DNA of 64,000 nucleotides from positions 142,322,859 to 142,386,858 of the forward strand of contig CM060171.1 in assembly GCA_030549775.1 (NCBI GenBank). Direction: 5' to 3'. Made by a program: the position numbers and the translations under genes. Below the pieces are notes generated by a model. It was not told the DNA's origin. It worked only from the letters and a program-made list of their open reading frames with translations, and did not search any database. Below, piece after piece: positions 1 through 64,000 of the stretch (its first letter is position 1; each line of letters starts with the position of its first letter). The stretch comes from Tamarix chinensis. Taxonomy: Eukaryota; Streptophyta; Magnoliopsida; Caryophyllales; Tamaricaceae.

Positions 1-455
1 CCAGCTACTCAACCTAATTTGATGATATCTGGACTTCAGATCCAGCTTTGAAAAGACTATTGCCCCGTGCAATTCGTCTAGCAGCTCATCAATTACGGGT
101 ATGAAATATTTGTTCGATACAGTCATCTTATTCGATGCTCCGTAATTAACATAGAACCGCTAACTCCCATCCTTCTTTCTGACTAGTAGCACCACGCTAA
201 AGAAAGGGAAGTGACTTGAACGAATCATTCCCACTGTTAACATGTCTCCCACCAACCTTTCAATATCATCCTTTTATATCTAAGGGTATCTATACAGGCG
301 CACACTCACTTGTATCATTAAGGACAGCAGGAGTATTTTATGATCCAAATCTCGTGCAGGTACTAATCCCTCCATTTCCTTTAATATCTCGAGAAAGGCT
401 CATATCTCCTCTTCCACTTCAAAGGGAACACTACTAGAAGTCTCCCTAAGCTTCT
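1..455 (-). pseudogene. gypsy reverse transcriptase, N-terminal part (truncated by window edge)
   Basis: Minus-strand translation gives the palm entry of a Ty3/gypsy reverse transcriptase: a degenerate VRLYRYP motif, then LLVRKKDGS, a decayed FCVDYRALN-type motif, the [13 protein letters not shown] segment and [15 protein letters not shown] at the window edge. At least three in-frame stops interrupt it, so it is non-functional. The catalytic DD motif would lie outside the window. The segment matches the same part of the plus-strand copy at about 8030-8330 residue for residue in most conserved positions. Confidence 0.75.
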
Positions 456-459
456 GTCA

Positions 460-1047
460 TTAAGGTACAACATTCCAACAAAATGCCTTGGTTTTTTTCC
501 CAAAAGTGCACAATGACTTGAGAGAAACTTGAGTTCTGCACGGTCCCAGGTCCCCTCTCAAGGTTATTGATGTATTTCCCAAATTAAAATTCATTTGTAA
601 CACCCTCCAATTAACCTGCATAATTCCAAGTTTCTCCAACTGTTGCATGCCTAACATAACTTCTGCACTTCCCAACTCTAAAGGCAGAAAATCTTCTACA
701 ATTACTATCTTCGGCAATGTCAGCACCACACCCTTGCAAATTCCAACAGTTTGGATGGAATTACCTGTGCCCATGAGTACCTCACAGGAAGCGGAGGCAG
801 AAAGTGGTAACCCAAAATGTCTCACCAAATCTTGTGTAATAAAGTTGTGTATAGCCCCACAGTCGACCAAAATCACCACTATTACCCCCTTAATTTCCCC
901 TTTAAGCTTCATAATCCTGAGAGTAGTCAAAGCCACAACTGAATTCATGGAGAGCTCAGCCTGTTCCTTTACCTCTGCAATCTCCTCTAGATAAACCGGT
1001 GGAGGGTTCTTCTTGTCATCCTCCTCCTCATCTTCCACCATCAACAC
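460..1047 (-). pseudogene. gypsy gag-pol aspartic protease domain
   Basis: A 195-codon open stretch on the minus strand. It contains the retroviral-type protease signature ILVDCGAIHNFI, with the catalytic Asp kept in a DCGA version of DSGA, then a flap-like segment and the downstream LGMQQLEKLG motif typical of plant gypsy proteases. The acidic N-terminus (DEEEDDKK) matches the linker that joins gag to protease in this lineage. The plus-strand relative at 7251-7928 has the same layout but has lost the catalytic Asp. Gag, which should precede it, is separated by the inserted hAT-like element at 1312-3082. Confidence 0.8.
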
Positions 1048-1303
1048 CTATAGCTGTCGATGATGACACTTATGTCTAGGAGTATACTTCTAGCAACACC
1101 TGAAACACAATCATCGATCCCATCAACGCCTCATTTCCGTGTATGATAGTCGCTAGAATCATCCATCTAAGATTCTTTGGCCGAAAGTTGGGCTTGGTCT
1201 AGGTTGGGATCCTTCTTGTTAAAATTGGGAGAGAGCTAATTCATACTCCTGAAAACGAGGAAGATGAAGGTGGTGGTTGGGAGTTTGGGCTAGCTTGGGC
1301 CTA

Positions 1304-1311
1304 GCGCTGAT
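1304..1311. repeat. left target-site duplication of the 1.77-kb hAT-like element
   Basis: GCGCTGAT here and GCGCCGAT at 3083-3090 flank the insertion with one mismatch. Eight bases is the hAT superfamily length. An uninterrupted related stretch at 3163-3187 (cttgggcctagtgccgatca) shows what the empty site looks like. Confidence 0.6.
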
Positions 1312-1487
1312 TAAAGCTAGCAATAGTTGACCCGACCCAACCCGCCCAGCCCACACAAAACCTAACCTGACTTAACCCAATAAATTCATCAACCCGACCC
1401 AATCCGACGCTGACCCGAATATAAGTGATCCGACCTAACCCAACCCCAACCCATAACCCACCATTAACCTGACCCCGAGCAATAAAA

Positions 1488-1800
1488 TCGCGGTCGCAGT
1501 CGCGATTGCGGTTGCAGTGTCGCGGTATCGGAGCATCACAAATGATATTTTATATGTCATGGTTGTCGCAGCATTATTTTTTTATTTTTTTTCACAATAA
1601 ATATTAGCAAATACCAATAAATATCGGTAAATATTGGTAGAATATCGGCAAATATCAGTGGATAACCGATATATCGCCGATAAATATGTGAAATTCTAAA
1701 TCCGTCGCGTATCGCCAATTTCGTGTATCAGCTGACCCAAAATCCGATAAATATCGGCCAATATTGCGTATCGGGACCAATATTTAATTGTATGCCCGAC
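1488..1800. repeat. degenerate TATCGG / CGCGGT repeat block inside the hAT-like element
   Basis: The block starts with a run of GTCGCGGT-like words (about 1488-1530), then carries many copies of TATCGG and its complement (for example 1623-1690 and 1748-1785) around an AT-rich centre. This is the subterminal style of a hAT MITE, so it may be a further nested and worn element. No clean terminal repeat or target duplication could be fixed. Confidence 0.4.
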
Positions 1801-2328
1801 CCGCCATCTACCCGACCCGCTATCAATCCGACTCGACTCCACAAAACCAAATTCAATATTAACCAGCTATGATAATAAAAAAATACACATGTTTTATTAT
1901 TTATTTAAAGTATTCACAATTATATTATTATTTATATTTTACTTTTTTTTTAATTTTTATTGTGAACTTATTTATTCACCAACAATAATCTAATTTTTCC
2001 TATTTTTTCGTGTAAAAACATAACATTAAAAATTCAAAATAATAAACCAATAGCAATTAATAACACATTATTAATCACATATTTACATTAAATTAAACTT
2101 GATACTTGCTCACGTGGTTAATAAGTTAGATTAATTTTGACGGCCAATATCCTATGTGACCCAAATCCAAAGTGATTTGATCTAGAATTAACTCGACCCG
2201 AACCTGACCCGAACCCAACCCGACCTAAAAAGACATAATTTGTCGAGTTAACCCAAACCTAACCCATGAAATTAACTCGAACACAAAAGCACTTGAATAC
2301 GAGCTCACTAGGCCCAAAACCAACCAAA

Positions 2329-2781
2329 TAGGAATGTAAACGGGAAGGGTACTCCCATACCCGTACCTGTACCCGTACATGATAAGGAAATCCATACCCC
2401 AAACGGGTATCCATTAACACATCCATATCCATATTTGTTAGACATCTATTACCCAACAGATAATCTGTTTACCATTTACCGGATATTATTCAGCAGATAA
2501 ATCTATTACCCGACAGATACACCCATTTAGAGTTAAGTCAAATGACATTTTTAACCTTAATTTATACTATATTTATTTTAAAATTAAGGATAAAAAGGTA
2601 ATTATATTTCTAGTAAATGGGTACGGATATGGATATGGGTACAGGTACAAATATAGATAGCTCATACCTAAATCTGTATCTGAAACTGACAGGTATTTTT
2701 TCTATCCTCCATATCCGTTTAAGTATCTAGCGGATAAAATCCATCGGATTTCGGGTAAATTCCGCCCTATTTACATTCCTA
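2329..2781. mobile_element. hAT-type MITE with TACCCGTACC subterminal repeats, nested
   Basis: A 453-bp element with inverted ends TAGGAATGTAAACGGG and, reversed, TAGGAATGTAAATAGGG; 12 of the first 12 bases are identical. Subterminal words are ATACCCGTACC on the left (2350-2400) and GGGTACGGATATGG on the right (2615-2660). It lies inside the CCCGACC element and so inserted later. The flanks (caaccaaa and aacctgac) agree only partly, so the 8-bp duplication has decayed or was altered. Confidence 0.65.
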
Positions 2782-3123
2782 AACCTGACTCGATCCAACC
2801 CGACAAGCTAACCTGAAATAATCCGAAACCGAACTATCTCAACCCAAACTCAACCCAACTCGGTAAATTAAACTGATACGACCTGAATTTGCAACGACTT
2901 GATTCCCAACCCAACCCTTGCAATAAGACGACCTAAAATGATCTGAACCCAAAATGACTCAACCCGACCTGACCCGCAACCGACCAACAAAGAAAAATAA
3001 CCTGCAAATAACCCAACCCGAAATGACCCGACCCTTATAACCCGACTCGAACTTGACCCGCCCAATTCAATTTCCGCCTATAGCGCCGATCATGTTACCA
3101 TAGCATGTGTGTACCAGTAGGTC

Positions 3124-3995
3124 TCAGTTTAGGCTATAGCTCGAATAAGTTGGTGTGTGTATCTTGGGCCTAGTGCCGATCATATTACCTAAAGGGTTTG
3201 GGCTAGAGCCCCATGCTTGGACGGTGTGGTTCTTTTCCTCTACTAATTGGGCCGCCTCCATAATTTCAGTGAGCCCAGTAGGTCTCAGTAAGTGTACCTT
3301 AGCCATAATCGTTGGTTTCAGACCTTTCAAGAACGTGCTCTCCTGCACTTCCTCGGACAATCGGCCTTGCAATGGTGTTGCCAACAGCTCAAACTCCTCC
3401 AGATACTCTTTGACGGTTGATAGTTGCCAAATCGCTTGGAATTTTTCACATAGCAACCCCATTTGTTTCGGCAGGAACATCTCTCGAAAATTCCACCAAG
3501 TAAAGAATTTCTTCCCTTCCTCGGCATACTCGAACCAGGCCAACGCCCTCCTCTCTATAGCCACCGCCATTGCCTCCATCTTCTCTGCCTCCGATATTTG
3601 ATTCAAGTTGAAATACCTCTCTATTCGGAATAGCCATGCGTCCGAATCCGTGCCATTGAAGGTCAGAAACTCCATTTGGCGGGCTTATCAATGATCATTA
3701 CTCTACTCCTCTCCACCCTCTGCCACTGGCGAAGGTACACCACCACCCTCATCCGGATGTTGCCTTCTAGGATTGATCAACGAGGAACTCCCATTTTTGG
3801 CTCGGTCTGTGTACAATAAAAAAGACAAGTATGGATTCCATTCCCTTCTCAATCAAAGCCCGGTCGCTCCTCAATCACAAGTACTTGTCGAACTCCATCC
3901 TTAAGCAGAACCATTTCCTTTTGCCAATCTTCTTGAATAAGCATTAGCCATTCATCCATCTTTGCCTCCAACTCCTCCAGCTTCTTAGGCGCCAT
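3124..3995 (-). pseudogene. gypsy gag polyprotein N-terminal and capsid part
   Basis: The likely start is the ATG at 3995-3993 (MAPKKLEELEAKMDEW, a charged coiled-coil-like leader), matching the MAQKKVDALEEKL start of the plus-strand relative at 6279. The frame is then disturbed until a 183-codon open stretch (3675-3124) that carries the retrotransposon gag core: FNGTDSDAWLFRIERYF, ALAWFEYAEEG, FLPKQ..LCEKF, LEEFELLATPLQGRLSEEVQ and FLKGLKP. Gag forms the particle that houses reverse transcription. Lesions between 3995 and 3675, plus the downstream hAT insertion, make it a relic. Confidence 0.8.
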
Positions 3996-4039
3996 CTTCC
4001 AAGTCACCACCTTCGTAGAACTCGTAGAAGTACCAAAAC

Positions 4040-4427
4040 AACACTAAATTATGCAAGCAAAAAAAAATTAATTGAGCGATGAAGAGAGGATTCCTTATAT
4101 TCTCAGATGTGGGAAGACACGGCCAAGCATTCAAGGTCTAGGCACCTCCATCCAATAGACTTTTCTTTTCCTCCCCCTCTCCTCAGTTCCCGACTCTATT
4201 TAATACTCCCCCTAGCCCCGCCACCAACAGAAAATATGCTCCAAGGACAGCCAAATAAAAGTCATAACCACTAACAGACTCCCCTAACCCCCACTCTAAT
4301 AAGGAAATGCTACGAATGTAAAGGCTAAAATGCCCTTGCTAGCCTATCATAACAAACAAATCCTACACTAGGCCTCACAACCCTCCTCTATTCTTCCTAA
4401 CATGTGTATTTAATCATGGGCCTATCA
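4040..4427 (-). repeat. 5' LTR of the minus-strand gypsy element
   Basis: Read on the minus strand it begins TGATAGGCCCATGATTAAAT, homologous to TGATAGACCCTTAATTCGAT at the LTR start of the element at 5782/10747. Both continue with a similar ACACAT..GTTAGGAAG stretch. The inner end is placed near 4040 because the gag leader follows. A primer site is only suggested (TTGGTACTTC near 4040-4031). The partner LTR lies outside the window. Confidence 0.6.
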
Positions 4428-4574
4428 ATTTAACCTAACTTAGGTTCATGTTCAACTAGCTAACATAATCTGAGTTTACCTCAACCCAAATGGACTACAA
4501 GAAACGAATGGCTAACTAGAACAATAAACCACATAATCATAACCCAAATAGCAAGTACCCACTGTCAAATATTC
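4428..4574. other. short non-repeat spacer between two retrotransposons
   Basis: About 150 bp of AT-rich DNA with no gene signal, between the gypsy LTR and the copia target duplication AAAAA at 4575-4579. If the copia element landed in the third intron of the YbaK-domain gene, this is the continuation of that intron. Confidence 0.5.
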
Positions 4575-4579
4575 AAAAA

Positions 4580-4950
4580 TATTAGCATATATAATGCCAA
4601 CTCAACAATACACATCAGTAACTCAACATACAGTACTCAACTAACACACGCCAATACCAGAACATGCAAACTGATTTATGATACAAACTCATTTCTGTTA
4701 TATTGATTAGTTAGCTACACAACAATCCTATTTGTAGTTGTAATAGCTTTATTACACCATTGATACTTACGTTAGGTACATCTATAAATATGGTTGTAGC
4801 AGACAAAGTACACGTGGGTTGTAATACTACAATCTATGAGAATATACAATCTATAATTCTCCTGTCTATCATCTTTTCTTCTTTTCTTCAAAGTTCCTCC
4901 ATTCTCCTTTTTCTTGAAACCTTCAATTTTCCATTTCAAGAATTGTAATA
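4580..4950 (+). repeat. 5' LTR of the copia element
   Basis: Begins TATTAGCATATATAATGCCA and ends ...AATTGTAATA. The 3' copy at 13509 begins TATTGGCATATATAATGCCA and ends ...AATTGCAATA. The TTTCTTGAAACCTTCAAT stretch near the end is shared. The primer binding site follows directly. Confidence 0.88.
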
Positions 4951-4962
4951 TGGTATTAGAGC
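4951..4962 (+). promoter_or_regulatory. primer binding site of the copia element (tRNA-Met)
   Basis: TGGTATTAGAGC starts at the first base after the LTR. It differs by one base from TGGTATCAGAGC, the complement of the plant initiator tRNA-Met 3' end. Confidence 0.85.
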
Positions 4963-5097
4963 TTCATTAGCACAATAATCAAACCAACATTTCCTTCTTT
5001 TGATCACCCTTCAAAGCAGTAAATCCTCAAGTCACAAAAATAGATTCCACACATCGGCAAGCGATTGATGAGTTCATGAATTCTACACACATCGATC

Positions 5098-5781
5098 AAA
5101 CCCTCCTAATTACGCTTTAGCAACCAAGAAATTGGATGGTACAAACTATGGTTATTGGAAGAGGTCTGTAGAGATTTCACTCACTGCTAGGGACAAGCTT
5201 TCATTCATTCAAGGTAAATTCAAAGTACCCGATAAAAAATCACTACTGTAATATTCTACAGGACAACTAAGAATAAATGGAGTCAATTGGAGCATAGGTT
5301 CGAGCAGAGTTCAATGACCAAGTTCTTTGAAGTTCAAAAAGATTTGGCTCTCATCTCACAATTTAATCTCCCCATCACGTGCTATTTCACTAAGATCAAG
5401 AAATTATAGGATGAATTCGATGATCTCATTGATCTCCCAGATTGTAATTGGTCGAAATTTCTTGATCTCATACAGAAACATCAACTTACTAAAGTCCTCA
5501 TGGGCTTAAATCAATCATATACAATGATTCATGGGAATATAATTAGAAAGAAGCCGCCTCCAAATCTTAATCAAGCATACAGCATGTTGCTCCAGGAAGA
5601 GAAGTGACAAACCATTCAAAATTCAACTGTATTAAATTCTGAATTCTCTACAATTTTCACTCAACAAAACTTTGCATATAGAAATCAATAGAAGAATCAT
5701 AGGAGTGCCAAGAAAAATAAACTACTGTAGTCATTGCAAAATGGCAAGACACTCGACTGAGAGATGTTATGAGCAGCATCG
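5098..5781 (+). pseudogene. copia gag with CCHC zinc knuckle, broken
   Basis: Several frames give fragments of a plant copia gag: a KLDGTNYGYWKRSVEISLTA segment near 5125-5190, an LQKDLALIS-like segment near 5330, an LNQSYTMIHGNIIRKKPPPN region near 5510-5560, and finally the zinc knuckle CSHCKMARHSTERC (C-x2-C-x4-H-x4-C) at about 5730-5772. Frameshifts and stops are frequent, so no gag can be made. The nested gypsy element interrupts the sequence nine bases after the knuckle. Confidence 0.75.
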
Positions 5782-6247
5782 TGATAGACCCTTAATTTGA
5801 TACACCTATGTGAGGAAGGGCAAAAGAGGGACTATGGAATAAGAAGTGTGCTGATTAGTTATTTGTTGAAGTGTCCAGTATGTTGAGTCTTATTTTGCTA
5901 TTTTATTTTATTTTTACTGATAGGGCGTTGGGGAAGGGTCTATCAGCTAGTGGATGAGTCACCTTATTCTGTTATTCGGTTGAATCAAGTCAGTGATGTC
6001 AGGGGGGAGGGAAAGAAGCTGTTAGCTCGAGTATTAAGAGGAGAGGAGAGAGAGGGGGGAAGGCAAGAATTAAGTTGGTTGTGGGAGGTGTCAGGACCTC
6101 GAATCCCTAGCTGTAACTTTTCTTTCTCTTCGTATCAATAGCGCATACTTCCTTTCTCGCCTAAATTCATTGCATTAAATCTAGTTGTAATTCTGTTTCA
6201 ACTCTCTTGTCATTGCTGGTGTTGATCCTAAGGGCAGGTTCTTATCA
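5782..6247 (+). repeat. 5' LTR of the Reina-like gypsy element
   Basis: 466 bp, TGATAGACCC...GGTTCTTATCA, preceded by CATCG. Short open frames inside it (for example 5950-6141) occur in both LTR copies and are not genes. Confidence 0.95.
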
Positions 6248-6250
6248 ATT

Positions 6251-6262
6251 TGGTATCAGAGC
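6251..6262 (+). promoter_or_regulatory. primer binding site of the gypsy element (tRNA-Met)
   Basis: TGGTATCAGAGC, three bases after the LTR, is an exact complement of the plant initiator tRNA-Met 3' terminus. Confidence 0.92.
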
Positions 6263-6278
6263 AGTTCGATGGGAAACA

Positions 6279-7229
6279 ATGGCACAGAAGAAGGTGGATG
6301 CTCTGGAGGAGAAATTAGCGGTGGTACAGGAAGAATGGCAAAAAGAGATTGAATCGATGCGTGATGATACGAAAAGGATTCCGATTCTAGAGAAAACAAT
6401 GAGTGAGGTGCTCAGCAAGTTGGATCAAATGATGGGTGTTTCGTCATCCCCTGCACCAAGGGAGCTTAGAACTGATGAATTTATGGGGATGGCGCCACTT
6501 GCTCAACCGGAGTTTCGTGCAAATACAAAGTCCGAAGGCAGGCAATCGGAAAATAGATCGACAAGACAACTAGAGCTCCCCATCTTCAATGGAGTTGACC
6601 CAGATGGGTGGCTATTTCGAGCAAAGCGATACTTTAATTGGAACCAAATGAGCGAAGAAGAGAGACTAGAAACTGTAGCGGTGGCTATAGAGGGGTAGGC
6701 ATTGGCCTGGTTCCAATATATGGAAGAAGGGAGGAAGTTTGCATCCTAGAGTGGGTTTAAGGAGGCCTTTCTCCTTTGATTCCGACCCAGTCATGAAGGG
6801 AGCCTCTGCGAGAAATTTCTTGCGTTCCGGCAGACGAACACTGTAGAGGAATTTTTGGAGAATTTTGAGCTCTTAGCAGCGCCACTGCAAGGGTGAATTT
6901 CGGAAGAAGTGCTCGAAGGCACGTTCCTCAACGGCCTGAAACCAGCCATCTGTGGCAAAGTGAGGATGATGAGACCTTGTGGACTGTCAGAGATCATAGT
7001 GGCATCGCGAATGTTCGAGGATAAGAACAGAGTTGTCCAAGCCAGCCGGGGAGGATGGGGTGGGTCTAGGCCCAAAACAGACCATTTGGCTCAAGGCCCA
7101 CCGAGCCCAAAAGGGGCAAATTCTGGATCGACTTTTGCGGTTCCCCTGAGAACACAATTCACAGCAGCAAAATCAGGGGCACCACCGACGACTGCAATTG
7201 GCCACGTGGGGGAGCCGGTGAGCATCTGA
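6279..7229 (+). pseudogene. gypsy gag with in-frame stops
   Basis: The frame opens at ATG 6279 (MAQKKVDALEEKL, coiled-coil-like leader) and stays in one phase to 7229. Premature stops occur at 6696 (TAG), near 6747 (TAG), near 6777 (TGA) and near 6893 (TGA), and a TGA at 7227 separates gag from the protease part. Recognisable core: LPIFNGVDPDGWLFRAKRYF, ALAWFQYMEEGRKF, LCEKFLAF, VEEFLENFELLAAPLQG and EGTFLNGLKPAI. The tail is Pro/Gly/Ser-rich and lacks a clear CCHC knuckle. Gag would form the virus-like particle. The single phase suggests decay by point mutation after an intact start. Confidence 0.85.
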
Positions 7230-7250
7230 CGAACACCAGGATACCAAAAG

Positions 7251-7928
7251 TTGACCGACGCTGAGCTTCTACGCTGCCGAGAGCTGGTGGTAGATGACTC
7301 GCAGGAACCTGACGAAGAGGAAGAAGAGCTGGAAGCACAAGCGGAAGGAGCGATAGGAGGCGTAGAAGGGCGGGTTGAGTTATCCCTTAATTCAATTGTG
7401 AGTTTCACAACTCCCAGAACGATGAAGCTGCGGGGAAAGGTTCAAGGGGAATCAGTGGTGGTGTTGGTAAATTGTGGTGCTACTCACAATTTTGTAGCCT
7501 GGGAATTAGTTCACTGACTAAAGCTGCCACTATCATCGACGGCATCTTATGGAGTCTTGATGGGCACCGGAAGTTCAACCCAAACGGAAGGCATTTGTCG
7601 GAGAATTTCACTTACCCTTCCGGAAATTGAGGTAATTGAGGACTTCCTTCCACTGAACTTAGGAAGTGCAGACATGATTCTTGGTATGCAGTGGCTCGAG
7701 AAGTTGAGAACGATGCAAATTAATTGGAAATTACTGTTGATGACATTCCATGTGGGTAAAACTCAAATGACTTTGAGAGGGGAAGCTGACATATGTAAAA
7801 CTCAGGTGTCATTGAAGTCCTTAGTGCGAACTATGCACAAGGAAGGAAGTGGGCTGCTATTGGAATGTTGTTCTTTACACAAATGGAGGAGTTACCCACT
7901 CATGCTGAGATACCCCAACCAATTTTAA
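7251..7928 (+). pseudogene. gypsy aspartic protease domain, catalytic Asp replaced
   Basis: In the same phase as gag, an acidic linker (EPDEEEEELEAQ) leads into the protease. The active-site signature reads VNCGATHNF, with Asn where the DSGA/DTGA family has its catalytic Asp, so it should be inactive. A stop at 7515 and a frameshift near 7870 add further breaks. The LNLGSADMILGMQWLEKLRT segment (near 7655-7710) is the conserved downstream motif. In an intact element this enzyme cleaves the gag-pol polyprotein. Confidence 0.82.
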
Positions 7929-9311
7929 GGGTCCTTGATCAGTTCCCAGAGGTGCTGAAGGCAGTGGACAGTTTGCCAACCCCCAGGGACTTTGATCACC
8001 ATATCCCATTACTGCCCGGGACTATTCCAGTCAATGTACGACCCTACCGTTATCCGCAGATACAAAAGGATGAGATAAAAAGGTTGGTGGGAGAAATGCT
8101 AGCCGCGGGATTAATCAGGCCCAGTCACAATCCCTTCTCAAGCCCTATCTTACTAGTCAAGAAAAAAGATGATAGTTGGAAATTTTGTGTAGACTACAGG
8201 GCCCTCAACAAGGTGACAATTCCGGATAAGTTTCCCATTCCAGTCATTGATAAGCTATTGGATGAGTTGAATGGGGCAACCATATTCACTAAGCTCGATT
8301 TGAAATCTAGATACCACCAAATCCGGGTTCACCAAGAGGATATTCCAAAAACTGCATTCCGTACACACGAGGGGCACTATGAGTTCCTGGTAATGCCATT
8401 CAGGTTAATGAATGCTCCGGCTACTTTTCAAGGCTTGATGAAAGAGGTATTCCGACCCTACCTCCGTAGATTTGTACTGGTATTTTTTAACGATATCTTG
8501 GTATATAGCAGAAACATGGAAGATCATATTAGGCACTTGAAGGAAGTATTTAAGATGCTGAGTGAGAATTCACTGACTATTAATATGAAGAAGTGCATAT
8601 TTGCACAACTAGAACTGGAATATTTGGGCCATATTATCTCGGCCAAAGGTGTAGCCACAAACCCGGCTAAGTTGAAATGCATGAATGAATGGCCAGTACC
8701 CAAAACCCTGCGGAAATTAAGAGGATTATCGAGGCTAACTGGGTACTATCGCAAGTTTGTGCAACATTATGGGCAATTGGCAGCACCTCTCACAACCCGG
8801 CTAAAAAAAGATTGTTTCGGGTGGAATGAGGAAGCTCAAAGGGCGTTTGATCGACTCAAGGAAGCCATGCTTGGGGTGCCAATTCTGCGGTTACCTGATT
8901 TCAAATTTCCTTTTGTAATAGAAATAGATGCATCCTGCGTAGGAATAGGAGCAGTATTAATGCAAGGGAGATGTCCTATTGCTTTTTTCAGCCAAGCCTT
9001 GGGACAGCGAGCACAATTGAAATCAGTGTACGAACAGGAATTGATGGAAATAGTGTTGGTCGTGCAGCGGTGGCGACAACTATCTAATGGGGCGGCATTT
9101 TACGATTAGAATAGATCGGAAAAGCTTAAAACTTATGCTAAAACGGCGAGTTTTGTCGGAGGAACACCTTAAATGGCTCTCGAAACTCTGGAGTTTTAAT
9201 TTCAGTATTGAATATAAGACCGGTGAGGAGAATAGAGCGGCCAATGCTCTTTCTCGATTGGAGGAATTCGTGACTCTTTCCGCAATTTCAGTAGCATGGT
9301 TAGACAATTAG
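7865..9311 (+). pseudogene. gypsy reverse transcriptase and RNase H, active-site mutated
   Basis: One open frame of 414 codons (7865-9109) covers the [58 protein letters not shown] and EFLVMPFRLMNAPATFQ. The catalytic motif reads FFNDILVYS instead of FFDDILVYS, losing the first metal-binding Asp. The RNase H part follows (IEIDASCVGIGAVL, QELMEIVLVVQRWR). A frameshift near 9080-9100 moves the remainder (HFTIRIDRKSLKLML...ALSRLEEF) to another phase, ending at 9311. The enzyme would copy element RNA into DNA in the cytoplasmic particle; this copy cannot. Confidence 0.9.
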
Positions 9312-9449
9312 AGCGACCTTCAATCCGAAATTGATAATGATTCCAAGCTGGGAGCGATAAAGAAGAAGCTACAGCTAGGAACAGAAATGGCGGAAGGCTA
9401 CCATCTTAGGAATGGCAATCTTTTTTTTCGGAACAGCTGGTCTTACCCG

Positions 9450-10060
9450 CAAATTCACCGCTGATACCACGCCTCCTAGCTGAATTCCATGGCAGTGGAA
9501 TAGGAGGGCATTCCGGGGTGTTGAAGACTTACCAAAGGCTATCCAAGGAGATGTATTGGGCTAGAATGCGCAAAGATGTCTAGAACTTTGTGGCATCATG
9601 TGGTACTTGTCAACAGCACAAATATTCCACCCTCAGCCCTACAGGTTTACTTCAACCCCTGCCCATACCACAATGGGTCTGGGAAGATATATCCCTAGAC
9701 TTCATCGAGGGGTTGCCAACCACAGATGGGTTCAATTGTGTCCTGGTGGTTGTGGATCGTCTTACCAAGTATGCTCATTTTATTCCACTGAGACACCCAT
9801 TTACTGGTCGATCAGTTGCAGCTGTCTTTGTGAAGAAGATTATACGTTTACATTGGATTCCTAACTCAATTGTATCCGATCATGAAAAAGTTTTCATGAG
9901 TAATTTCTGGAAAGAGTTGTTCAAGACTTGGGGAACTACTCTTCGTTTCAGCACGACCTATCACCCGCAGACGAACGGACAGACAGAGATAGTCAATCGG
10001 AGTTTAGAGACACAACTGCGCTGTTTTGCAAGTGACAAGCCCAAACAGTGGGTGAAATAG
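9450..10060 (+). pseudogene. gypsy integrase, zinc-binding and catalytic core
   Basis: A degenerate HHCC zinc-binding region starts near 9480 (EFHGSGIGGHSG) and reaches CGTCQQHK after a stop at 9581. The 9590-10060 frame holds the DDE core: Asp in [10 protein letters not shown], Asp in IVSDHEKVF and Glu in NGQTEIVN, all three present. An in-frame TAG at 10058 cuts it from the C-terminal domain, which continues in the same phase. Integrase would insert the cDNA and create the 5-bp duplication. Confidence 0.88.
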
Positions 10061-10807
10061 ATACCTTGGGCTGCATTTTGCTATAACACATCCTTCCATA
10101 CGGCCACCCGCACCACTCCCTTTACTGCCCTCTATGGACGAGACCCTCCCACACTACTACGGTACACAACCGAAGGTTTCCCAGTGGCCGAGGTTGATTT
10201 TGAGTTGAGAAACAGGGATGCTGTCCTAGACGAATTGAAGCAGCACTTGTTACGAGCACGGGACAGAATGAAATTACAAGCTGACCAAAGGAGGAGAGAT
10301 TTGGAGATTGACATAGGTAGCTGGACTTATGTCAAGCTCAAGCCCTACCACCGCTCTCTCGCTCGCCGCTTGAATGAGAAGCTCTCTCTGAGGTATTTTG
10401 GACCATATCAAGTGGAGGATAAGGTGGGGCCGGTGGCCTATCGTCTCAAGCTTCCGGAATCTGTTCCCATCCACCCTGTATTCCATGTATCAATGTTGAA
10501 GCCAGTCATAGGGGCAGGGCATCAGGGGCAGCCTTTTACATCCGTCCTCACTGCGAATTTAGAGTGGAAGGTTGAATCGGAAGCACTGCTGGATGTGAAG
10601 TATAATACCAAGGGAAGACTGGAAGTATTGATCAAATGGAAGAACCTGCCAGATTTTGAGGCCTCCAGGGAAGACTTTGAACTCATGGATGGACAATTTC
10701 CTGAATTCCACCTAGAGGACAAGGTGAAATTCCGAAAGGAGGGTAATGATAGACCCTTAATTCGATACACCTATGTGAGGAAGGGCAAAAGAGGGACTAT
10801 GGAATAA
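10061..10807 (+). pseudogene. gypsy integrase C-terminus with chromodomain, running into the 3' LTR
   Basis: The same phase as the integrase core continues past the stop at 10058 through the GPY/F-like region (LRYFGPYQVEDKVGPVAYRL) to a chromodomain-type end (LLDVKYNTKGRLEVLIKWKNLP...FELMDGQFPEFHLEDKV). The frame then reads about 20 codons into the 3' LTR and stops at 10807. A C-terminal chromodomain marks the chromovirus group, where it is thought to guide insertion toward marked chromatin. Coding overlap with the LTR is common in compact Reina-type elements. Confidence 0.83.
10733..10746 (+). promoter_or_regulatory. polypurine tract of the gypsy element
   Basis: A purine-rich run (CGAAAGGAGGGTAA) sits directly before the 3' LTR start TGATAG, the expected plus-strand primer position. 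Confidence 0.75.
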
Positions 10808-11212
10808 GAAGTGTGTTGATTAGCTATCTGCTGAGGTGTCCAGTATGTTGAGTCTTATTTTGCTGTTTTATTTTATTTTTACTGATAGGGCGTTGGGGAA
10901 GGGTCTGTTAGCTAGTGGATGAGTCACCTTATTCTATTATTCGGTTAAATCTAGTCGGTGATGTCAGGGGGGAGGGAAAGAAGCTGTTAGCTCGAGTATT
11001 AAGAGGAGAGGAGAGAGAGGGGGAAAGGCAGAAATTAAGTTGGTTGTGGGAGGTGTCAGGACCTCAAATCCCTAGCTGTAACTTTTCTTTCTCTTCGTAT
11101 CAATAGCTCATACTTCCTTTCTCGCCTAAATTCATTGCGTTAAATCTAGCTGTAATTCTGTTTCAACTCTCTTGTCATTGTTGGTGTTGATCCTAAGGGC
11201 AGGTTCTTATCA
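10747..11212 (+). repeat. 3' LTR of the Reina-like gypsy element
   Basis: 466 bp, the same length and ends as the 5' LTR, followed by the target duplication CATCG at 11213-11217. The first 61 bases also encode the end of the polyprotein. Confidence 0.95.
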
Positions 11213-11217
11213 CATCG

Positions 11218-12450
11218 CTAACCTCCAAAGTAAGGAAAAGATAAGAGAATTGCAGCATGTGCCCATCAAGGTCAACATATTGATGTTGGTCTCCAATAGT
11301 CGAATTTTATTCTTGATGTCTAGCCTAGTGCCCAACATTTTACCGTAGATCATTATGCCAAGATTCTCTCAATGATCAATGGGCGGCATAAAGGATAAAT
11401 GTCCACACATAATGATGGTAAATCTACTATCGCCAAGATGGCTGGTAAGCATTTATAATTTACTTTTCTTAGTTCTAAGCAGAAAATGCAATGAATTTTT
11501 GATAGTGAAGCTAGTGATCACATTACCCCTCACTTACATTTGTTTGATTCTTATCATCTCATAAAAAAATCCCACATTCGTTATTATACCAAATTGCCAA
11601 TAGATCCTAGTTATGCACATAGGGTCAATTTATTTTACAGAAGATATGGTCATACATGATGTTCTACATGTACCCTCTTTTTCATTTTAATGTCCTTTCC
11701 ATCAGTAAGTTGACTTCTCAATTAAAAACCAATCCCATTTTCAATGGTAATAAATGTTTTATCCAGGACCCTTCAAAGAACACACTAATGCTTCTCGATG
11801 AGCAAACACATAGACTGTATTTTGCTGATGAAACACATCATAACTAGCCTGCCCGCCACTCTCTTCTAGTTTCCAAAACCAAAGTACAAGATCTTTCCAT
11901 TAACAGCTGCCTCTCTTGTTCATTCTCTGATCATGAACTATGGCTCTGCAGGTTAGGACATATACCTTTTGATAAGCTTTCGTCATTAGGGCTTACAGCT
12001 TGTAATTCAAAGTGTAATCATACTAGTAACATATGTCCTAAAGCTAGACAACAAAGAAAACCATTTCCTCATAGTACATCACATTGTATATTCCTTTTGA
12101 GCTAATACATATTGATATATGGGGGACATTTCAACCCTCTACATACAATGGTTTCATGTACTTTCTTACAATTGTTAATAACATATCTCAAAGCACATAT
12201 ACTCACTTGTTATCTCATAAGAGTAATATTTTTGCCATACTAGAATCCTTGTGACATATGTTGAAACTCATTATAATGCTAACATTAAACTAATTCATTC
12301 AAACAATGGCTCTGAATTCTGCAGTAACCATGCCAATTCATTTTATGACCAAAAGGGAATCACTCACCAAACTTTTTGTGTTTATACCCCACAACAAAAA
12401 CAGCATAGCTGAACGAAAACATAAGTACATTTTAGAAATTGATTAAGTCC
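11218..12450 (+). pseudogene. copia protease, GAG-pre-integrase and integrase remnants
   Basis: After the nested gypsy element the copia pol resumes. A protease signature reads FDSEASDHITPHLHLF (near 11497-11545; families normally have D-S-G). The GAG-pre-integrase region follows: FHFNVLSISKLTSQLK at about 11680, and LCRLGHIPFDKLSSLGL at about 11945-11990. Integrase fragments include FELIHIDIWGTF (near 12100), MYFLTIVNNIS, FIQTMALNSAVT and PHNKNSIAERKHKYI (near 12390-12425). Frameshifts and stops are scattered. A jump from integrase to late reverse transcriptase near 12450 indicates an internal deletion. Confidence 0.78.
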
Positions 12451-13508
12451 ATTTATGGACTGAAACAGACTAGTAGACAGTGTTTTGCCAAACTCACTGA
12501 TGCACTTCTAGTTCAGGGGTACAACCAGACTAGACATGATCTTTATTTCTGAAACATTCTTTTGCTGGTTTCACAATTTTAGCTGTTAATGATGATGATA
12601 TTATCCTTAATGGTTCTGATTCTAATGAGATACAACATATTAAAGCCCATTTGGATGCTGCCTTCACCATCAAAGACCTTGGAAAACTGAGTTACTTCAT
12701 TGGTTTTGAGGTTGGTTATGTATCCAATGGAATCACCCTCACTCGGCATAAGTTCACACAAGACCTTCTGAAATCCTCCTCTCACAACTACACCTATCAC
12801 TAAAACACCTCTCCCAATCAATTGTAAACTTCATGCCATGGAAGATGTTTTATCACATACGAATCCTTGGTTGGCGAACTTAATTTTTTGACCAAAACCC
12901 AACCAGATTTATCTTTTGTCACTCAAACACTCGATCAATTCATGAAATCCTCTCAGGTTCCACACTTACATGCCTTAAATCATGTCCTAAAATATATTCA
13001 AGGCACAGTGAGGCAAGGCATACTTCTCCAAGATTGTGATCAGCTTTCTCTGATTCTGATTAGACATCTTGTCCTACAACCAGAAGGCGTGTCACTGGGC
13101 ATTCAGTCATGCTGAGGTCCTCCTCTATCAGCTGGAAGTCAAAGAAACAAGGCACTGCGTCTCAGTCTTCCACTGAGACAGAAGATAGGGCAATGGCTCA
13201 AACTGCTACTCAGATCACTTGGCTTGTTGGTTTGATGTTCATAATTTACAGCCTGTTCAACTACATTGTGACAATGTCTACCCTACACAGCCAAAAATCC
13301 CGTCTTCCATGAAAAGACAAAGCATATAGAGGTTGACTGCCACTTCACACAAGATAATGTCCTTTAAGGCCTCTTACAACTCAGCTAGCTTCCTACCCAA
13401 TCTCAACTAGCAGATGTTCTTACCAAATTACTCCCTTCTCAGCAGCACTGGCATTTATTATCCAAGCTTGGGATGCTCTCTCCTACCCCTCCCAAGCTTG
13501 TGGGAGGC
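12451..13508 (+). pseudogene. copia reverse transcriptase end and RNase H remnants
   Basis: Late RT motifs are visible in mixed frames: VNDDDIILNGSDSNEIQHIK (decayed YVDD box, near 12585-12650), KDLGKLSYFIGFEV (near 12675), LVGELNFLTKTQPDLSFV (12867-12920) and ALNHVLKYIQGT (near 12975-13010). RNase H follows with SSSISWKSKKQGTASQSSTETEDRAMA (13120-13200), VFHEKTKHIEVDCHF (near 13305) and QLADVLTKLL (near 13405). A purine-rich tract (CTTGTGGGAGGC, 13497-13508) precedes the 3' LTR. About half of RT is missing. Confidence 0.8.
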
Positions 13509-13852
13509 TATTGGCATATATAATGCCAACTCAGCAATAGACATCAGCAACTCGACAAACAGCAGCCAACCAACACACGCCAACAATTCTGTCACATCAA
13601 TCAGTTAGCAATACAACAATTCTGTTTTTAGCTATAACAGCTTTACTACACCATTGGTACTTACGTTAGACACATCTATGAATATGGTTGTATACTTGTA
13701 TTAGACAAAGTACATGTGGGTTGTAATACCACAATCTATCAGAATATACAATCTGTAATTCTCCCGTATATCATCTTCTCTTCTTTCCTCCAAGGTTCCT
13801 CCATTCTCTTTTTTCTTGAAACCTTCAATTCTCCATTTCAGTAATTGCAATA
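13509..13852 (+). repeat. 3' LTR of the copia element
   Basis: 344 bp, 27 shorter than the 5' copy because of indels near the U3 part. It ends ...GCAATA and is followed by the AAAAA target duplication at 13853-13857. Confidence 0.87.
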
Positions 13853-14014
13853 AAAAACGCTTATGGATCACATAGTCCACTTCACCAAGTGATCCGAGGA
13901 CTCTGTGTGTGTGTGCGAGCTTGTGAACCAAAGAGAAACGATATTTTCATGAAAATCAAGGACAGACCATTACATAATAGATTTCTACGCTTCCATGATA
14001 AAGCTGATACTCAC

Positions 14015-14845
14015 AGTTGAATTTCTTTTTTGGTACGTTGCCATTGTTGAGGGAATAAAGGTAGTTCTTCACAATTTCAGCACTAAATCGTGCGGCGTAC
14101 TGCAAAGAAACTGATTACAATTAGCTAAAGACTGAAAGGCAGCTTTTAAATGAGGAAGAGAAAACAAAAAAACGTGCCTGAAAAACGACAATATAATACT
14201 TTGAATTGTTTCGATCACTACAGTCGGTGACATGAGACTGAGCTTGAGTGTTCACCTGTATCATAAGTAATATATACGAGACATAATTTAAATGTTAGCA
14301 TCCTAATCAGCATTTCCCTCTGCAAACCCCATCAGCAATCGGATACATTCACCACTAGAAAAGCTCGTACAGAGACATGATCATATTTACAACAATTCTC
14401 TCCGAGAGTAGCAATTAGGGCTAAATCAATCAAACAATTGAAGAAAAGCAATCTCTAATTTTAATTCAATGAAGAGCAAAGCAAACAAACAATAGATAAG
14501 GCACGAAGAGAATAAGAAAATGAATGAAGAACTCACCAAAACAATGCTCTTACAAAGATGAAAAACGGAGGCAGCACCAAGGATGTCTCGTCTGATTTCA
14601 AGACTTCGATCGTAGTAATCAGAGGCAACTATCTTGAAAATGAAGTCGTTGACTCCACTGGCTCGGAGAATGGCGGAAAGTCGATCGACGGTAGCGAAGG
14701 AAACAGAGGAAGCGGCGTTGGAGTCAGTGTCGTCGTGGTCGGAAGTTGAGCATAATTGTTGAGGTAGGATAGAGTGCTCAAGGTCTGTTATTCTTTCAAG
14801 GATACGGGTTTGGACTCTCTCTAGCTCTGCCAGTTCTGCCTCCAT
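14015..14845 (-). CDS. YbaK/aminoacyl-tRNA synthetase-associated domain protein, exons 1-3 (3' part missing)
   Basis: Three exons are visible on the minus strand: 14845-14537 (103 codons, from MEAELAELERVQTRILERI), 14255-14178 (26 codons, VNTQAQSH...SKYYIVVFQ) and 14099-14015 (YAARFSAEIVKNYLYSLNNG...KKKFN plus one base). Intron 1 is GTGAGT...CAG. Intron 2 (14177-14100) starts with GC instead of GT. Intron 3 opens with GTGAGT at 14014. The joined product matches my memory of the plant YbaK-domain family (Arabidopsis At1g44835-like), about 300 residues, so roughly half is here. YbaK-like folds hydrolyse wrongly charged tRNAs in bacteria; the plant role is less certain. The copia target site lies 157 bases into intron 3. 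The remaining exons are either beyond the left window edge, behind a transposon-filled intron, or lost. Confidence 0.85.
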
Positions 14846-16005
14846 TTTCTCCCTTCCACGATCACTCGGGAATCCAGCGTTGCTGCCTCAAATCAACCAT
14901 AAGCGTGGGTCAAAAATGAGCCTCCGGTAACGGTCTAATTTATAATAAGGTCCAAATTATAAATTAATTCAAATCAATTTAATTTATAATTTAATTTAGC
15001 TTACGATTTTAAATAATTATGGTATAATTCATATTTATAAAATTAATTTAGTAATTGTTTCATAAATTATAGGATGATTTATAAACTATAACTAATTCAT
15101 TTTTTATTAATATAATTTTAAATAAAAAATACTTTTTACATATCAATATATAATTTATTGGTTGTAAATTGTAATATATAATTTTATAGTTTTCTATTTT
15201 TCTTATATCTTTGTACATATATAATATTTTTCCCAATGTAATATGATATAAAACTTATTTGATATTAATATTGAACATGAATATTATAGTTAAAATTTTA
15301 GATTAACTATAAATGTATAAAAATATATCAAGATATTATAATTAAATCATAAAAATATAATTTTATATTATAAAAATAAGTATTAAAATAAATATTAGAA
15401 TCCAAAGAGTATAAATTGCATACCAAACTTAATCAAACCATAAAGTTAGGGTTTCATTTAGTTTATGATATATAGAAAACAATTTGATTTGTATTGAAAG
15501 TTTTTCAAACTATAAAATTATGATTTGATTAAATTTAAAAATTAAATTAAATCAAATGAAACCAAACCGCATATACCTAGCAAAAAGCTCGGACATTCTA
15601 GCCCACAAGTGAGCGGGAGTTGGGAGAGCAAATTGTCCATTCAAAAATTTAGGCTTAAATGAGTCGTCTCCTTTAAAAAAAGATAAAAGTCCATTCACTT
15701 AATTGTTTGCTCGTTATATCATTCTAACAATATCCATTTATTATCCACCGCTTAAAATTTAAAATATTATTAATTCATCATTTATTATCCATTTGTTAGA
15801 ACAAATATTATGTTAACTATTTGCAAGAAATTATACAACGAACTTTCATTTAAAAAATAAATAAATAACAAATTTAGCATCGGTCATCTATTATATTATT
15901 ACATTAGAAAATTTTATAAAGTGACATTGTTTTGGAATAACTTTAATATTTGTCCCTAATTTAGAAAATATGAAAAAAAAAATCACATAAATGCCTAGAC
16001 ATTTA
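14846..16005. other. intergenic AT-rich stretch upstream of the YbaK-domain gene
   Basis: Contains the promoter side of the minus-strand gene (no clear TATA box picked out). From about 14930 to 15590 there is very AT-rich DNA rich in AATTTATAAT words, ending in AAACCAAACCGC. That pattern resembles worn hAT MITE ends, but terminal repeats and a target duplication could not be set. No gene seen. Confidence 0.5.
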
Positions 16006-16245
16006 GTGCTCGTTTGGTACGGAGGTAATTGGGGTGAAAAAATTACCCCCATATTTTATATATCTTATATAATTAATTTAAAATTAAATATTTTTATTCT
16101 AATAAATACTCATTTTAGATCTTAATTTGATCTAAAATAGGTATTTCATTAAAAATATATTTATTATTATTAAATACTTAATATAAACGGTACAAAATAG
16201 AAGGAAAATTTTTCCACTCCTATTACCCCCATACCAAACAAGCCC
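16006..16245. mobile_element. Tourist-like MITE (PIF/Harbinger type), copy 1
   Basis: 240 bp with inverted ends GTGCTCGTTTGGTACGGAGG and, reversed, GGGCTTGTTTGGTATGGGGG, flanked by the 3-bp duplication TTA (16003-16005 and 16246-16248). AT-rich, non-coding interior. The second copy at 35821 shares ends and interior words such as AATACTCATTTTA. Confidence 0.9.
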
Positions 16246-16248
16246 TTA

Positions 16249-17029
16249 ATGTAATTTTTTATGGGCACCCTATGTTTTTAATAACTCCACTTCAGTGCTT
16301 TCACATTATAATTTACTTTTAATTCTCTAGTTATTCATTTAGATACTCACATGAAATTAATAAAAATGTGAAGGTACATTGCTATAATTTGATGAAACAA
16401 ATAGGGGATGTCTTTAAAATATTGACTATTTTTTTTATGTATCCAAATCAAATTTATGTTGTAAGATATCCTTTAAATGCATTGATTAAAACTTCAATCA
16501 CAAGATGACCCTAATGACGATTGTTTCCATCCAAAATTTGTAACTTCCTTGTAAATTTGAATTTAATTATTATTTTTAATTTGCAATAACATCCACAAAG
16601 ATGGTACCAATTCCACCAGTTACTTCTATATATTTCCATTCTAGTATGTAATATTTTTTGCTAAATTTCTATTAAAATGTAATAATAAATAAAAATGAGA
16701 TGTTGGTAGCATTTTCAATTTAATGTTATTATATAATAAAAGAAAAAAAATTATAAATTTGCCACAAACTCTTTATTCTTCTATATATAGATAGCTCAAA
16801 TGTTGTGATGAAAATATTTTAAAATTAAAATCAAATATGTGGAATATAGATACCTTTTTTCAATGTGAGATTATGTATCCTTCGGTTGAGGTGTTTAAAA
16901 CTAAGTGAGTAATATTACTTATCTGGATAAACCACAGTTAAAATCAATTTTGACAGACTAAATCGAAATTCCTTGAATACCACTACCTTAAGTTAGAAAT
17001 TTTCCATCTACAGTGTAAAGGGCTACAAG
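16249..17029. other. AT-rich spacer, no gene seen
   Basis: Non-coding and AT-rich, with no convincing repeat or open frame. It ends at the left LTR of the large minus-strand chromovirus. Confidence 0.5.
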
Positions 17030-17277
17030 TGTAACACCTTAAAATTTTTGGTTTAAAATTTTTTGCTTAATTTATAGATTTTGTAGAAGTGAAAACCAAA
17101 ACACATGTGTTACCACCGCTATTAATGTGAGTCCAGTTTTTGTACCATTCCCACTCTAAGGGTAATGCAAAACAATCAACCGAGTCACAAAATAGAGAAA
17201 CAACATAGATAATAATAACATAATAGGATAATGGTGTGGAAATCAACTCCCAAATATGCAACAAAAAGGGGAACAAG

Positions 17278-17697
17278 ACACAAGAGCCTAACATATCCAA
17301 GACACAAAAGAAACCAAAGGCACCAGCGAATAACTACTACTGTAACTCTCAACCCATAGTATAATTACTCATGTCTAGACATGTCAACATAGAAGTCATC
17401 ATCATCATCCTTTGGTGCTTGTAATAAGTCACCAACATAGTGTAGTATTAGTATGTTGACGTACTGAGTAAATAAGAGCTCCCAAAGGCACAAGAACCCA
17501 ACATATACAAGACACAAAAGGACCCAAAGGTACTACCAGATAACTCCTACTCTAACTCTCAACCTATAACGTAATCACTCATGTCTAGACATATCAACAT
17601 AAAATTCGTCATCATCATCTTTTGGCGTTTGTAATAAGTCACCAACATAGTGTAGTATCAGTAAGTCAGTGTACTTAGTAAATAAGGGCTCCTTTAT
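17278..17697. repeat. 210-bp tandem duplication in the LTR
   Basis: Two head-to-tail copies (17278-17487 and 17488-17697) share words at exact 210-base spacing, for example GACACAAAAG at 17301 and 17511, and AGTAAATAAG at 17468 and 17678. Several substitutions separate them. Confidence 0.85.
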
Positions 17698-17934
17698 AAA
17701 TGCAACATGCAACACATAGGACATGGTATACAAACAATAAAAACATGTAGTGTGAGTAAATACATTATATCAAAAAATACTCATACCAAACTTAAATAAT
17801 GAACTTGATAATACTCATGCATCTCTTAATTCCATACTTAATACATAATGGGTACCATAATAATTACATATTCAAATGAGAATATTGTTTACGAATAGCT
17901 AATTTAATATATATAATTAAAATATCTCAACACA

Positions 17935-18165
17935 ACTCATGTAAAGGTGGAATAAAACCACTAGTTAACCTAATATAAATAGTTAGCACAACTCATAAGA
18001 TAAAGTGGACTAAAATCGTCAATTGATCTAACATAGATGACCTACACTACTTAAGAAATAAGGTGGGCTAAAACCATTACCTGACGTAATATAGATGGCC
18101 AACATTGCCCAAATAACAAGGTGGACTAAAACCACCAGCTTATTCACCAAGGGATGTCAACATAG
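17935..18165. repeat. about 60-bp tandem repeats in the LTR
   Basis: Four worn copies of a unit with core AAGGTGGACTAAAACCAC followed by TAACCTAATATAGATGG. The same unit recurs at 29590-29925 in the other LTR. Confidence 0.75.
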
Positions 18166-19260
18166 AATTCCACTATCTTCCATTCAAATTATAAATATCT
18201 TATTAAGGCCCGCCATTTTAACTTATGTAACACACCCATACTTTAATAATTTAATTTCATTTTGATCACTATTCCAAGAAGTCTAAGGCCATGCAAGGCG
18301 GTAAAATCAAAAGGATAATCCATTAAAAATACCTCAAAAGTCCCAAATAATCTAGTTGGCATGTCTCACAAACTAGTAAACGGGTTTGGGGAACAACCCC
18401 ATGAGAAAATAATACAAAACAAACAAATTAATTTATCAATTTGGCCACCAAGTCAATTAGTCTCACCAATTTATTGATATGAGTTAATAAATTGACCAAT
18501 CCAAATCATGGCTAAACATCCTAAAATTTTAAGTTCAATAATCGATTGGTATAGGAAACTAGTTGACCAATTCCTTGGGACTATACATAAATGATTTTTT
18601 TATGCTTTTCAAAATCAACCAAAACATAACCATACTCTATGAAACCTTTCAAAATCACATTGCAACATACCTACTTCATAGTTCCAACTCAAAAAGCTGC
18701 TCCACATATAAATCATGCCATATACAAATCCATAATTTCCTCATACAAATAAAGTACACAATATTATACTCCTATAAACATATTAATGCTTCACACACTC
18801 AAAAATTCTCTTAAACATAAAATTAATTATGGGTTTCATGCTTGAAATAACCTTAACAAATAACACATCATTCTACATCTATAACGTCTAGCCGAATTCA
18901 CCTATCAAGTAAGTAAGATTACTCCACAATGCACACCAACATATAGGATTATTGCTCACATATCAAGAATTAAAGGAAACCATTTAGCAAAATACATTTG
19001 AGATTGAAATTAGAACATAACAAAATGGAAAAAAGAAGAAGAGAATAAGCTAAGGATTAGAAGAATGATTGAGCACTTGGAGGTTTCTCTTAGAATGGAG
19101 GTGAAGAATGCTTCCAGAGGCTAGCTAATGTTTATTTGAGCACAATTGAGGAGAAGAAAGATCTAATTTGAGATCGAGGAGTTAAGGAACACAAGGATCA
19201 AAACACACTTGAGTAGGGGAAAGAAAAGTGTAAAAAAGGAGGCTAAGATGTAGGATATGG

Positions 19261-19798
19261 TAGGGGTGTGCAAAATCGGATATCCGTATCCATTCGGATA
19301 TTTTTTTCGGATATCCGCTCTGTATTTTTTTAGACCGAATATCCGGGATGTGGATATCCGAAAAATAAAGACCGGATATACACCGAATTCGGATATATCC
19401 AATAACCATATGAAAATACTATTTTATCAATTTTAATAACTTTTGCTATAATATTTTTAGAAATAAAGATCATATATCAATTAATATTCATATATATATT
19501 CATATGAATATCTTATTTTATCTATAAGAAGTATTTAAATATTATTATAAATATTTAAAATATAAAAATAAATAAAATTTTAAAATTTAAAACTATAAAA
19601 ACATAATAATATGGTATATTATTGAAATAATCAACAAAATATCGGATATTTTTTCGGATCGGATAATCCAAAAAAAATCAGATATCCGAATGTCAGATAT
19701 CCTTTTAGAGTAAAATCGGTTCAGATATCCAAAATATCGGATCAAATTTTTAAATATCGGATCAAATTTTCAGATCCCGGATTTTTTGCACAGCCCTA
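19261..19798. mobile_element. hAT-type MITE with GGATATCC subterminal repeats
   Basis: 538 bp. Inverted ends are TAGGGGTGTGCAAAATCGG and, reversed, TAGGGCTGTGCAAAAAATCC. A perfect 8-bp duplication GGATATGG flanks it (19253-19260 and 19799-19806). Degenerate GGATATCC/CGGATAT words crowd both ends (19278-19400 and 19640-19780) around an AT-rich core. No coding capacity. It lies in the long LTR of the Tekay-like element and is younger than it. Confidence 0.95.
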
Positions 19799-19837
19799 GG
19801 ATATGGACTAAGGGTAATGGGGATATTGGACCAACAG

Positions 19838-19865
19838 AAAAAAAAAAAAAAAAAAAAAAAAAAAA
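19838..19865. repeat. A(28) tract
   Basis: Uninterrupted adenine run just outside the hAT element; probably a simple expansion, since no retroposon body precedes it. Confidence 0.9.
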
Positions 19866-20269
19866 GTGGGATTTGACTCTATAAAAGGGATATGAGGCAC
19901 AACTCCAAGGTGGAGAGACAAAGAAGGAGGAAATCAAGGGTGTGGAAATCATGTTTGGCAAGTTAAATTTAAAAGTTAATTTGTAATGATAGTTTAAAAC
20001 TCTCTAAAAATATAATTTATAAATAAATTATAATATATTTCCAAGGCTTGGTGAAGGATTGAAAGAGATTTGAAATTAAAAATATAATAGATACTGCATT
20101 TTCAACATAACCAATTAATTGGTTCATCAGGAAGAATAAAAAAAATATATCTAGTCAATTAGTCTACCATACCAGTCGACTAATTCCCTAGTTTAAATAA
20201 CATTTTCATAATTCATTTTTTCATTAAATATCATATAAGATTACTTGTTATTTATGGGGCATTATATCA

Positions 20270-21535
20270 CTACCCTCTTAAAATTCTATCAATTATCTTA
20301 TAAGAACAAATACACATTAGGTTGAGCTTGCCTCTCTTGCTAAATCTCTATATGTCCTTAGTAAGTGAAATCCTCAACAGAACGCTATTGCTCACCTAAC
20401 CTCCACCACAAATCATCATTTCTTTTCTACTTATCTTGAGCTACCCTCATTTTATCCTAAATGATTTTGACTTGATTATACTTTCAATCATCTCTATCCT
20501 TAGCATAATAGTACTGATGTTGCTCCAACACAATACACTTCAATAATTTCATCCATAGAGCACGTTGAATAGTGTCATCCTGCGGATGGCATGATAACTG
20601 ATGTTCTAAGAAAACTCCATTAGATGTAATTTTTCCTCCTAAATACCCTAAAAGTCCAAGACACAATATCACAACATATCCTCCAAAGTTTGAATCATCC
20701 TCTCTATTTAACCATCTATAGTTGGGTGTAAGGTGATATTCATCATCAATCTTATGGGCCTCCTACGACTCCCCTGAGAAGTGCAAAAGAAACCTTGAAT
20801 CATGATTGGAGACTATATAGGTAGGTGTACCATACGAACTCACCACAAATCTCATGTAGGAACTAACCAACTAATTCATACTCCAAGTCAACTATATCGG
20901 CATAAAGACTGCCAATTTTTTTCAACTAGACAATAATGACCCAAATAATATCACATCCACTATGAGTGTTCAACAACCCGCAAACAAAATTCATAGAGGT
21001 TGAATCCCACTTCCAACCAAGAACATCTAAAGGCTACACAAATCCTACATATTTATTATGCTCAATGTTGACCTTCAAACAGGTCAAAAAAGGGGATACA
21101 AAATCAAGGATCTCTCACTTCATGCGAGTTCACCTATAGAATTATCCCCTCTAAAGTAGGTAAAATAAGGAGTGCAGTGACCCTCCTTGATGATATAGCG
21201 CTTCAGCTTAGCACAAATCTATGACATATACCATCCGCCTCTATACTTGATGCCACTGTTGCGGTGAATATGAAAACCCTTAGTTCTACCATCTTATATA
21301 TTCTATTGAATTTGCTCAAGCTTGACATCTCCAAGATGTCCAGCTTGAATCTCATCGAACACAGTAGGTGTAATTTTCAAAGCACTCATCTATATCTATA
21401 GATCACCTTACAAAATCACTCAATACTCATATCCCCCCCAACTCATCTAATAACTTGCTTGCCACAACTATGGAACTCAAAGAATGTTATGGCTTCATGG
21501 TTAGTGCATCTTCCACCAAATTATACTACCCTCAT
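20270..21535 (-). pseudogene. Tekay-like integrase remnants
   Basis: On the minus strand, broken frames show integrase-like segments: GGWYMS.ICAKLKRYIIKEGHCTPYF, a DAIWVIVD-like region, YGTPTYIVSNHDSRFLL (decayed second Asp motif, SD to SN), and a segment like DDTIQRALWMKLLKCIVLE at 20672-20484. Many stops. It lies between the nested LTR-like unit and the 3' LTR, where integrase belongs. Confidence 0.6.
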
Positions 21536-22062
21536 TGTAACACTCCCCAAAATTTGCTACCAAAAATTTTGTTTAATGAAAAGGATTAACGGAAGCGAAA
21601 TAACAAAACTGTGAATTCTGGGGATATTACCACCACACTTAATACCAGACCGGTTCACTCCTACCATTCCAGAACCAAGTGCTAAGGCTAAAGAGGATTA
21701 TCATCAAACACAAGTCAATACTTAAAATGAGAATTCATAAAAGAACTTAATCGTTCACCATATAGAAATTAGAATAAGGGTAAAAGAGTTACGATCCAAG
21801 TAGTAAGTAGTTAAATTTCCCAAAGAACAAAAAGTATCGTATAATAGAACAGAATTAAAATAAAATGATACAAGGTAAAATGAAATGAAAAAGAGAATCT
21901 GTTCAGGTCACTCTCGGTCCCCAGGCCAAGTCCAAGCTCAACTCTCAGCCTTGGTCGATGCCTCGTAAGTGTCGTAGGCATCGAAGATAGCATCTTCTAC
22001 CTACACTAACTCAGGTGGGCCCTCTGCTCGTGGGAATGAGCAACACCCATGAAATTGATAGT

Positions 22063-22079
22063 CAGTACGCTATGTACTG
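22063..22079. promoter_or_regulatory. conserved LTR hairpin CAGTAC-GCTAT-GTACTG
   Basis: Perfect 6-bp stem with a 5-base loop, followed by AGT. Related hairpins occur at the same relative place in the other giant LTRs (52407-52423, 58615-58630). Function unknown. Confidence 0.6.
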
Positions 22080-22264
22080 AGTCAGGTAACCATATAGCTA
22101 AGGTCAAACACATAAAGCATATAACACAAGCATGGTTATATAAAAAACATACAACAATACAGATAATGAAGGCCGGATTATAGTCCAGATAAACTTATTC
22201 TTTAGATCGATGGTTAACATACTCATTTCACATATGCTCTTTATCAATCCATGCGAGTGCGGGA

Positions 22265-22620
22265 ATCCCACTATTATAGCTAGTGGATCGGAATACATAC
22301 AGGGCAGAATGCTCCCCTGACCACTATTATTGCTGGTGGAACGGTCTCTAGGGTAGAATGCTCCTGGCCACTATTATTTACAGGTGGACCGGTCTGGCCC
22401 CGACTCACATGGTGTTTCACTGTAATTACTTATTATTTTTTCCATGTCTTATCATCATTATTTTTGGTTTGTTGAGCATAGGATCCCTCACTATTATAGC
22501 CGGTAGACCGAAAAACATATAGGTAAAAATGCTTCTGGCCACTATTATTTGCCGGTGGACCGGTCTCCAGGGCATCTCTACTCCTGACCACTATTATTCA
22601 CCAGTGGACCGGTCTGGGGC
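22265..22620. repeat. minisatellite of CCACTATTAT...GGTGGACCGG units, 3+3
   Basis: Six units near 22268, 22321, 22368, 22487, 22539 and 22591. Each pairs CCAC with GTGG around TATTATTTGCCG and is followed by ACCGG. A spacer starting near 22395 (cccgactcacatggtg) divides them three and three, exactly as at 58833-59215. Confidence 0.85.
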
Positions 22621-24044
22621 CAACTCAACAATCTTCCTCTTTAAATGGTTAGTATCTTATACATGTCTTATTTGATAAATATTTCACCCTTGACATACAT
22701 GTCACCAATTGTCTACTTCTATTCTCCCAAGAGGACCCGTCCCATATCTTGGGACTTCTGCACCTCCTATCATACCCCGACACCCATTCCTCCTTCCATT
22801 TACTCATAACAAAAACCCAACTCCTAAGGGTTTAGGTCAAGGCCCATCCCCTTATGACATCCAAATCCACTTATTACCACTCTCTAGGGTTTTCCCTTGA
22901 AACAATAATTGGACCTATATGGCCCAACCTTCCTATGACTTACACAACCATTATTTATTTTATTGCCCGACACATTATCTCAATTAGATTCAACCCTAAT
23001 CATATCATTTTACTCACCAATTACACACGTGATCATGAAACTCTAGTTGGCCACTCCAAACCTTAGCACCTTTCTTCCCCCATAAGTCACCTCTCCATTC
23101 TTCACCTAACATCTCTTCTTTCCCATGGCACGCATACTCATCCCTCATATAATAATTTTCCATTCTTATCCCATAATCCACTCTTCTTCAATTATTTTTA
23201 CTTTCGCATTCCCCTCAAATTAGGGTTTTCCTCCCAAACCCTAACTAGGTCCCCTATACCCCTTATACCAACCTACGTACTGTTTTTCACCTCAAGCCTC
23301 CAATCACTCCACAACTCTCCCCTTACCTTACTTACGCCCCAATATAACTTTTCTCACGTAAAGGTCATCCCCATGCAGACTCCATCCATCCCATGCAAAC
23401 CTTAGAAATTTCCCATGTAAGATTCACATCACTCGTTCATTTTGATCATAACCTTCTTTTATTTTCCCCTTATGGATCATGAGATAATTGGGTCAACCTT
23501 ATATCCCCTTATTTAACTCACTTCCCATTCTTCCCTATTTATTCTTCCACCCCATATTATATTATTAAACATCCTAGCATACATGTCCTAGAGGGAACAT
23601 CATATAACATCATAAGCATAACATATATAATCATTATACACATGCCATAAGGAATTCACATAAGCATACCTCAACTCCAAGCTACGCTACAATTAATTAG
23701 TCATTATAACCATAAAGTATGCAGCATAGCATAACACATGGCACATAACACACACATAGTTGTTCTTAGCCACATCCTTACCTAATACAACACTGGTTTT
23801 GGAGCACTTCGCCTCCTTAGGATTTTGACTTGATTCACCTGTAAGAGAGAAATGTTATGGGTTAACTTCCCTCTTACCAAAATTACCATTATTCCTATTA
23901 GGGATAATAATGATAATAGTAGTTTTATAAGTAAAATTAGGGTTATTATTCTTAAAGTAGCTAATCCTACTACTACTAATCAAAATAGGTCTTAGTAGCT
24001 ACAATGGTTTATGTTAAAGTAATTATAGCGATATTCATATTATT

Positions 24045-24358
24045 AAAGGTAATAGCTTCAATATTACTAATACTAATAATAATAGTAGTAGTTGTAATGA
24101 TAATACTAATATCAACCCAAATCCTAGTAATAATAATAATAGTGATATTAGTAATACAAAAGTAGTGACCATAATGATATTAATAATAATAATGTTAGTA
24201 GTGATAGTAAGGTTAATTATATATGAAATATTAACAGTAATGGCAAGGTAATAATAATAATAATAATAGTTCCAATCTTAAGAATAATGCTAACAAAGGT
24301 CCTAATAATCATAATAGTAGTAGCCTTAGTGATAATATGGTCAAGTATAATAATAATA

Positions 24359-24390
<32 letters not shown>

Positions 24391-24435
24391 ATTAATAATA
24401 ATATTATTAAGAATAATACTACTAATACTACTAAA
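24045..24435. repeat. AAT/ATG trinucleotide-rich zone with (GAT)10
   Basis: Degenerate TAATAATAG runs lead to a pure (GAT)10 at 24361-24390, then ATTAATAAT words. Low-complexity part of the giant LTR. Confidence 0.85.
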
Positions 24436-24469
24436 AATTGCTAAAATTTATATAAAAAAGAATTTAGGG

Positions 24470-25560
24470 GTTGGGGAGGTTAGAGTACTACCTAGGGACG
24501 GCGGCGGTGGAGGGAGAAGAGAGAGGGAGAGGTAGTTGTCTGGGCTAGGAGAGAGGGAATGAGGGGGTGATTGAGGTGGTGGTGGGTACCTTAGGTGGAG
24601 AAGGTTGGAAAGGAGGTGGTGGTGCAGCCAAAGGGGATGGTGCACAGCAGTAGGTGTGGTGGCCGAAGGTGGTGGAGGGAGGAGAAGGGAGGAGGAGAGG
24701 GAGTCAAGGAAAAAGGGAGGTGTAGGGAGATAGAGGAAGCTCCCTTGGTTGTTCTAGAGGATAGGGGTGTTTGTTGTGGTAGAATCGGCGGCGGACGGTG
24801 GTGTGAAGGGCGTCGTTGGTCAAGGTGGGCTGATTTGGGAGTGAATTTTGCACGGTTGGGGGTGGCTCATGCAGAGAAAATCAAGGGCGTAGGAAGGCGT
24901 AGTTTGGTAGAGGGTGATGCAGGGAACAATTCTATGGGTGGCTCGGGCGGCAGCGACGGAGGGTCGTTTGATCGGGAGGTGGCGCAAAAGGGGGAATTTC
25001 TAGGGTGCAAAAAGGAATTCAATTTTAGTGCTACTTATGGGGTATATATAGACTAATTGGAGGGGATAACGACAGAGGGGGAAGAGGAAAAGAAGGGGCA
25101 GGTGAGGCAGGACCCCCGGCCGGCGATGGAAGGCCAGTGCAAGTCTACCATGGCAGGGGTGTTTGGTCGAGGGAGAAGAAAAGGAAAGAAATGAGGGAGG
25201 AGGAGGATGGCTGGGTCAAAAGGGGGAAAAGGGGAGAGAGGGAAAGGATGGTTAGTTGGCGGTTGGTGGCTACCGGCAAGATTCGGGCTGCAAATCGGGG
25301 TTGCAGGTCACGCAGGGGGGAGGAAGGAGAAAGGGTTAGACCAACAATCCAGGGAGGAAAGAAAAGACAAAGAAGGGAGCCGACCGGGCGGGAGATGGGG
25401 AAGGAAGAAGGAGGGCGTGCGAGCCTGGGACATGTCGAAGGAGAAAGGGAAGGAGGGAGAAATTGGGTTGTGCGGGGCTAGCCCAATCGGGGAAGAAGGG
25501 AAGAAAAGAAGGGAGAAAGGAAGGAAAAGAAAGAAAAAGGAAAAATAGGTTGGTTGGGTG
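24470..25560. repeat. GC-rich purine-strand block of the giant LTR
   Basis: A sharp change to GGAGG/GGTGGTGG/AGAGGGAG-rich sequence, with purines on the plus strand. Long open frames occur on both strands here only because of base bias; their products are Gly/Arg/Glu- or Pro-rich with no domain. The same block lies at 61700-63005 and, inverted, at 49495-50540. It may be the transcribed CT-rich leader of the LTR promoter on the minus strand. Confidence 0.7.
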
Positions 25561-25856
25561 TTTAGGTTATTTTGGTATTCTTGATTATTCAAAATAATAA
25601 TAATAATATAAAAATAGTAATAATAATAATTATTAAATTCTTTTTTAGATTAATTTGGGATATTTTGAATAAATTTTCCTAAATTACATTTTAATTAGCA
25701 AAACGCCCTAATTTTTCCTAATTAAATTATTTATTATGTTCTTCTTGATTTGCCTTAATTAATCCCCTTTATTTTAATAAAATAGTTTATTTAATTAATT
25801 TTCCTAATAAATTCTTATTTTGCCATAATTTTCTAAATTAGGGTTTTAGGGTATCA

Positions 25857-28800
25857 AGATCATATCCTTTAATCAACTCAAATCCTCATATTTGCCTCAT
25901 ATTTAGCTCATGTTGGGTGAAGATATAATTAAGGCTTTTGTGGTTAACATGAAACTTACAAAAGATCTCATAAAGGTAATGTCGCCAAATCTTCAGGGAA
26001 AAAACTATTGTTGCTAACTATAAATCATGCATTAGATAGTTTTACTCATGCGGTTTTAATTACCGTGAAACGTATGTGAATCATCTCCCATGGTGCATCA
26101 ACACACAACATAACCCCTACTTTGAAGCATCACTGTATACCTTCTACCCATCTAAACATGAAGGTAATGTTAGAATCGGTGATGAATTCAGATGATGCTT
26201 TAAATCCTAAAAAACATGCTCACTATCATCGTCACACTAAAATTTAGTTATATTCTTCAAGAGAATTGTCAAGAAACAAGCTACTCTTGAGAAGTTCTAG
26301 ATAAATCTATAATACTATGCCAGATACAAGAAACTATGGACTCTAATGATGCTCTTAGGAGTTATTTAATTTGTCACTGTCTGACTCTTGTCTCGATTAA
26401 CCAAAAATCCAGATGCAGACATGGCTTAGGTAAGCAATCAATCCTAGCTAGAACTCATACTTAATGAGTTTAGTGTACAACCTATGCTCTCTAAGGAGTG
26501 GCAGTATTAGGTGTAGATGTTGCTCATGCTCCTCTCAACTACGAGAGTAAACTAGGATTTCATCAATGAACACCACAATGAAATGATCTAAGTGCCAATG
26601 GAAAATTTGCTTCACTAAGTCCATGAACATGGCTAGTACATTGGTGAGCCCAAATGGCATCACCAAAAACTTATAGTGCATGTGCCGAGTACAAATAATA
26701 GTATTTGAAACGTCAGACACTGTAATACGTCATTAATCTTAGCTAGTCATCCCTCTTCCTAAGAAAATGTTAGCTAGTCATCCCTCATACGGCATAAGGA
26801 GCTAATGGTACCTTGACAAAAAATCAACCTATAAGAAAATGATAGGCCCTCATAGTTGATCAAATAAGACATTAATCTTCAATAATGAGTAACGGTTCTT
26901 CAACTTAGCTGATTTAGCCCTCTATAGTCTATACACAATGTTAGCTAGTCATCCCTCTTCCTAATGAAAAAACCGGTGCACCCTACTAGGTCATACTAGG
27001 ATGTATGTAGCCACATGCCTCAAACATAAGTTCCATTCCTACATCAAGGTCTATCATACAATCAACCTTGTGTACGGATGGCATGCTAGTAACACATCAA
27101 GAAAAATGTGCACAATTAGTATCTCCTTTAGGGATATAAAATTACTGTTAATATTTTGCACATTGCACTAGTGCATTAGATAACCCTTTTGAACTAAAGA
27201 ATCAATGGTGATGGCTGACACAACCTTCATAGTGTGCCTAGACTTGCATCTTCGGTAAGAGACCATAGTACCCGAAGGTCTTATAAGAACAACATGGTCT
27301 CGAACACAATCTAATACTACTTGATACCTCCCCATTATGTACATACCCTAAATGACATCAAAATCTTACAAATCAGACCTTATCAAGCCCACATAAAAAT
27401 CTACCTCGCCTATATTTAAGGTCACATTATAAAATAGTCTAGTGTAGGTAATAGTCTTTGGAAGGTAGCATAATACCAGTTGTAAGTAACAAACTAGATC
27501 TATCAAAAAAATATACAAATGAATGTGATGCACCTGTGCTAAGTAGTACATAAACTGGTAGATAATATATCGTGAGCATACCCATGATAACATCAATCTA
27601 ATGATCTACCTCTGTCTAATCAATCACATTTAGGTGCTTGCCTATTGGACCACCCCTAAAACCACTAGCTCTCAAAGCCCATCCATTACCACCTCCTTGC
27701 AAAATAGGTCGAGGTAATTAAACCTTACCTTAAGTTAGCTGGCTCTGAGTTTTTTTAGGAGTAGGAGGTACTACCTACAAAGATTGTAGGAAAGGAAATG
27801 GATCCCTCGACTAATATAAACACCCTTTGCATTGCATCCCTAATGCTAAATAACAATCAAATGATTGTGTCCTATATTTCCACAATATCTACTTTGAATC
27901 AACTCTCAAAACACAACCTTTGCTAGGATAATAGGTCCCATGGTGCGTGCAATAGAAATACGTACTTACCCATGATAATGTGCTTGAAATTATCCAATAT
28001 ATTAACCCCTATGAAATCTAGGCTAGCCACCAATACATGGTTTCACTCTCCAATCATTATGTTGGCTCGAGCTTCCTCTTTCCTAACATTGAGCTATGCT
28101 TTTGTAACAATTTAGTAGCATTACATGTCTTGTCATAAAGAGTTGTTAGCTTTTATCATCCATCAAATACTAGATGACATACCATTTTCAAAGTAGAACA
28201 TTATTGTGCCAAACTGGCTGCAATATTGAGGGAAAATCTCAAAACCTATTATAATTGGGTGTAGTACTTCCTTCCCATCATTATACCCTGAATGAGCAAC
28301 AAAAAATCCTCTAACTTATCTAGCCAAAGCCTCTAGGGATAAAAATGGGTATATAAGGCTTCATAGAAGTCCTCCTATGAAATATGCAGTCCTCCCTGGG
28401 CTCAAAAACTAACCAACCACTCATCTCCCACTACTCACAAAAAGTATGCTCCCATATTGATTATCCTTGCCTTGAGGAAATATACTACCTTGGAGATTCT
28501 ATTGAAGTCCCGAACCCACGCCTCAAGAACAATTGGGTCCACTTGACCGATGAGCCTACATAGCAAATCCTTTCTGATAACTAACTCCTTGGGTAGATGC
28601 AGAGGTGGCGGGGTAGATTGTTATAGAACACAAGGTTGTTGAGCCTACAATCAAACAAACTTTATGATGGAGATGAATGCATCATTAAGATAGGTGTAAT
28701 GGTCATCCTTAGAACGTGAATAATGAGTGCTCTAGACTATTGTGAGCTACAAAATAAAAACCATGTTAGGATACTATTTACTATCTTGCTACAATGTAAA

Positions 28801-28942
28801 ACTATCAACACACAATAACATAAATGCCACGTAAATAATCCCTAAATAATTCTCACAAGCTAATCTCAGTTTCAACACACTTAGGGTATAATCCTTTAAA
28901 ATTAGAAGAAAAAACATTAAACCAAAGGCTTTGATACCAACT
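25857..28942 (-). pseudogene. Tekay-like gag, protease, reverse transcriptase and RNase H remnants
   Basis: Minus-strand pieces in gypsy order. Gag lies at about 28650-28080 (KELVIRKDLLCRLIGQVDPIVLEAWVRDF, WEDFYEALYTHFYP). A region near 27850 resembles a zinc knuckle (RYCGNIGHNH). The protease/linker is at about 27600-27000 (LSTGASHSFVYF-like, then MPSVHKVDCMIDL). RT is at 26720-26535 ([18 protein letters not shown]...[13 protein letters not shown]; the second catalytic Asp is Glu), followed leftwards by RNase H debris to about 25960. Frequent stops; wholly non-functional. The nested LTR-like unit cuts off the integrase. Confidence 0.75.
28930..28942 (-). promoter_or_regulatory. primer binding site of the Tekay-like element (tRNA-Met)
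   Basis: On the minus strand TTGGTATCAAAGC follows the LTR end ...ATATTACA directly. It differs by one base from the tRNA-Met complement. Confidence 0.75.
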
Positions 28943-31900
28943 TGTAATATATCATAATTTTTAAACTAAAAATTTTCATTTAAATTATAGTTTTACAAAA
29001 GTGAAAACCAAAATACGGGTATCATCACCACTCTTAATACTGGCATAGTTTTCGTACCAGTCATATGCTAAGGGGGAGACAAAACTATTCAAACAAGTCA
29101 AAAAATAGAAAAACTATAGAGGCACTAATAAAATAATAGGATAATGTTGTGGAGATCAACTTCCAAATACACAATAGAAAATGGACTGGAACACAAGAGT
29201 CCAAAATATATGGGATAGTAAGATAGTTAGTAATCTAAGTACCAACTTATAGTAGAATCACTCTTACCCTCCCACGCCATCATCCTCTAGTACCTACAAC
29301 AATTCAATTGTAAAGTAAAATATTAGTACACCAATGTATTAAGTAAACAAGGTTTTCTCTATAGAGGCAACATATAACACATAGGGTATTGTCTAAAAGC
29401 GGTAAAAACATGTGATATACATAAATGCATTATATCACAAAATACTCGTACCAAACCTAAAATATCTACTAAATAATATTTATGCATAAGATGAGACCAT
29501 ACATAATCCATAATAGGTATCATGACCATAACAATTCTATATTCATATGAATGGATTGTCTACCACTACCTAATCCGCTATAGATAATTAGCACACCTCA
29601 ACATAATTACCATACTAACTGATGTAATATTGATAGCCAAAACAACTCAAATAAAGTTGACTAAAACCACAAGCTAAGCTAATATAGATAGTTAGCTTAT
29701 ATCAAAATATAAAATGTATTAAAATTAACAATTAACCCAATATAGATAGTCAATACTAGTCAAATGATAAGGTGAATTGAAACCAACAACTGACCCAATA
29801 TAGGTAACCAGGATTACTCAAATAATAATGTGGATTAAAACTATTAGGTGATCTAATATATATAGCCAACACTATTTAAAAGGTAAGGTGGACTAAAACC
29901 ACTAGTTAAACCAATATTGATTGAGTTTAACCCCATTAAATCTAACCAGATTATATCTAAATACACTAAAATTTACTAATAAAAAGTTTTAATTTTGGTG
30001 AATGCTAAACATAAAATTATTGGGTATTAATGTGATACCTTGTACTAGTCTAGTTTAATATACCACTCTCATACTAAGTACAAAGAAAAATGTTATGAAA
30101 TTTATATAAGATAGAGAGAATGAGAGGAATTTCATAAAACAAAGATAAGAGTTTGGAGATAAATTCTGGTTAAAATGCAAATCAAAATTTTAAAAAGGAA
30201 ACCAATATAACTAAGAGTTCATAAGGTATCTAAACAAAAACTCTAATTGGAAAATAACCTAAACTCTTTGACCAAGGCCCAACAAATGCTCACTCTTCCA
30301 CAGTTAGAGCATCAAACTCAACAAAGCCATCAAGATAATCATGAGGAACATGCACGTTGATAATTTAGTCTAGTTATACTAAACATGCATTCTACTCATG
30401 ATACAATATGACCTAAGAGTGCAACCATATTAAACTCTATAATTAGGTTATCATACATTTCTAGTTACTTAGTCACTTGAGTTTAGGAACCCCTATTATT
30501 CCATAACCGGTGGATCATTAACATAAACATAATGAACCCTTCACGACATAACACATATGGTAAACAACGGGTATAAACTCCTAATAGTATGCATACCTCT
30601 TATAAGCTAGTTGAATGAACGATATAGAGTAGATTTAAGGTCACTAGTGTTATCACAACAACCAAAAGAATTATCATATGGAACATATTGGTTCAAACTC
30701 ATGCGATCTTTTACTTTTATTATTAATTTCTAAATACTTACTTATTTAGTACTTGACACATAAAAATGAACAATTAGGGTTTCTCCCTACAAGCCATCAT
30801 TTATTATTATTGTCTTAACACAAGGATGACTGCTTATTTAATACATGTAATATAATTTACTTATGAATTCATTTCAATAGTTGTTATATATTATAACTCT
30901 TAGAATTATCCTATAATTAATTAATCCCACATGCTATAGCCACTAGGTATCATGATAATGTATATAGGAAAATAATATGCACAACCAAAAACATAACCAA
31001 GGTAAAAAAGAAAAAAAGAAAAAAAAAAGATCACAATGCCCCATAACGCCCTAGTTCACCAATGGGTCGTAACTTCACCTTCACGTCTCACCAAATTACC
31101 AAATTTATCACAAATTCTTATAATAACATTTAGATCAACAAATCCAAAACTAAGGCTAAACTCCCAAATTTAATACATACAATACTAATGCTATCTCTTA
31201 TAATGCTCTATGAAACCCCAATTCACTCATGGGCCATAACTTCACCATCACGTCTCACCAATTTGAAAAATTTAACAAAACATCCTAAAATAATATTAAG
31301 GTCAACATATCCAAAAATCAAGGTGAAACTTCCACGTTTCATACATACAATAACGATGCTACTTCTTGGTTACCATTCCCAAAATTAAGTAATTTCTTTT
31401 ACTATTATACATAGGTTACCCAAAAGTTTTCCAAATTATTCATAAATTATAATTATAGTATTTATAACTCAAAAACACTCATACAACCCAAAATTTCTAG
31501 ATTTAACCTATAATGACCAAGATTTCCCTAATTCACCGAAACATCAAAAAACTTCTTATTATTATAACTTAACCCAAACACATCCAAACCCTACCATATT
31601 ATATATCAAGCTTTATGTAAAAACTTCAAGGATTAAAATGATATGTTTATTTTGCAAAAAAAAAAACATCACAAAAGGCCAATTTACCCCTAGGCCAAAA
31701 TTCACCAATTACCCACAAAATTCTACAGGTCTTCTCAATTCACCATAATTATACACAAACACCCACACATTAATAGCAAAGAAAATATATAATTAGCCTT
31801 AATTAAAAACAACAAAACCACCACCAAGTCCCTAGGGTAGAAAATCCCTAAGCCTCCAACACATCTAAACCTCCCATTTTTCAACCTAATTTACTCATGA

Positions 31901-33300
31901 TAATACTTAATATAATTATCTCTATCCATCTATGCACTTATAAAATAAATAAAATACACTATCTTGCTTATAATTTTTTTTAGCAAAGATTAGCAAGGCA
32001 TAAAGTTATAGAATTTTCATAGAAAATATAATAACACCCAAAAGTATGATATCAAGGTAGAATGCAAGAGTATCATAAAAAACTTAATCATGATTTCTAG
32101 AAATAAAAATATTGCATGGATTATAATGAATTAACACATAGCAACCAAAAGCCCAAATCTAAAGAAGTGCATCCTCAAAAAAATTTCCTCCAGTCCCTAA
32201 ACACAAAATATTCCCAATATTTTTCTTGTACCACTTTATCACCTAAAATAAGAATAATACAAAATAGATTAACATGAAAAATATAATTATGGAATGGAAA
32301 GGAAAGAAGTGGAATGAAAGAATTATTCTTAGATATGTAAGCTTGGAAACTTCCATAAAAACCACTAATAACCACAATGTAATGAGAGATAAAGGCTTTG
32401 GAAGGTTAATGGGAAGGGAAGAAAATCCACCAAAATGCTATTGCAACACACTCAACACTAGGAGCAACAAAAAATGAAGCTAGTGAGCAAGGCAGAAAGG
32501 AGTGGGAAAGAAGAAGGAAGGGATACGATTTTATAGGGGGAAAAGGGTACCTAGATGGAGTATGACATGAAAGAAACAAAATCCAAAAAGAATGGAGATG
32601 AAAACCTAAGATCCAAGCTATAGGAGATGCCTAATTTGGCAAAAAAATCAGCCTGGTCTACAACAGGAACAACCAAGTTAGCATAGAAGAAAAAAGCATG
32701 CCTTATTTAATGGGTATAAAGCCACAAAATGGGAGGAGAAATAGTTGGTAATTGTAATATGAAATTCAAGCCTCAAAATGAAATAAAGAACAAAGTAGAG
32801 GATAAATAAAAAGAAACCGATATGTGTAAAGTAGAAAATAAATTAACTAGAGGAGGGGAATAACATGGCTAAAATGTGTGTTTTGGGTGATACAATGAAA
32901 TGTCCAAGGCTGTGGCTATTTTTGGTCAACCATACACCTTCTTCCTTACATAAAGCTCATGTGAATTAGATAGGAAGAGTGTGTCTTGCTTTCAAGCTCA
33001 TAAAAACTCAAAAAGGGGAAAGAGAGATTGTAAGAAAGTTTGTGAATTTTGGTGAGCTAAAAGTATGGCAAGGTTTTTGGCTGATTGCTGGCCTCCAAAA
33101 TTTGAGATATGATTGCCCAATATGTGAGAGACACGTGACAACTAGAAGAGGGGAATTATAGGCATTTCACAATTTTTAGGATAATTACATAGGTAGAAAG
33201 GTTAGAAAATGGGGATTTGTTGGGAAAAATGGCAAATGAATCCCAAATATTATAAAATTTTATAGGAAGGCGCAACGTAATTTTATGAACCAAAATATAT
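28943..33300 (-). repeat. 5' LTR of the Tekay-like element (outer end uncertain)
   Basis: The inner end TGTAATATATCATAATTTTT at 28943 parallels 17030. Both share AAAGTGAAAACCAAAA, the accession-like string GTACCA...TAAGGG, and the 60-bp repeat family. AT-rich and non-coding throughout. No matching terminus was found, so 33300 is a guess based on a change of character; part of this span may be other insertions. Confidence 0.45.
29590..29925. repeat. about 60-bp tandem repeats, second LTR copy
   Basis: Five to six worn units with core AAGGTGGACTAAAACCAC...AATATAGATAG, the same family as 17935-18165, as expected for the partner LTR. Confidence 0.7.
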
Positions 33301-34200
33301 AAAAATATTGAGTATTTGAGTGGGTTTGTAGTTTGACAGATGGAAACCTAGTGAAATAATGGCAGTACACACGATACTTACTAGAGCACACAAAACCATT
33401 TCCAGCATACAAGAGTAGTGCACTAAATCAACTACCAAGCCACCATAATAACCATTTTAAGTAAATAAGGGCAGTGCACTAAGACAATTACTAGGACACA
33501 CAACAAATTGCTTTCTTTTTAATTACTTAAGGGGATACAATTTATCAATCCGAGGACACTTATATTTCTTGGTCATACCAGCTTACAAAGAGATAAATTA
33601 CCCTTCACCATGTAGCTCAAGGACACTGAGATACTCTCGGTCATACAGGGTGATAAAGCTACACAACGCCCTCCTATACTAGGCTATCTAAAGTATCAAT
33701 ACCTCTTAAAAGTCCAAATAACTAATTAGAGTAGATATAGGGCCTTAGCTAATATGATTAGCAAACTACCAACAAAATTGAGGACTCCCACATCTTCTCT
33801 AGGGTTGCTAACGGATTAAAAATAAATATATAAAAATATTTGGTATCAGAAATTTTTTGATGACCAACGAATTAAAAATGACCAAAATTATCTAATCATA
33901 TAAACAAATTTTACCTTGATTTAATGATTCAGAAGGAATGAGTGAAACACAAATGAATGTAATAGACGGATGAATTAAAAAATATTTTTTGATCAATTTA
34001 TAAATTTTAAGTGAGTTGAAAAGAGTGAAAATACACAAATCACACTAATATGCATTTTCTTCGGACAAAAGAAATGATGGATATAAAGTTAAAAATTAAT
34101 ACGAAAAGAATGGACTTCGATAATAGAAGTTTTAAAAATATATTACAAGCCCAATCATGTACGGTGAATAGAGTTTGAGAAAATGAGATATTATAAATGA
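33301..34200. other. AT-rich stretch with LTR-like debris
   Basis: Around 33360-33490 the words GCAGTACAC...GCAGTGCACTAA recur. Around 33552-33645 two GGACAC...GGTCATAC copies occur, recalling the GGTCGTAC pair at 59345-59440 of the giant LTR. From about 33800 it is AT-rich, with ATTAAAAAT words. No gene seen. Confidence 0.4.
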
Positions 34201-34209
34201 CCGGGGGAT

Positions 34210-34660
34210 AATAGTATAGGGGGAATTGCTATAGTTCATTTTGGTCGGTGAAGTTATGGGTTCTCTTCCAACGCTGGTTATGGGGCTATTCTCATGGCTG
34301 AACTCTAGAGTGCATGGTTTTGCTTGAATAAGGTCGCTACTCGTGGCCTCCCACAGATCCACCTCTATTGGTACTTGAACTTGGTGAAGTTGTTGAAGGA
34401 CGCCACACCATTCCCCGGTTCCTATGGCCCTCTGGTGCAGGCTTGGCCCAATTTGATGAAGGAAATTGTTGTCTATCTAGTCTGTCATCGCTATAGAGAG
34501 GTTAATCAAGTCACCGATGCCATGGCTCACAATGTCACTCCCTCTTGTCTTGTATGGACAACAGGCCTACGAGAATCCCCACTGAAAGTTTGTGACAAGC
34601 ATTTGGTTGGCGGCACTAGCCTTAGACGAGTAAACTTGATGAACACTAACTGCTGATAGT
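34210..34660 (+). pseudogene. RNase H-like domain remnant (LINE-type or retro-derived)
   Basis: Plus-strand frames give GAIVHFGR, FSSNAGYGAILMAEL.SAWFCL, then TRGLPQIHLYWYLNLVKLLKD...YGPLVQAWPNLMKEIVVYLVCHRYREVNQVTDAMAHN at 34324-34530. This is the layout of the RNase H domain (RVT_3 type) at the end of plant non-LTR retrotransposons and related cellular copies: acidic centre, LYxDS-like strand, HxYREgNxVADxxA end. The key Asp of the LYxDS strand is lost (LYWYLN), and a stop separates the first part. Nothing else of a LINE is visible. Confidence 0.6.
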
Positions 34661-35817
34661 CATTTTTTTAATTGAAATCCCTCCATTTGTAAGTAAAAAA
34701 AAAATAAATATTTCATTCATAGAGAGAATAGGGCGAAAAAAATTCAGCCATTTGATCTCCTTATCTTCTTCGTTAAGCAAATATAAAGATCTGGGAAAAT
34801 TGGATCCTGGGATTTCATAGTACTACTCCTATAAGAATGTGGTTAGTAGGTTATAAATGCACTTTGGGTTTTGTAGCAGAGTAGTAGTTTGGTTGACATG
34901 CTGACGATGCTTGACTCCACATAAACAAGGGTAACAATAGTACTTCTTTGTTTTTATGCAGAAGTTTTTAGTAATTTATACATTATTTTAAAAAATAATA
35001 AAATATATATTTAATATAATATTTATTCAAAACAATATAATAATTAATATATATAAAAGAAGAAAAAACATAGAAATAAATGGGAAAGTAGGTATTATTT
35101 TTTTAAAAGGATTTTTTTAAATTAAAATTGAGTTAAAATAACTTTATTCATTTATTATTATAAATGGATGGAGTACCTCCTAAAGTGAATTCTTTTATTA
35201 TGTAAAAATTTAGTCATGAACTAACTTGCATTTGGATATGGAATGATTGCATAAACAAATAAGCATTAAAAAAATATTTATTAGCAAGCTCGAATCCTAT
35301 GAAAAATCAATATTATAATTTGTGATGTAGTGATAATTGTTCCATAATTTGAAAGAATTCAAAGTTTGGTGTATTTATTTTTATTGAGGTGTAAATTTAA
35401 ATTTGTAACGCAATACTATATACGATATTTTAATTGTGGATTTTCTTTATTAGTATTTTTTTAGCACTCCTATGTGTATTCAATCCTTTTCTTGCTTAAA
35501 ATCAGCTTAAAGTTATAGCTAGACCTTGAGTATTCATATATTTTAATCTTAATGATATCAACAACGGAATAGTATTTTATAGATCGATTTTATAATATAA
35601 GTTATTTAAAAAAACTTTTTAAAAATATAAATTATATTACAAAAACTAATATAAATTAAATATAAAGTTTTAAATCATACTATTTACTCTCTCTTTTATT
35701 AACTAATAATTAAGTTTTAATTAAATTAGGTATTTTATTTTCTTAAATATATTGTATCTAAATTAAAAATGACTTAAATGTGTTATAAAATGGACGGCCG
35801 GAGTATTTGTTTATCAA
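34661..35817. other. AT-rich spacer, no gene seen
   Basis: Non-coding, AT-rich, without clear repeat boundaries. Confidence 0.5.
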
Positions 35818-35820
35818 TAA

Positions 35821-36053
35821 GTGCTTGTTTGGTATTAGAATAATAGGAGTAGAAAAATTACTCCCGTATTTTATATATCTTGTATAGTATAATTAAAATT
35901 AAAAAAAGCAGATAAATACTCATTTTAAATTTTAATTTAATCTAAAATAAATAATTTATTAAAAATATTTTTTTACTATTAAATAATTAATCTAAAATAT
36001 ATAAAATAAGAGGAAGTTTTTTCTATTCCTACCAACCCATAGCAAACAAGCCC
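35821..36053. mobile_element. Tourist-like MITE, copy 2
   Basis: 233 bp. Ends are GTGCTTGTTTGGTA and, reversed, GGGCTTGTTTGCTA, with the 3-bp duplication TAA (35818-35820 and 36054-36056). Interior words match copy 1 at 16006. Confidence 0.9.
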
Positions 36054-36056
36054 TAA

Positions 36057-36747
36057 GCAGTAAGCAGTCTGAGATAGTCGATGAAGTTTACATACACTTC
36101 GAGGCAAAAGCTAGATTCAGTCTGCGAAAGAAACAATAAAAAAATGCGAATTGTTTTGAAGAAAAGTAGATTTTGCGTGTTTCTTTAATTCGTACATTTG
36201 CCTTGAAAGTCACTATATAAGCCTTCCAATCTGTGTTCCATCACCTGTTTTACCAAAAACCAGGCGAGAATATAAGAATCAGATGCTTCCTGATTCACAA
36301 CATAGACCACGTTACCATACCGAAGCTTTCGTATCCAGAAGCTAATTCTCGACCAATCATTTTTTTATAGTTTGTTTTCGAGTCGTTGATAGTTACTTGT
36401 AAACTTGTAACCTACTGCAAGTCATCTTTTCTTCGCAGTCTTAAATTTTTGTTTAGTCTCAGGCAGACCAAGCTCCGTACTCGTGGTCGAATATGCTTTA
36501 TAAAATAAAATAAAAATAAAAAAAATTGTTAGTTTTGTGTATGCATCAAGACACCACTATGCTCGAAAGTTGAAAGAGTTGGTCGTATAAAAATCGTATA
36601 AAAATAACAATCAAACCGGTACATAAAAACTAAAGCAAGTATTTTGACAATCCTACAGAATAAGGGACCATTATCATCAAGCTCTGCTTGCAATACAATC
36701 ACAGAGAAAAGTGTTAAATTTCGCTAAGAAGTCATTTGTTTATTCAT
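36057..36747. other. apparently unique spacer with a TATA-like motif
   Basis: More balanced base composition than its surroundings. CTATATAAGCC near 36213 could be a TATA box, but no downstream frame longer than short peptides follows. No gene can be supported. Confidence 0.4.
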
Positions 36748-36750
36748 TTA

Positions 36751-36891
36751 GGTTTCATTTAGATAAGGTGTTTCTAGTAAGAATTATATGTTTTTTTTTT
36801 ATCTTAAGCATACATAAATTTAACCTATACAAATTTATAAATTTCCTTTTAAGTAAAATTCCTCCAAAATTTATCTCATCCGAACGAGCCC
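36751..36891. mobile_element. Tourist-like MITE, short third element
   Basis: 141 bp. Ends are GGTTTCATTTAGATAAGGTG and, reversed, GGGCTCGTTCGGATGAGATA; most mismatches are transitions. TTA duplicates lie at 36748-36750 and 36892-36894. It is a different subfamily from copies 1 and 2. Confidence 0.8.
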
Positions 36892-36894
36892 TTA

Positions 36895-37331
36895 ATCTTT
36901 CATCAGAATATCTAGAAGCGAGTATTAGTATATTATTCCTATCGTTTTTTCTTTTCCTTTCAAAGCATAGTTTTACTTTTCTTATCGAGAATGAGAGGGT
37001 TTAAGAATAATAATAATGAAAGTCATTGAGCCATCGTCGTGAGCAAAATAGCTTGATGTTGTTATATTGGTCAACAAGAATGATGTGACATTAGTATTAT
37101 ATTCCGTGCCGACTACAAAAAATATTATTTATTTTAGGGGTTTTCAAATCAAGCTATTTCTTAACGGAATCTGCTACCAATGCTCAACGATATCAAATTA
37201 ATATTACGTGTTGATTTATTTAATTTTTAGAAGAGTACCGGGTTTAGATTCTATTCAATTTCTTTGGTCTTAAAATTTTTGTTCCAAATTTAGATCTATT
37301 AGGTCTATTAAGTAAATGAATCCAGTTATTT

Positions 37332-37370
<39 letters not shown>

Positions 37371-37622
37371 ATTTGTGTAAATACAAATAAATTTTTATCC
37401 TATATATGTTAATATGTATTTTTTATGAAAAAATATCCCAAGTGAAAAGATAAATATTTTAAAATAGTTACTTTAATTTTTCAAATGACTTTTAGAATAA
37501 AAGATTATGCATAGTACTTGTAATATTAATAACAAAAATAAAATTAAAAAAAATGAATGAGAATTTCAAACAATATCATGATAAAAATAACAAACATAAA
37601 ATTTATATATCTGTGTATGTAT
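36895..37622. other. AT-rich spacer with (AT)n
   Basis: Contains a pure AT dinucleotide run at about 37335-37368. No gene seen. Confidence 0.6.
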
Positions 37623-37629
37623 ATACATA

Positions 37630-39246
37630 CAGTTATGGAGCCAGGATTTTAACTTCATGGTGTCACCGCATAAATTTATACTCTTAAGTAATATCAATTA
37701 ACAAAATAGTTAATGAATTAAGATTTCATAAAAATAGAAAATTTTAATCAATTAACAAACTAATTAGGGTTTCATCGATTAACAAACAAATTCAATCAAA
37801 ACAAGGTTTTCCAACTTCCAATAATAAGGAATTGTAAGATACTAATCAACTAAAGAAATCACCTCGGAATATACATCAATTCTCATATCCATCATACAAC
37901 CAACTATCCAAGTTTCAATAATATATTCCATATCCAATAATCTAAAAAAAGTAAAATTATTTGAAGGGATAATCAAATCAATCACTACCTAAGAAGGTTG
38001 AATTAGGCTTCATTAATTTGCTCGACACCTTGTCGATATACTATTGCACTAGATAGATGAGGTCATTATAACACCCTCATTTTTCACTACTGGAAAATTT
38101 AGTTTTAAAAACCTTACGGAAGTAGAAAACTACTAAACACTTAGGAAAAACGAGGTGTTACCGCAACACCTAATATAGGACCGGTGTCAGCCACCCGTCC
38201 TATATATGTTAGATACAAGGGTGAGAATCAAACCAAACAAAACTAATGTAGAGTGCACCAAAACACATTATATAAATAGCAAGGAAAGGTTTCAAAGTGC
38301 AAGGCCTTGACGGTTTGCTAATAATCAAATACATGAGAGTAGTTAAACCAAAGTACAAAATTTCAAATTAAAGAAACAAAAGTAGGGTGTAGCACTAAAC
38401 TTTGGTTCATCCAGGACTGCATAAAAGTGTTCGGATGTCCACACTTTCATAACCAATGCCCAACACAAGGTAGGCCTACTACTGACCATCCCCAAAAACC
38501 TACACATGACCCACTAGTTAATCTACTGACTAGTTGATCGGTTCGGTCGAACAACACCCCTTAATTGAAACAACGAACCAACCGATTGGTTCATATAATC
38601 GGTTGATTGGCACGCCTGAAGATTCATTTTATTTAATTTTTAAAACTTATTCAAATCTAAATTTTCCTCAAACTCAATTATAGTTCCAAATCAAATCAAA
38701 CATTATCAAATTTTAATAAATACCATAACTTTCTATTCAACAAACCTTACAAAAAGATTGGATATTATAGTCACGAGCAACAACCCGGTGGCACGGTGTT
38801 GGAGAACCGAATAGATTGGAGAAACAATAATAGCAATGGTCGGATTATGGGTAGTGGAGTGGTGGACAATGGCAGTCAAGGGACGAGCTGTAGCGGTTGA
38901 GTTGATTGCTAAAGATTGAAGCAAGAAAAGGAGAAGAGAGAGGGATAGTTGGGGTTGAGTTGTTAGGGAGAAGGAGAATGGGAAATAAGGAAAGGGGGAA
39001 AAAACTAACACCCATGGTCAAAACAGGGTCTTTTATTCATATAAAAGCACAAAAAGATTTGCTTTATTTAGGACTCGATCCTTTGACCTTCATCCAACAC
39101 AAACACGGGATCCTTAATGACCTAACCGCTTAATTATTTCATGTATTTAGTATACACTACCTTATATGTGAAAAATCCTTCACAACCCCCTGCTAGGGCT
39201 TCGTGGTGTCCCGTGCACCATATGGAAGCACCGACTCTGCCTTTGC
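37630..39246. mobile_element. old DNA transposon (hAT-like ends), holding a solo LTR
   Basis: The left end CAGTTATGGAGCCAGGATTTT resembles a common plant CAGTGGCGGAGCCAGGAT terminus. The right end, reversed (GCAAAGGCAGAGTCGGTGC), is a worn counterpart. ATACATA lies on both sides (37623-37629 and 39247-39253). The sequence is AT-rich so chance is possible. No transposase is visible; a short GA-rich open frame at 38906-39133 has no recognisable domain. Confidence 0.4.
38067..38769. mobile_element. 703-bp solo LTR of the TGTAACACC family
   Basis: Begins TATAACACCCTCATTTTTCACTACTGG, close to the start of the 58162 LTR (AACACCCCCAAAATTCACTACTG), and ends TTGGATATTATA. Flanks GTCAT (38062-38066) and GTCAC (38770-38774) are a near-perfect 5-bp duplication. 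No internal region follows, so it is a solo LTR. It contains ACCGGTGTCAGCC near 38190. Confidence 0.7.
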
Positions 39247-39253
39247 ATACATA

Positions 39254-40021
39254 TATTTTAAATGGATCAGGCAGATCAATTATAGGTTTGAAACTATTAA
39301 TCCAAATCTATATGCATATATGAACCTAAATCTGTCGGATCTAAAAATTATAGATTCATATCGTTAAAAATGAGATGGATTCGGGACCCATAAAATTTTA
39401 ATTAATTATTTTCATAATAAATATCAAGACACTATATAATTAATCACATTTTATATAAAAAATAATAACATGCAACCTATATAATAACAAATGAAATAAA
39501 ACATGAAAGGCATTGTTCCCCTTACTTAATTGCTGAAATACATTCTATACTAGATTCCTTGTGTAATAAGTTTAGAATAAAGTAATTATTTAGAGAAACA
39601 TTTATCTTATATCTCTGTTTATAGTAAAATGAATATTTTTCAGAAAATTTTCCCTTCATTCCGTGTACGCTGGTACACACAAAGTATGCGGCATTTTATC
39701 TCCATTTATCACAGCCATACCAATGACTTTATTGGGATCGACTATTGGATACATTGATTGTACCTTATTCGATTAACTACTATTAGACCTTCAATACAAT
39801 TTTGTCCTATATTAGTATAATTAATCGTGGTCTGCTCATAATTATAAAGACAAAATAAAAATATAATATAGATACAAACACAATCATACTGTTAAACTCA
39901 TAATGAATTATATCATATTTATAATTATAAATTTATAGCGAAAATATGTTAAAAATGTAATGTAATTATAGTAAAGATACAACTGTGGTTAAACTCGATT
40001 TAAATACCTAATAATCTATCT
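39254..40021. other. AT-rich spacer, no gene seen
   Basis: No coding or repeat signal that can be supported. Confidence 0.5.
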
Positions 40022-40082
40022 CTCAATGACAAGTCAATCAGCTACACCACATCCACCAAAGTACGGCCAGTCCCGACCATTT
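40022..40082 (+). pseudogene. LDH promoter-like fragment, direct copy
   Basis: ATGACAAGTCAATCAG and GTACGGCCAGTC occur here in the same order as ATGACAAGTCAATCAG and GTACGACCAGTC upstream of the LDH gene (about 43160-43217). It ends in CCCGACCATTTT, which recurs inverted at 40424-40435. Confidence 0.65.
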
Positions 40083-40084
40083 TT

Positions 40085-40272
40085 TTTAATAACCTTTTCT
40101 AGTTCTTTCGTTTTATTTAATCAACCTTTCTTCTTGATTTTTTTCCCTTTCTAATTAACCTTCTTCGATATTTTACTATTATTTCCTTTATAAATTTTTC
40201 TATTTTGCTTACGTATTTCTCCTTCTCTACTCAATTCGTTGCCTGCAGCCTCATCCCCTTCACTCCCTAGTC
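40085..40272. repeat. left arm of a 1.6-kb inverted repeat
   Basis: Pairs with the complement of 41453-41671: shared words include TATTTTACTATTATTT, TACGTATTTCTCCTNCTCTACT and TCAACCTTTCTTCTTGATTTT. Arms are about 190-220 bp and roughly 75-80% alike by eye. They may be long terminal repeats of an old DNA element or an inverted duplication. Confidence 0.7.
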
Positions 40273-40285
40273 CCTGCTGCAGGCT

Positions 40286-40440
40286 AAATATCCCACTTTC
40301 AATATGACGGTGATGTTTCCATTTTCCTGGCTGCGTGTGAAAGATTTGGGCTCCGATAATTCCTTGGTATTTTACAATGGGTCCGCGGGGGTTAGGTAGT
40401 GTTCCCATCTTTCCCTTGTTTCAAAATGGTCGGGAGGAAA
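40286..40440 (-). pseudogene. inverted LDH 5'-end fragment (promoter, leader, start codon)
   Basis: On the minus strand, ACCATTTTGAAACAAGGGAA, then CCCATTGTAAAATACC, then AGCCAGGAAAATGGAAACATC appear in the same order as ACCGTTTTGAAACAAGGAAA, CCCATTATAAAATGCC (TATA box) and AGGAAAATGGAAAGATCG at the LDH gene. The start codon is at 40322-40320 and the reading is M-E-T-S-P-S-Y-stop, against M-E-R-S-P-S-Y-T in the gene. The copy ends within a few codons of the start. It shows that an LDH 5' end was duplicated, inverted and broken here. Confidence 0.78.
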
Positions 40441-40531
40441 ATTTTACCTACCCGCCGCAGACCTGTAACTAATTAAAACCCCACCGATGAATTATCAGAA
40501 CCCCAATCCAACGTATTGAGAGTGGGATGCA

Positions 40532-40771
40532 GCCACCCACACGGGCTTAGTTCAACGGTTGAAGCACGGTAAATTGATACATGTAACCTAGGTTTGATAC
40601 TCGTGACAGCCACAGTGTGAGAATTTCAACCCTCCAATGTAGGGGTGGTTCCTTATGGACACCACGGGATAAGGCCGTTATGTCTTTAATCGTTGAATTA
40701 CCGTGATTTACTTCCTCCAAAGTTGTCGGACCGGCTGCGGGGGCCTTGGGGTATTTCGCCTTTTGGTACAA
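40532..40771 (+). mobile_element. tRNA-derived SINE
   Basis: A perfect 14-bp target duplication GAGAGTGGGATGCA flanks it (40518-40531 and 40772-40785). Box A-like GGCTTAGTTCAACGG is near 40544 and box B-like GGTTTGATACTCG is at 40591. The size (240 bp) fits plant SINEs. There is no poly(A) tail; the 3' end reads CCTTTTGGTACAA. Confidence 0.85.
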
Positions 40772-40789
40772 GAGAGTGGGATGCAACCC

Positions 40790-41440
40790 GTAGGTCGTAG
40801 CGGTAGGTAGAGTCGGTCTTGTTATTTGATATATTATGATATAATTTGATATGATTTAATATCTTAATTAATTTAATTTAAAAAATTAAATAATTTATTT
40901 ATTTTTTTAAATTAAATATACGATCTAAAAAAATAAAATATCAAATAAATATGATATTCGATTTGAAATATCTAAATAATATTCGATCCGATAAATTATT
41001 TACATATACACTATTATTTATTTTTTATAAAATCATGTATGTGTGTATAACTTGAAATGAATATTTATTGTAAGTAAATTTTATAATTTTTAATTATTAT
41101 TTTGATTAAATATTTAATTATTATCCAAATTTTGAAATTACTAATTGAATATAACATAATTTAATATTCAAATCAAATTATTAGATCATATTTATTCAAA
41201 TTATATCAATTTTTATTTTTTGATCGAATAATTTTTTATCCAATATTTTTTAATTGTGGCCCACTCAAAAGTTTCGGATATCCGATGGATTATTTGTTAT
41301 CCGATTCGAAACTTTGAATATCTGAAGTGTTAGATAGTTGAAGCTTTTTTCGAATATCCAATCTTTTAAATATCTGAAATTTTTTACTAGATATCTGATT
41401 ATCGGATATCTAAATTAGTAAATATCCGACCTGTGAACAC
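40790..41440. mobile_element. possible worn hAT-type element with GATATCC words
   Basis: The right side is rich in CGGATATC/GGATATC words (41275-41430) and ends CCGACCTGTGAACAC, which resembles a hAT terminus. The left side has GGTCTTGTTATTTGATAT. No target duplication could be fixed. Confidence 0.35.
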
Positions 41441-41452
41441 ATTTAGCCATAG

Positions 41453-41671
41453 GACAAGGGAATGAAGAGGACGAGGTGCCGGGAAAAGGGAGCAACAACT
41501 TTAGTAGAGTAGGAGAAATACGTAGATAAAGAAGAGAAAGTTCTAAATAAAATAATAGTAAAATATTGAAGAAGGTTAGTTACAAAGAAGAAGAAAAATC
41601 AAGAAGAGAGGTTGATGGAACAAAAAGTAAGAAAAAGAAAAGAAAAAAGAAAGAAGTAAAGTTATTTTCAT
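41453..41671. repeat. right arm of the 1.6-kb inverted repeat
   Basis: The purine-rich complement of 40085-40272, including GGAGAAATACGT and ATAATAGTAAAATATTGAAGAAGGTTA. Confidence 0.7.
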
Positions 41672-41839
41672 AGCATTCATGATGTTATTGGATCAACAAG
41701 GTATTTTTCTCCCTTTGTCACACAAGCTTATTTCCATGGATAAAGGATATAGGTGTAATAGATCATGAACACAAAATTATATATGATATAATTATATAAT
41801 GATATTAATGATATAATGTAGTTATTATTATTGTTTTTG

Positions 41840-41875
<36 letters not shown>

Positions 41876-42429
41876 TAACAGAAATATGAACAATAAATAT
41901 AAATCACTGTAATTGTTTAAAATCATGAAAGTGTGCACAATATTAATATATGAGAGATTTTAACCCATTCCCGAGTATTAAGGGTTTAAACTTGAGGCTT
42001 CCAACATAGGTTAACCTCAATTACAATAAATTATGATCTCACTGGTATAATCTAGTTAAATTGTTAAGTTGTTTGTAATATGATTATATATAGTATCATT
42101 GATAAGTCAGATAATTTTTAACTTATTTGACGACTCAACAAATTAATTTGATCAATTTTAGAAATATAACAAGTATGTTGGAGCGTGAAATTTCATTTTT
42201 AATAAATTTGTTAGAGTAGTTTATAAAATAAATTTACAATGCTTTTAAGTTTCATTAGCTTTTCATTCCTCTGTACCCAATATAATCTATGAGAAGAAAA
42301 AAACCTACCTTCAACTCTCATGTTCATATAATCGGGTGTATTGTGCACGATATATCTGGATGATGTGGCATGTTGATGTGAACTACAGTAGAATAGTTAT
42401 AAGGTGGTAATGTAGTAATTATACCCAAA

Positions 42430-42500
42430 GCGTGTTGTAACATAGCAGTTACAGTGCTTGCTTTCATGCGAGAGGTTGCAAGTTCATATCTTTGTAAACA
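42430..42500 (+). repeat. tRNA-like fragment (possible SINE relic)
   Basis: ACATAGCAGTTACAGTGC, CTTGCTTTCATGCGAG and AGGTTGCAAGTTCATATC resemble the D, anticodon and T arms of a tRNA. There is no closing acceptor stem, so it is not a tRNA gene. No target duplication was found. Confidence 0.35.
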
Positions 42501-42544
42501 TTCATGTTATAATTTTATTCAAAAGAAATCAAAGTTGCTCCACC

Positions 42545-42912
42545 CCAAAAACAAAAGATAAACACCAACTAAGAGGATAATGCATATTGAGGTATAGAAG
42601 GATGAACATTAACTTAAACGAAGATTAACTTATCTAGCTCAAAGAAAAATAAACATCAACTTATATGAGAATATACGTCAAGACAGAGTTGATTCGACCC
42701 AAAGAATGATAAATATTATCCAAAAAGAGGATACCATCAAGGTGGGGAGAAATAACCATCAACCTAAAGGGAGACTAAAGAAGGATAAATATCAATCCAA
42801 AAGAGAAAATACACATTGAGGTGTAAAGGGAAAAAAATCAACCTAAAAAAGGATACACATATTAAATTAGAAAAGAATAAATATCAACCTACAGAAAAAC
42901 ACACATCAAGCT
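42545..42912. repeat. worn tandem array of about 45-bp A-rich units
   Basis: About eight copies built on ATAAATATCAACCTAAAAGAGGATAC...CATTGAGGTGTAAAG-like words, with variable length. Non-coding. Confidence 0.65.
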
Positions 42913-43154
42913 TTTTATGTAATGGTGTTTTTTTATATCCTAATAATAATGGTCGTTGAAGAGAAGAGTGTTCTCTGGTTATTTCTGTTGTCAATCTCAA
43001 ATGTTATTCTTTCTTTCTTTTCAATTCCGATTAGCGGAAAGTAATATTTTGAAGAGGAAATTCAAATTACATACTAGTATTAACAGTAACAGTATAGAAT
43101 AGAAGGAGTAGGATACCAAAGTCCACAGAAACGCTACCTTAGGCCGTAGCTGTC

Positions 43155-43442
43155 TTGGATGACAAGTCAATCAGTATCCTCCAGTTGAGGTGAGCCACGA
43201 ATGTACGACCAGTCAACCCAGCCTCATTACCGTTTTGAAACAAGGAAAAATAAAAAACGGAAAATATGACTCAACCTCCGCAGCCGCAGCACAGCCCAGG
43301 CAGGCAGCCCCATTATAAAATGCCCACCATATCGCCCCTCGTACCCCACGGCCACAGCACAGATAGACAACCGTTCACCGAGAGATCATCAGAATCCAAA
43401 AATCCATCATCATTCAGTAGTAGTAGCCAGCAAGGTAGGAAA
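43155..43442 (+). promoter_or_regulatory. LDH promoter and 5' leader
   Basis: A TATA box TATAAAA lies at 43314-43320, which puts the transcript start near 43345 and leaves a leader of roughly 100 bases before the ATG at 43443. The upstream block 43160-43250 (ATGACAAGTCAATCAG, GTACGACCAGTC, TTTTGAAACAAGG) is duplicated near 40022-40082 and, inverted, at 40410-40440. That conservation between copies suggests these words belong to the promoter. Confidence 0.7.
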
Positions 43443-44749
43443 ATGGAAAGATCGCCATCATACACCAGCCTCGGCCCCGGCGGATTAGACATCGCCGAAG
43501 CCTTCTTCAAACCAATCGAATACGCAGCGACGCCATCCGAAATCAAACGCCACACAAAGATCTCCATAATCGGCTGCGGAAACGTGGGAATGGCGATAGC
43601 ACAGACAATCTTAACACAAGACTTGGTCGAAGAACTGGCACTGGTTGATGCGGTGCCCGAAAAGCTACGAGGAGAAATGTTGGATCTCCAACACGCAGCC
43701 GCATTCCTTCCTCGTGTTAAGATCTCTGCATCGACGGATTGCTCCGTGACGGCCGGTTCGGATCTGTGTATCGTGACCGCCGGAGCAAGACAGATTGTCG
43801 GGGAGTCGAGGTTGAATTTGTTGCAGAGGAATGTTGCTTTGTTTAGGAAGATTGTACCACCGCTGGTTAAGTATTCGCCCGATACTATTTTGTTAATTGT
43901 TTCGAATCCCGTTGATGTTTTGACATACGTCGCGTGGAAGCTGTCTGGGTTTCCCAGTAATCGGGTTATTGGATCGGGTACTAATCTGGATTCGTCTAGA
44001 TTTCGGTTCTTGATTGCGGATCATTTGCAAGTCAATGCTCAGGATGTTCAGGTATGTATGATTAATATCCGCGCCTTTTTTATTTTGAGTTCATTTTTTT
44101 TTTTGGAAAAAATGTGTATAGGTGAATTTCTTGGTCAGATTGTTGAAGTTGGTCGTGATAGTCGGTCAGAAAGTTGAAAAGCTGAATTTTTAAATCATCT
44201 ACAGTGAATTGATAAAAAATACACACGCGCACACACATGAATTCAGAATAGGGATACAAATACATGTGGCTTTTATAACCAATATTAATACTCCATGAAT
44301 TTTAGGCATTCATCATCGGAGAACACGGAGATAGTTCAGTGGCTCTATGGTCAAGCATAAGCGTAGGCGGAGTACCAATCTTGAATTACTTGGAGAAGCA
44401 ACAGATTCAGTACGAGAAACAAGCCCTCACAAACATCCACAAAGAAGTCATCAACTGTGCCTACGAGGTGATAAAGCTGAAGGGCTACACGTCATGGGCC
44501 GTCGGGTACTCGGTGGCAAGCCTAGCTCGATCCATCCTCAGAGATCAGAGAAGGATACACCCTGTTTCTATAATGGCAAAGGGATTTCACGACATTGAAG
44601 AAGGCGACTTGTTCTTGAGCTTGCCTGCTCGGATCGGGAGAAGCGGTGTCTTGGGCGTGCCTCATGTGCCTATCAGCGAGGAAGAGGCCCATTGTCTGAG
44701 ACAGTCTGCGAAGACCATTGTCCAAGTACAAAAGGAGTTGGGAGTTTAA
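43443..44749 (+). CDS. LDH: L-lactate dehydrogenase (NAD-dependent, cytosolic), two exons
   Basis: Exons 43443-44051 and 44306-44749 are split by a 254-bp GTATGT...TTTTAG intron after Gln203. The product has 350 residues, normal for plant LDH. It reduces pyruvate to lactate with NADH, mainly when oxygen is short. Visible sites: Rossmann GCGNVG (44-49), Asp69 after the second strand, Gln117 in ARQ and Arg123 in GESR on the substrate loop, Asp183 and Arg186 in LDSSRFR, and the catalytic His210 in GEHGDS. Gln117, rather than Arg, marks lactate over malate dehydrogenase. Frame stays open upstream to an ATG at 43266, but that stretch contains the TATA box. The ATG at 43443 matches the family start (SLGPGGLD near the N-terminus). 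No signal peptide. Appears intact. Confidence 0.95.
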
Positions 44750-46931
44750 CATCTACTACTGGCCATGGGATAGCTGTTGTGCATTTTTGCATAGATGGAT
44801 GGATTCTAATTAATGCCCTCTTATTCTTCTTCTAACTACCTACTACTAGTATACCGCTAGTCTGCTACGATATATGTTTAATTGCAGCTTCATTTTTATG
44901 TTTTTTTTTCTTTTTCTGTCTATCTTTTTGTCTCTAATTTGTTGTTGTACCATAACTGATCTGTTATCAGCTTCTACGCCTCTAGCTTATGAAGAGAATA
45001 ATTGGGAACAATTCGTTCCTTTATATTGTAGCCTTTCGTTATTGGTCTGCCTGTGTATAATTACTAGTATATCATCAGATAACATCCTTTTACACGCATC
45101 CTAGTTTATCTTAGTCCCATAAGAAAGGGAAGCCAAATGCTTTGTGATATATATAGCGAGTGCCTCATGCACGTCATATTCCAATCGTTCGGTTTTCGCT
45201 AGGCTAGGCCGTTCTTGATTACTTAATTTACGTGAAATATAATGAAATGGAGCGACAGGACACGTTTTTATACTCCCCATGTTGCTCGCCCAATAGATAA
45301 AGTTGTATATTTTATACTTGTATATTTTATTGGGAAAAATAGGCATTTTTATACTTGTATATTTTATTAGAAAAAATAGTTGGTGGTCCATTTAGATCAA
45401 AGTTATTAAAGTTAGTCAAACTATTTGGTATTTAATCTATTTTTTTTGATATACTAATATACATGTACATATAGAGAATATTATCTATATATTTATGTAT
45501 AATTAGACGTACATATTAGTATAATTATATGTACATAATATTTTGTACTTGGTACTAAATACTTTAGAACCATTTTATTTTTTATCCTATTAATTTTACT
45601 TAAATAAACTATAAAGAAATTTTTCCTATTTTATTTTCTCTGCTTTTCCCCCTCTGTTTGCACGTTCACACTATATCGTGTTATATTTAATTGAACTTGA
45701 ATTTAAATTAGAATTCATAATAAAACAATTTTTATTTTACATGTTATTTTTGTTTCCGAACCTATAATCTCTTTTTAGTTTTATTTCACAATATAAATCC
45801 TTTTTATAAAAGCAATAAAAATTTCATGTTATATTTCAAATCTTACATCTCTCAGCCTCATTCATATATAATAATATATCTCCCAATAATAAAATTATTC
45901 AAATTCTAATACAAATATTTTAGTCATTTTAGACATTAATTATTTTAAAATTTAATACTTTTTAATTTATATGTTAAAAAACTACGGTCCATCTATCATG
46001 AAAAATAAGGCGTATATGTGATTTAATATTTATTTGATACAGAATAATAATATATTTGTGGTGAATTATGATAAAAACAAGTACTATCTTTATTATTTTT
46101 CCCAAAAATTATGTAGTGGACATGTTTACATAATTGCAAAATGTTGATCAAGTGACCATTTAGAATCACTGATGTACAAAGATTTTGATAACCTTTTTTT
46201 TATTTTCTGATTTTCGCATCATGTTCCCTCAAAAAGCACGATAATATATTTTATTTTATTTTTAAAAGACTTTTTTTTTGTACGTTCTAGTTGCGTTCCT
46301 AGTATACGTACAACACGAAATAGAACCGTAGTACCTACCCTCATTCCCATAATAACAATAATATGATAATAGTACGCACCCTCGTTCCCTTAAGTCCGAA
46401 CGCCGCCCAAAGATCTAAGGGAAAGGAGCGTGCTTAACGAGTCATACATGCTCACACAAAAAATTGAATATCTTTACGACCGGCCACCGACAAGCGCATG
46501 TGCATATATGAGAGAGAGAGATGGGGGGGGGGGTAGTACGATTGTACGCGTACATCATGATGATATCCACTGTACCCATAAACTAATGAAGTACCATTAA
46601 TTCTGCAGCTTGCACTACCCTTTTTTTTTGGTATCAACTACATGTTTGATTTTACCCACTACAAATATGTGAATTAAGGAACAAACAGACCTAATGAGAA
46701 ATATGTAATAATGTAATTTTTGTGAACTATTAAATTAGTAAATGCAGTAGTAATTTTTTTTCTAAGAGATGAAAGTTATATTTATTTACTAATTATTTAT
46801 GCACATTACTTGGTATACAAGACAAATTATATATATCAGAAATTCTTGGAACAATAGTAAGTATCTATATATGTATTAAATGTATATGGTACTTATTGTT
46901 ATTGAGATGAACATTCACCCAAGTATCCATA
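44750..46931. other. LDH 3' flank and AT-rich spacer
   Basis: The 3' untranslated region follows the TAA at 44747. Small tandem copies (TTTATACTTGTATATTTTATT at about 45312 and 45350), an imperfect palindromic zone near 45450-45525 and a GA/G-run at about 46512-46534 are visible. No second gene seen. Confidence 0.55.
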
Positions 46932-46970
46932 TGTAATACCCTGAAAATTTACTTAGCCTAATCTCATGTC

Positions 46971-49293
46971 TAGGGCTGTTGACGAACCGAATCAAGCCGA
47001 ACCTTCCCTGGCTCGATTCGGCTCGTTAAATTTTTTAGAAGGCTCGAGTTCGGCTCGAGCTCGGATCGAGTCAAGTATTTGAAGCTTGAGTTCGGCTCGA
47101 AAAAAGCTCGCGAGCTATTCGACTCGGTTTGTTAATTGAAAACAAACCAAATCGGCTCGGTTCGTTAGGCTCGGCTCGTGGCTCGATTTGTGGCTCGGTT
47201 TGGCTCGGTTCGTTTAATTTTAAACAAGCCAAACCGGTTCGGTTTGGTCGGCTCGATTCGAGCTCGATTTGGTCGGCTCGTTTATTAGAAAATTTAGCCG
47301 ATTAAACCTGTAACTTTCAACAAAAATTAAATATCAAATAAAGACCTGTTTGGCTTAATTATAAATACTAAAATAAGACCATAGACCATACAGTATCAAA
47401 TCATTCATACAAAATATTCAAAGATTGTGCCTTCAAGTATCATAATTCAACCCTGCATGCTTTTACAAAATAAAATATTCTTCAATCTTTAATTCTAAAT
47501 TCCAATATCCAGAATTATAGCAAATTTGCAACCTTCATCTCATCCAATCCATCATAATTCATAAGCACTTCTACACCGAATCTCAAAATATGGCACCAAA
47601 ATCCACCAACCTTCATATCTGCAAGGATAATTTTATGAATAAATAAGAGAACTAGATTAGTAATAGTTATTTAATCAAATTGAATTCTATTAATTTAATC
47701 AAATTGAATGTTTAGAAATACAATTAAACACATTTTATAACATATCAAATAATCAATTGCTCAAAACCAATAAAAGAAATACACAATTGAGCACAATTAG
47801 GGTTTTTAAGCTAGGAACGCAAATCCGATCAATTCTTGTTAGAATATATGAATTAACGATTCGAAAATGTAATTAAATGTATTATAATGTAAATTATATA
47901 GTCAATTGAATAAAACAACCCGATTACACAATCCAATTTAATCTCGTAAGAGTTTTGACCTAAAAATCTAATTCCGATGAATTACACACAATTTGCCCAA
48001 ATCAACACTTCCGATATGAAATTAAATACATTTCAAATTATATTATAAAATCAATTGAGCGGAACGACTCATTTATATGACCCAATTTCATTACATCCGA
48101 ATTTTGACCTAGGAATCAAATTTCTATAAAACCTGCGTAAATTTCTCAAATTGACAATTCTAATATGAAATTGGATACATTTTAAAACATACTGTATAAT
48201 CAATTTACCTAAAATAGCTAAATCGGACGAATCCGAAAAATTCGGGCATAACCCGACCAAAAATCCAATTTTTCCAAAATTCCAGCATAACCATACAATT
48301 AACTACCCAAATCATTCCCGCAGCACATATATACAAAACCAAACCATTAATTTAGCTTATCAAAAGCTAAAACATACTCAATTACACAAATTAATATTAG
48401 GGTTTTTCAGAAAATTATACCACACGAAAATCAACGATTCGAGTCAAGGGAAGGCCGGGGAAGCTTCGTCGGAGCCTGGGGTGGCTCGCCGGTGGTCAGA
48501 GCTTCTCGCCGGAGCCGAACGGTGGCGCAACCAGCGCGACACGTCGCTGTCAGCTGCTGCTGCCGCCCGCTGGTGATGTGCCGACTGCCGTGTGCGTCGC
48601 TCGGGGAGACAGGGACTCGAGACGAGAGGCTAAAATCGGGGGGCAGTGGCGAGTGGGACTGGCCGACTCGACTGGGGTCTGGGGGTCGGGAGTCGGGACT
48701 CGGGGACGAGGACGACCAGTGGTGGTGACTGGTGACGAGGAGAAGAAGCACAGTGACGAGTCGTAATCCAATGGGCGACTTGGAGTTGGGGACTTGGGGA
48801 GTGGGCCGAGTGAGGACTGCAGACGGGAATTCAAAACAAAAAATCCTGCTGTGCCCTGTGAGCTCACATGTGCTGCTGAATCAGCTTGAAAGCCCTGCCC
48901 GGTTCGTCGTGCCCGGTTCCAACGATTCAGCGGTCCAACCGGTTAAATTCTAAATATTATTTTTATTAAATAAAAAATTTATAAGAATTATTTTTATTAA
49001 AAAAAGACTTAAATTATGATAATTATTTGTAAAAAAATAATTAGTTCTTTTTAACTTTATTTTATATTTGTATATATTCTCAAAATTTATTTGATAAACG
49101 AGCAAACGAGCCGAATTCGAGTCGGGTTCGAATCAAGCCGGTTTGCGAGCTAACGAGCCGAGTCAACCTAGGCTTGAGTTTGGCTTGTTAAGTAAACGAG
49201 CCTAAGATCGAGGCTTGGATTTGATTTGTTTATCTAATCAAGCGAGCCGAGTCGAGCCGGCTCGCGAGCCGGCTTGATTTGTCAACAGCCCTA
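46971..49293. mobile_element. 2.3-kb non-autonomous hAT element with GGCTCG subterminal repeats
   Basis: Inverted ends TAGGGCTGTTGACGAACCGA and, reversed, TAGGGCTGTTGACAAATCAA (first 14 of 14 bases identical) with a perfect 8-bp duplication CTCATGTC (46963-46970 and 49294-49301). Degenerate GGCTCGAG/GGCTCGGTT words fill 46985-47280 and 49100-49280. The interior is AT-rich except for a sharply GC-rich block at 48430-48945. No transposase domain was recognised. It inserted 39 bases inside the giant LTR. Confidence 0.95.
48430..48945. other. GC-rich, gene-like block inside the hAT element
   Basis: About 515 bp of high-GC, CpG-rich sequence with GCCGGAG/TCGCCGG words, open in several frames on both strands (for example 48751-48431 minus and 48492-48728 plus). 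Products are Ser/Pro/Arg-rich without a known domain. It could be a captured gene 5' end or the remains of the element's own first exon and promoter. Not called as a gene. Confidence 0.5.
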
Positions 49294-49494
49294 CTCATGT
49301 CATTAGCACCCTAATTTGATTCTAATATTAATAAATCCTATATTAGCCTTAATCTATCTATAATTCCGAAACTTTAACTGATTCCGAAATCTTAACTTTA
49401 ATAAACTATAATTCGTAAACCAAGATTAAAACCTGCTAAAATTTTCACTAATTCTAATTATTTTTAACTAATCTAAAATCACCCTAAACTATTC

Positions 49495-50540
49495 CCCCAA
49501 CCCTTTTCTTTTTCCTTTTCTTTTCTTTCTTTCTTCTCCTCCTCCCACCAACCTCAAGTTGCAACTTTTGATTTAGTTGTAACTTTCACTTGCAACTTGC
49601 ACCACCCACCTACACGACCACACATCACCTTTCTACACCCTCATCCATCACTCATCACTTTATCTCCTTTATTCTTTTTCTTCTTCTCCTTCTGCTCCCT
49701 TATCCCTACCCACTGTACAATCATCGCACACTCCACTATCCCCCGACCATTTCTTCTTCTTCTCACGCAACACCTTCATCAACCATCACCATCCTCACCC
49801 TGCAGCTACTACCCTACCCCAACCATCCCCTACAACCATCACCATCATCATCACCTTGCAGCTGCATAGTCACCATCATCACTATCGCACGCCAGCACCC
49901 CCTTATTCTTTTTCTTCTTCCCCGACTCCCACCACACGCACACATGTATATATGTATGTATGTTTACCATACTCTCCTTCTTTCTCTTTGTTTGGCCTCC
50001 AATCTATCCTTTCTGCATTAAAAATCAATTGTCCGAGCTCCTCGACCTTCTTCTCTTCTTCCTTCTCCTTCCTACTTCTTCTTCCTCCTTCTTTCTCTAT
50101 TTTTGGCATTCGCACCACCATGCACCACCTTGGCCACCACTCGCCGCCCTTTAGCCAATGGACTGACCACCAAGGTCGCCCCAACCTTCCCCCTCACCGT
50201 CGTCGCCCATCATCGCCGCCTGCCGCTTCTTTTCCCTTCTTCTTCCCCCATTCGTTGTAGTGTTGCAGAGTGCACGGCCTGTGCACCACCTGCTGCATAG
50301 TCGTGCAACACTTAAAATCTCCTACTGCATAGCCGTACAACTTTTGCACCGTCTGGTCGTGCACCATAATTCCTCTCGGCCTGGTGTTGCACAGCCGTGC
50401 AACTTTTGCACCTCTTGACCGTGCAACTTCTTTTTTTGACCGTGCACCTCTATTTTCACCCCCAAACCTTGTCCAAACACCATCAAAATTTAACCATAGC
50501 TTCACCACACACTCCTCTACACATCCACACATCTCAAGCT
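49495..50540. repeat. pyrimidine-rich GC block of the giant LTR (plus orientation)
   Basis: CCTTTTCTTT and CTTCTTCTCC runs change to CACC/CCATCACC-rich DNA, with GTGCACC/TTGCACAGCCGTGCAAC words at 50250-50450. Inverted equivalent of 24470-25560 and 61700-63005. Open frames here are low-complexity (His/Pro/Ser/Thr) on several frames and not credible. Confidence 0.65.
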
Positions 50541-51834
50541 CCCTTTTTTACTACGATTATATCTATTTTTACCCTCTTTACATTGATTTCTCCTTCGATT
50601 TAACTCTTTGAGCCTAATCATGAATTTTATTATTTTGATAGGTGGTAATCCAGTAGCTTCGAAGGAGGAAGTCTAGGATTTGCATGCTTAGAGCCTGATG
50701 TCCTAGTTGGTAAGGATACTATTTGATATTTAGGATTTTTGGTGTTAATTGCTTGAATGACTATATGTGTTTTTCATGATATTATTGATATATGACGTAA
50801 TATGTGTTGATCATGATATTATGTGATGATATGGATATTACATTGAAAGGGAGTAGGAATGGGTGAGAGGTACCATTACATTATGATTTTGGATGATAAT
50901 GTCATATTTGTGGAAATACATTTTATGGTATGAAATATGGGTTGAATGATGATAATGTCATATTTGTGGAAATACATCTTATGGTATGAAATATGGGTTG
51001 AATGATGAAAATATCATATTTGTGGAAATATATCTTATGGTATAAAATATGGGTTGAATGAGTTTTGATAAATGGATTTAAGGATTCTCAAGAAGTATGA
51101 TGATAAATGGGGGACTTGGAAAAATAACATGCATGGAAGGTATAGTATTTCATAAAATAAGGTTTTTATTTGTGCTTAAAGGGTAACTTGGTCATTACGG
51201 GATAATAAGGAAATTTTGGTAATTTATGTGTTAGGAAGATTAAAAAATGATAATAATAGTATGAGAAATTCTTGGAAGTATTATTGTTATTTGGGGTCCT
51301 TAAATGATTTAATGGATAATTTGGGGCAAATCATCCTATGATGATAATATCAATATCTCATGTATAAGATCTAGAGGTTATACAGATTTCTAAACATGTT
51401 GTTAATATTTGACCTTATGAGGTTATCTATTGGAATTGGTAATCATGAAAATTTCATGGGAAGTGTTATAACAATTTTATGGAATTTGGATCTTGGATAT
51501 TTCTGTGATTAACATATCAGGATGAGATTATTAAAGTAGACTTATGAGAATTAGGTTGTGCATTTTGGGTATGATACTAATGATGGGATTTGGGAGATGA
51601 TATAATATAAGTCGTGTAGAACAATCAACATGGGAGAATGAATACTGAAGGAAGTGTAATTAGGGTTTGAAAGGACTTAAGGACTTGGACCTATGCTATA
51701 TGTGTATTTGTTTTGACTTTATCCTATGCTTAAGAATCAATCTTGAATAAGATACTAATCACTTAAAGTGAAAGAGCACGTGAGTAGGGCGAAGGTGATC
51801 TATTTTTCTATATCTATTATATGTATCTCATTCC

Positions 51835-52250
51835 ACAGGGGAGAATAGTGGCTTAGGAGCATTTTGTCCGGAGAAGATTTTTTAATTTCTATTCTGCCAG
51901 ATAGAATAGTGGCTCGGGTGTGTTGTCCTCGAGAGTTTCAGACCGTTCCACCGATTTAAGAAAAGTGGGGTCCCTACTCATCGTGAAATGAAAACATATC
52001 ATCATAACCTATGGAAAAGATACTAATGATTTACAGTGGAATAATACGTGAGTTAGGACTAATGTGATATATTTTCTATATGTATATGTATTCCCGTTCC
52101 ACTGGGTAGAATAGTGTCTCGGGCGCATTTTACCTTAAGGAGATGTTTTTAATCTCCGTTCCACCAGAAAGAATAGTGGCTCGGGTGTGTTGTCCCCAAG
52201 AGCTTCAGACCATTCCATCGGTTTAAGAATAGTAGGGTTCCTACACTCAA
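51835..52250. repeat. minisatellite, six CCACTATTCT-type units in inverted orientation
   Basis: Units with GGTGGAAC...GAATAGTGG, complementary to the units at 22265 and 58833, in two groups of three divided at about 51970-52090. The 3+3 order is conserved. Confidence 0.75.
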
Positions 52251-52406
52251 CGTATATAAAAGAATGAAAATAGATTATACTTAATAAAGGAATCTAGATC
52301 ATATTCTTTCTTATGAGATGTCTCTTTTATGTGGTTATTCCCTTATTATCTAATGTGAAAGCATGTGTTATTTGTATCCCTATTTCAATAGTATTGTTTC
52401 CTTACT

Positions 52407-52423
52407 CAGTATGTAGCGTACTG
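52407..52423. promoter_or_regulatory. conserved LTR hairpin CAGTAT-GTAGC-GTACTG
   Basis: Six-base stem (one G-T type pair) with a 5-base loop, preceded by ACT, as the inverted counterpart of the hairpins at 22063 and 58615. Confidence 0.55.
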
Positions 52424-52623
52424 ACCACCTGTTTTATGGGTGCTGCTCGTTCCCACGAGCAAACTTGCCCTATTTTGCATGTGATTGATGATTATTATCT
52501 AGATGTGCTTGCCTTGGGTGAGCGCTAAACAAATTGGTAAAGGGTATAGTTATCTAGATATCTCTATCTCTTTCTTTGGACTCCTAGTCCTTTATTTTCA
52601 CTATCTATTCCCTTCTCTCTTTT

Positions 52624-53340
52624 TCATATCATGTATCGCGGTGGAATCAAGTGCTTCCCACACCTAATTCCTAGGTCTGAGTAATCCGAACCTCTAAATT
52701 CGAACACTAGCAAAGTAGTGTACCTTTGATCATCATGACCACAACCAAGATCGGAGTAACCCATCAATAGAATAGCCAACAACATGTACTCAGTACAAAC
52801 CGATACTGTATGCACCAAGTACCTTAAAAAAGAAGCACAGCTAACTAAGGTTTCTTTTAGAGACTCACCACACACATGCTCACTCACCACACGAGCAATA
52901 CAACATTTGGTACTAATCACATTGTACATCAAGCATTTCACACCTGCAGAGTATGAACCAATGACTAAGCAAGCCACCACAACCACATTTGATTTGGGCA
53001 CATCTAAAGTCTTTAGCTTGTTCTCCTCAAGTATTTCTTTTATTGTAACAAGTAAAACATAAACACACAACAAAAGAATAACTAGTGAAACATCACATAC
53101 CAATGTTTGAGTCCACCAAAGAGACCACATATCTTCAGCAACACTAATAGAATATCACAAGGCATAATCAATACCCAAAATAACCTCTAAGTTTAACACT
53201 AGCTCATGCACACCAATACTACTCATAGTATACAATGTATAACCAGATTTGAATAAATCAATACCCACTTGCTCCACCCTACTACCCAGATTCCTCCTCA
53301 TTAGAACCATAACATCCATCTTATCTAAAGCACCCGACAA
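52624..53340 (-). pseudogene. copia late-pol remnants (RT end / RNase H side)
   Basis: An open stretch at 53130-52624 contains AGVKCLMYNVISTKCCIARVVSEHV and LRYLVHTVSVC, then MGYSDLGCGHDDQRYTTLLVFEFRG. These are worn versions of the AVGSLMYAMVCTRPDIAHAVSVVS, ILRYLxGTS and GYSDSDYAGDxDxRRSTTGYVF motifs around the RNase H start. The 53340-53155 piece could not be placed. Confidence 0.6.
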
Positions 53341-53346
53341 ACTCTC

Positions 53347-54750
53347 CTACCCCACCTTCTTATCAAGAAGGAATTCAGACTCACAAAAGGTAACTGATCT
53401 AGATGTAATCGGGTCACAGCACAATGACCCTCCAGTCGTGCCAATGAAATTACCGTGTATTAGTCGCATCAAATCAAGGTTGGCAACATCTAAGTTAGAC
53501 ACTCTCAATGTTAATCCAATTGCACCTTCAATTGTTGTAACAATAAACTCATACAATTTCTAGACCCACTTACCAACAATTGCCCCCACAACCCCTTTAG
53601 CAACCTTCAATGCACCATTCTCAATGATACACCTATAACCTTTGCTATCGAAGGAACACAGTAAAATCAAGTTTTTGGTCATGTCAGGAACATGAAAAAC
53701 ACCAGACAATGTCCTGACTACACCACCATGCATCCTAACATTCACGGTTCTAATCCCAACAACTTTACATGAAGCATCATTTTCCAAGATAACAACTACA
53801 CCTCGACCATTATCATATGTCTGGAACCAACTTTTGTTTGGACATACATGTTAGGAGCACCCAGAATTCAGTATCCACCTATCAACCAATTTGGTATATC
53901 CATCTATGGCAGTTAGTACATCACCATCACCATCGCCCCCAGTTATGGCAGTGTCACACTCATTAGGTACACCATTAGTAGTATGTATTGATTTTCTATT
54001 AGGATAGTATCTTCTGATATGGCCTTTAATGCGACAACCATGACATGTCACATTCGTTTGTCAACTTTTTGACTTAGATCTAGACATTTTCTTATCACTA
54101 GACCCCCACTCATGTATCATCCCCTGGCTATCAATCCCTCACTATATGAGTCCCAAAAAGTACTATTATCAATTAACTAACTATCAATCAACTTTCATTG
54201 TAGCATGGTGGATTTTAAATCCTCAAGGAATAACTCATCATTACCATAGAAAATAGTCTCATAAAATGCTTAAAGCTAGAGAGCAAAGAACATAACAATA
54301 TAATAGTCAAATCTTCATCATTTAATTTAACATCTATATTATGTAAAACCATAACAATAGAGTTAAATTCATCCAAATGACTTTTCAAAGATTAACCATC
54401 ATCTAATTTTAGGTCATGAAGCTGACTCTTCAACAGTAGGTGATTTGTTACTAATTTTTTCATGTACAAGAACTCAAGCTTCAACCACAAAACAACCATT
54501 GTTGGTTATTTTTTCACTTCCCACAATATCTCGTTAGACAAGTACAGTTGTATGGTAGAGAAGGCTTCATATCTAATTCTTTAAATCTATCATCTGTCAT
54601 CGACTCTGGCTTGTTCGAATGACTGGATAAAGATTTTTCCAATCCACTCTGAATAAGAATTGCCTGCATCTTAAATTTTCATAATTCAAAATTGAAGGAT
54701 CGATTAAATTTATCAATATTAAATCTTATACCCATCCCCATAATTAGATC
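53347..54750 (-). pseudogene. copia gag, zinc knuckle, protease and pre-integrase remnants
   Basis: The gag N-terminus (a FNFELWKFKMQAIL-like stretch, near 54700-54650) is badly broken. CHGCRIKGHIRRYYPNRK at 54051-53995 is a CCHC knuckle with its last Cys changed to Tyr. DRWILNSGCS near 53860 is the protease signature with DSG reading NSG. NDASCKVVGIRTVNVRMHGGVVRTLSGVFHVPDMTKNLILL (53787-53660) is the GAG-pre-integrase lead. Non-functional. Confidence 0.75.
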
Positions 54751-54782
54751 TCTTCAATAACACATATCTAATACCAAATTAT

Positions 54783-55268
54783 TGCATAATTACTATGGAT
54801 TTAGAGAGATCCAAACCAAATTGGAATTAACAAGATTATGCACAAATAAGGGTTCAATCACAAAATAAAACAAATGAGGAAAATATAGAGATATTTATTC
54901 ATATTCTTATGAAATTACAAGATGATTAAATTAATAAATCAATTACACAAATCTATAAGTCTCTTTGAATGGAGAATTCTATGAAGAAGAGGAAGAAGTT
55001 GGGATGCACGACTCTCGACAACTAGGGTTTCAACACGTCTCCTTTTATAGAAGAAAAAATCCAACCGGATAAAACAACACGATTCATAAATAAGGAAAAA
55101 ATACGGCCCATGTTTAGGAAATATAGGAACCTCGTGTTTATTTCCTTACTCTCAACCTTTTCCCAAAACACATCAAATATTCCACAGAGAAACACGGTTC
55201 GTGTTTATTAACACGGGACCTCCGTGTTTCTCACATAAACCTCCATACTATACAAAAATTCTCTAACA
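54783..55268 (-). repeat. 5' LTR of the minus-strand copia element
   Basis: Minus-strand reading TGTTAGAGAATTTTTG...ATTATGCA, about 486 bp, followed three bases later by TTTGGTATTAGA, a tRNA-Met-type primer site. The stretch TTCTATAAAAGGAGACG near 55050-55034 is a good TATA box for the LTR promoter. A GTGTTTNTNAACACG palindrome is near 55190-55225. Confidence 0.7.
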
Positions 55269-55299
55269 CCTATACGAACCAACACAATATTATACTATG

Positions 55300-57465
55300 C
55301 TCAAAGACCCAATCAAATCTCACATCCTCATATATTAAAGTGGGGATAATTCGTGATTACTTTCATACCACATTCATTTTGAATGTGTTAAATCATTAAT
55401 CTTAACCATATGCATTCTTATCAAACTTCATAAAGGGAAATTAACTCCACATGATTAAATGATGTGGTAGTCATAGTTTAATTTTTTAATCTCCATGATA
55501 TTGTAGTATTTCCAAATGTAAACACATGACCGGATTGAGATTTTACCTTGTGTGGATCTAATAAGTACCCTACATTTGTATATCCGATGAGAGTGGCATT
55601 TGTATATCTTTGGTAGAATATTCTAAGATCATGTGTATCTTTGAGGTAGCAAAAAAAAATGTTTAAATCCCTTTTAAAGCCTTCTTGTTGGTTCTGAACT
55701 ACGTATTGACAATAAGTTAATAGAAGAGGCAATGTTAGGGAATGTATTGTTGACCAAATACATTAATGCCTCAATTGCACTCAAATATAGTACTTCAGGG
55801 CAAATGATTTCTTCATTAATCTCACGAGGGAAAAATGTTTAATTCTTTATATTTAGCAGGCGGATCACCATTAGAGAGTTGAGTGGGTGTACTTTATCTA
55901 TATGAAATCTCTTTAGAATCTTATCAGTGTATGTTGATTTGTGAATAAATATGCCATTATTTATGTGCTCAATCTATAACTAAGAAAAAACTTTATTTTT
56001 TCAAGATCTTTCATTAAATATCTTACAATACTTTCAAGTTTGGCATATAGTACAATTATATTAAGGTCATCAACATAAATTGGAAAAATGGTAAATCCAT
56101 AATGGGATCACTTGATGAAAACACATGGGATAATGAGATCATTTTTAAATCCTCTTTTAAGAAGATATTCGATAAGATTATTATACCACATACCTCCAGA
56201 TTGTTTTAATCAATAATACTTTTCTTAAATTTATGGAAAACATTTCTCAAGAATTAAATTTATGAGATTCAAATAGTTGAAGTCCCTGAAAACTTTCATA
56301 TATATGTTTGTATCAAGTGATCCATATAGATATACAGCCACAACATACATGAGGTGCATCTCTATCCTTTGAAAGATAGCTAAACTAATTGAGAATCTCA
56401 ATGTTGTTGCATGAACAATTGGGGATTATGTTTTCTCATAATCTTTTCTATGCATCTAAGAAAAAACTTGGGCTAAAAGTCTTTCCTTGTATTTTACAAT
56501 TTTATTTTTCTCATTTTTTTTAGGTATAAACACCCATTTTTATCCTACTGGCTTTGTGTCTCTTGGTGTAAGGTCCAAGTTTCCAAATTCATCACGTTTT
56601 TCTAGTGATGTTAGTTCTAGTTAGATTGGCTCATTCCATTTTAGCCAATTTTTTCTTTATCGACATTCATTTATCATCCTTGGCTCAAGATCATTTTCAT
56701 TTGATATCATTTCACATGCAATTGAATATGTGAATACTTCATCTACTATGGTGTCATTTATATCAAAGTGTTCTGATGTGGAAACATAATTTATTAATAT
56801 TTCATGATTATCGATATTTCTGTTATCATGCACCTTTTTTGAGGTGTTTTCCTCATCATTTGAAGTATGATTGTCTTTTTCTTAAATGGAAGGAACCATT
56901 TTGATATCATTTAACAAATTGTCTTGCTCTCTCATCCTTCTTAGTCTCTAGTATTTTGAACTAAATGGTATATCATGCTTTCAATGTATTATACTTTCAT
57001 TTGTATGACTTGTATCTATAATTTAAGTTGGAACTATAATTTTTTCAAGAACATTCACCACTGGAACATGTGACTTTGTCACTTTATTCATGCTAGTGAA
57101 TGATTAAGGTAATTGATTAGCTACATTTTGTAAATGTATGATCTTTTGCAACTTTTGTTCACACAAGTTTGAGTGTGGATCAAGATAAGATGAATTTGTT
57201 GCATTCTATGTAATATCCTTTTTACGTAGGTCCACTTTATTCTTATCTCCCTCTAAGGTTGGGAATATTGTTTCATTAAAGTCAAAATCAGTGAACCATG
57301 TTCTGAACATATCACCGGTCTTAGGTTCAAAAAACTTAATAATTGATGGGAGTTCAAAGCAAATACGAATTCTTGGCCTTACTTTGTGGACCCATTTTTG
57401 TTCTTTGTGGTGGATTAATAAGAACATACACACCACAAACAAATATTCTTGGATGTGATGCCTTT
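55300..57465 (-). pseudogene. second copia element: connection, reverse transcriptase and RNase H remnants
   Basis: Minus-strand order: post-integrase region (HHKEQKWVHKVRPR..ICFELPSIIKFFEPKTGDMF...FNETIFPTLEGD, 57475-57206), then RT with YKERLLAQVFS (near 56490), AVYLYGSLDTNIYMKVF (near 56320), a preserved YVDDLNII-type box (near 56083-56053), IEHINNGIFIHKSTYTDKILKRF and EVLYLSAIEALMYLVNNTFPNIA. RNase H follows: LKDTHDLRIFYQ...LIGYTNVGYLLDPHKVKSQSGHVFTFGNTTISW (55732-55478). Many stops. The Cassandra complex separates this from its integrase at 63595-64000. Confidence 0.82.
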
Positions 57466-57470
57466 GGTTT

Positions 57471-57773
57471 TGCAATATCCTAAATTGAGCAGAGTGTTAT
57501 AAGGATTGATTTGGCTACTTATATCAACATGTATACCATCTTTTTGGTAATTTTGTCCTAAGAACTCCACAGTTAAGCGTGCTAAGTGTGGAGTAATTTT
57601 AGGATGGGTGACCTTTCTAGAAAGTTTTGTAAATTTTATGAAAAATTCTTAGGAAATGTGTGAGTGGAGAAAAAGCACACTGAAAGGACTCGTATTGATC
57701 TATGAGGCCAATCGATCAATCCGAAAGTGATCTAGGGTATCCCCACATGGTCGTATAAACTTGGGGTGTTACA
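57471..57773 (+). repeat. Cassandra LTR1 with 5S rRNA-like sequence
   Basis: 303 bp, TGCAATATCC...GGGGTGTTACA. The 5S-like part (57559-57624) has AGAACTCCACAGTTAAGCGT, covering the pol III A box, and AGGATGGGTGACC, the C box, as in plant 5S rRNA genes. The segment between them has drifted from the 5S sequence. Confidence 0.92.
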
Positions 57774-57920
57774 AATCATATTAGAGCAAAACCGCGATCG
57801 TGAGTTGAACTTGGATGTGCCAGTCAGCCAACTATCGGGATGATTCTTAGGATAACCTATATTGAGACAGTTAGTGGTTGAGGCATAATGAGGACGTTGC
57901 ATTATTTGAGTGGGGATAAA
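57774..57920 (+). other. Cassandra internal domain (primer site and polypurine tract)
   Basis: Only 147 bp. TCATATTAGAGC at 57776-57787 is a worn tRNA-Met primer site (consensus TGGTATCAGAGC). GAGTGGGGATAAA (57908-57920) is the polypurine tract. No frame. Confidence 0.88.
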
Positions 57921-58078
57921 TGTAATACCCTATATTGAGTGGAGTGTTATAAGGATTGATCTGGCTACTTATATCAACATAGTATACCTTCCTTTTGATG
58001 ATTCCGTCCTAAGAACTCCACAGTTAAGTGTGCTGGTCGAGAAGTAATTTTTAGGATGGGCGACCCTTCTGGAAAGTG
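57921..58078 (+). repeat. Cassandra LTR2, truncated after the 5S-like part
   Basis: TGTAATACCCTATATTGAGT start. The 5S-like part (58010-58077) includes AGAACTCCACAGTTAAGTGT and AGGATGGGCGACC. At about 58078 it switches to GCAACGAGGACGTTGTG, an internal-domain sequence seen near 57890 (GAGGACGTTGCA), so roughly 145 bp of the LTR end are missing. Confidence 0.85.
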
Positions 58079-58113
58079 CAACGAGGACGTTGTGTTCTTT
58101 GAGTGGGGGTGAA

Positions 58114-58161
58114 TGTAATGCCCCAAAATGAACGGAATGTTATAAGGATTGATTTGGCTAC
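58114..58161 (+). repeat. Cassandra LTR3, first 48 bp
   Basis: TGTAATGCCCCAAAATGAAC...GATTTGGCTAC, interrupted by the solo LTR after the GCTAC target. It resumes at 63333. Confidence 0.9.
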
Positions 58162-58614
58162 TGTAACACCCCCAAAATTCACTACTGAAAAATTTCGTTT
58201 TATTAAAAGATAATAGCAGAAGCAGATAAAAAAAACGTGAACTTTGGGAGTATTACCGCCACACTTAGTACCAGACCGGTTCACTCATACCGTTCCAGTA
58301 CCAAGTGCTAAGGCTAAGAAAATGAAATACAGATCGAAAGACATTCAACATGCATAAAGCAGAGTAAATTGCAAGCTTCAACATATTTAAATCAGAGTAG
58401 CGCATTGAATCGTTTTCAGGAATAAAATCCACCAAGGGTGGTTACTTTAACAACGTTAACATTTAAAACCGAGAAATTAAATGAGAAAGAGAAAAAGCCA
58501 TGATACCGGAAAATTCCTTACTCTCCTTCCCGTAACCCACTTGAGTAGCACCTGAAAATACCTGCAAGGGCACTGCCCATTGAATAGGTAGGGGCCCTAT
58601 AAAGGGAATCCCTT

Positions 58615-58630
58615 CAGTACTACGGTACTG
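58615..58630. promoter_or_regulatory. conserved LTR hairpin CAGTAC-TACG-GTACTG
   Basis: Perfect 6-bp stem with a 4-base loop followed by AGTAAC; same relative place as in the 21536 unit. Confidence 0.6.
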
Positions 58631-58832
58631 AGTAACCCTTTAATACCACACTTAAAGATAGGCCCGCATACGACACAAAATGCAAGCCACACACATATAA
58701 ATAATGAGAGATGCATACATAACAATGACAAACATAATACTTTATAAGTCACGATCGATACTTTGGGCCTTAAGCCATTATTCTGTCATTAATCCATCAA
58801 TATCATATTTTGTATCCATGTGAGTACGAGAA

Positions 58833-59215
58833 CCCCACTATTATAGCCGGTGGACCGGAAGTCAACATACAGGGCAAAACGCCTCTGACCACTATTATTG
58901 CTGGTGGACCGGAAGATAAACACACAGGGCAGAACGCACCTGACCACTATTATTTGCCGGTGGACCGGTCTGGCCCTGACTCACATGGTGTTCCACTATA
59001 AGTGATTAGTATTTTCCATAATCTTATTCACGTACATAACTGATTTTATTGAGCTCGGGACCCCCACTATTATTGCCGGTGGACCGGAATATATATGTAA
59101 TCATCATCCAGGGCACAACGCTCCTGGCCACTATTATATCCGGTGGACCGGTACTCATAATCACACACCAGGGCAACACGCTCCTGGACCACTATTATAA
59201 CCGGTGGACCGGTAC
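58833..59215. repeat. minisatellite of CCACTATTAT...GGTGGACCGG units, 3+3
   Basis: Units start near 58834, 58890, 58944, 59065, 59130 and 59190. Between them are runs like CAGGGCA-AACGC-CTCCTG. A non-repeat spacer at about 58972-59060 with GACTCACATGGTGTTCCACT splits them three and three. Confidence 0.88.
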
Positions 59216-59899
59216 GCAATATCGTAAATCACTGGGCCCGGCTCATTAATATTCCACTTTCAATTATCATATCTTTCCTTTCTTTAATCAGCACATCAAT
59301 CATATTTATTTGCCTTCTCGATGTCGATTAACCGGACACACAAAGTACACGGTCGTACCGGTGCATATCAGCTACTCAGTACCCTTTAACCGTGAACCCA
59401 AGGACGCAAAGGTACCCTGGTCGTACTGGTGCATAAAGTTAACTCAGTACCCTACCGACAAGGACACCTAATCCATAAGTATGCATACCCCCTAACTAGG
59501 TCCGTAGAGCTATGAAGAGTAAGATATAGGGCCTGGCTGGGGCACAAAGGCACACCAGCAAATACCAGAATAATCGTGGACTAAACACGTCCTTAGGGGT
59601 AGCGACCCCTAAGGAGTCACCATTCCCGATCTCGAGGTCTTTCACTTTAAGTAATAGTGTCTTAATTAAGGTGATCACAGAAAGCACGATGATCCGATAC
59701 TTATTCACTTTCAATCGTTTCGATATCATTAATCGTTTCTTATTCAGAGGATTATCCAGGATGTCACAGAGAAACCATCAAGGCCATACTAATCATTAGA
59801 TACTCTTACTTGGCTAATCAGCATTATTTAATCATATTAATATTCCACAATATCAAAGGCATGGCAGGTACAAACCACTCATTTGCCCTTTACTTATAT

Positions 59900-61095
59900 A
59901 ATTGTTAAGTATCCATTCCTTACCTGATAATTACCACATTACCCTTAAGGTTGCTATTTTACAAATTACCCTTGTCCACTTTAGATTACCAAATTGTCTC
60001 CTACACTTTTTAGACCCCGTTCCCCCTATATAATTACTACACTTGTCATATTTCCCTTTTGGTTGGTTATGTTATCAGATCGCCCTTCTCCTTTGTTATA
60101 ATTACTAAATTGCCCTTGAGTTAGATAAATTACTAAATTACCCTCCTTCATTATCATGATTTACTATTTTTGCCCCTTTAGTTGGTTAAAAAAATTATCA
60201 CTTTACCCTTTTATCGGCTAAATTACCAAATTGCCCCTTTAGTTGAACAAATTACCAAATTGCCCTTCTCCTTTATCATAATTACCATTTTACCCCTCTC
60301 AATTATTTTAATTGCCATTTACCTTTTTTAATTACCACAAATCCCAAATTACTCTTCTTCATAATTACCAATATTAATTTACCCTTTTTCATAATCAAAA
60401 TTACTATATTACCCTTCTCCATTATTAAAATTACCATAATGCCCTTTAGTTGGTTAATTTACTACATTACCCTTCTATAGTATCATACTTATCCAATTGC
60501 CCTTCTACAATCATAATTTAATTGCTAAATTATCTTTTGTCGTTATCATAATTACCAAGTTACCCCTTACTCCAAGTTTACCATAATATCCTTTCTTTTA
60601 CAAAATTACCATTTTCCCCTTACATCAATTTTACCATAATATCCTTTTATTTATGAAAATTACCACCATACATCTTTTACTTTACAAATTACTATTTTAC
60701 CCTTTTACATCCAAGATTACCATCTTTATCTTTCATTACATAATTACCATTTTGCCATTCTTTTCCAATTTACCATATTACCCCTTTACTTATAAATTTC
60801 CACTTTGCCATTCACTTATAGAATTTACCATATTACCCTTTACTTATGAAATTACGATTTTGCCCCTCTACCTCCAAAATTATCATAATGCCCTCCTTCA
60901 TCCAAAATTACTATTTTACCCCTACTTCTAAAATTACCATTTTACCTTCTTTCTCACAACTTATAATTTTATCCTTTACTTGTAAATTATCATTTGGCCA
61001 TTTAATTATAAAATTACCATATTATTCTTTTGTCTCAAAAATTACCGAAATACCCTTCTCCACTTATAGAATTTCCACTCAAACCCTTTATTCCC
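59900..61095. repeat. 1.2-kb array of ATTACCAWWTTGCCCTTT-type units
   Basis: Dozens of worn units of about 25-36 bp, each with AATTACCA or TTACCATTTT followed by T(A/G)CCCTT. It is strongly strand-asymmetric (pyrimidine-rich on plus), non-coding, and much longer here than in the sister units. Confidence 0.8.
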
Positions 61096-61099
61096 CATT

Positions 61100-61695
61100 T
61101 TTATGAATTTTTCTAACACTACATAAAATAATGATATTAATACTTCATTTTATTATCTAAGTCCACCAACTTGTCATTTTTCAACATAATACTCATTAGC
61201 AACTACACACATTGATTTATATACCTCATAAGCATAATTACTAAAATACCCTTAAATAATAACATCATTCATGCATTAACAACATGGTACATCATAAACA
61301 AGTATTTAACATTTCTATCCATATTCCAACTCCTTCTTTATTTAACCTGCCTACATATGGCATAAAAGTTATCATGCTATTTCTTTTTAACAAACAATAT
61401 AAGAAACCATAAACATATCATGCTAAGCATACAAAAACATGCATAAAATCATACTAAACCCTAAATGTGCTAGCATGCGTTTTTCCATATATTTAAGGGA
61501 GGATTAACGGTTACCTTAATCCCGCAAAATATCAAATCTTATCAAGCATATTTAGCAACTCAACACCTAAAAATAATATCCATCATACTTATGTTAGAAA
61601 TAAAGACCAAAGCATAAAACTTTATAAATTTTAATTAATAAAACACTTAACATAAAATACCATTTTATCTTAAAAATTATCCAAACTATTTTTAA
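61100..61695. other. AT-rich part of the solo LTR, no gene
   Basis: AT-rich, with TACATGTCC/CATAAGCATA-like words also found at 23570-23740 of the sister unit. Confidence 0.55.
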
Positions 61696-61699
61696 AATG

Positions 61700-63005
61700 T
61701 AGGGGAGCTCACGCTGTATGGGAAGCGTGAGTTTCATGCAGAAAAGAGAAGGGAAAAAGGCTCAAAGAGGGGTGAAGGAAGCAAGATTCATCATTTTCGG
61801 GTTAGGGTCTTTAGGCTAGAAAAGAAGGCGGTTGGGGGAGGTTCTAGGCAAGTGAATGGTGCAGAAGTGAAGAGGGGGTGTAGGTGGAGGCTAAGGGTGG
61901 TTTCACGGCGACTTAGGGCGGCGGAGACGGCGGCGGGGGGCGGCGAAGTTGGCTGCCAAGCAGGGTCGAGGGCGAGGGGCTGAGAAGGGAGGAAAAGGAG
62001 AGAGGGAAAAATGGAGGGGTTAAAGGCCTGTTTTTGGGCTAACTAATGAATGGCGGTTGTAGAGGGGGTTGCAGGGTCTTGAATGGTGGCTGGTGAGGGT
62101 GGCGGAATAGGCGGCAGGAAGGCGGCGATCGGCGGCGTTACAGGTGGGATATCGGGAAGGGTGAAAACCGGGAGAAAAGGAAGAGGGGAGGAAGAGGGAG
62201 TTGCGGGGTGGCTCGGGTGGTGTTGGGGCGGTGCAGGGAGGTAGCATACGGTGGCAGAGGCGGCTTACGACGGCTCTGGGGGTCTAGTTAGGCGGTGTAC
62301 GCGGCGGAGGGTGGCGGTGGAGCAAAAATAGGGAAAAACGGGTGAGGAAGAAAATGAGAGTGAAGAAGAAGGGGAGAAAGGCTCGGGGGTAAAGGCGCGA
62401 GAGGATGGGCAGAAAATGGGTGAAGAGGAGAAGAAAAAGAAGAGGAGAAGAGAGGGGGGGCAGGGTGATCGACGCGGCAGCGTCTAGGGTGGCAGGGAGG
62501 GGAGACGAAGAGGGGGAAAAAAAAACAGAGTTGTGGGATGGTTTGCAGGGCTGGATGGGTTCGAAAATAGGAAGAAAATGACGGGAGAGAAGGAGGGCGG
62601 GAGGTGGTGGCAGCGATGGGTGCAGGCGGTGGCAGCCAGCGTCTCGGTGGTCGGGCATGGCAGGCGGTTATGGCGATGGCGACGAGTCGAGGAGCTGCTG
62701 GGTCGAGAGTCATGACGTTGGGAGAAGAAGAAATAAGGGAGCAGGCCGGTCGGGGAAGGGAGAAAAGAAAAGGGGCTGGCCGGCGGTCTGGGGGAGGAAG
62801 GAGGGATGGGTCGGCCGTGCGGGGCTGGGGCGACGGGGCGTTGCGAGCGAGGGAGAGGGGGGGAGACGAGCGAAGGCCCAACGCACGGGGGAGAGGGGGA
62901 GAGCAGGCCGGGCGGGCGGCCCAAGGGGGAGAAAAAGGAAAAGAGAAGAAAAGAGAAAAGGAGAAAAAGGAGGAGGAAAAGAAAAAGAAAAAATGGAAAA
63001 ATAGG
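61700..63005. repeat. GC-rich purine-strand block of the solo LTR
   Basis: GGCGGCGG/GGAGG/GAGAGGG-rich, falling back to AT-rich at 63005. Open frames on both strands reflect bias (Pro/Ser/His-rich or Gly/Arg/Lys-rich); none carries a domain. Equivalent to 24470-25560 and the inverted 49495-50540. Confidence 0.7.
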
Positions 63006-63332
63006 GGAAATAAATTAAATAAATTTTATAAATCATAACATGTAATATTCTTGATAATTTATTTAATTTAATAATTTAATTTATTATAATCTAATATATT
63101 AGTTTAAAAAGGATAAAGTTGGTAAAATATTAGTTTTGGAAAATTATTTAAATAAAACAATATGATAAATAGAAAAATATTTATTTTTAATTTATTAAAT
63201 ACCCTTATCCAAAGTTACATACTCTAAAATCCATAAAATAATTAAAATAAATAATCTAAAAGCAATTCTATTCCAAATAAAAGTAATTTATTAAAATATA
63301 GGTTTTCGAAATTTTTGGGGTATTACAGCTAC

Positions 63333-63589
63333 TTACATGAACATGGTATACCACCTTTTTGGTGATTCCATCCGAAGAACTCCACAGTTAAGCATGCTAG
63401 CCATTGAGTAATTTTTAGGATGGGTGATCCTCTTGGAAAGTTTCGTAAATTTTATAAAAAATTATCAAGAAGTGCATAAGTGGAGAAAAGTACATTGAAA
63501 GGACTCATGTTGATCTGTGAGGCTAGTTAGTAAATCTAAAAGCGCTCTAGAGTATCCTCCACATGGTTTTATCGACTCGGGATATTATA
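63333..63589 (+). repeat. Cassandra LTR3, remaining part with 5S rRNA-like sequence
   Basis: The 5S-like part is at 63371-63440 (AGAACTCCACAGTTAAGCAT; AGGATGGGTGATCC, C box with one change). It ends GGGATATTATA, a worn GGGGTGTTACA, followed by the outer target duplication GGTTT. Confidence 0.9.
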
Positions 63590-63594
63590 GGTTT

Positions 63595-64000
63595 TTTACT
63601 AGATACCAATTGTAATGGGAAGTTTTATGATAAGTAGACGATCTTAATCAAATTAAAGTTGGCGCGTGTAATATTGTATGTCCCCAAGCCGATGATGGTA
63701 ATTTAAAACCCATCAACAATGGTAGAACAATCAATTGCAATCATTTAATTAAAATTTAGCAAGACCATTTTGTGTATGAATATGAGCCCCTAAGCGCTCC
63801 ACATCAATCCTAATTGACATACAATAATCATTAAATACTTGGGATGTAAATTCACCTATATTATCAAGACTTATTTTCTTTATTGTATAATATGGGCATA
63901 TAGCTCTTAATTGAATGATTTAAGCAAGAAGTCTAGCGAATTCCACATTTTTACTGGAAAATAGACTCACATGTGACTAACATGTTGATGCATCGATTAA
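63595..64000 (-). pseudogene. second copia element: integrase remnants
   Basis: Minus-strand reading from the window edge: VAFARLLAQIIQLRAICPYYTIKKISLDNIGEFTSQVFNDYCMSIRIDVERLGAHIHTQNGLAKF. This is copia integrase from the second catalytic Asp (normally RLDNAGEF, here SLDNIGEF) to the Glu region (HTQNGLAE, here LAKF), then YHHRLGDIQYYT. The catalytic Glu is Lys and stops follow. It continues at 57465 on the other side of the Cassandra complex. Confidence 0.8.

Follow-up and report, generated by a model that had tools for sequence, protein, structure and literature searches.

The segment at 57471–63589 of the 64-kb stretch of DNA analysed here (the window) is an old Cassandra-type TRIM, a partly deleted double copy with three LTRs that was later split by a second insertion. 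We give about an even chance to the reading that the array derives from a single integration of a concatemer born by a template jump in reverse transcription, followed by the insertion of a long-LTR retrotransposon that collapsed to a solo LTR. The TRIM would have integrated once, with a GGTTT duplication, within a decayed Ty1/copia element's pol gene, as a concatemer consisting of LTR1, an internal region, LTR2 minus its last ~148 bp, an internal tail, and LTR3, most likely formed during reverse transcription.

Between the GGTTT copies, the parts follow one another on the forward strand in the order LTR1, internal region 1, truncated LTR2, internal-2 tail, and split LTR3. LTR1 (57471–57773; 303 bp, TG...CA) is complete and is followed by internal region 1 (57774–57920; 147 bp), the 3' end of which is rich in purines. 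LTR2 (57921–58077) comprises only its first 157 bp, ending where the 5S similarity ends, and is joined to the last 36 bp of the second internal region (58078–58113). LTR3 is divided into a 5' piece (58114–58161) and a 3' piece (63333–63589), with a terminal TA that we read as a decayed CA; the two halves join without a gap when the nested element is removed. Re-examination of the sequence confirmed, to the base, the anatomy and coordinates given in an earlier note on this DNA, and the three-LTR Cassandra complex described there was borne out by the coordinates and the LTR alignment. There were no further Cassandra copies in the window beyond the array.

A search with the box A and box C pattern taken from PMC7215508 revealed that all three LTRs carry the internal 5S promoter boxes, kept to different degrees as had been claimed. 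Box A was intact in LTR1 (57571–57582), LTR2 (58022–58033), and LTR3 (63386–63397), while box C showed no mismatches in LTR1 (57601–57613; 18 nt from box A) and one mismatch each in LTR2 (58053–58065) and LTR3 (63417–63429), in both cases 19 nt from box A. Both boxes at about the published spacing were not matched on either strand of the window outside the three LTRs, and the pattern gave no matches in 20 Markov sequences of 64 kb scanned on one strand. Local alignment to a plant 5S sequence yielded scores of 71, 71, and 72 for LTR1, LTR2, and LTR3, respectively, whereas the best of 500 LTR1 shuffles scored 27. The Rfam 5S model found no match at E values up to 1 over 50000–64000 or up to 10 over 57471–58161 and 63328–63600, so the 5S identity is founded on the boxes and the alignment and not on the Rfam model. 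A decayed primer binding site (57776–57787, forward strand), located two bases after LTR1, matched TGGTATCAGAGC at 9 of 12 positions. The assignment to Cassandra is thus supported by the boxes in each LTR, the 5S alignment, the primer site, the short internal region (147 bp), and the 5-bp target duplication with GGTTT on both sides. The combined box C and primer-site pattern had no matches in viral_contigs or genome_contigs, both of which are non-plant collections. A candidate antisense 5S segment at the middle junction, where 12 bases of the internal tail align, allowing for a 2-base gap, with the reverse complement of the 5S 3' end, was rejected because shuffled sequences reached its score in 25–52% of cases for the tail and 78% for internal region 1.

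The whole array fits one outer 5-bp duplication. Both copies of GGTTT were found (57466–57470 and 63590–63594), in agreement with the bracketing proposed earlier, and the empty-site join is consistent with it; the chance identity of two random 5-mers from the window is 0.0017. The left host flank (57300–57470, minus strand) contains a relic of the SH3-like region of a Ty1/copia-type integrase, with an SH3_retrovirus match above the cut-off, and the right flank (63595–64000, minus strand) looks like decayed upstream sequence of an integrase of this type, with a weak match to the preceding integrase core (rve, E = 0.083, below the cut-off, profile positions 57–95 of 102). When the flanks were joined through a single GGTTT, a 48-codon minus-strand frame stayed open across the join, with a Pfam match to SH3_retrovirus (3.4e-07, 30.5 bits). 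In window coordinates, nearly all of this match is on the left side of the join, so Pfam by itself is no proof of the exact join; flanks joined one base wrong scored 29 bits versus 30.5 bits for the exact join. From their sequence, we read the outer flanks as one decayed Ty1/copia integrase whose frame is open across the single-GGTTT join. A protein search with the joined copia stretch returned no candidate, and a Pfam search of a further copia piece returned no family.

The nested element (58162–63327, forward strand; 5166 bp) has TG...CA ends and is flanked by GCTAC duplications (58157–58161 and 63328–63332). Both GCTAC copies were located within the last LTR, as the earlier note had described, the empty-site check agreed with them, and together with the gapless LTR3 join they support a later insertion into LTR3. 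Given its termini and 5-bp duplication, the element is probably the solo LTR of a long-LTR retrotransposon, which would have inserted into LTR3 and then collapsed. A partial relative, beginning with the same TG, is present in the window at 21536, and the window showed no full-length element bearing a pair of such LTRs. The longest stop-to-stop frame, the only one searched, spans 245 codons of low complexity and had no Pfam match at E values up to 1. The element resembles solo LTRs of known long-LTR plant retrotransposons in its TG...CA ends, 5-bp duplication, length of several kilobases, and longest frame without a protein family match. A miR172-like match at 58151–58268 (E = 0.0013; 32 bits, where the gathering score is 70; 24.4 bits on the opposite strand) was rejected, as it overlaps with the beginning of the nested element, where it resembles an inverted repeat.

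The LTRs and internal pieces were aligned and their divergences compared, as the earlier note had suggested, and this revealed that the three LTRs are about equally diverged from one another (14–20%). Private differences, counted with one three-way site left out, numbered 16 in LTR3, 11 in LTR2, and 10 in LTR1, in a star-like, interspersed pattern (p = 0.43). The ratio p23/p13 was 1.06 (bootstrap 95%, 0.75–1.49), and the internal tail at 58078–58113 differed from internal region 1 at 6 of 33 aligned bases, a level like that of the LTRs. Because the LTRs are approximately equally diverged, the array appears to have formed at or near the time of insertion and not by recent expansion. It had been suggested that the array either inserted as such or expanded in place afterwards; expansion long afterwards is unsupported by the LTR divergences and is disfavoured, since LTR2 and LTR1 are about equally distant from LTR3, with LTR2 no nearer to it, and the slightly greater closeness of LTR2 to LTR1 is nominal.

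The middle junction contains neither an LTR terminus nor a duplication. The final base of LTR2 is the last base aligned to plant 5S (5S nt 103), a coincidence that was noticed after the fact, and the 5S similarity in LTR3 continues to LTR nt 162; no RNA-end signature was present at the junction. According to PMC10886601, which cites Kalendar 2008, Cassandra transcription terminates within the 5S part of the 3' LTR, and the ends of the RNA carry an 18-bp repeat. Because LTR2 stops with the 5S similarity, near this reported RNA end, a template jump to the 3' end of an RNA is mildly favoured over early unequal recombination with a ~257-bp deletion; template switching and unequal LTR recombination had been named for the junction in the earlier note, and both stay candidates. 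Minus-strand synthesis on one Cassandra RNA would first have covered the 3' LTR plus 36 nt of the internal tail; the new strand would then have jumped to the 3' terminus of another RNA, which bears only the U3-R part of its LTR, and finally have run along this second RNA to the primer site. One such event would account for both the array and the truncation, and a template jump has already been proposed for Cassandra arrays in passages of PMC7215508. A narrower claim, that LTR2 preserves the point at which a Cassandra genomic RNA ended (LTR nt 157) and that the junction is the trace of a template jump from end to end, is possible but doubtful. If it is true, truncated middle LTRs of Cassandra arrays across plants should share the breakpoint, and such breakpoints could serve to locate the 3' end of the RNA and to tell how many arrays were born by reverse transcription. 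The idea that a read-through RNA had been spliced was rejected by sequence reasoning, as GT...AG removal would not yield the observed GGAAAGTGCAACG.

Unequal crossing-over has a substantial, although less than even, chance of being the correct explanation: a two-LTR Cassandra at GGTTT would have undergone early recombination between its LTRs to give LTR-internal-LTR-internal-LTR, and a subsequent ~257-bp deletion would have taken the right part of LTR2 (LTR nt 156–303, in LTR1 numbering) and most of internal region 2 (nt 1–109). Deletions are frequent in old elements, and the same single duplication is expected; if the LTRs recombined unequally shortly after the insertion and a deletion followed, the observed divergences are predicted as well. 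The mechanism is a published one for Cassandra arrays (passages of PMC7215508), and three LTRs with two internal regions form the commonest maize TRIM array (63 of 93; PMC4717578). However, two events are required, and the sequences at the ends of the supposed deletion share no obvious common repeat. A late crossing-over would also have kept the left part of LTR2 similar in sequence to LTR3 and internal region 2 similar to internal region 1, so the p23/p13 ratio and the differences between the internal tails given above imply that the crossing-over, if it happened, must have been early.

The remaining explanations carry less weight. That a truncated concatemer already existed at a source locus, and that reverse transcription of its read-through RNA gave a copy that inserted unchanged, is improbable. 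Multi-unit Cassandra transcripts are reported in section 2.3 of PMC7215508 and the single duplication agrees with this origin, but the window holds no other Cassandra copy, and with LTR1 and LTR3 remade in reverse transcription the older LTR2 might be more diverged, which it is not. Two independent Cassandra insertions, the fusion of two elements by an intervening deletion, or an assembly error are very improbable. Misassembly of repeats is possible in general, and no observation supports any of the three. Two insertions or a fusion are at odds with a middle junction that has no LTR terminus or duplication and with outer flanks that share a 5-mer and together fit a single copia site; with differences at 14–20% of sites among the three LTRs, it is unlikely that near-identical repeats were assembled into a chimera.

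Taken alone, the locus is an old repeat of an ordinary sort. Whether such arrays originate in the reverse-transcription particle or by chromosomal recombination is left undecided in passages of PMC7215508 and PMC11899658, and the locus offers a concrete test of this through its single duplication, its empty site within a gene that can still be recognised, and the cut in its middle LTR. The cut lies near the reported RNA end, and the same breakpoint could be sought in other copies.

Arrays of Cassandra and other TRIMs that have three LTRs and a single 5-bp duplication are described as common in plants (passages of PMC7215508; PMC4717578), so the locus belongs to an already known kind. It resembles the Cassandra tandem arrays of Kalendar et al. 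2020, as described in passages of PMC7215508, in the 5S boxes A and C about 18 nt apart in the LTRs, the primer site TGGTATCAGAGC, the short non-coding internal region, and the array size of about three LTRs. Those passages mention incomplete units at array ends and almost identical units, whereas here the incomplete part lies mid-array and the units are 14–20% diverged. The L3I2 tandemly arrayed TRIMs (Gao et al. 2016, PMC4717578) share the number and order of parts, with three LTRs, two internal regions, and a 5-bp duplication, but here the second LTR (157 of ~303 bp) and second internal region (36 of ~147 bp) are truncated, and the maize example belongs to the SMART family, without 5S sequence. 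The rice tandem LTR-retrotransposon insertions TLI1 and TLI2, in passages of PMC11899658, likewise have three LTRs within one target duplication, and for TLI1 the authors inferred a single insertion while leaving the general mechanism undecided; they differ from our locus in being larger elements of other families, with LTRs that are 99% (TLI2) and 85–89% (TLI1) alike.

Sequence inspection, repeat search and alignments revealed a Cassandra-type terminal-repeat retrotransposon in miniature (TRIM) array at 57471-63589 and bore out the coordinates of the earlier note. Behind the left GGTTT outer duplication (57466-57470; sequence and alignments) follow LTR1 (303 bp, 57471-57773), an internal region of 147 bp (57774-57920) and LTR2 (157 bp, 57921-58077), all three delimited by sequence, repeat search and alignments. 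Alignments further placed an internal tail at 58078-58113, whose 36 bp correspond to the 3' terminus of the internal region, and LTR3 (305 bp) in two pieces at 58114-58161 and 63333-63589, with the right GGTTT copy at 63590-63594 (also read from the sequence). From the sequence, LTR3 is interrupted by a nested element of 5166 bp (58162-63327), bracketed by the GCTAC inner duplication (58157-58161 and 63328-63332).

The duplications are located at TG...CA-type ends, with the terminal TA of LTR3 read as a decayed CA, and two random 5-mers from the window match by chance with a probability of 0.0017. For the outer empty site, 57470 was joined to 63595 with GGTTT kept once, which gave an open minus-strand stretch of 48 codons, NFPLQLVSSKKPKASHPRIFVCGVYVLINPPQRTKMGPQSKAKNSYLL, that matched Pfam SH3_retrovirus (E 3.4e-07, 30.5 bits, cut-off 27). 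This match (residues 9-41) begins two residues ahead of the join, with the rest on the 57470 side; shifting the join by one base still gave 29 bits, so Pfam alone does not pin the join down to the base. On the 63595 side, the native stretch showed a weak match to the integrase core rve, below the cut-off (E 0.083, profile positions 57-95 of 102), and the order rve then SH3_retrovirus across the empty site is that expected in an integrase (core, then SH3-like end). The residues FPLQLVSS ahead of the join are also compatible with a copia integrase. A protein search with the joined copia stretch returned no candidate, and both flanks of the copia relic contain stops and frame changes. Joining 58161 to 63333 for the inner empty site rendered LTR3 gapless there against LTR1 and LTR2. 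Taken together, the duplications and both empty-site joins indicate that the array most likely occupies a single site in a decayed Ty1/copia element, and that the nested element inserted after the array.

Cassandra elements carry box A and box C patterns 18 nt apart and the primer site TGGTATCAGAGC (PMC7215508). Scanning both strands of the window for these boxes (at most two mismatches in total, spacing 16-20) yielded three matches, one in each LTR, whereas 20 Markov sequences, each 64 kb long and scanned on a single strand, yielded none. Every LTR has an intact box A, and box C has one mismatch each in LTR2 and LTR3; the earlier note was thus fair in saying that the LTRs keep these boxes to different degrees. 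The primer site of the array matches TGGTATCAGAGC at 9/12 bases. Alignment to a plant 5S reference sequence scored 71, 71 and 72 for LTR1, LTR2 and LTR3, respectively, against a maximum of 27 among 500 shuffles of LTR1. Counting against the 5S identity, the Rfam 5S model gave no match at E up to 1 in 50000-64000 or at E up to 10 in 57471-58161 and 63328-63600.

Relative to a full second unit, the array lacks LTR nt 156-303 (LTR1 numbering) and internal nt 1-109, about 257 bp. Neither an LTR terminus nor a duplication is present at the middle junction, which is therefore not an integration boundary, and no clear repeat was seen bridging the two ends of the missing segment. The earlier note had proposed a template switch during reverse transcription or unequal LTR recombination, both of which have been put forward for Cassandra arrays (PMC7215508). 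LTR2 ends at the final base of its 5S alignment (5S nt 103), where the LTR1 alignment also stops, while that of LTR3 continues for six more 5S bases. Cassandra transcripts are reported to begin within the 5S segment of the 5' LTR and to terminate within that of the 3' LTR, their two ends sharing an 18-bp repeat (PMC10886601, citing Kalendar 2008). With the RNA end inside the 3' LTR 5S, LTR2 would be U3-R without U5, like the 3' end of genomic RNA. Minus-strand cDNA that jumped onto the 3' end of another RNA molecule after copying the U3 of LTR3 and 36 nt of internal tail would yield the whole structure in one step. LTR1 has a TTTT run beginning at the breakpoint, but LTR3 reads TTTCG, which makes a Pol III terminator at precisely this point doubtful. 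The coincidence of the LTR2 end with the 5S border, noticed post hoc, mildly favours such a template jump, falling short of proof.

The earlier note had also allowed that the array expanded in place afterwards. Over the part common to the three LTRs, differences numbered 22/155 (LTR1-LTR2), 27/155 (LTR1-LTR3) and 29/157 (LTR2-LTR3), and the internal tails differ at 6/33 bases. Private differences (16 in LTR3, 11 in LTR2, 10 in LTR1) were interspersed along the LTR, and equal shares could not be rejected (p = 0.43; a single three-way site was excluded). LTR1 and LTR2 were nominally the closest pair, without firm support (d12 < d13 in 83% and d12 < d23 in 89% of bootstraps); p23/p13 was 1.06 (95% 0.75-1.49) and p12/p13 was 0.81 (0.53-1.23). 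These LTR and internal-tail divergences indicate that the copies began to diverge from one another at roughly the same time, which disfavours a late in-place expansion and leaves an early one unaffected. Full-length LTR1 and LTR3 differ at 60/302 positions (K2P 0.24); at a plant substitution rate of 1.3e-8 per site per year, this would correspond roughly to an age on the order of 9 million years.

The nested element begins TGTAACACCCCCAAAATT and ends AATTTTTGGGGTATTACA, and its longest stop-free frame (245 codons) gave no Pfam hit with E as high as 1. A partial relative at 21536-22613 has the same TG start, TGTAACAC, and is 63% identical over 1132 aligned positions; its right end and duplication were looked for and not found. 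The nested element fits best as a solo LTR of a long-LTR retrotransposon. A repeat search (family D7) placed five copies of a motif like CCACTATTATNGCCGGTGGACCGG at 58821-59214 in the nested element, and several decayed copies lie at 22269-22613 in the relative. The nested element also contains about 1.1 kb of degenerate repeats (59926-61087), roughly 30 bp each, of the form AATTACCA...ATTACCCTT, and at its left end an apparent inverted repeat (58151-58268) with a weak miR172-precursor score on each strand, well below the family cut-off. Elsewhere in the window, a complete-looking LTR retrotransposon at 5782-11212 (LTRs 5782-6247 and 10747-11212, 466 bp, 95.5% alike) has CATCG on both sides and the primer site TGGTATCAGAGC following its first LTR; judged by LTR divergence, it is younger than the Cassandra array. 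Tandem duplications were present at 17275-17692 (about 208 bp, 84% alike) and 51749-52244 (about 230 bp, 79% alike).

A limited search of the Cassandra and TRIM array literature found no account of an array whose middle LTR breaks off at the 5S border; incomplete units at Cassandra array ends are mentioned (Kalendar 2020, PMC7215508). Many of the plant species surveyed are reported to have short Cassandra arrays with about three LTRs (PMC7215508), and tandem TRIM arrays were reported in 35/43 genomes, with three LTRs and two internal regions as the main form in maize (63/93) and one array example with a single 5-bp duplication (PMC4717578). In rice, larger elements include three-LTR insertions within one duplication, for which the authors were undecided between two mechanisms (PMC11899658). 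The array described here belongs to this known three-LTR class as an old and truncated example.
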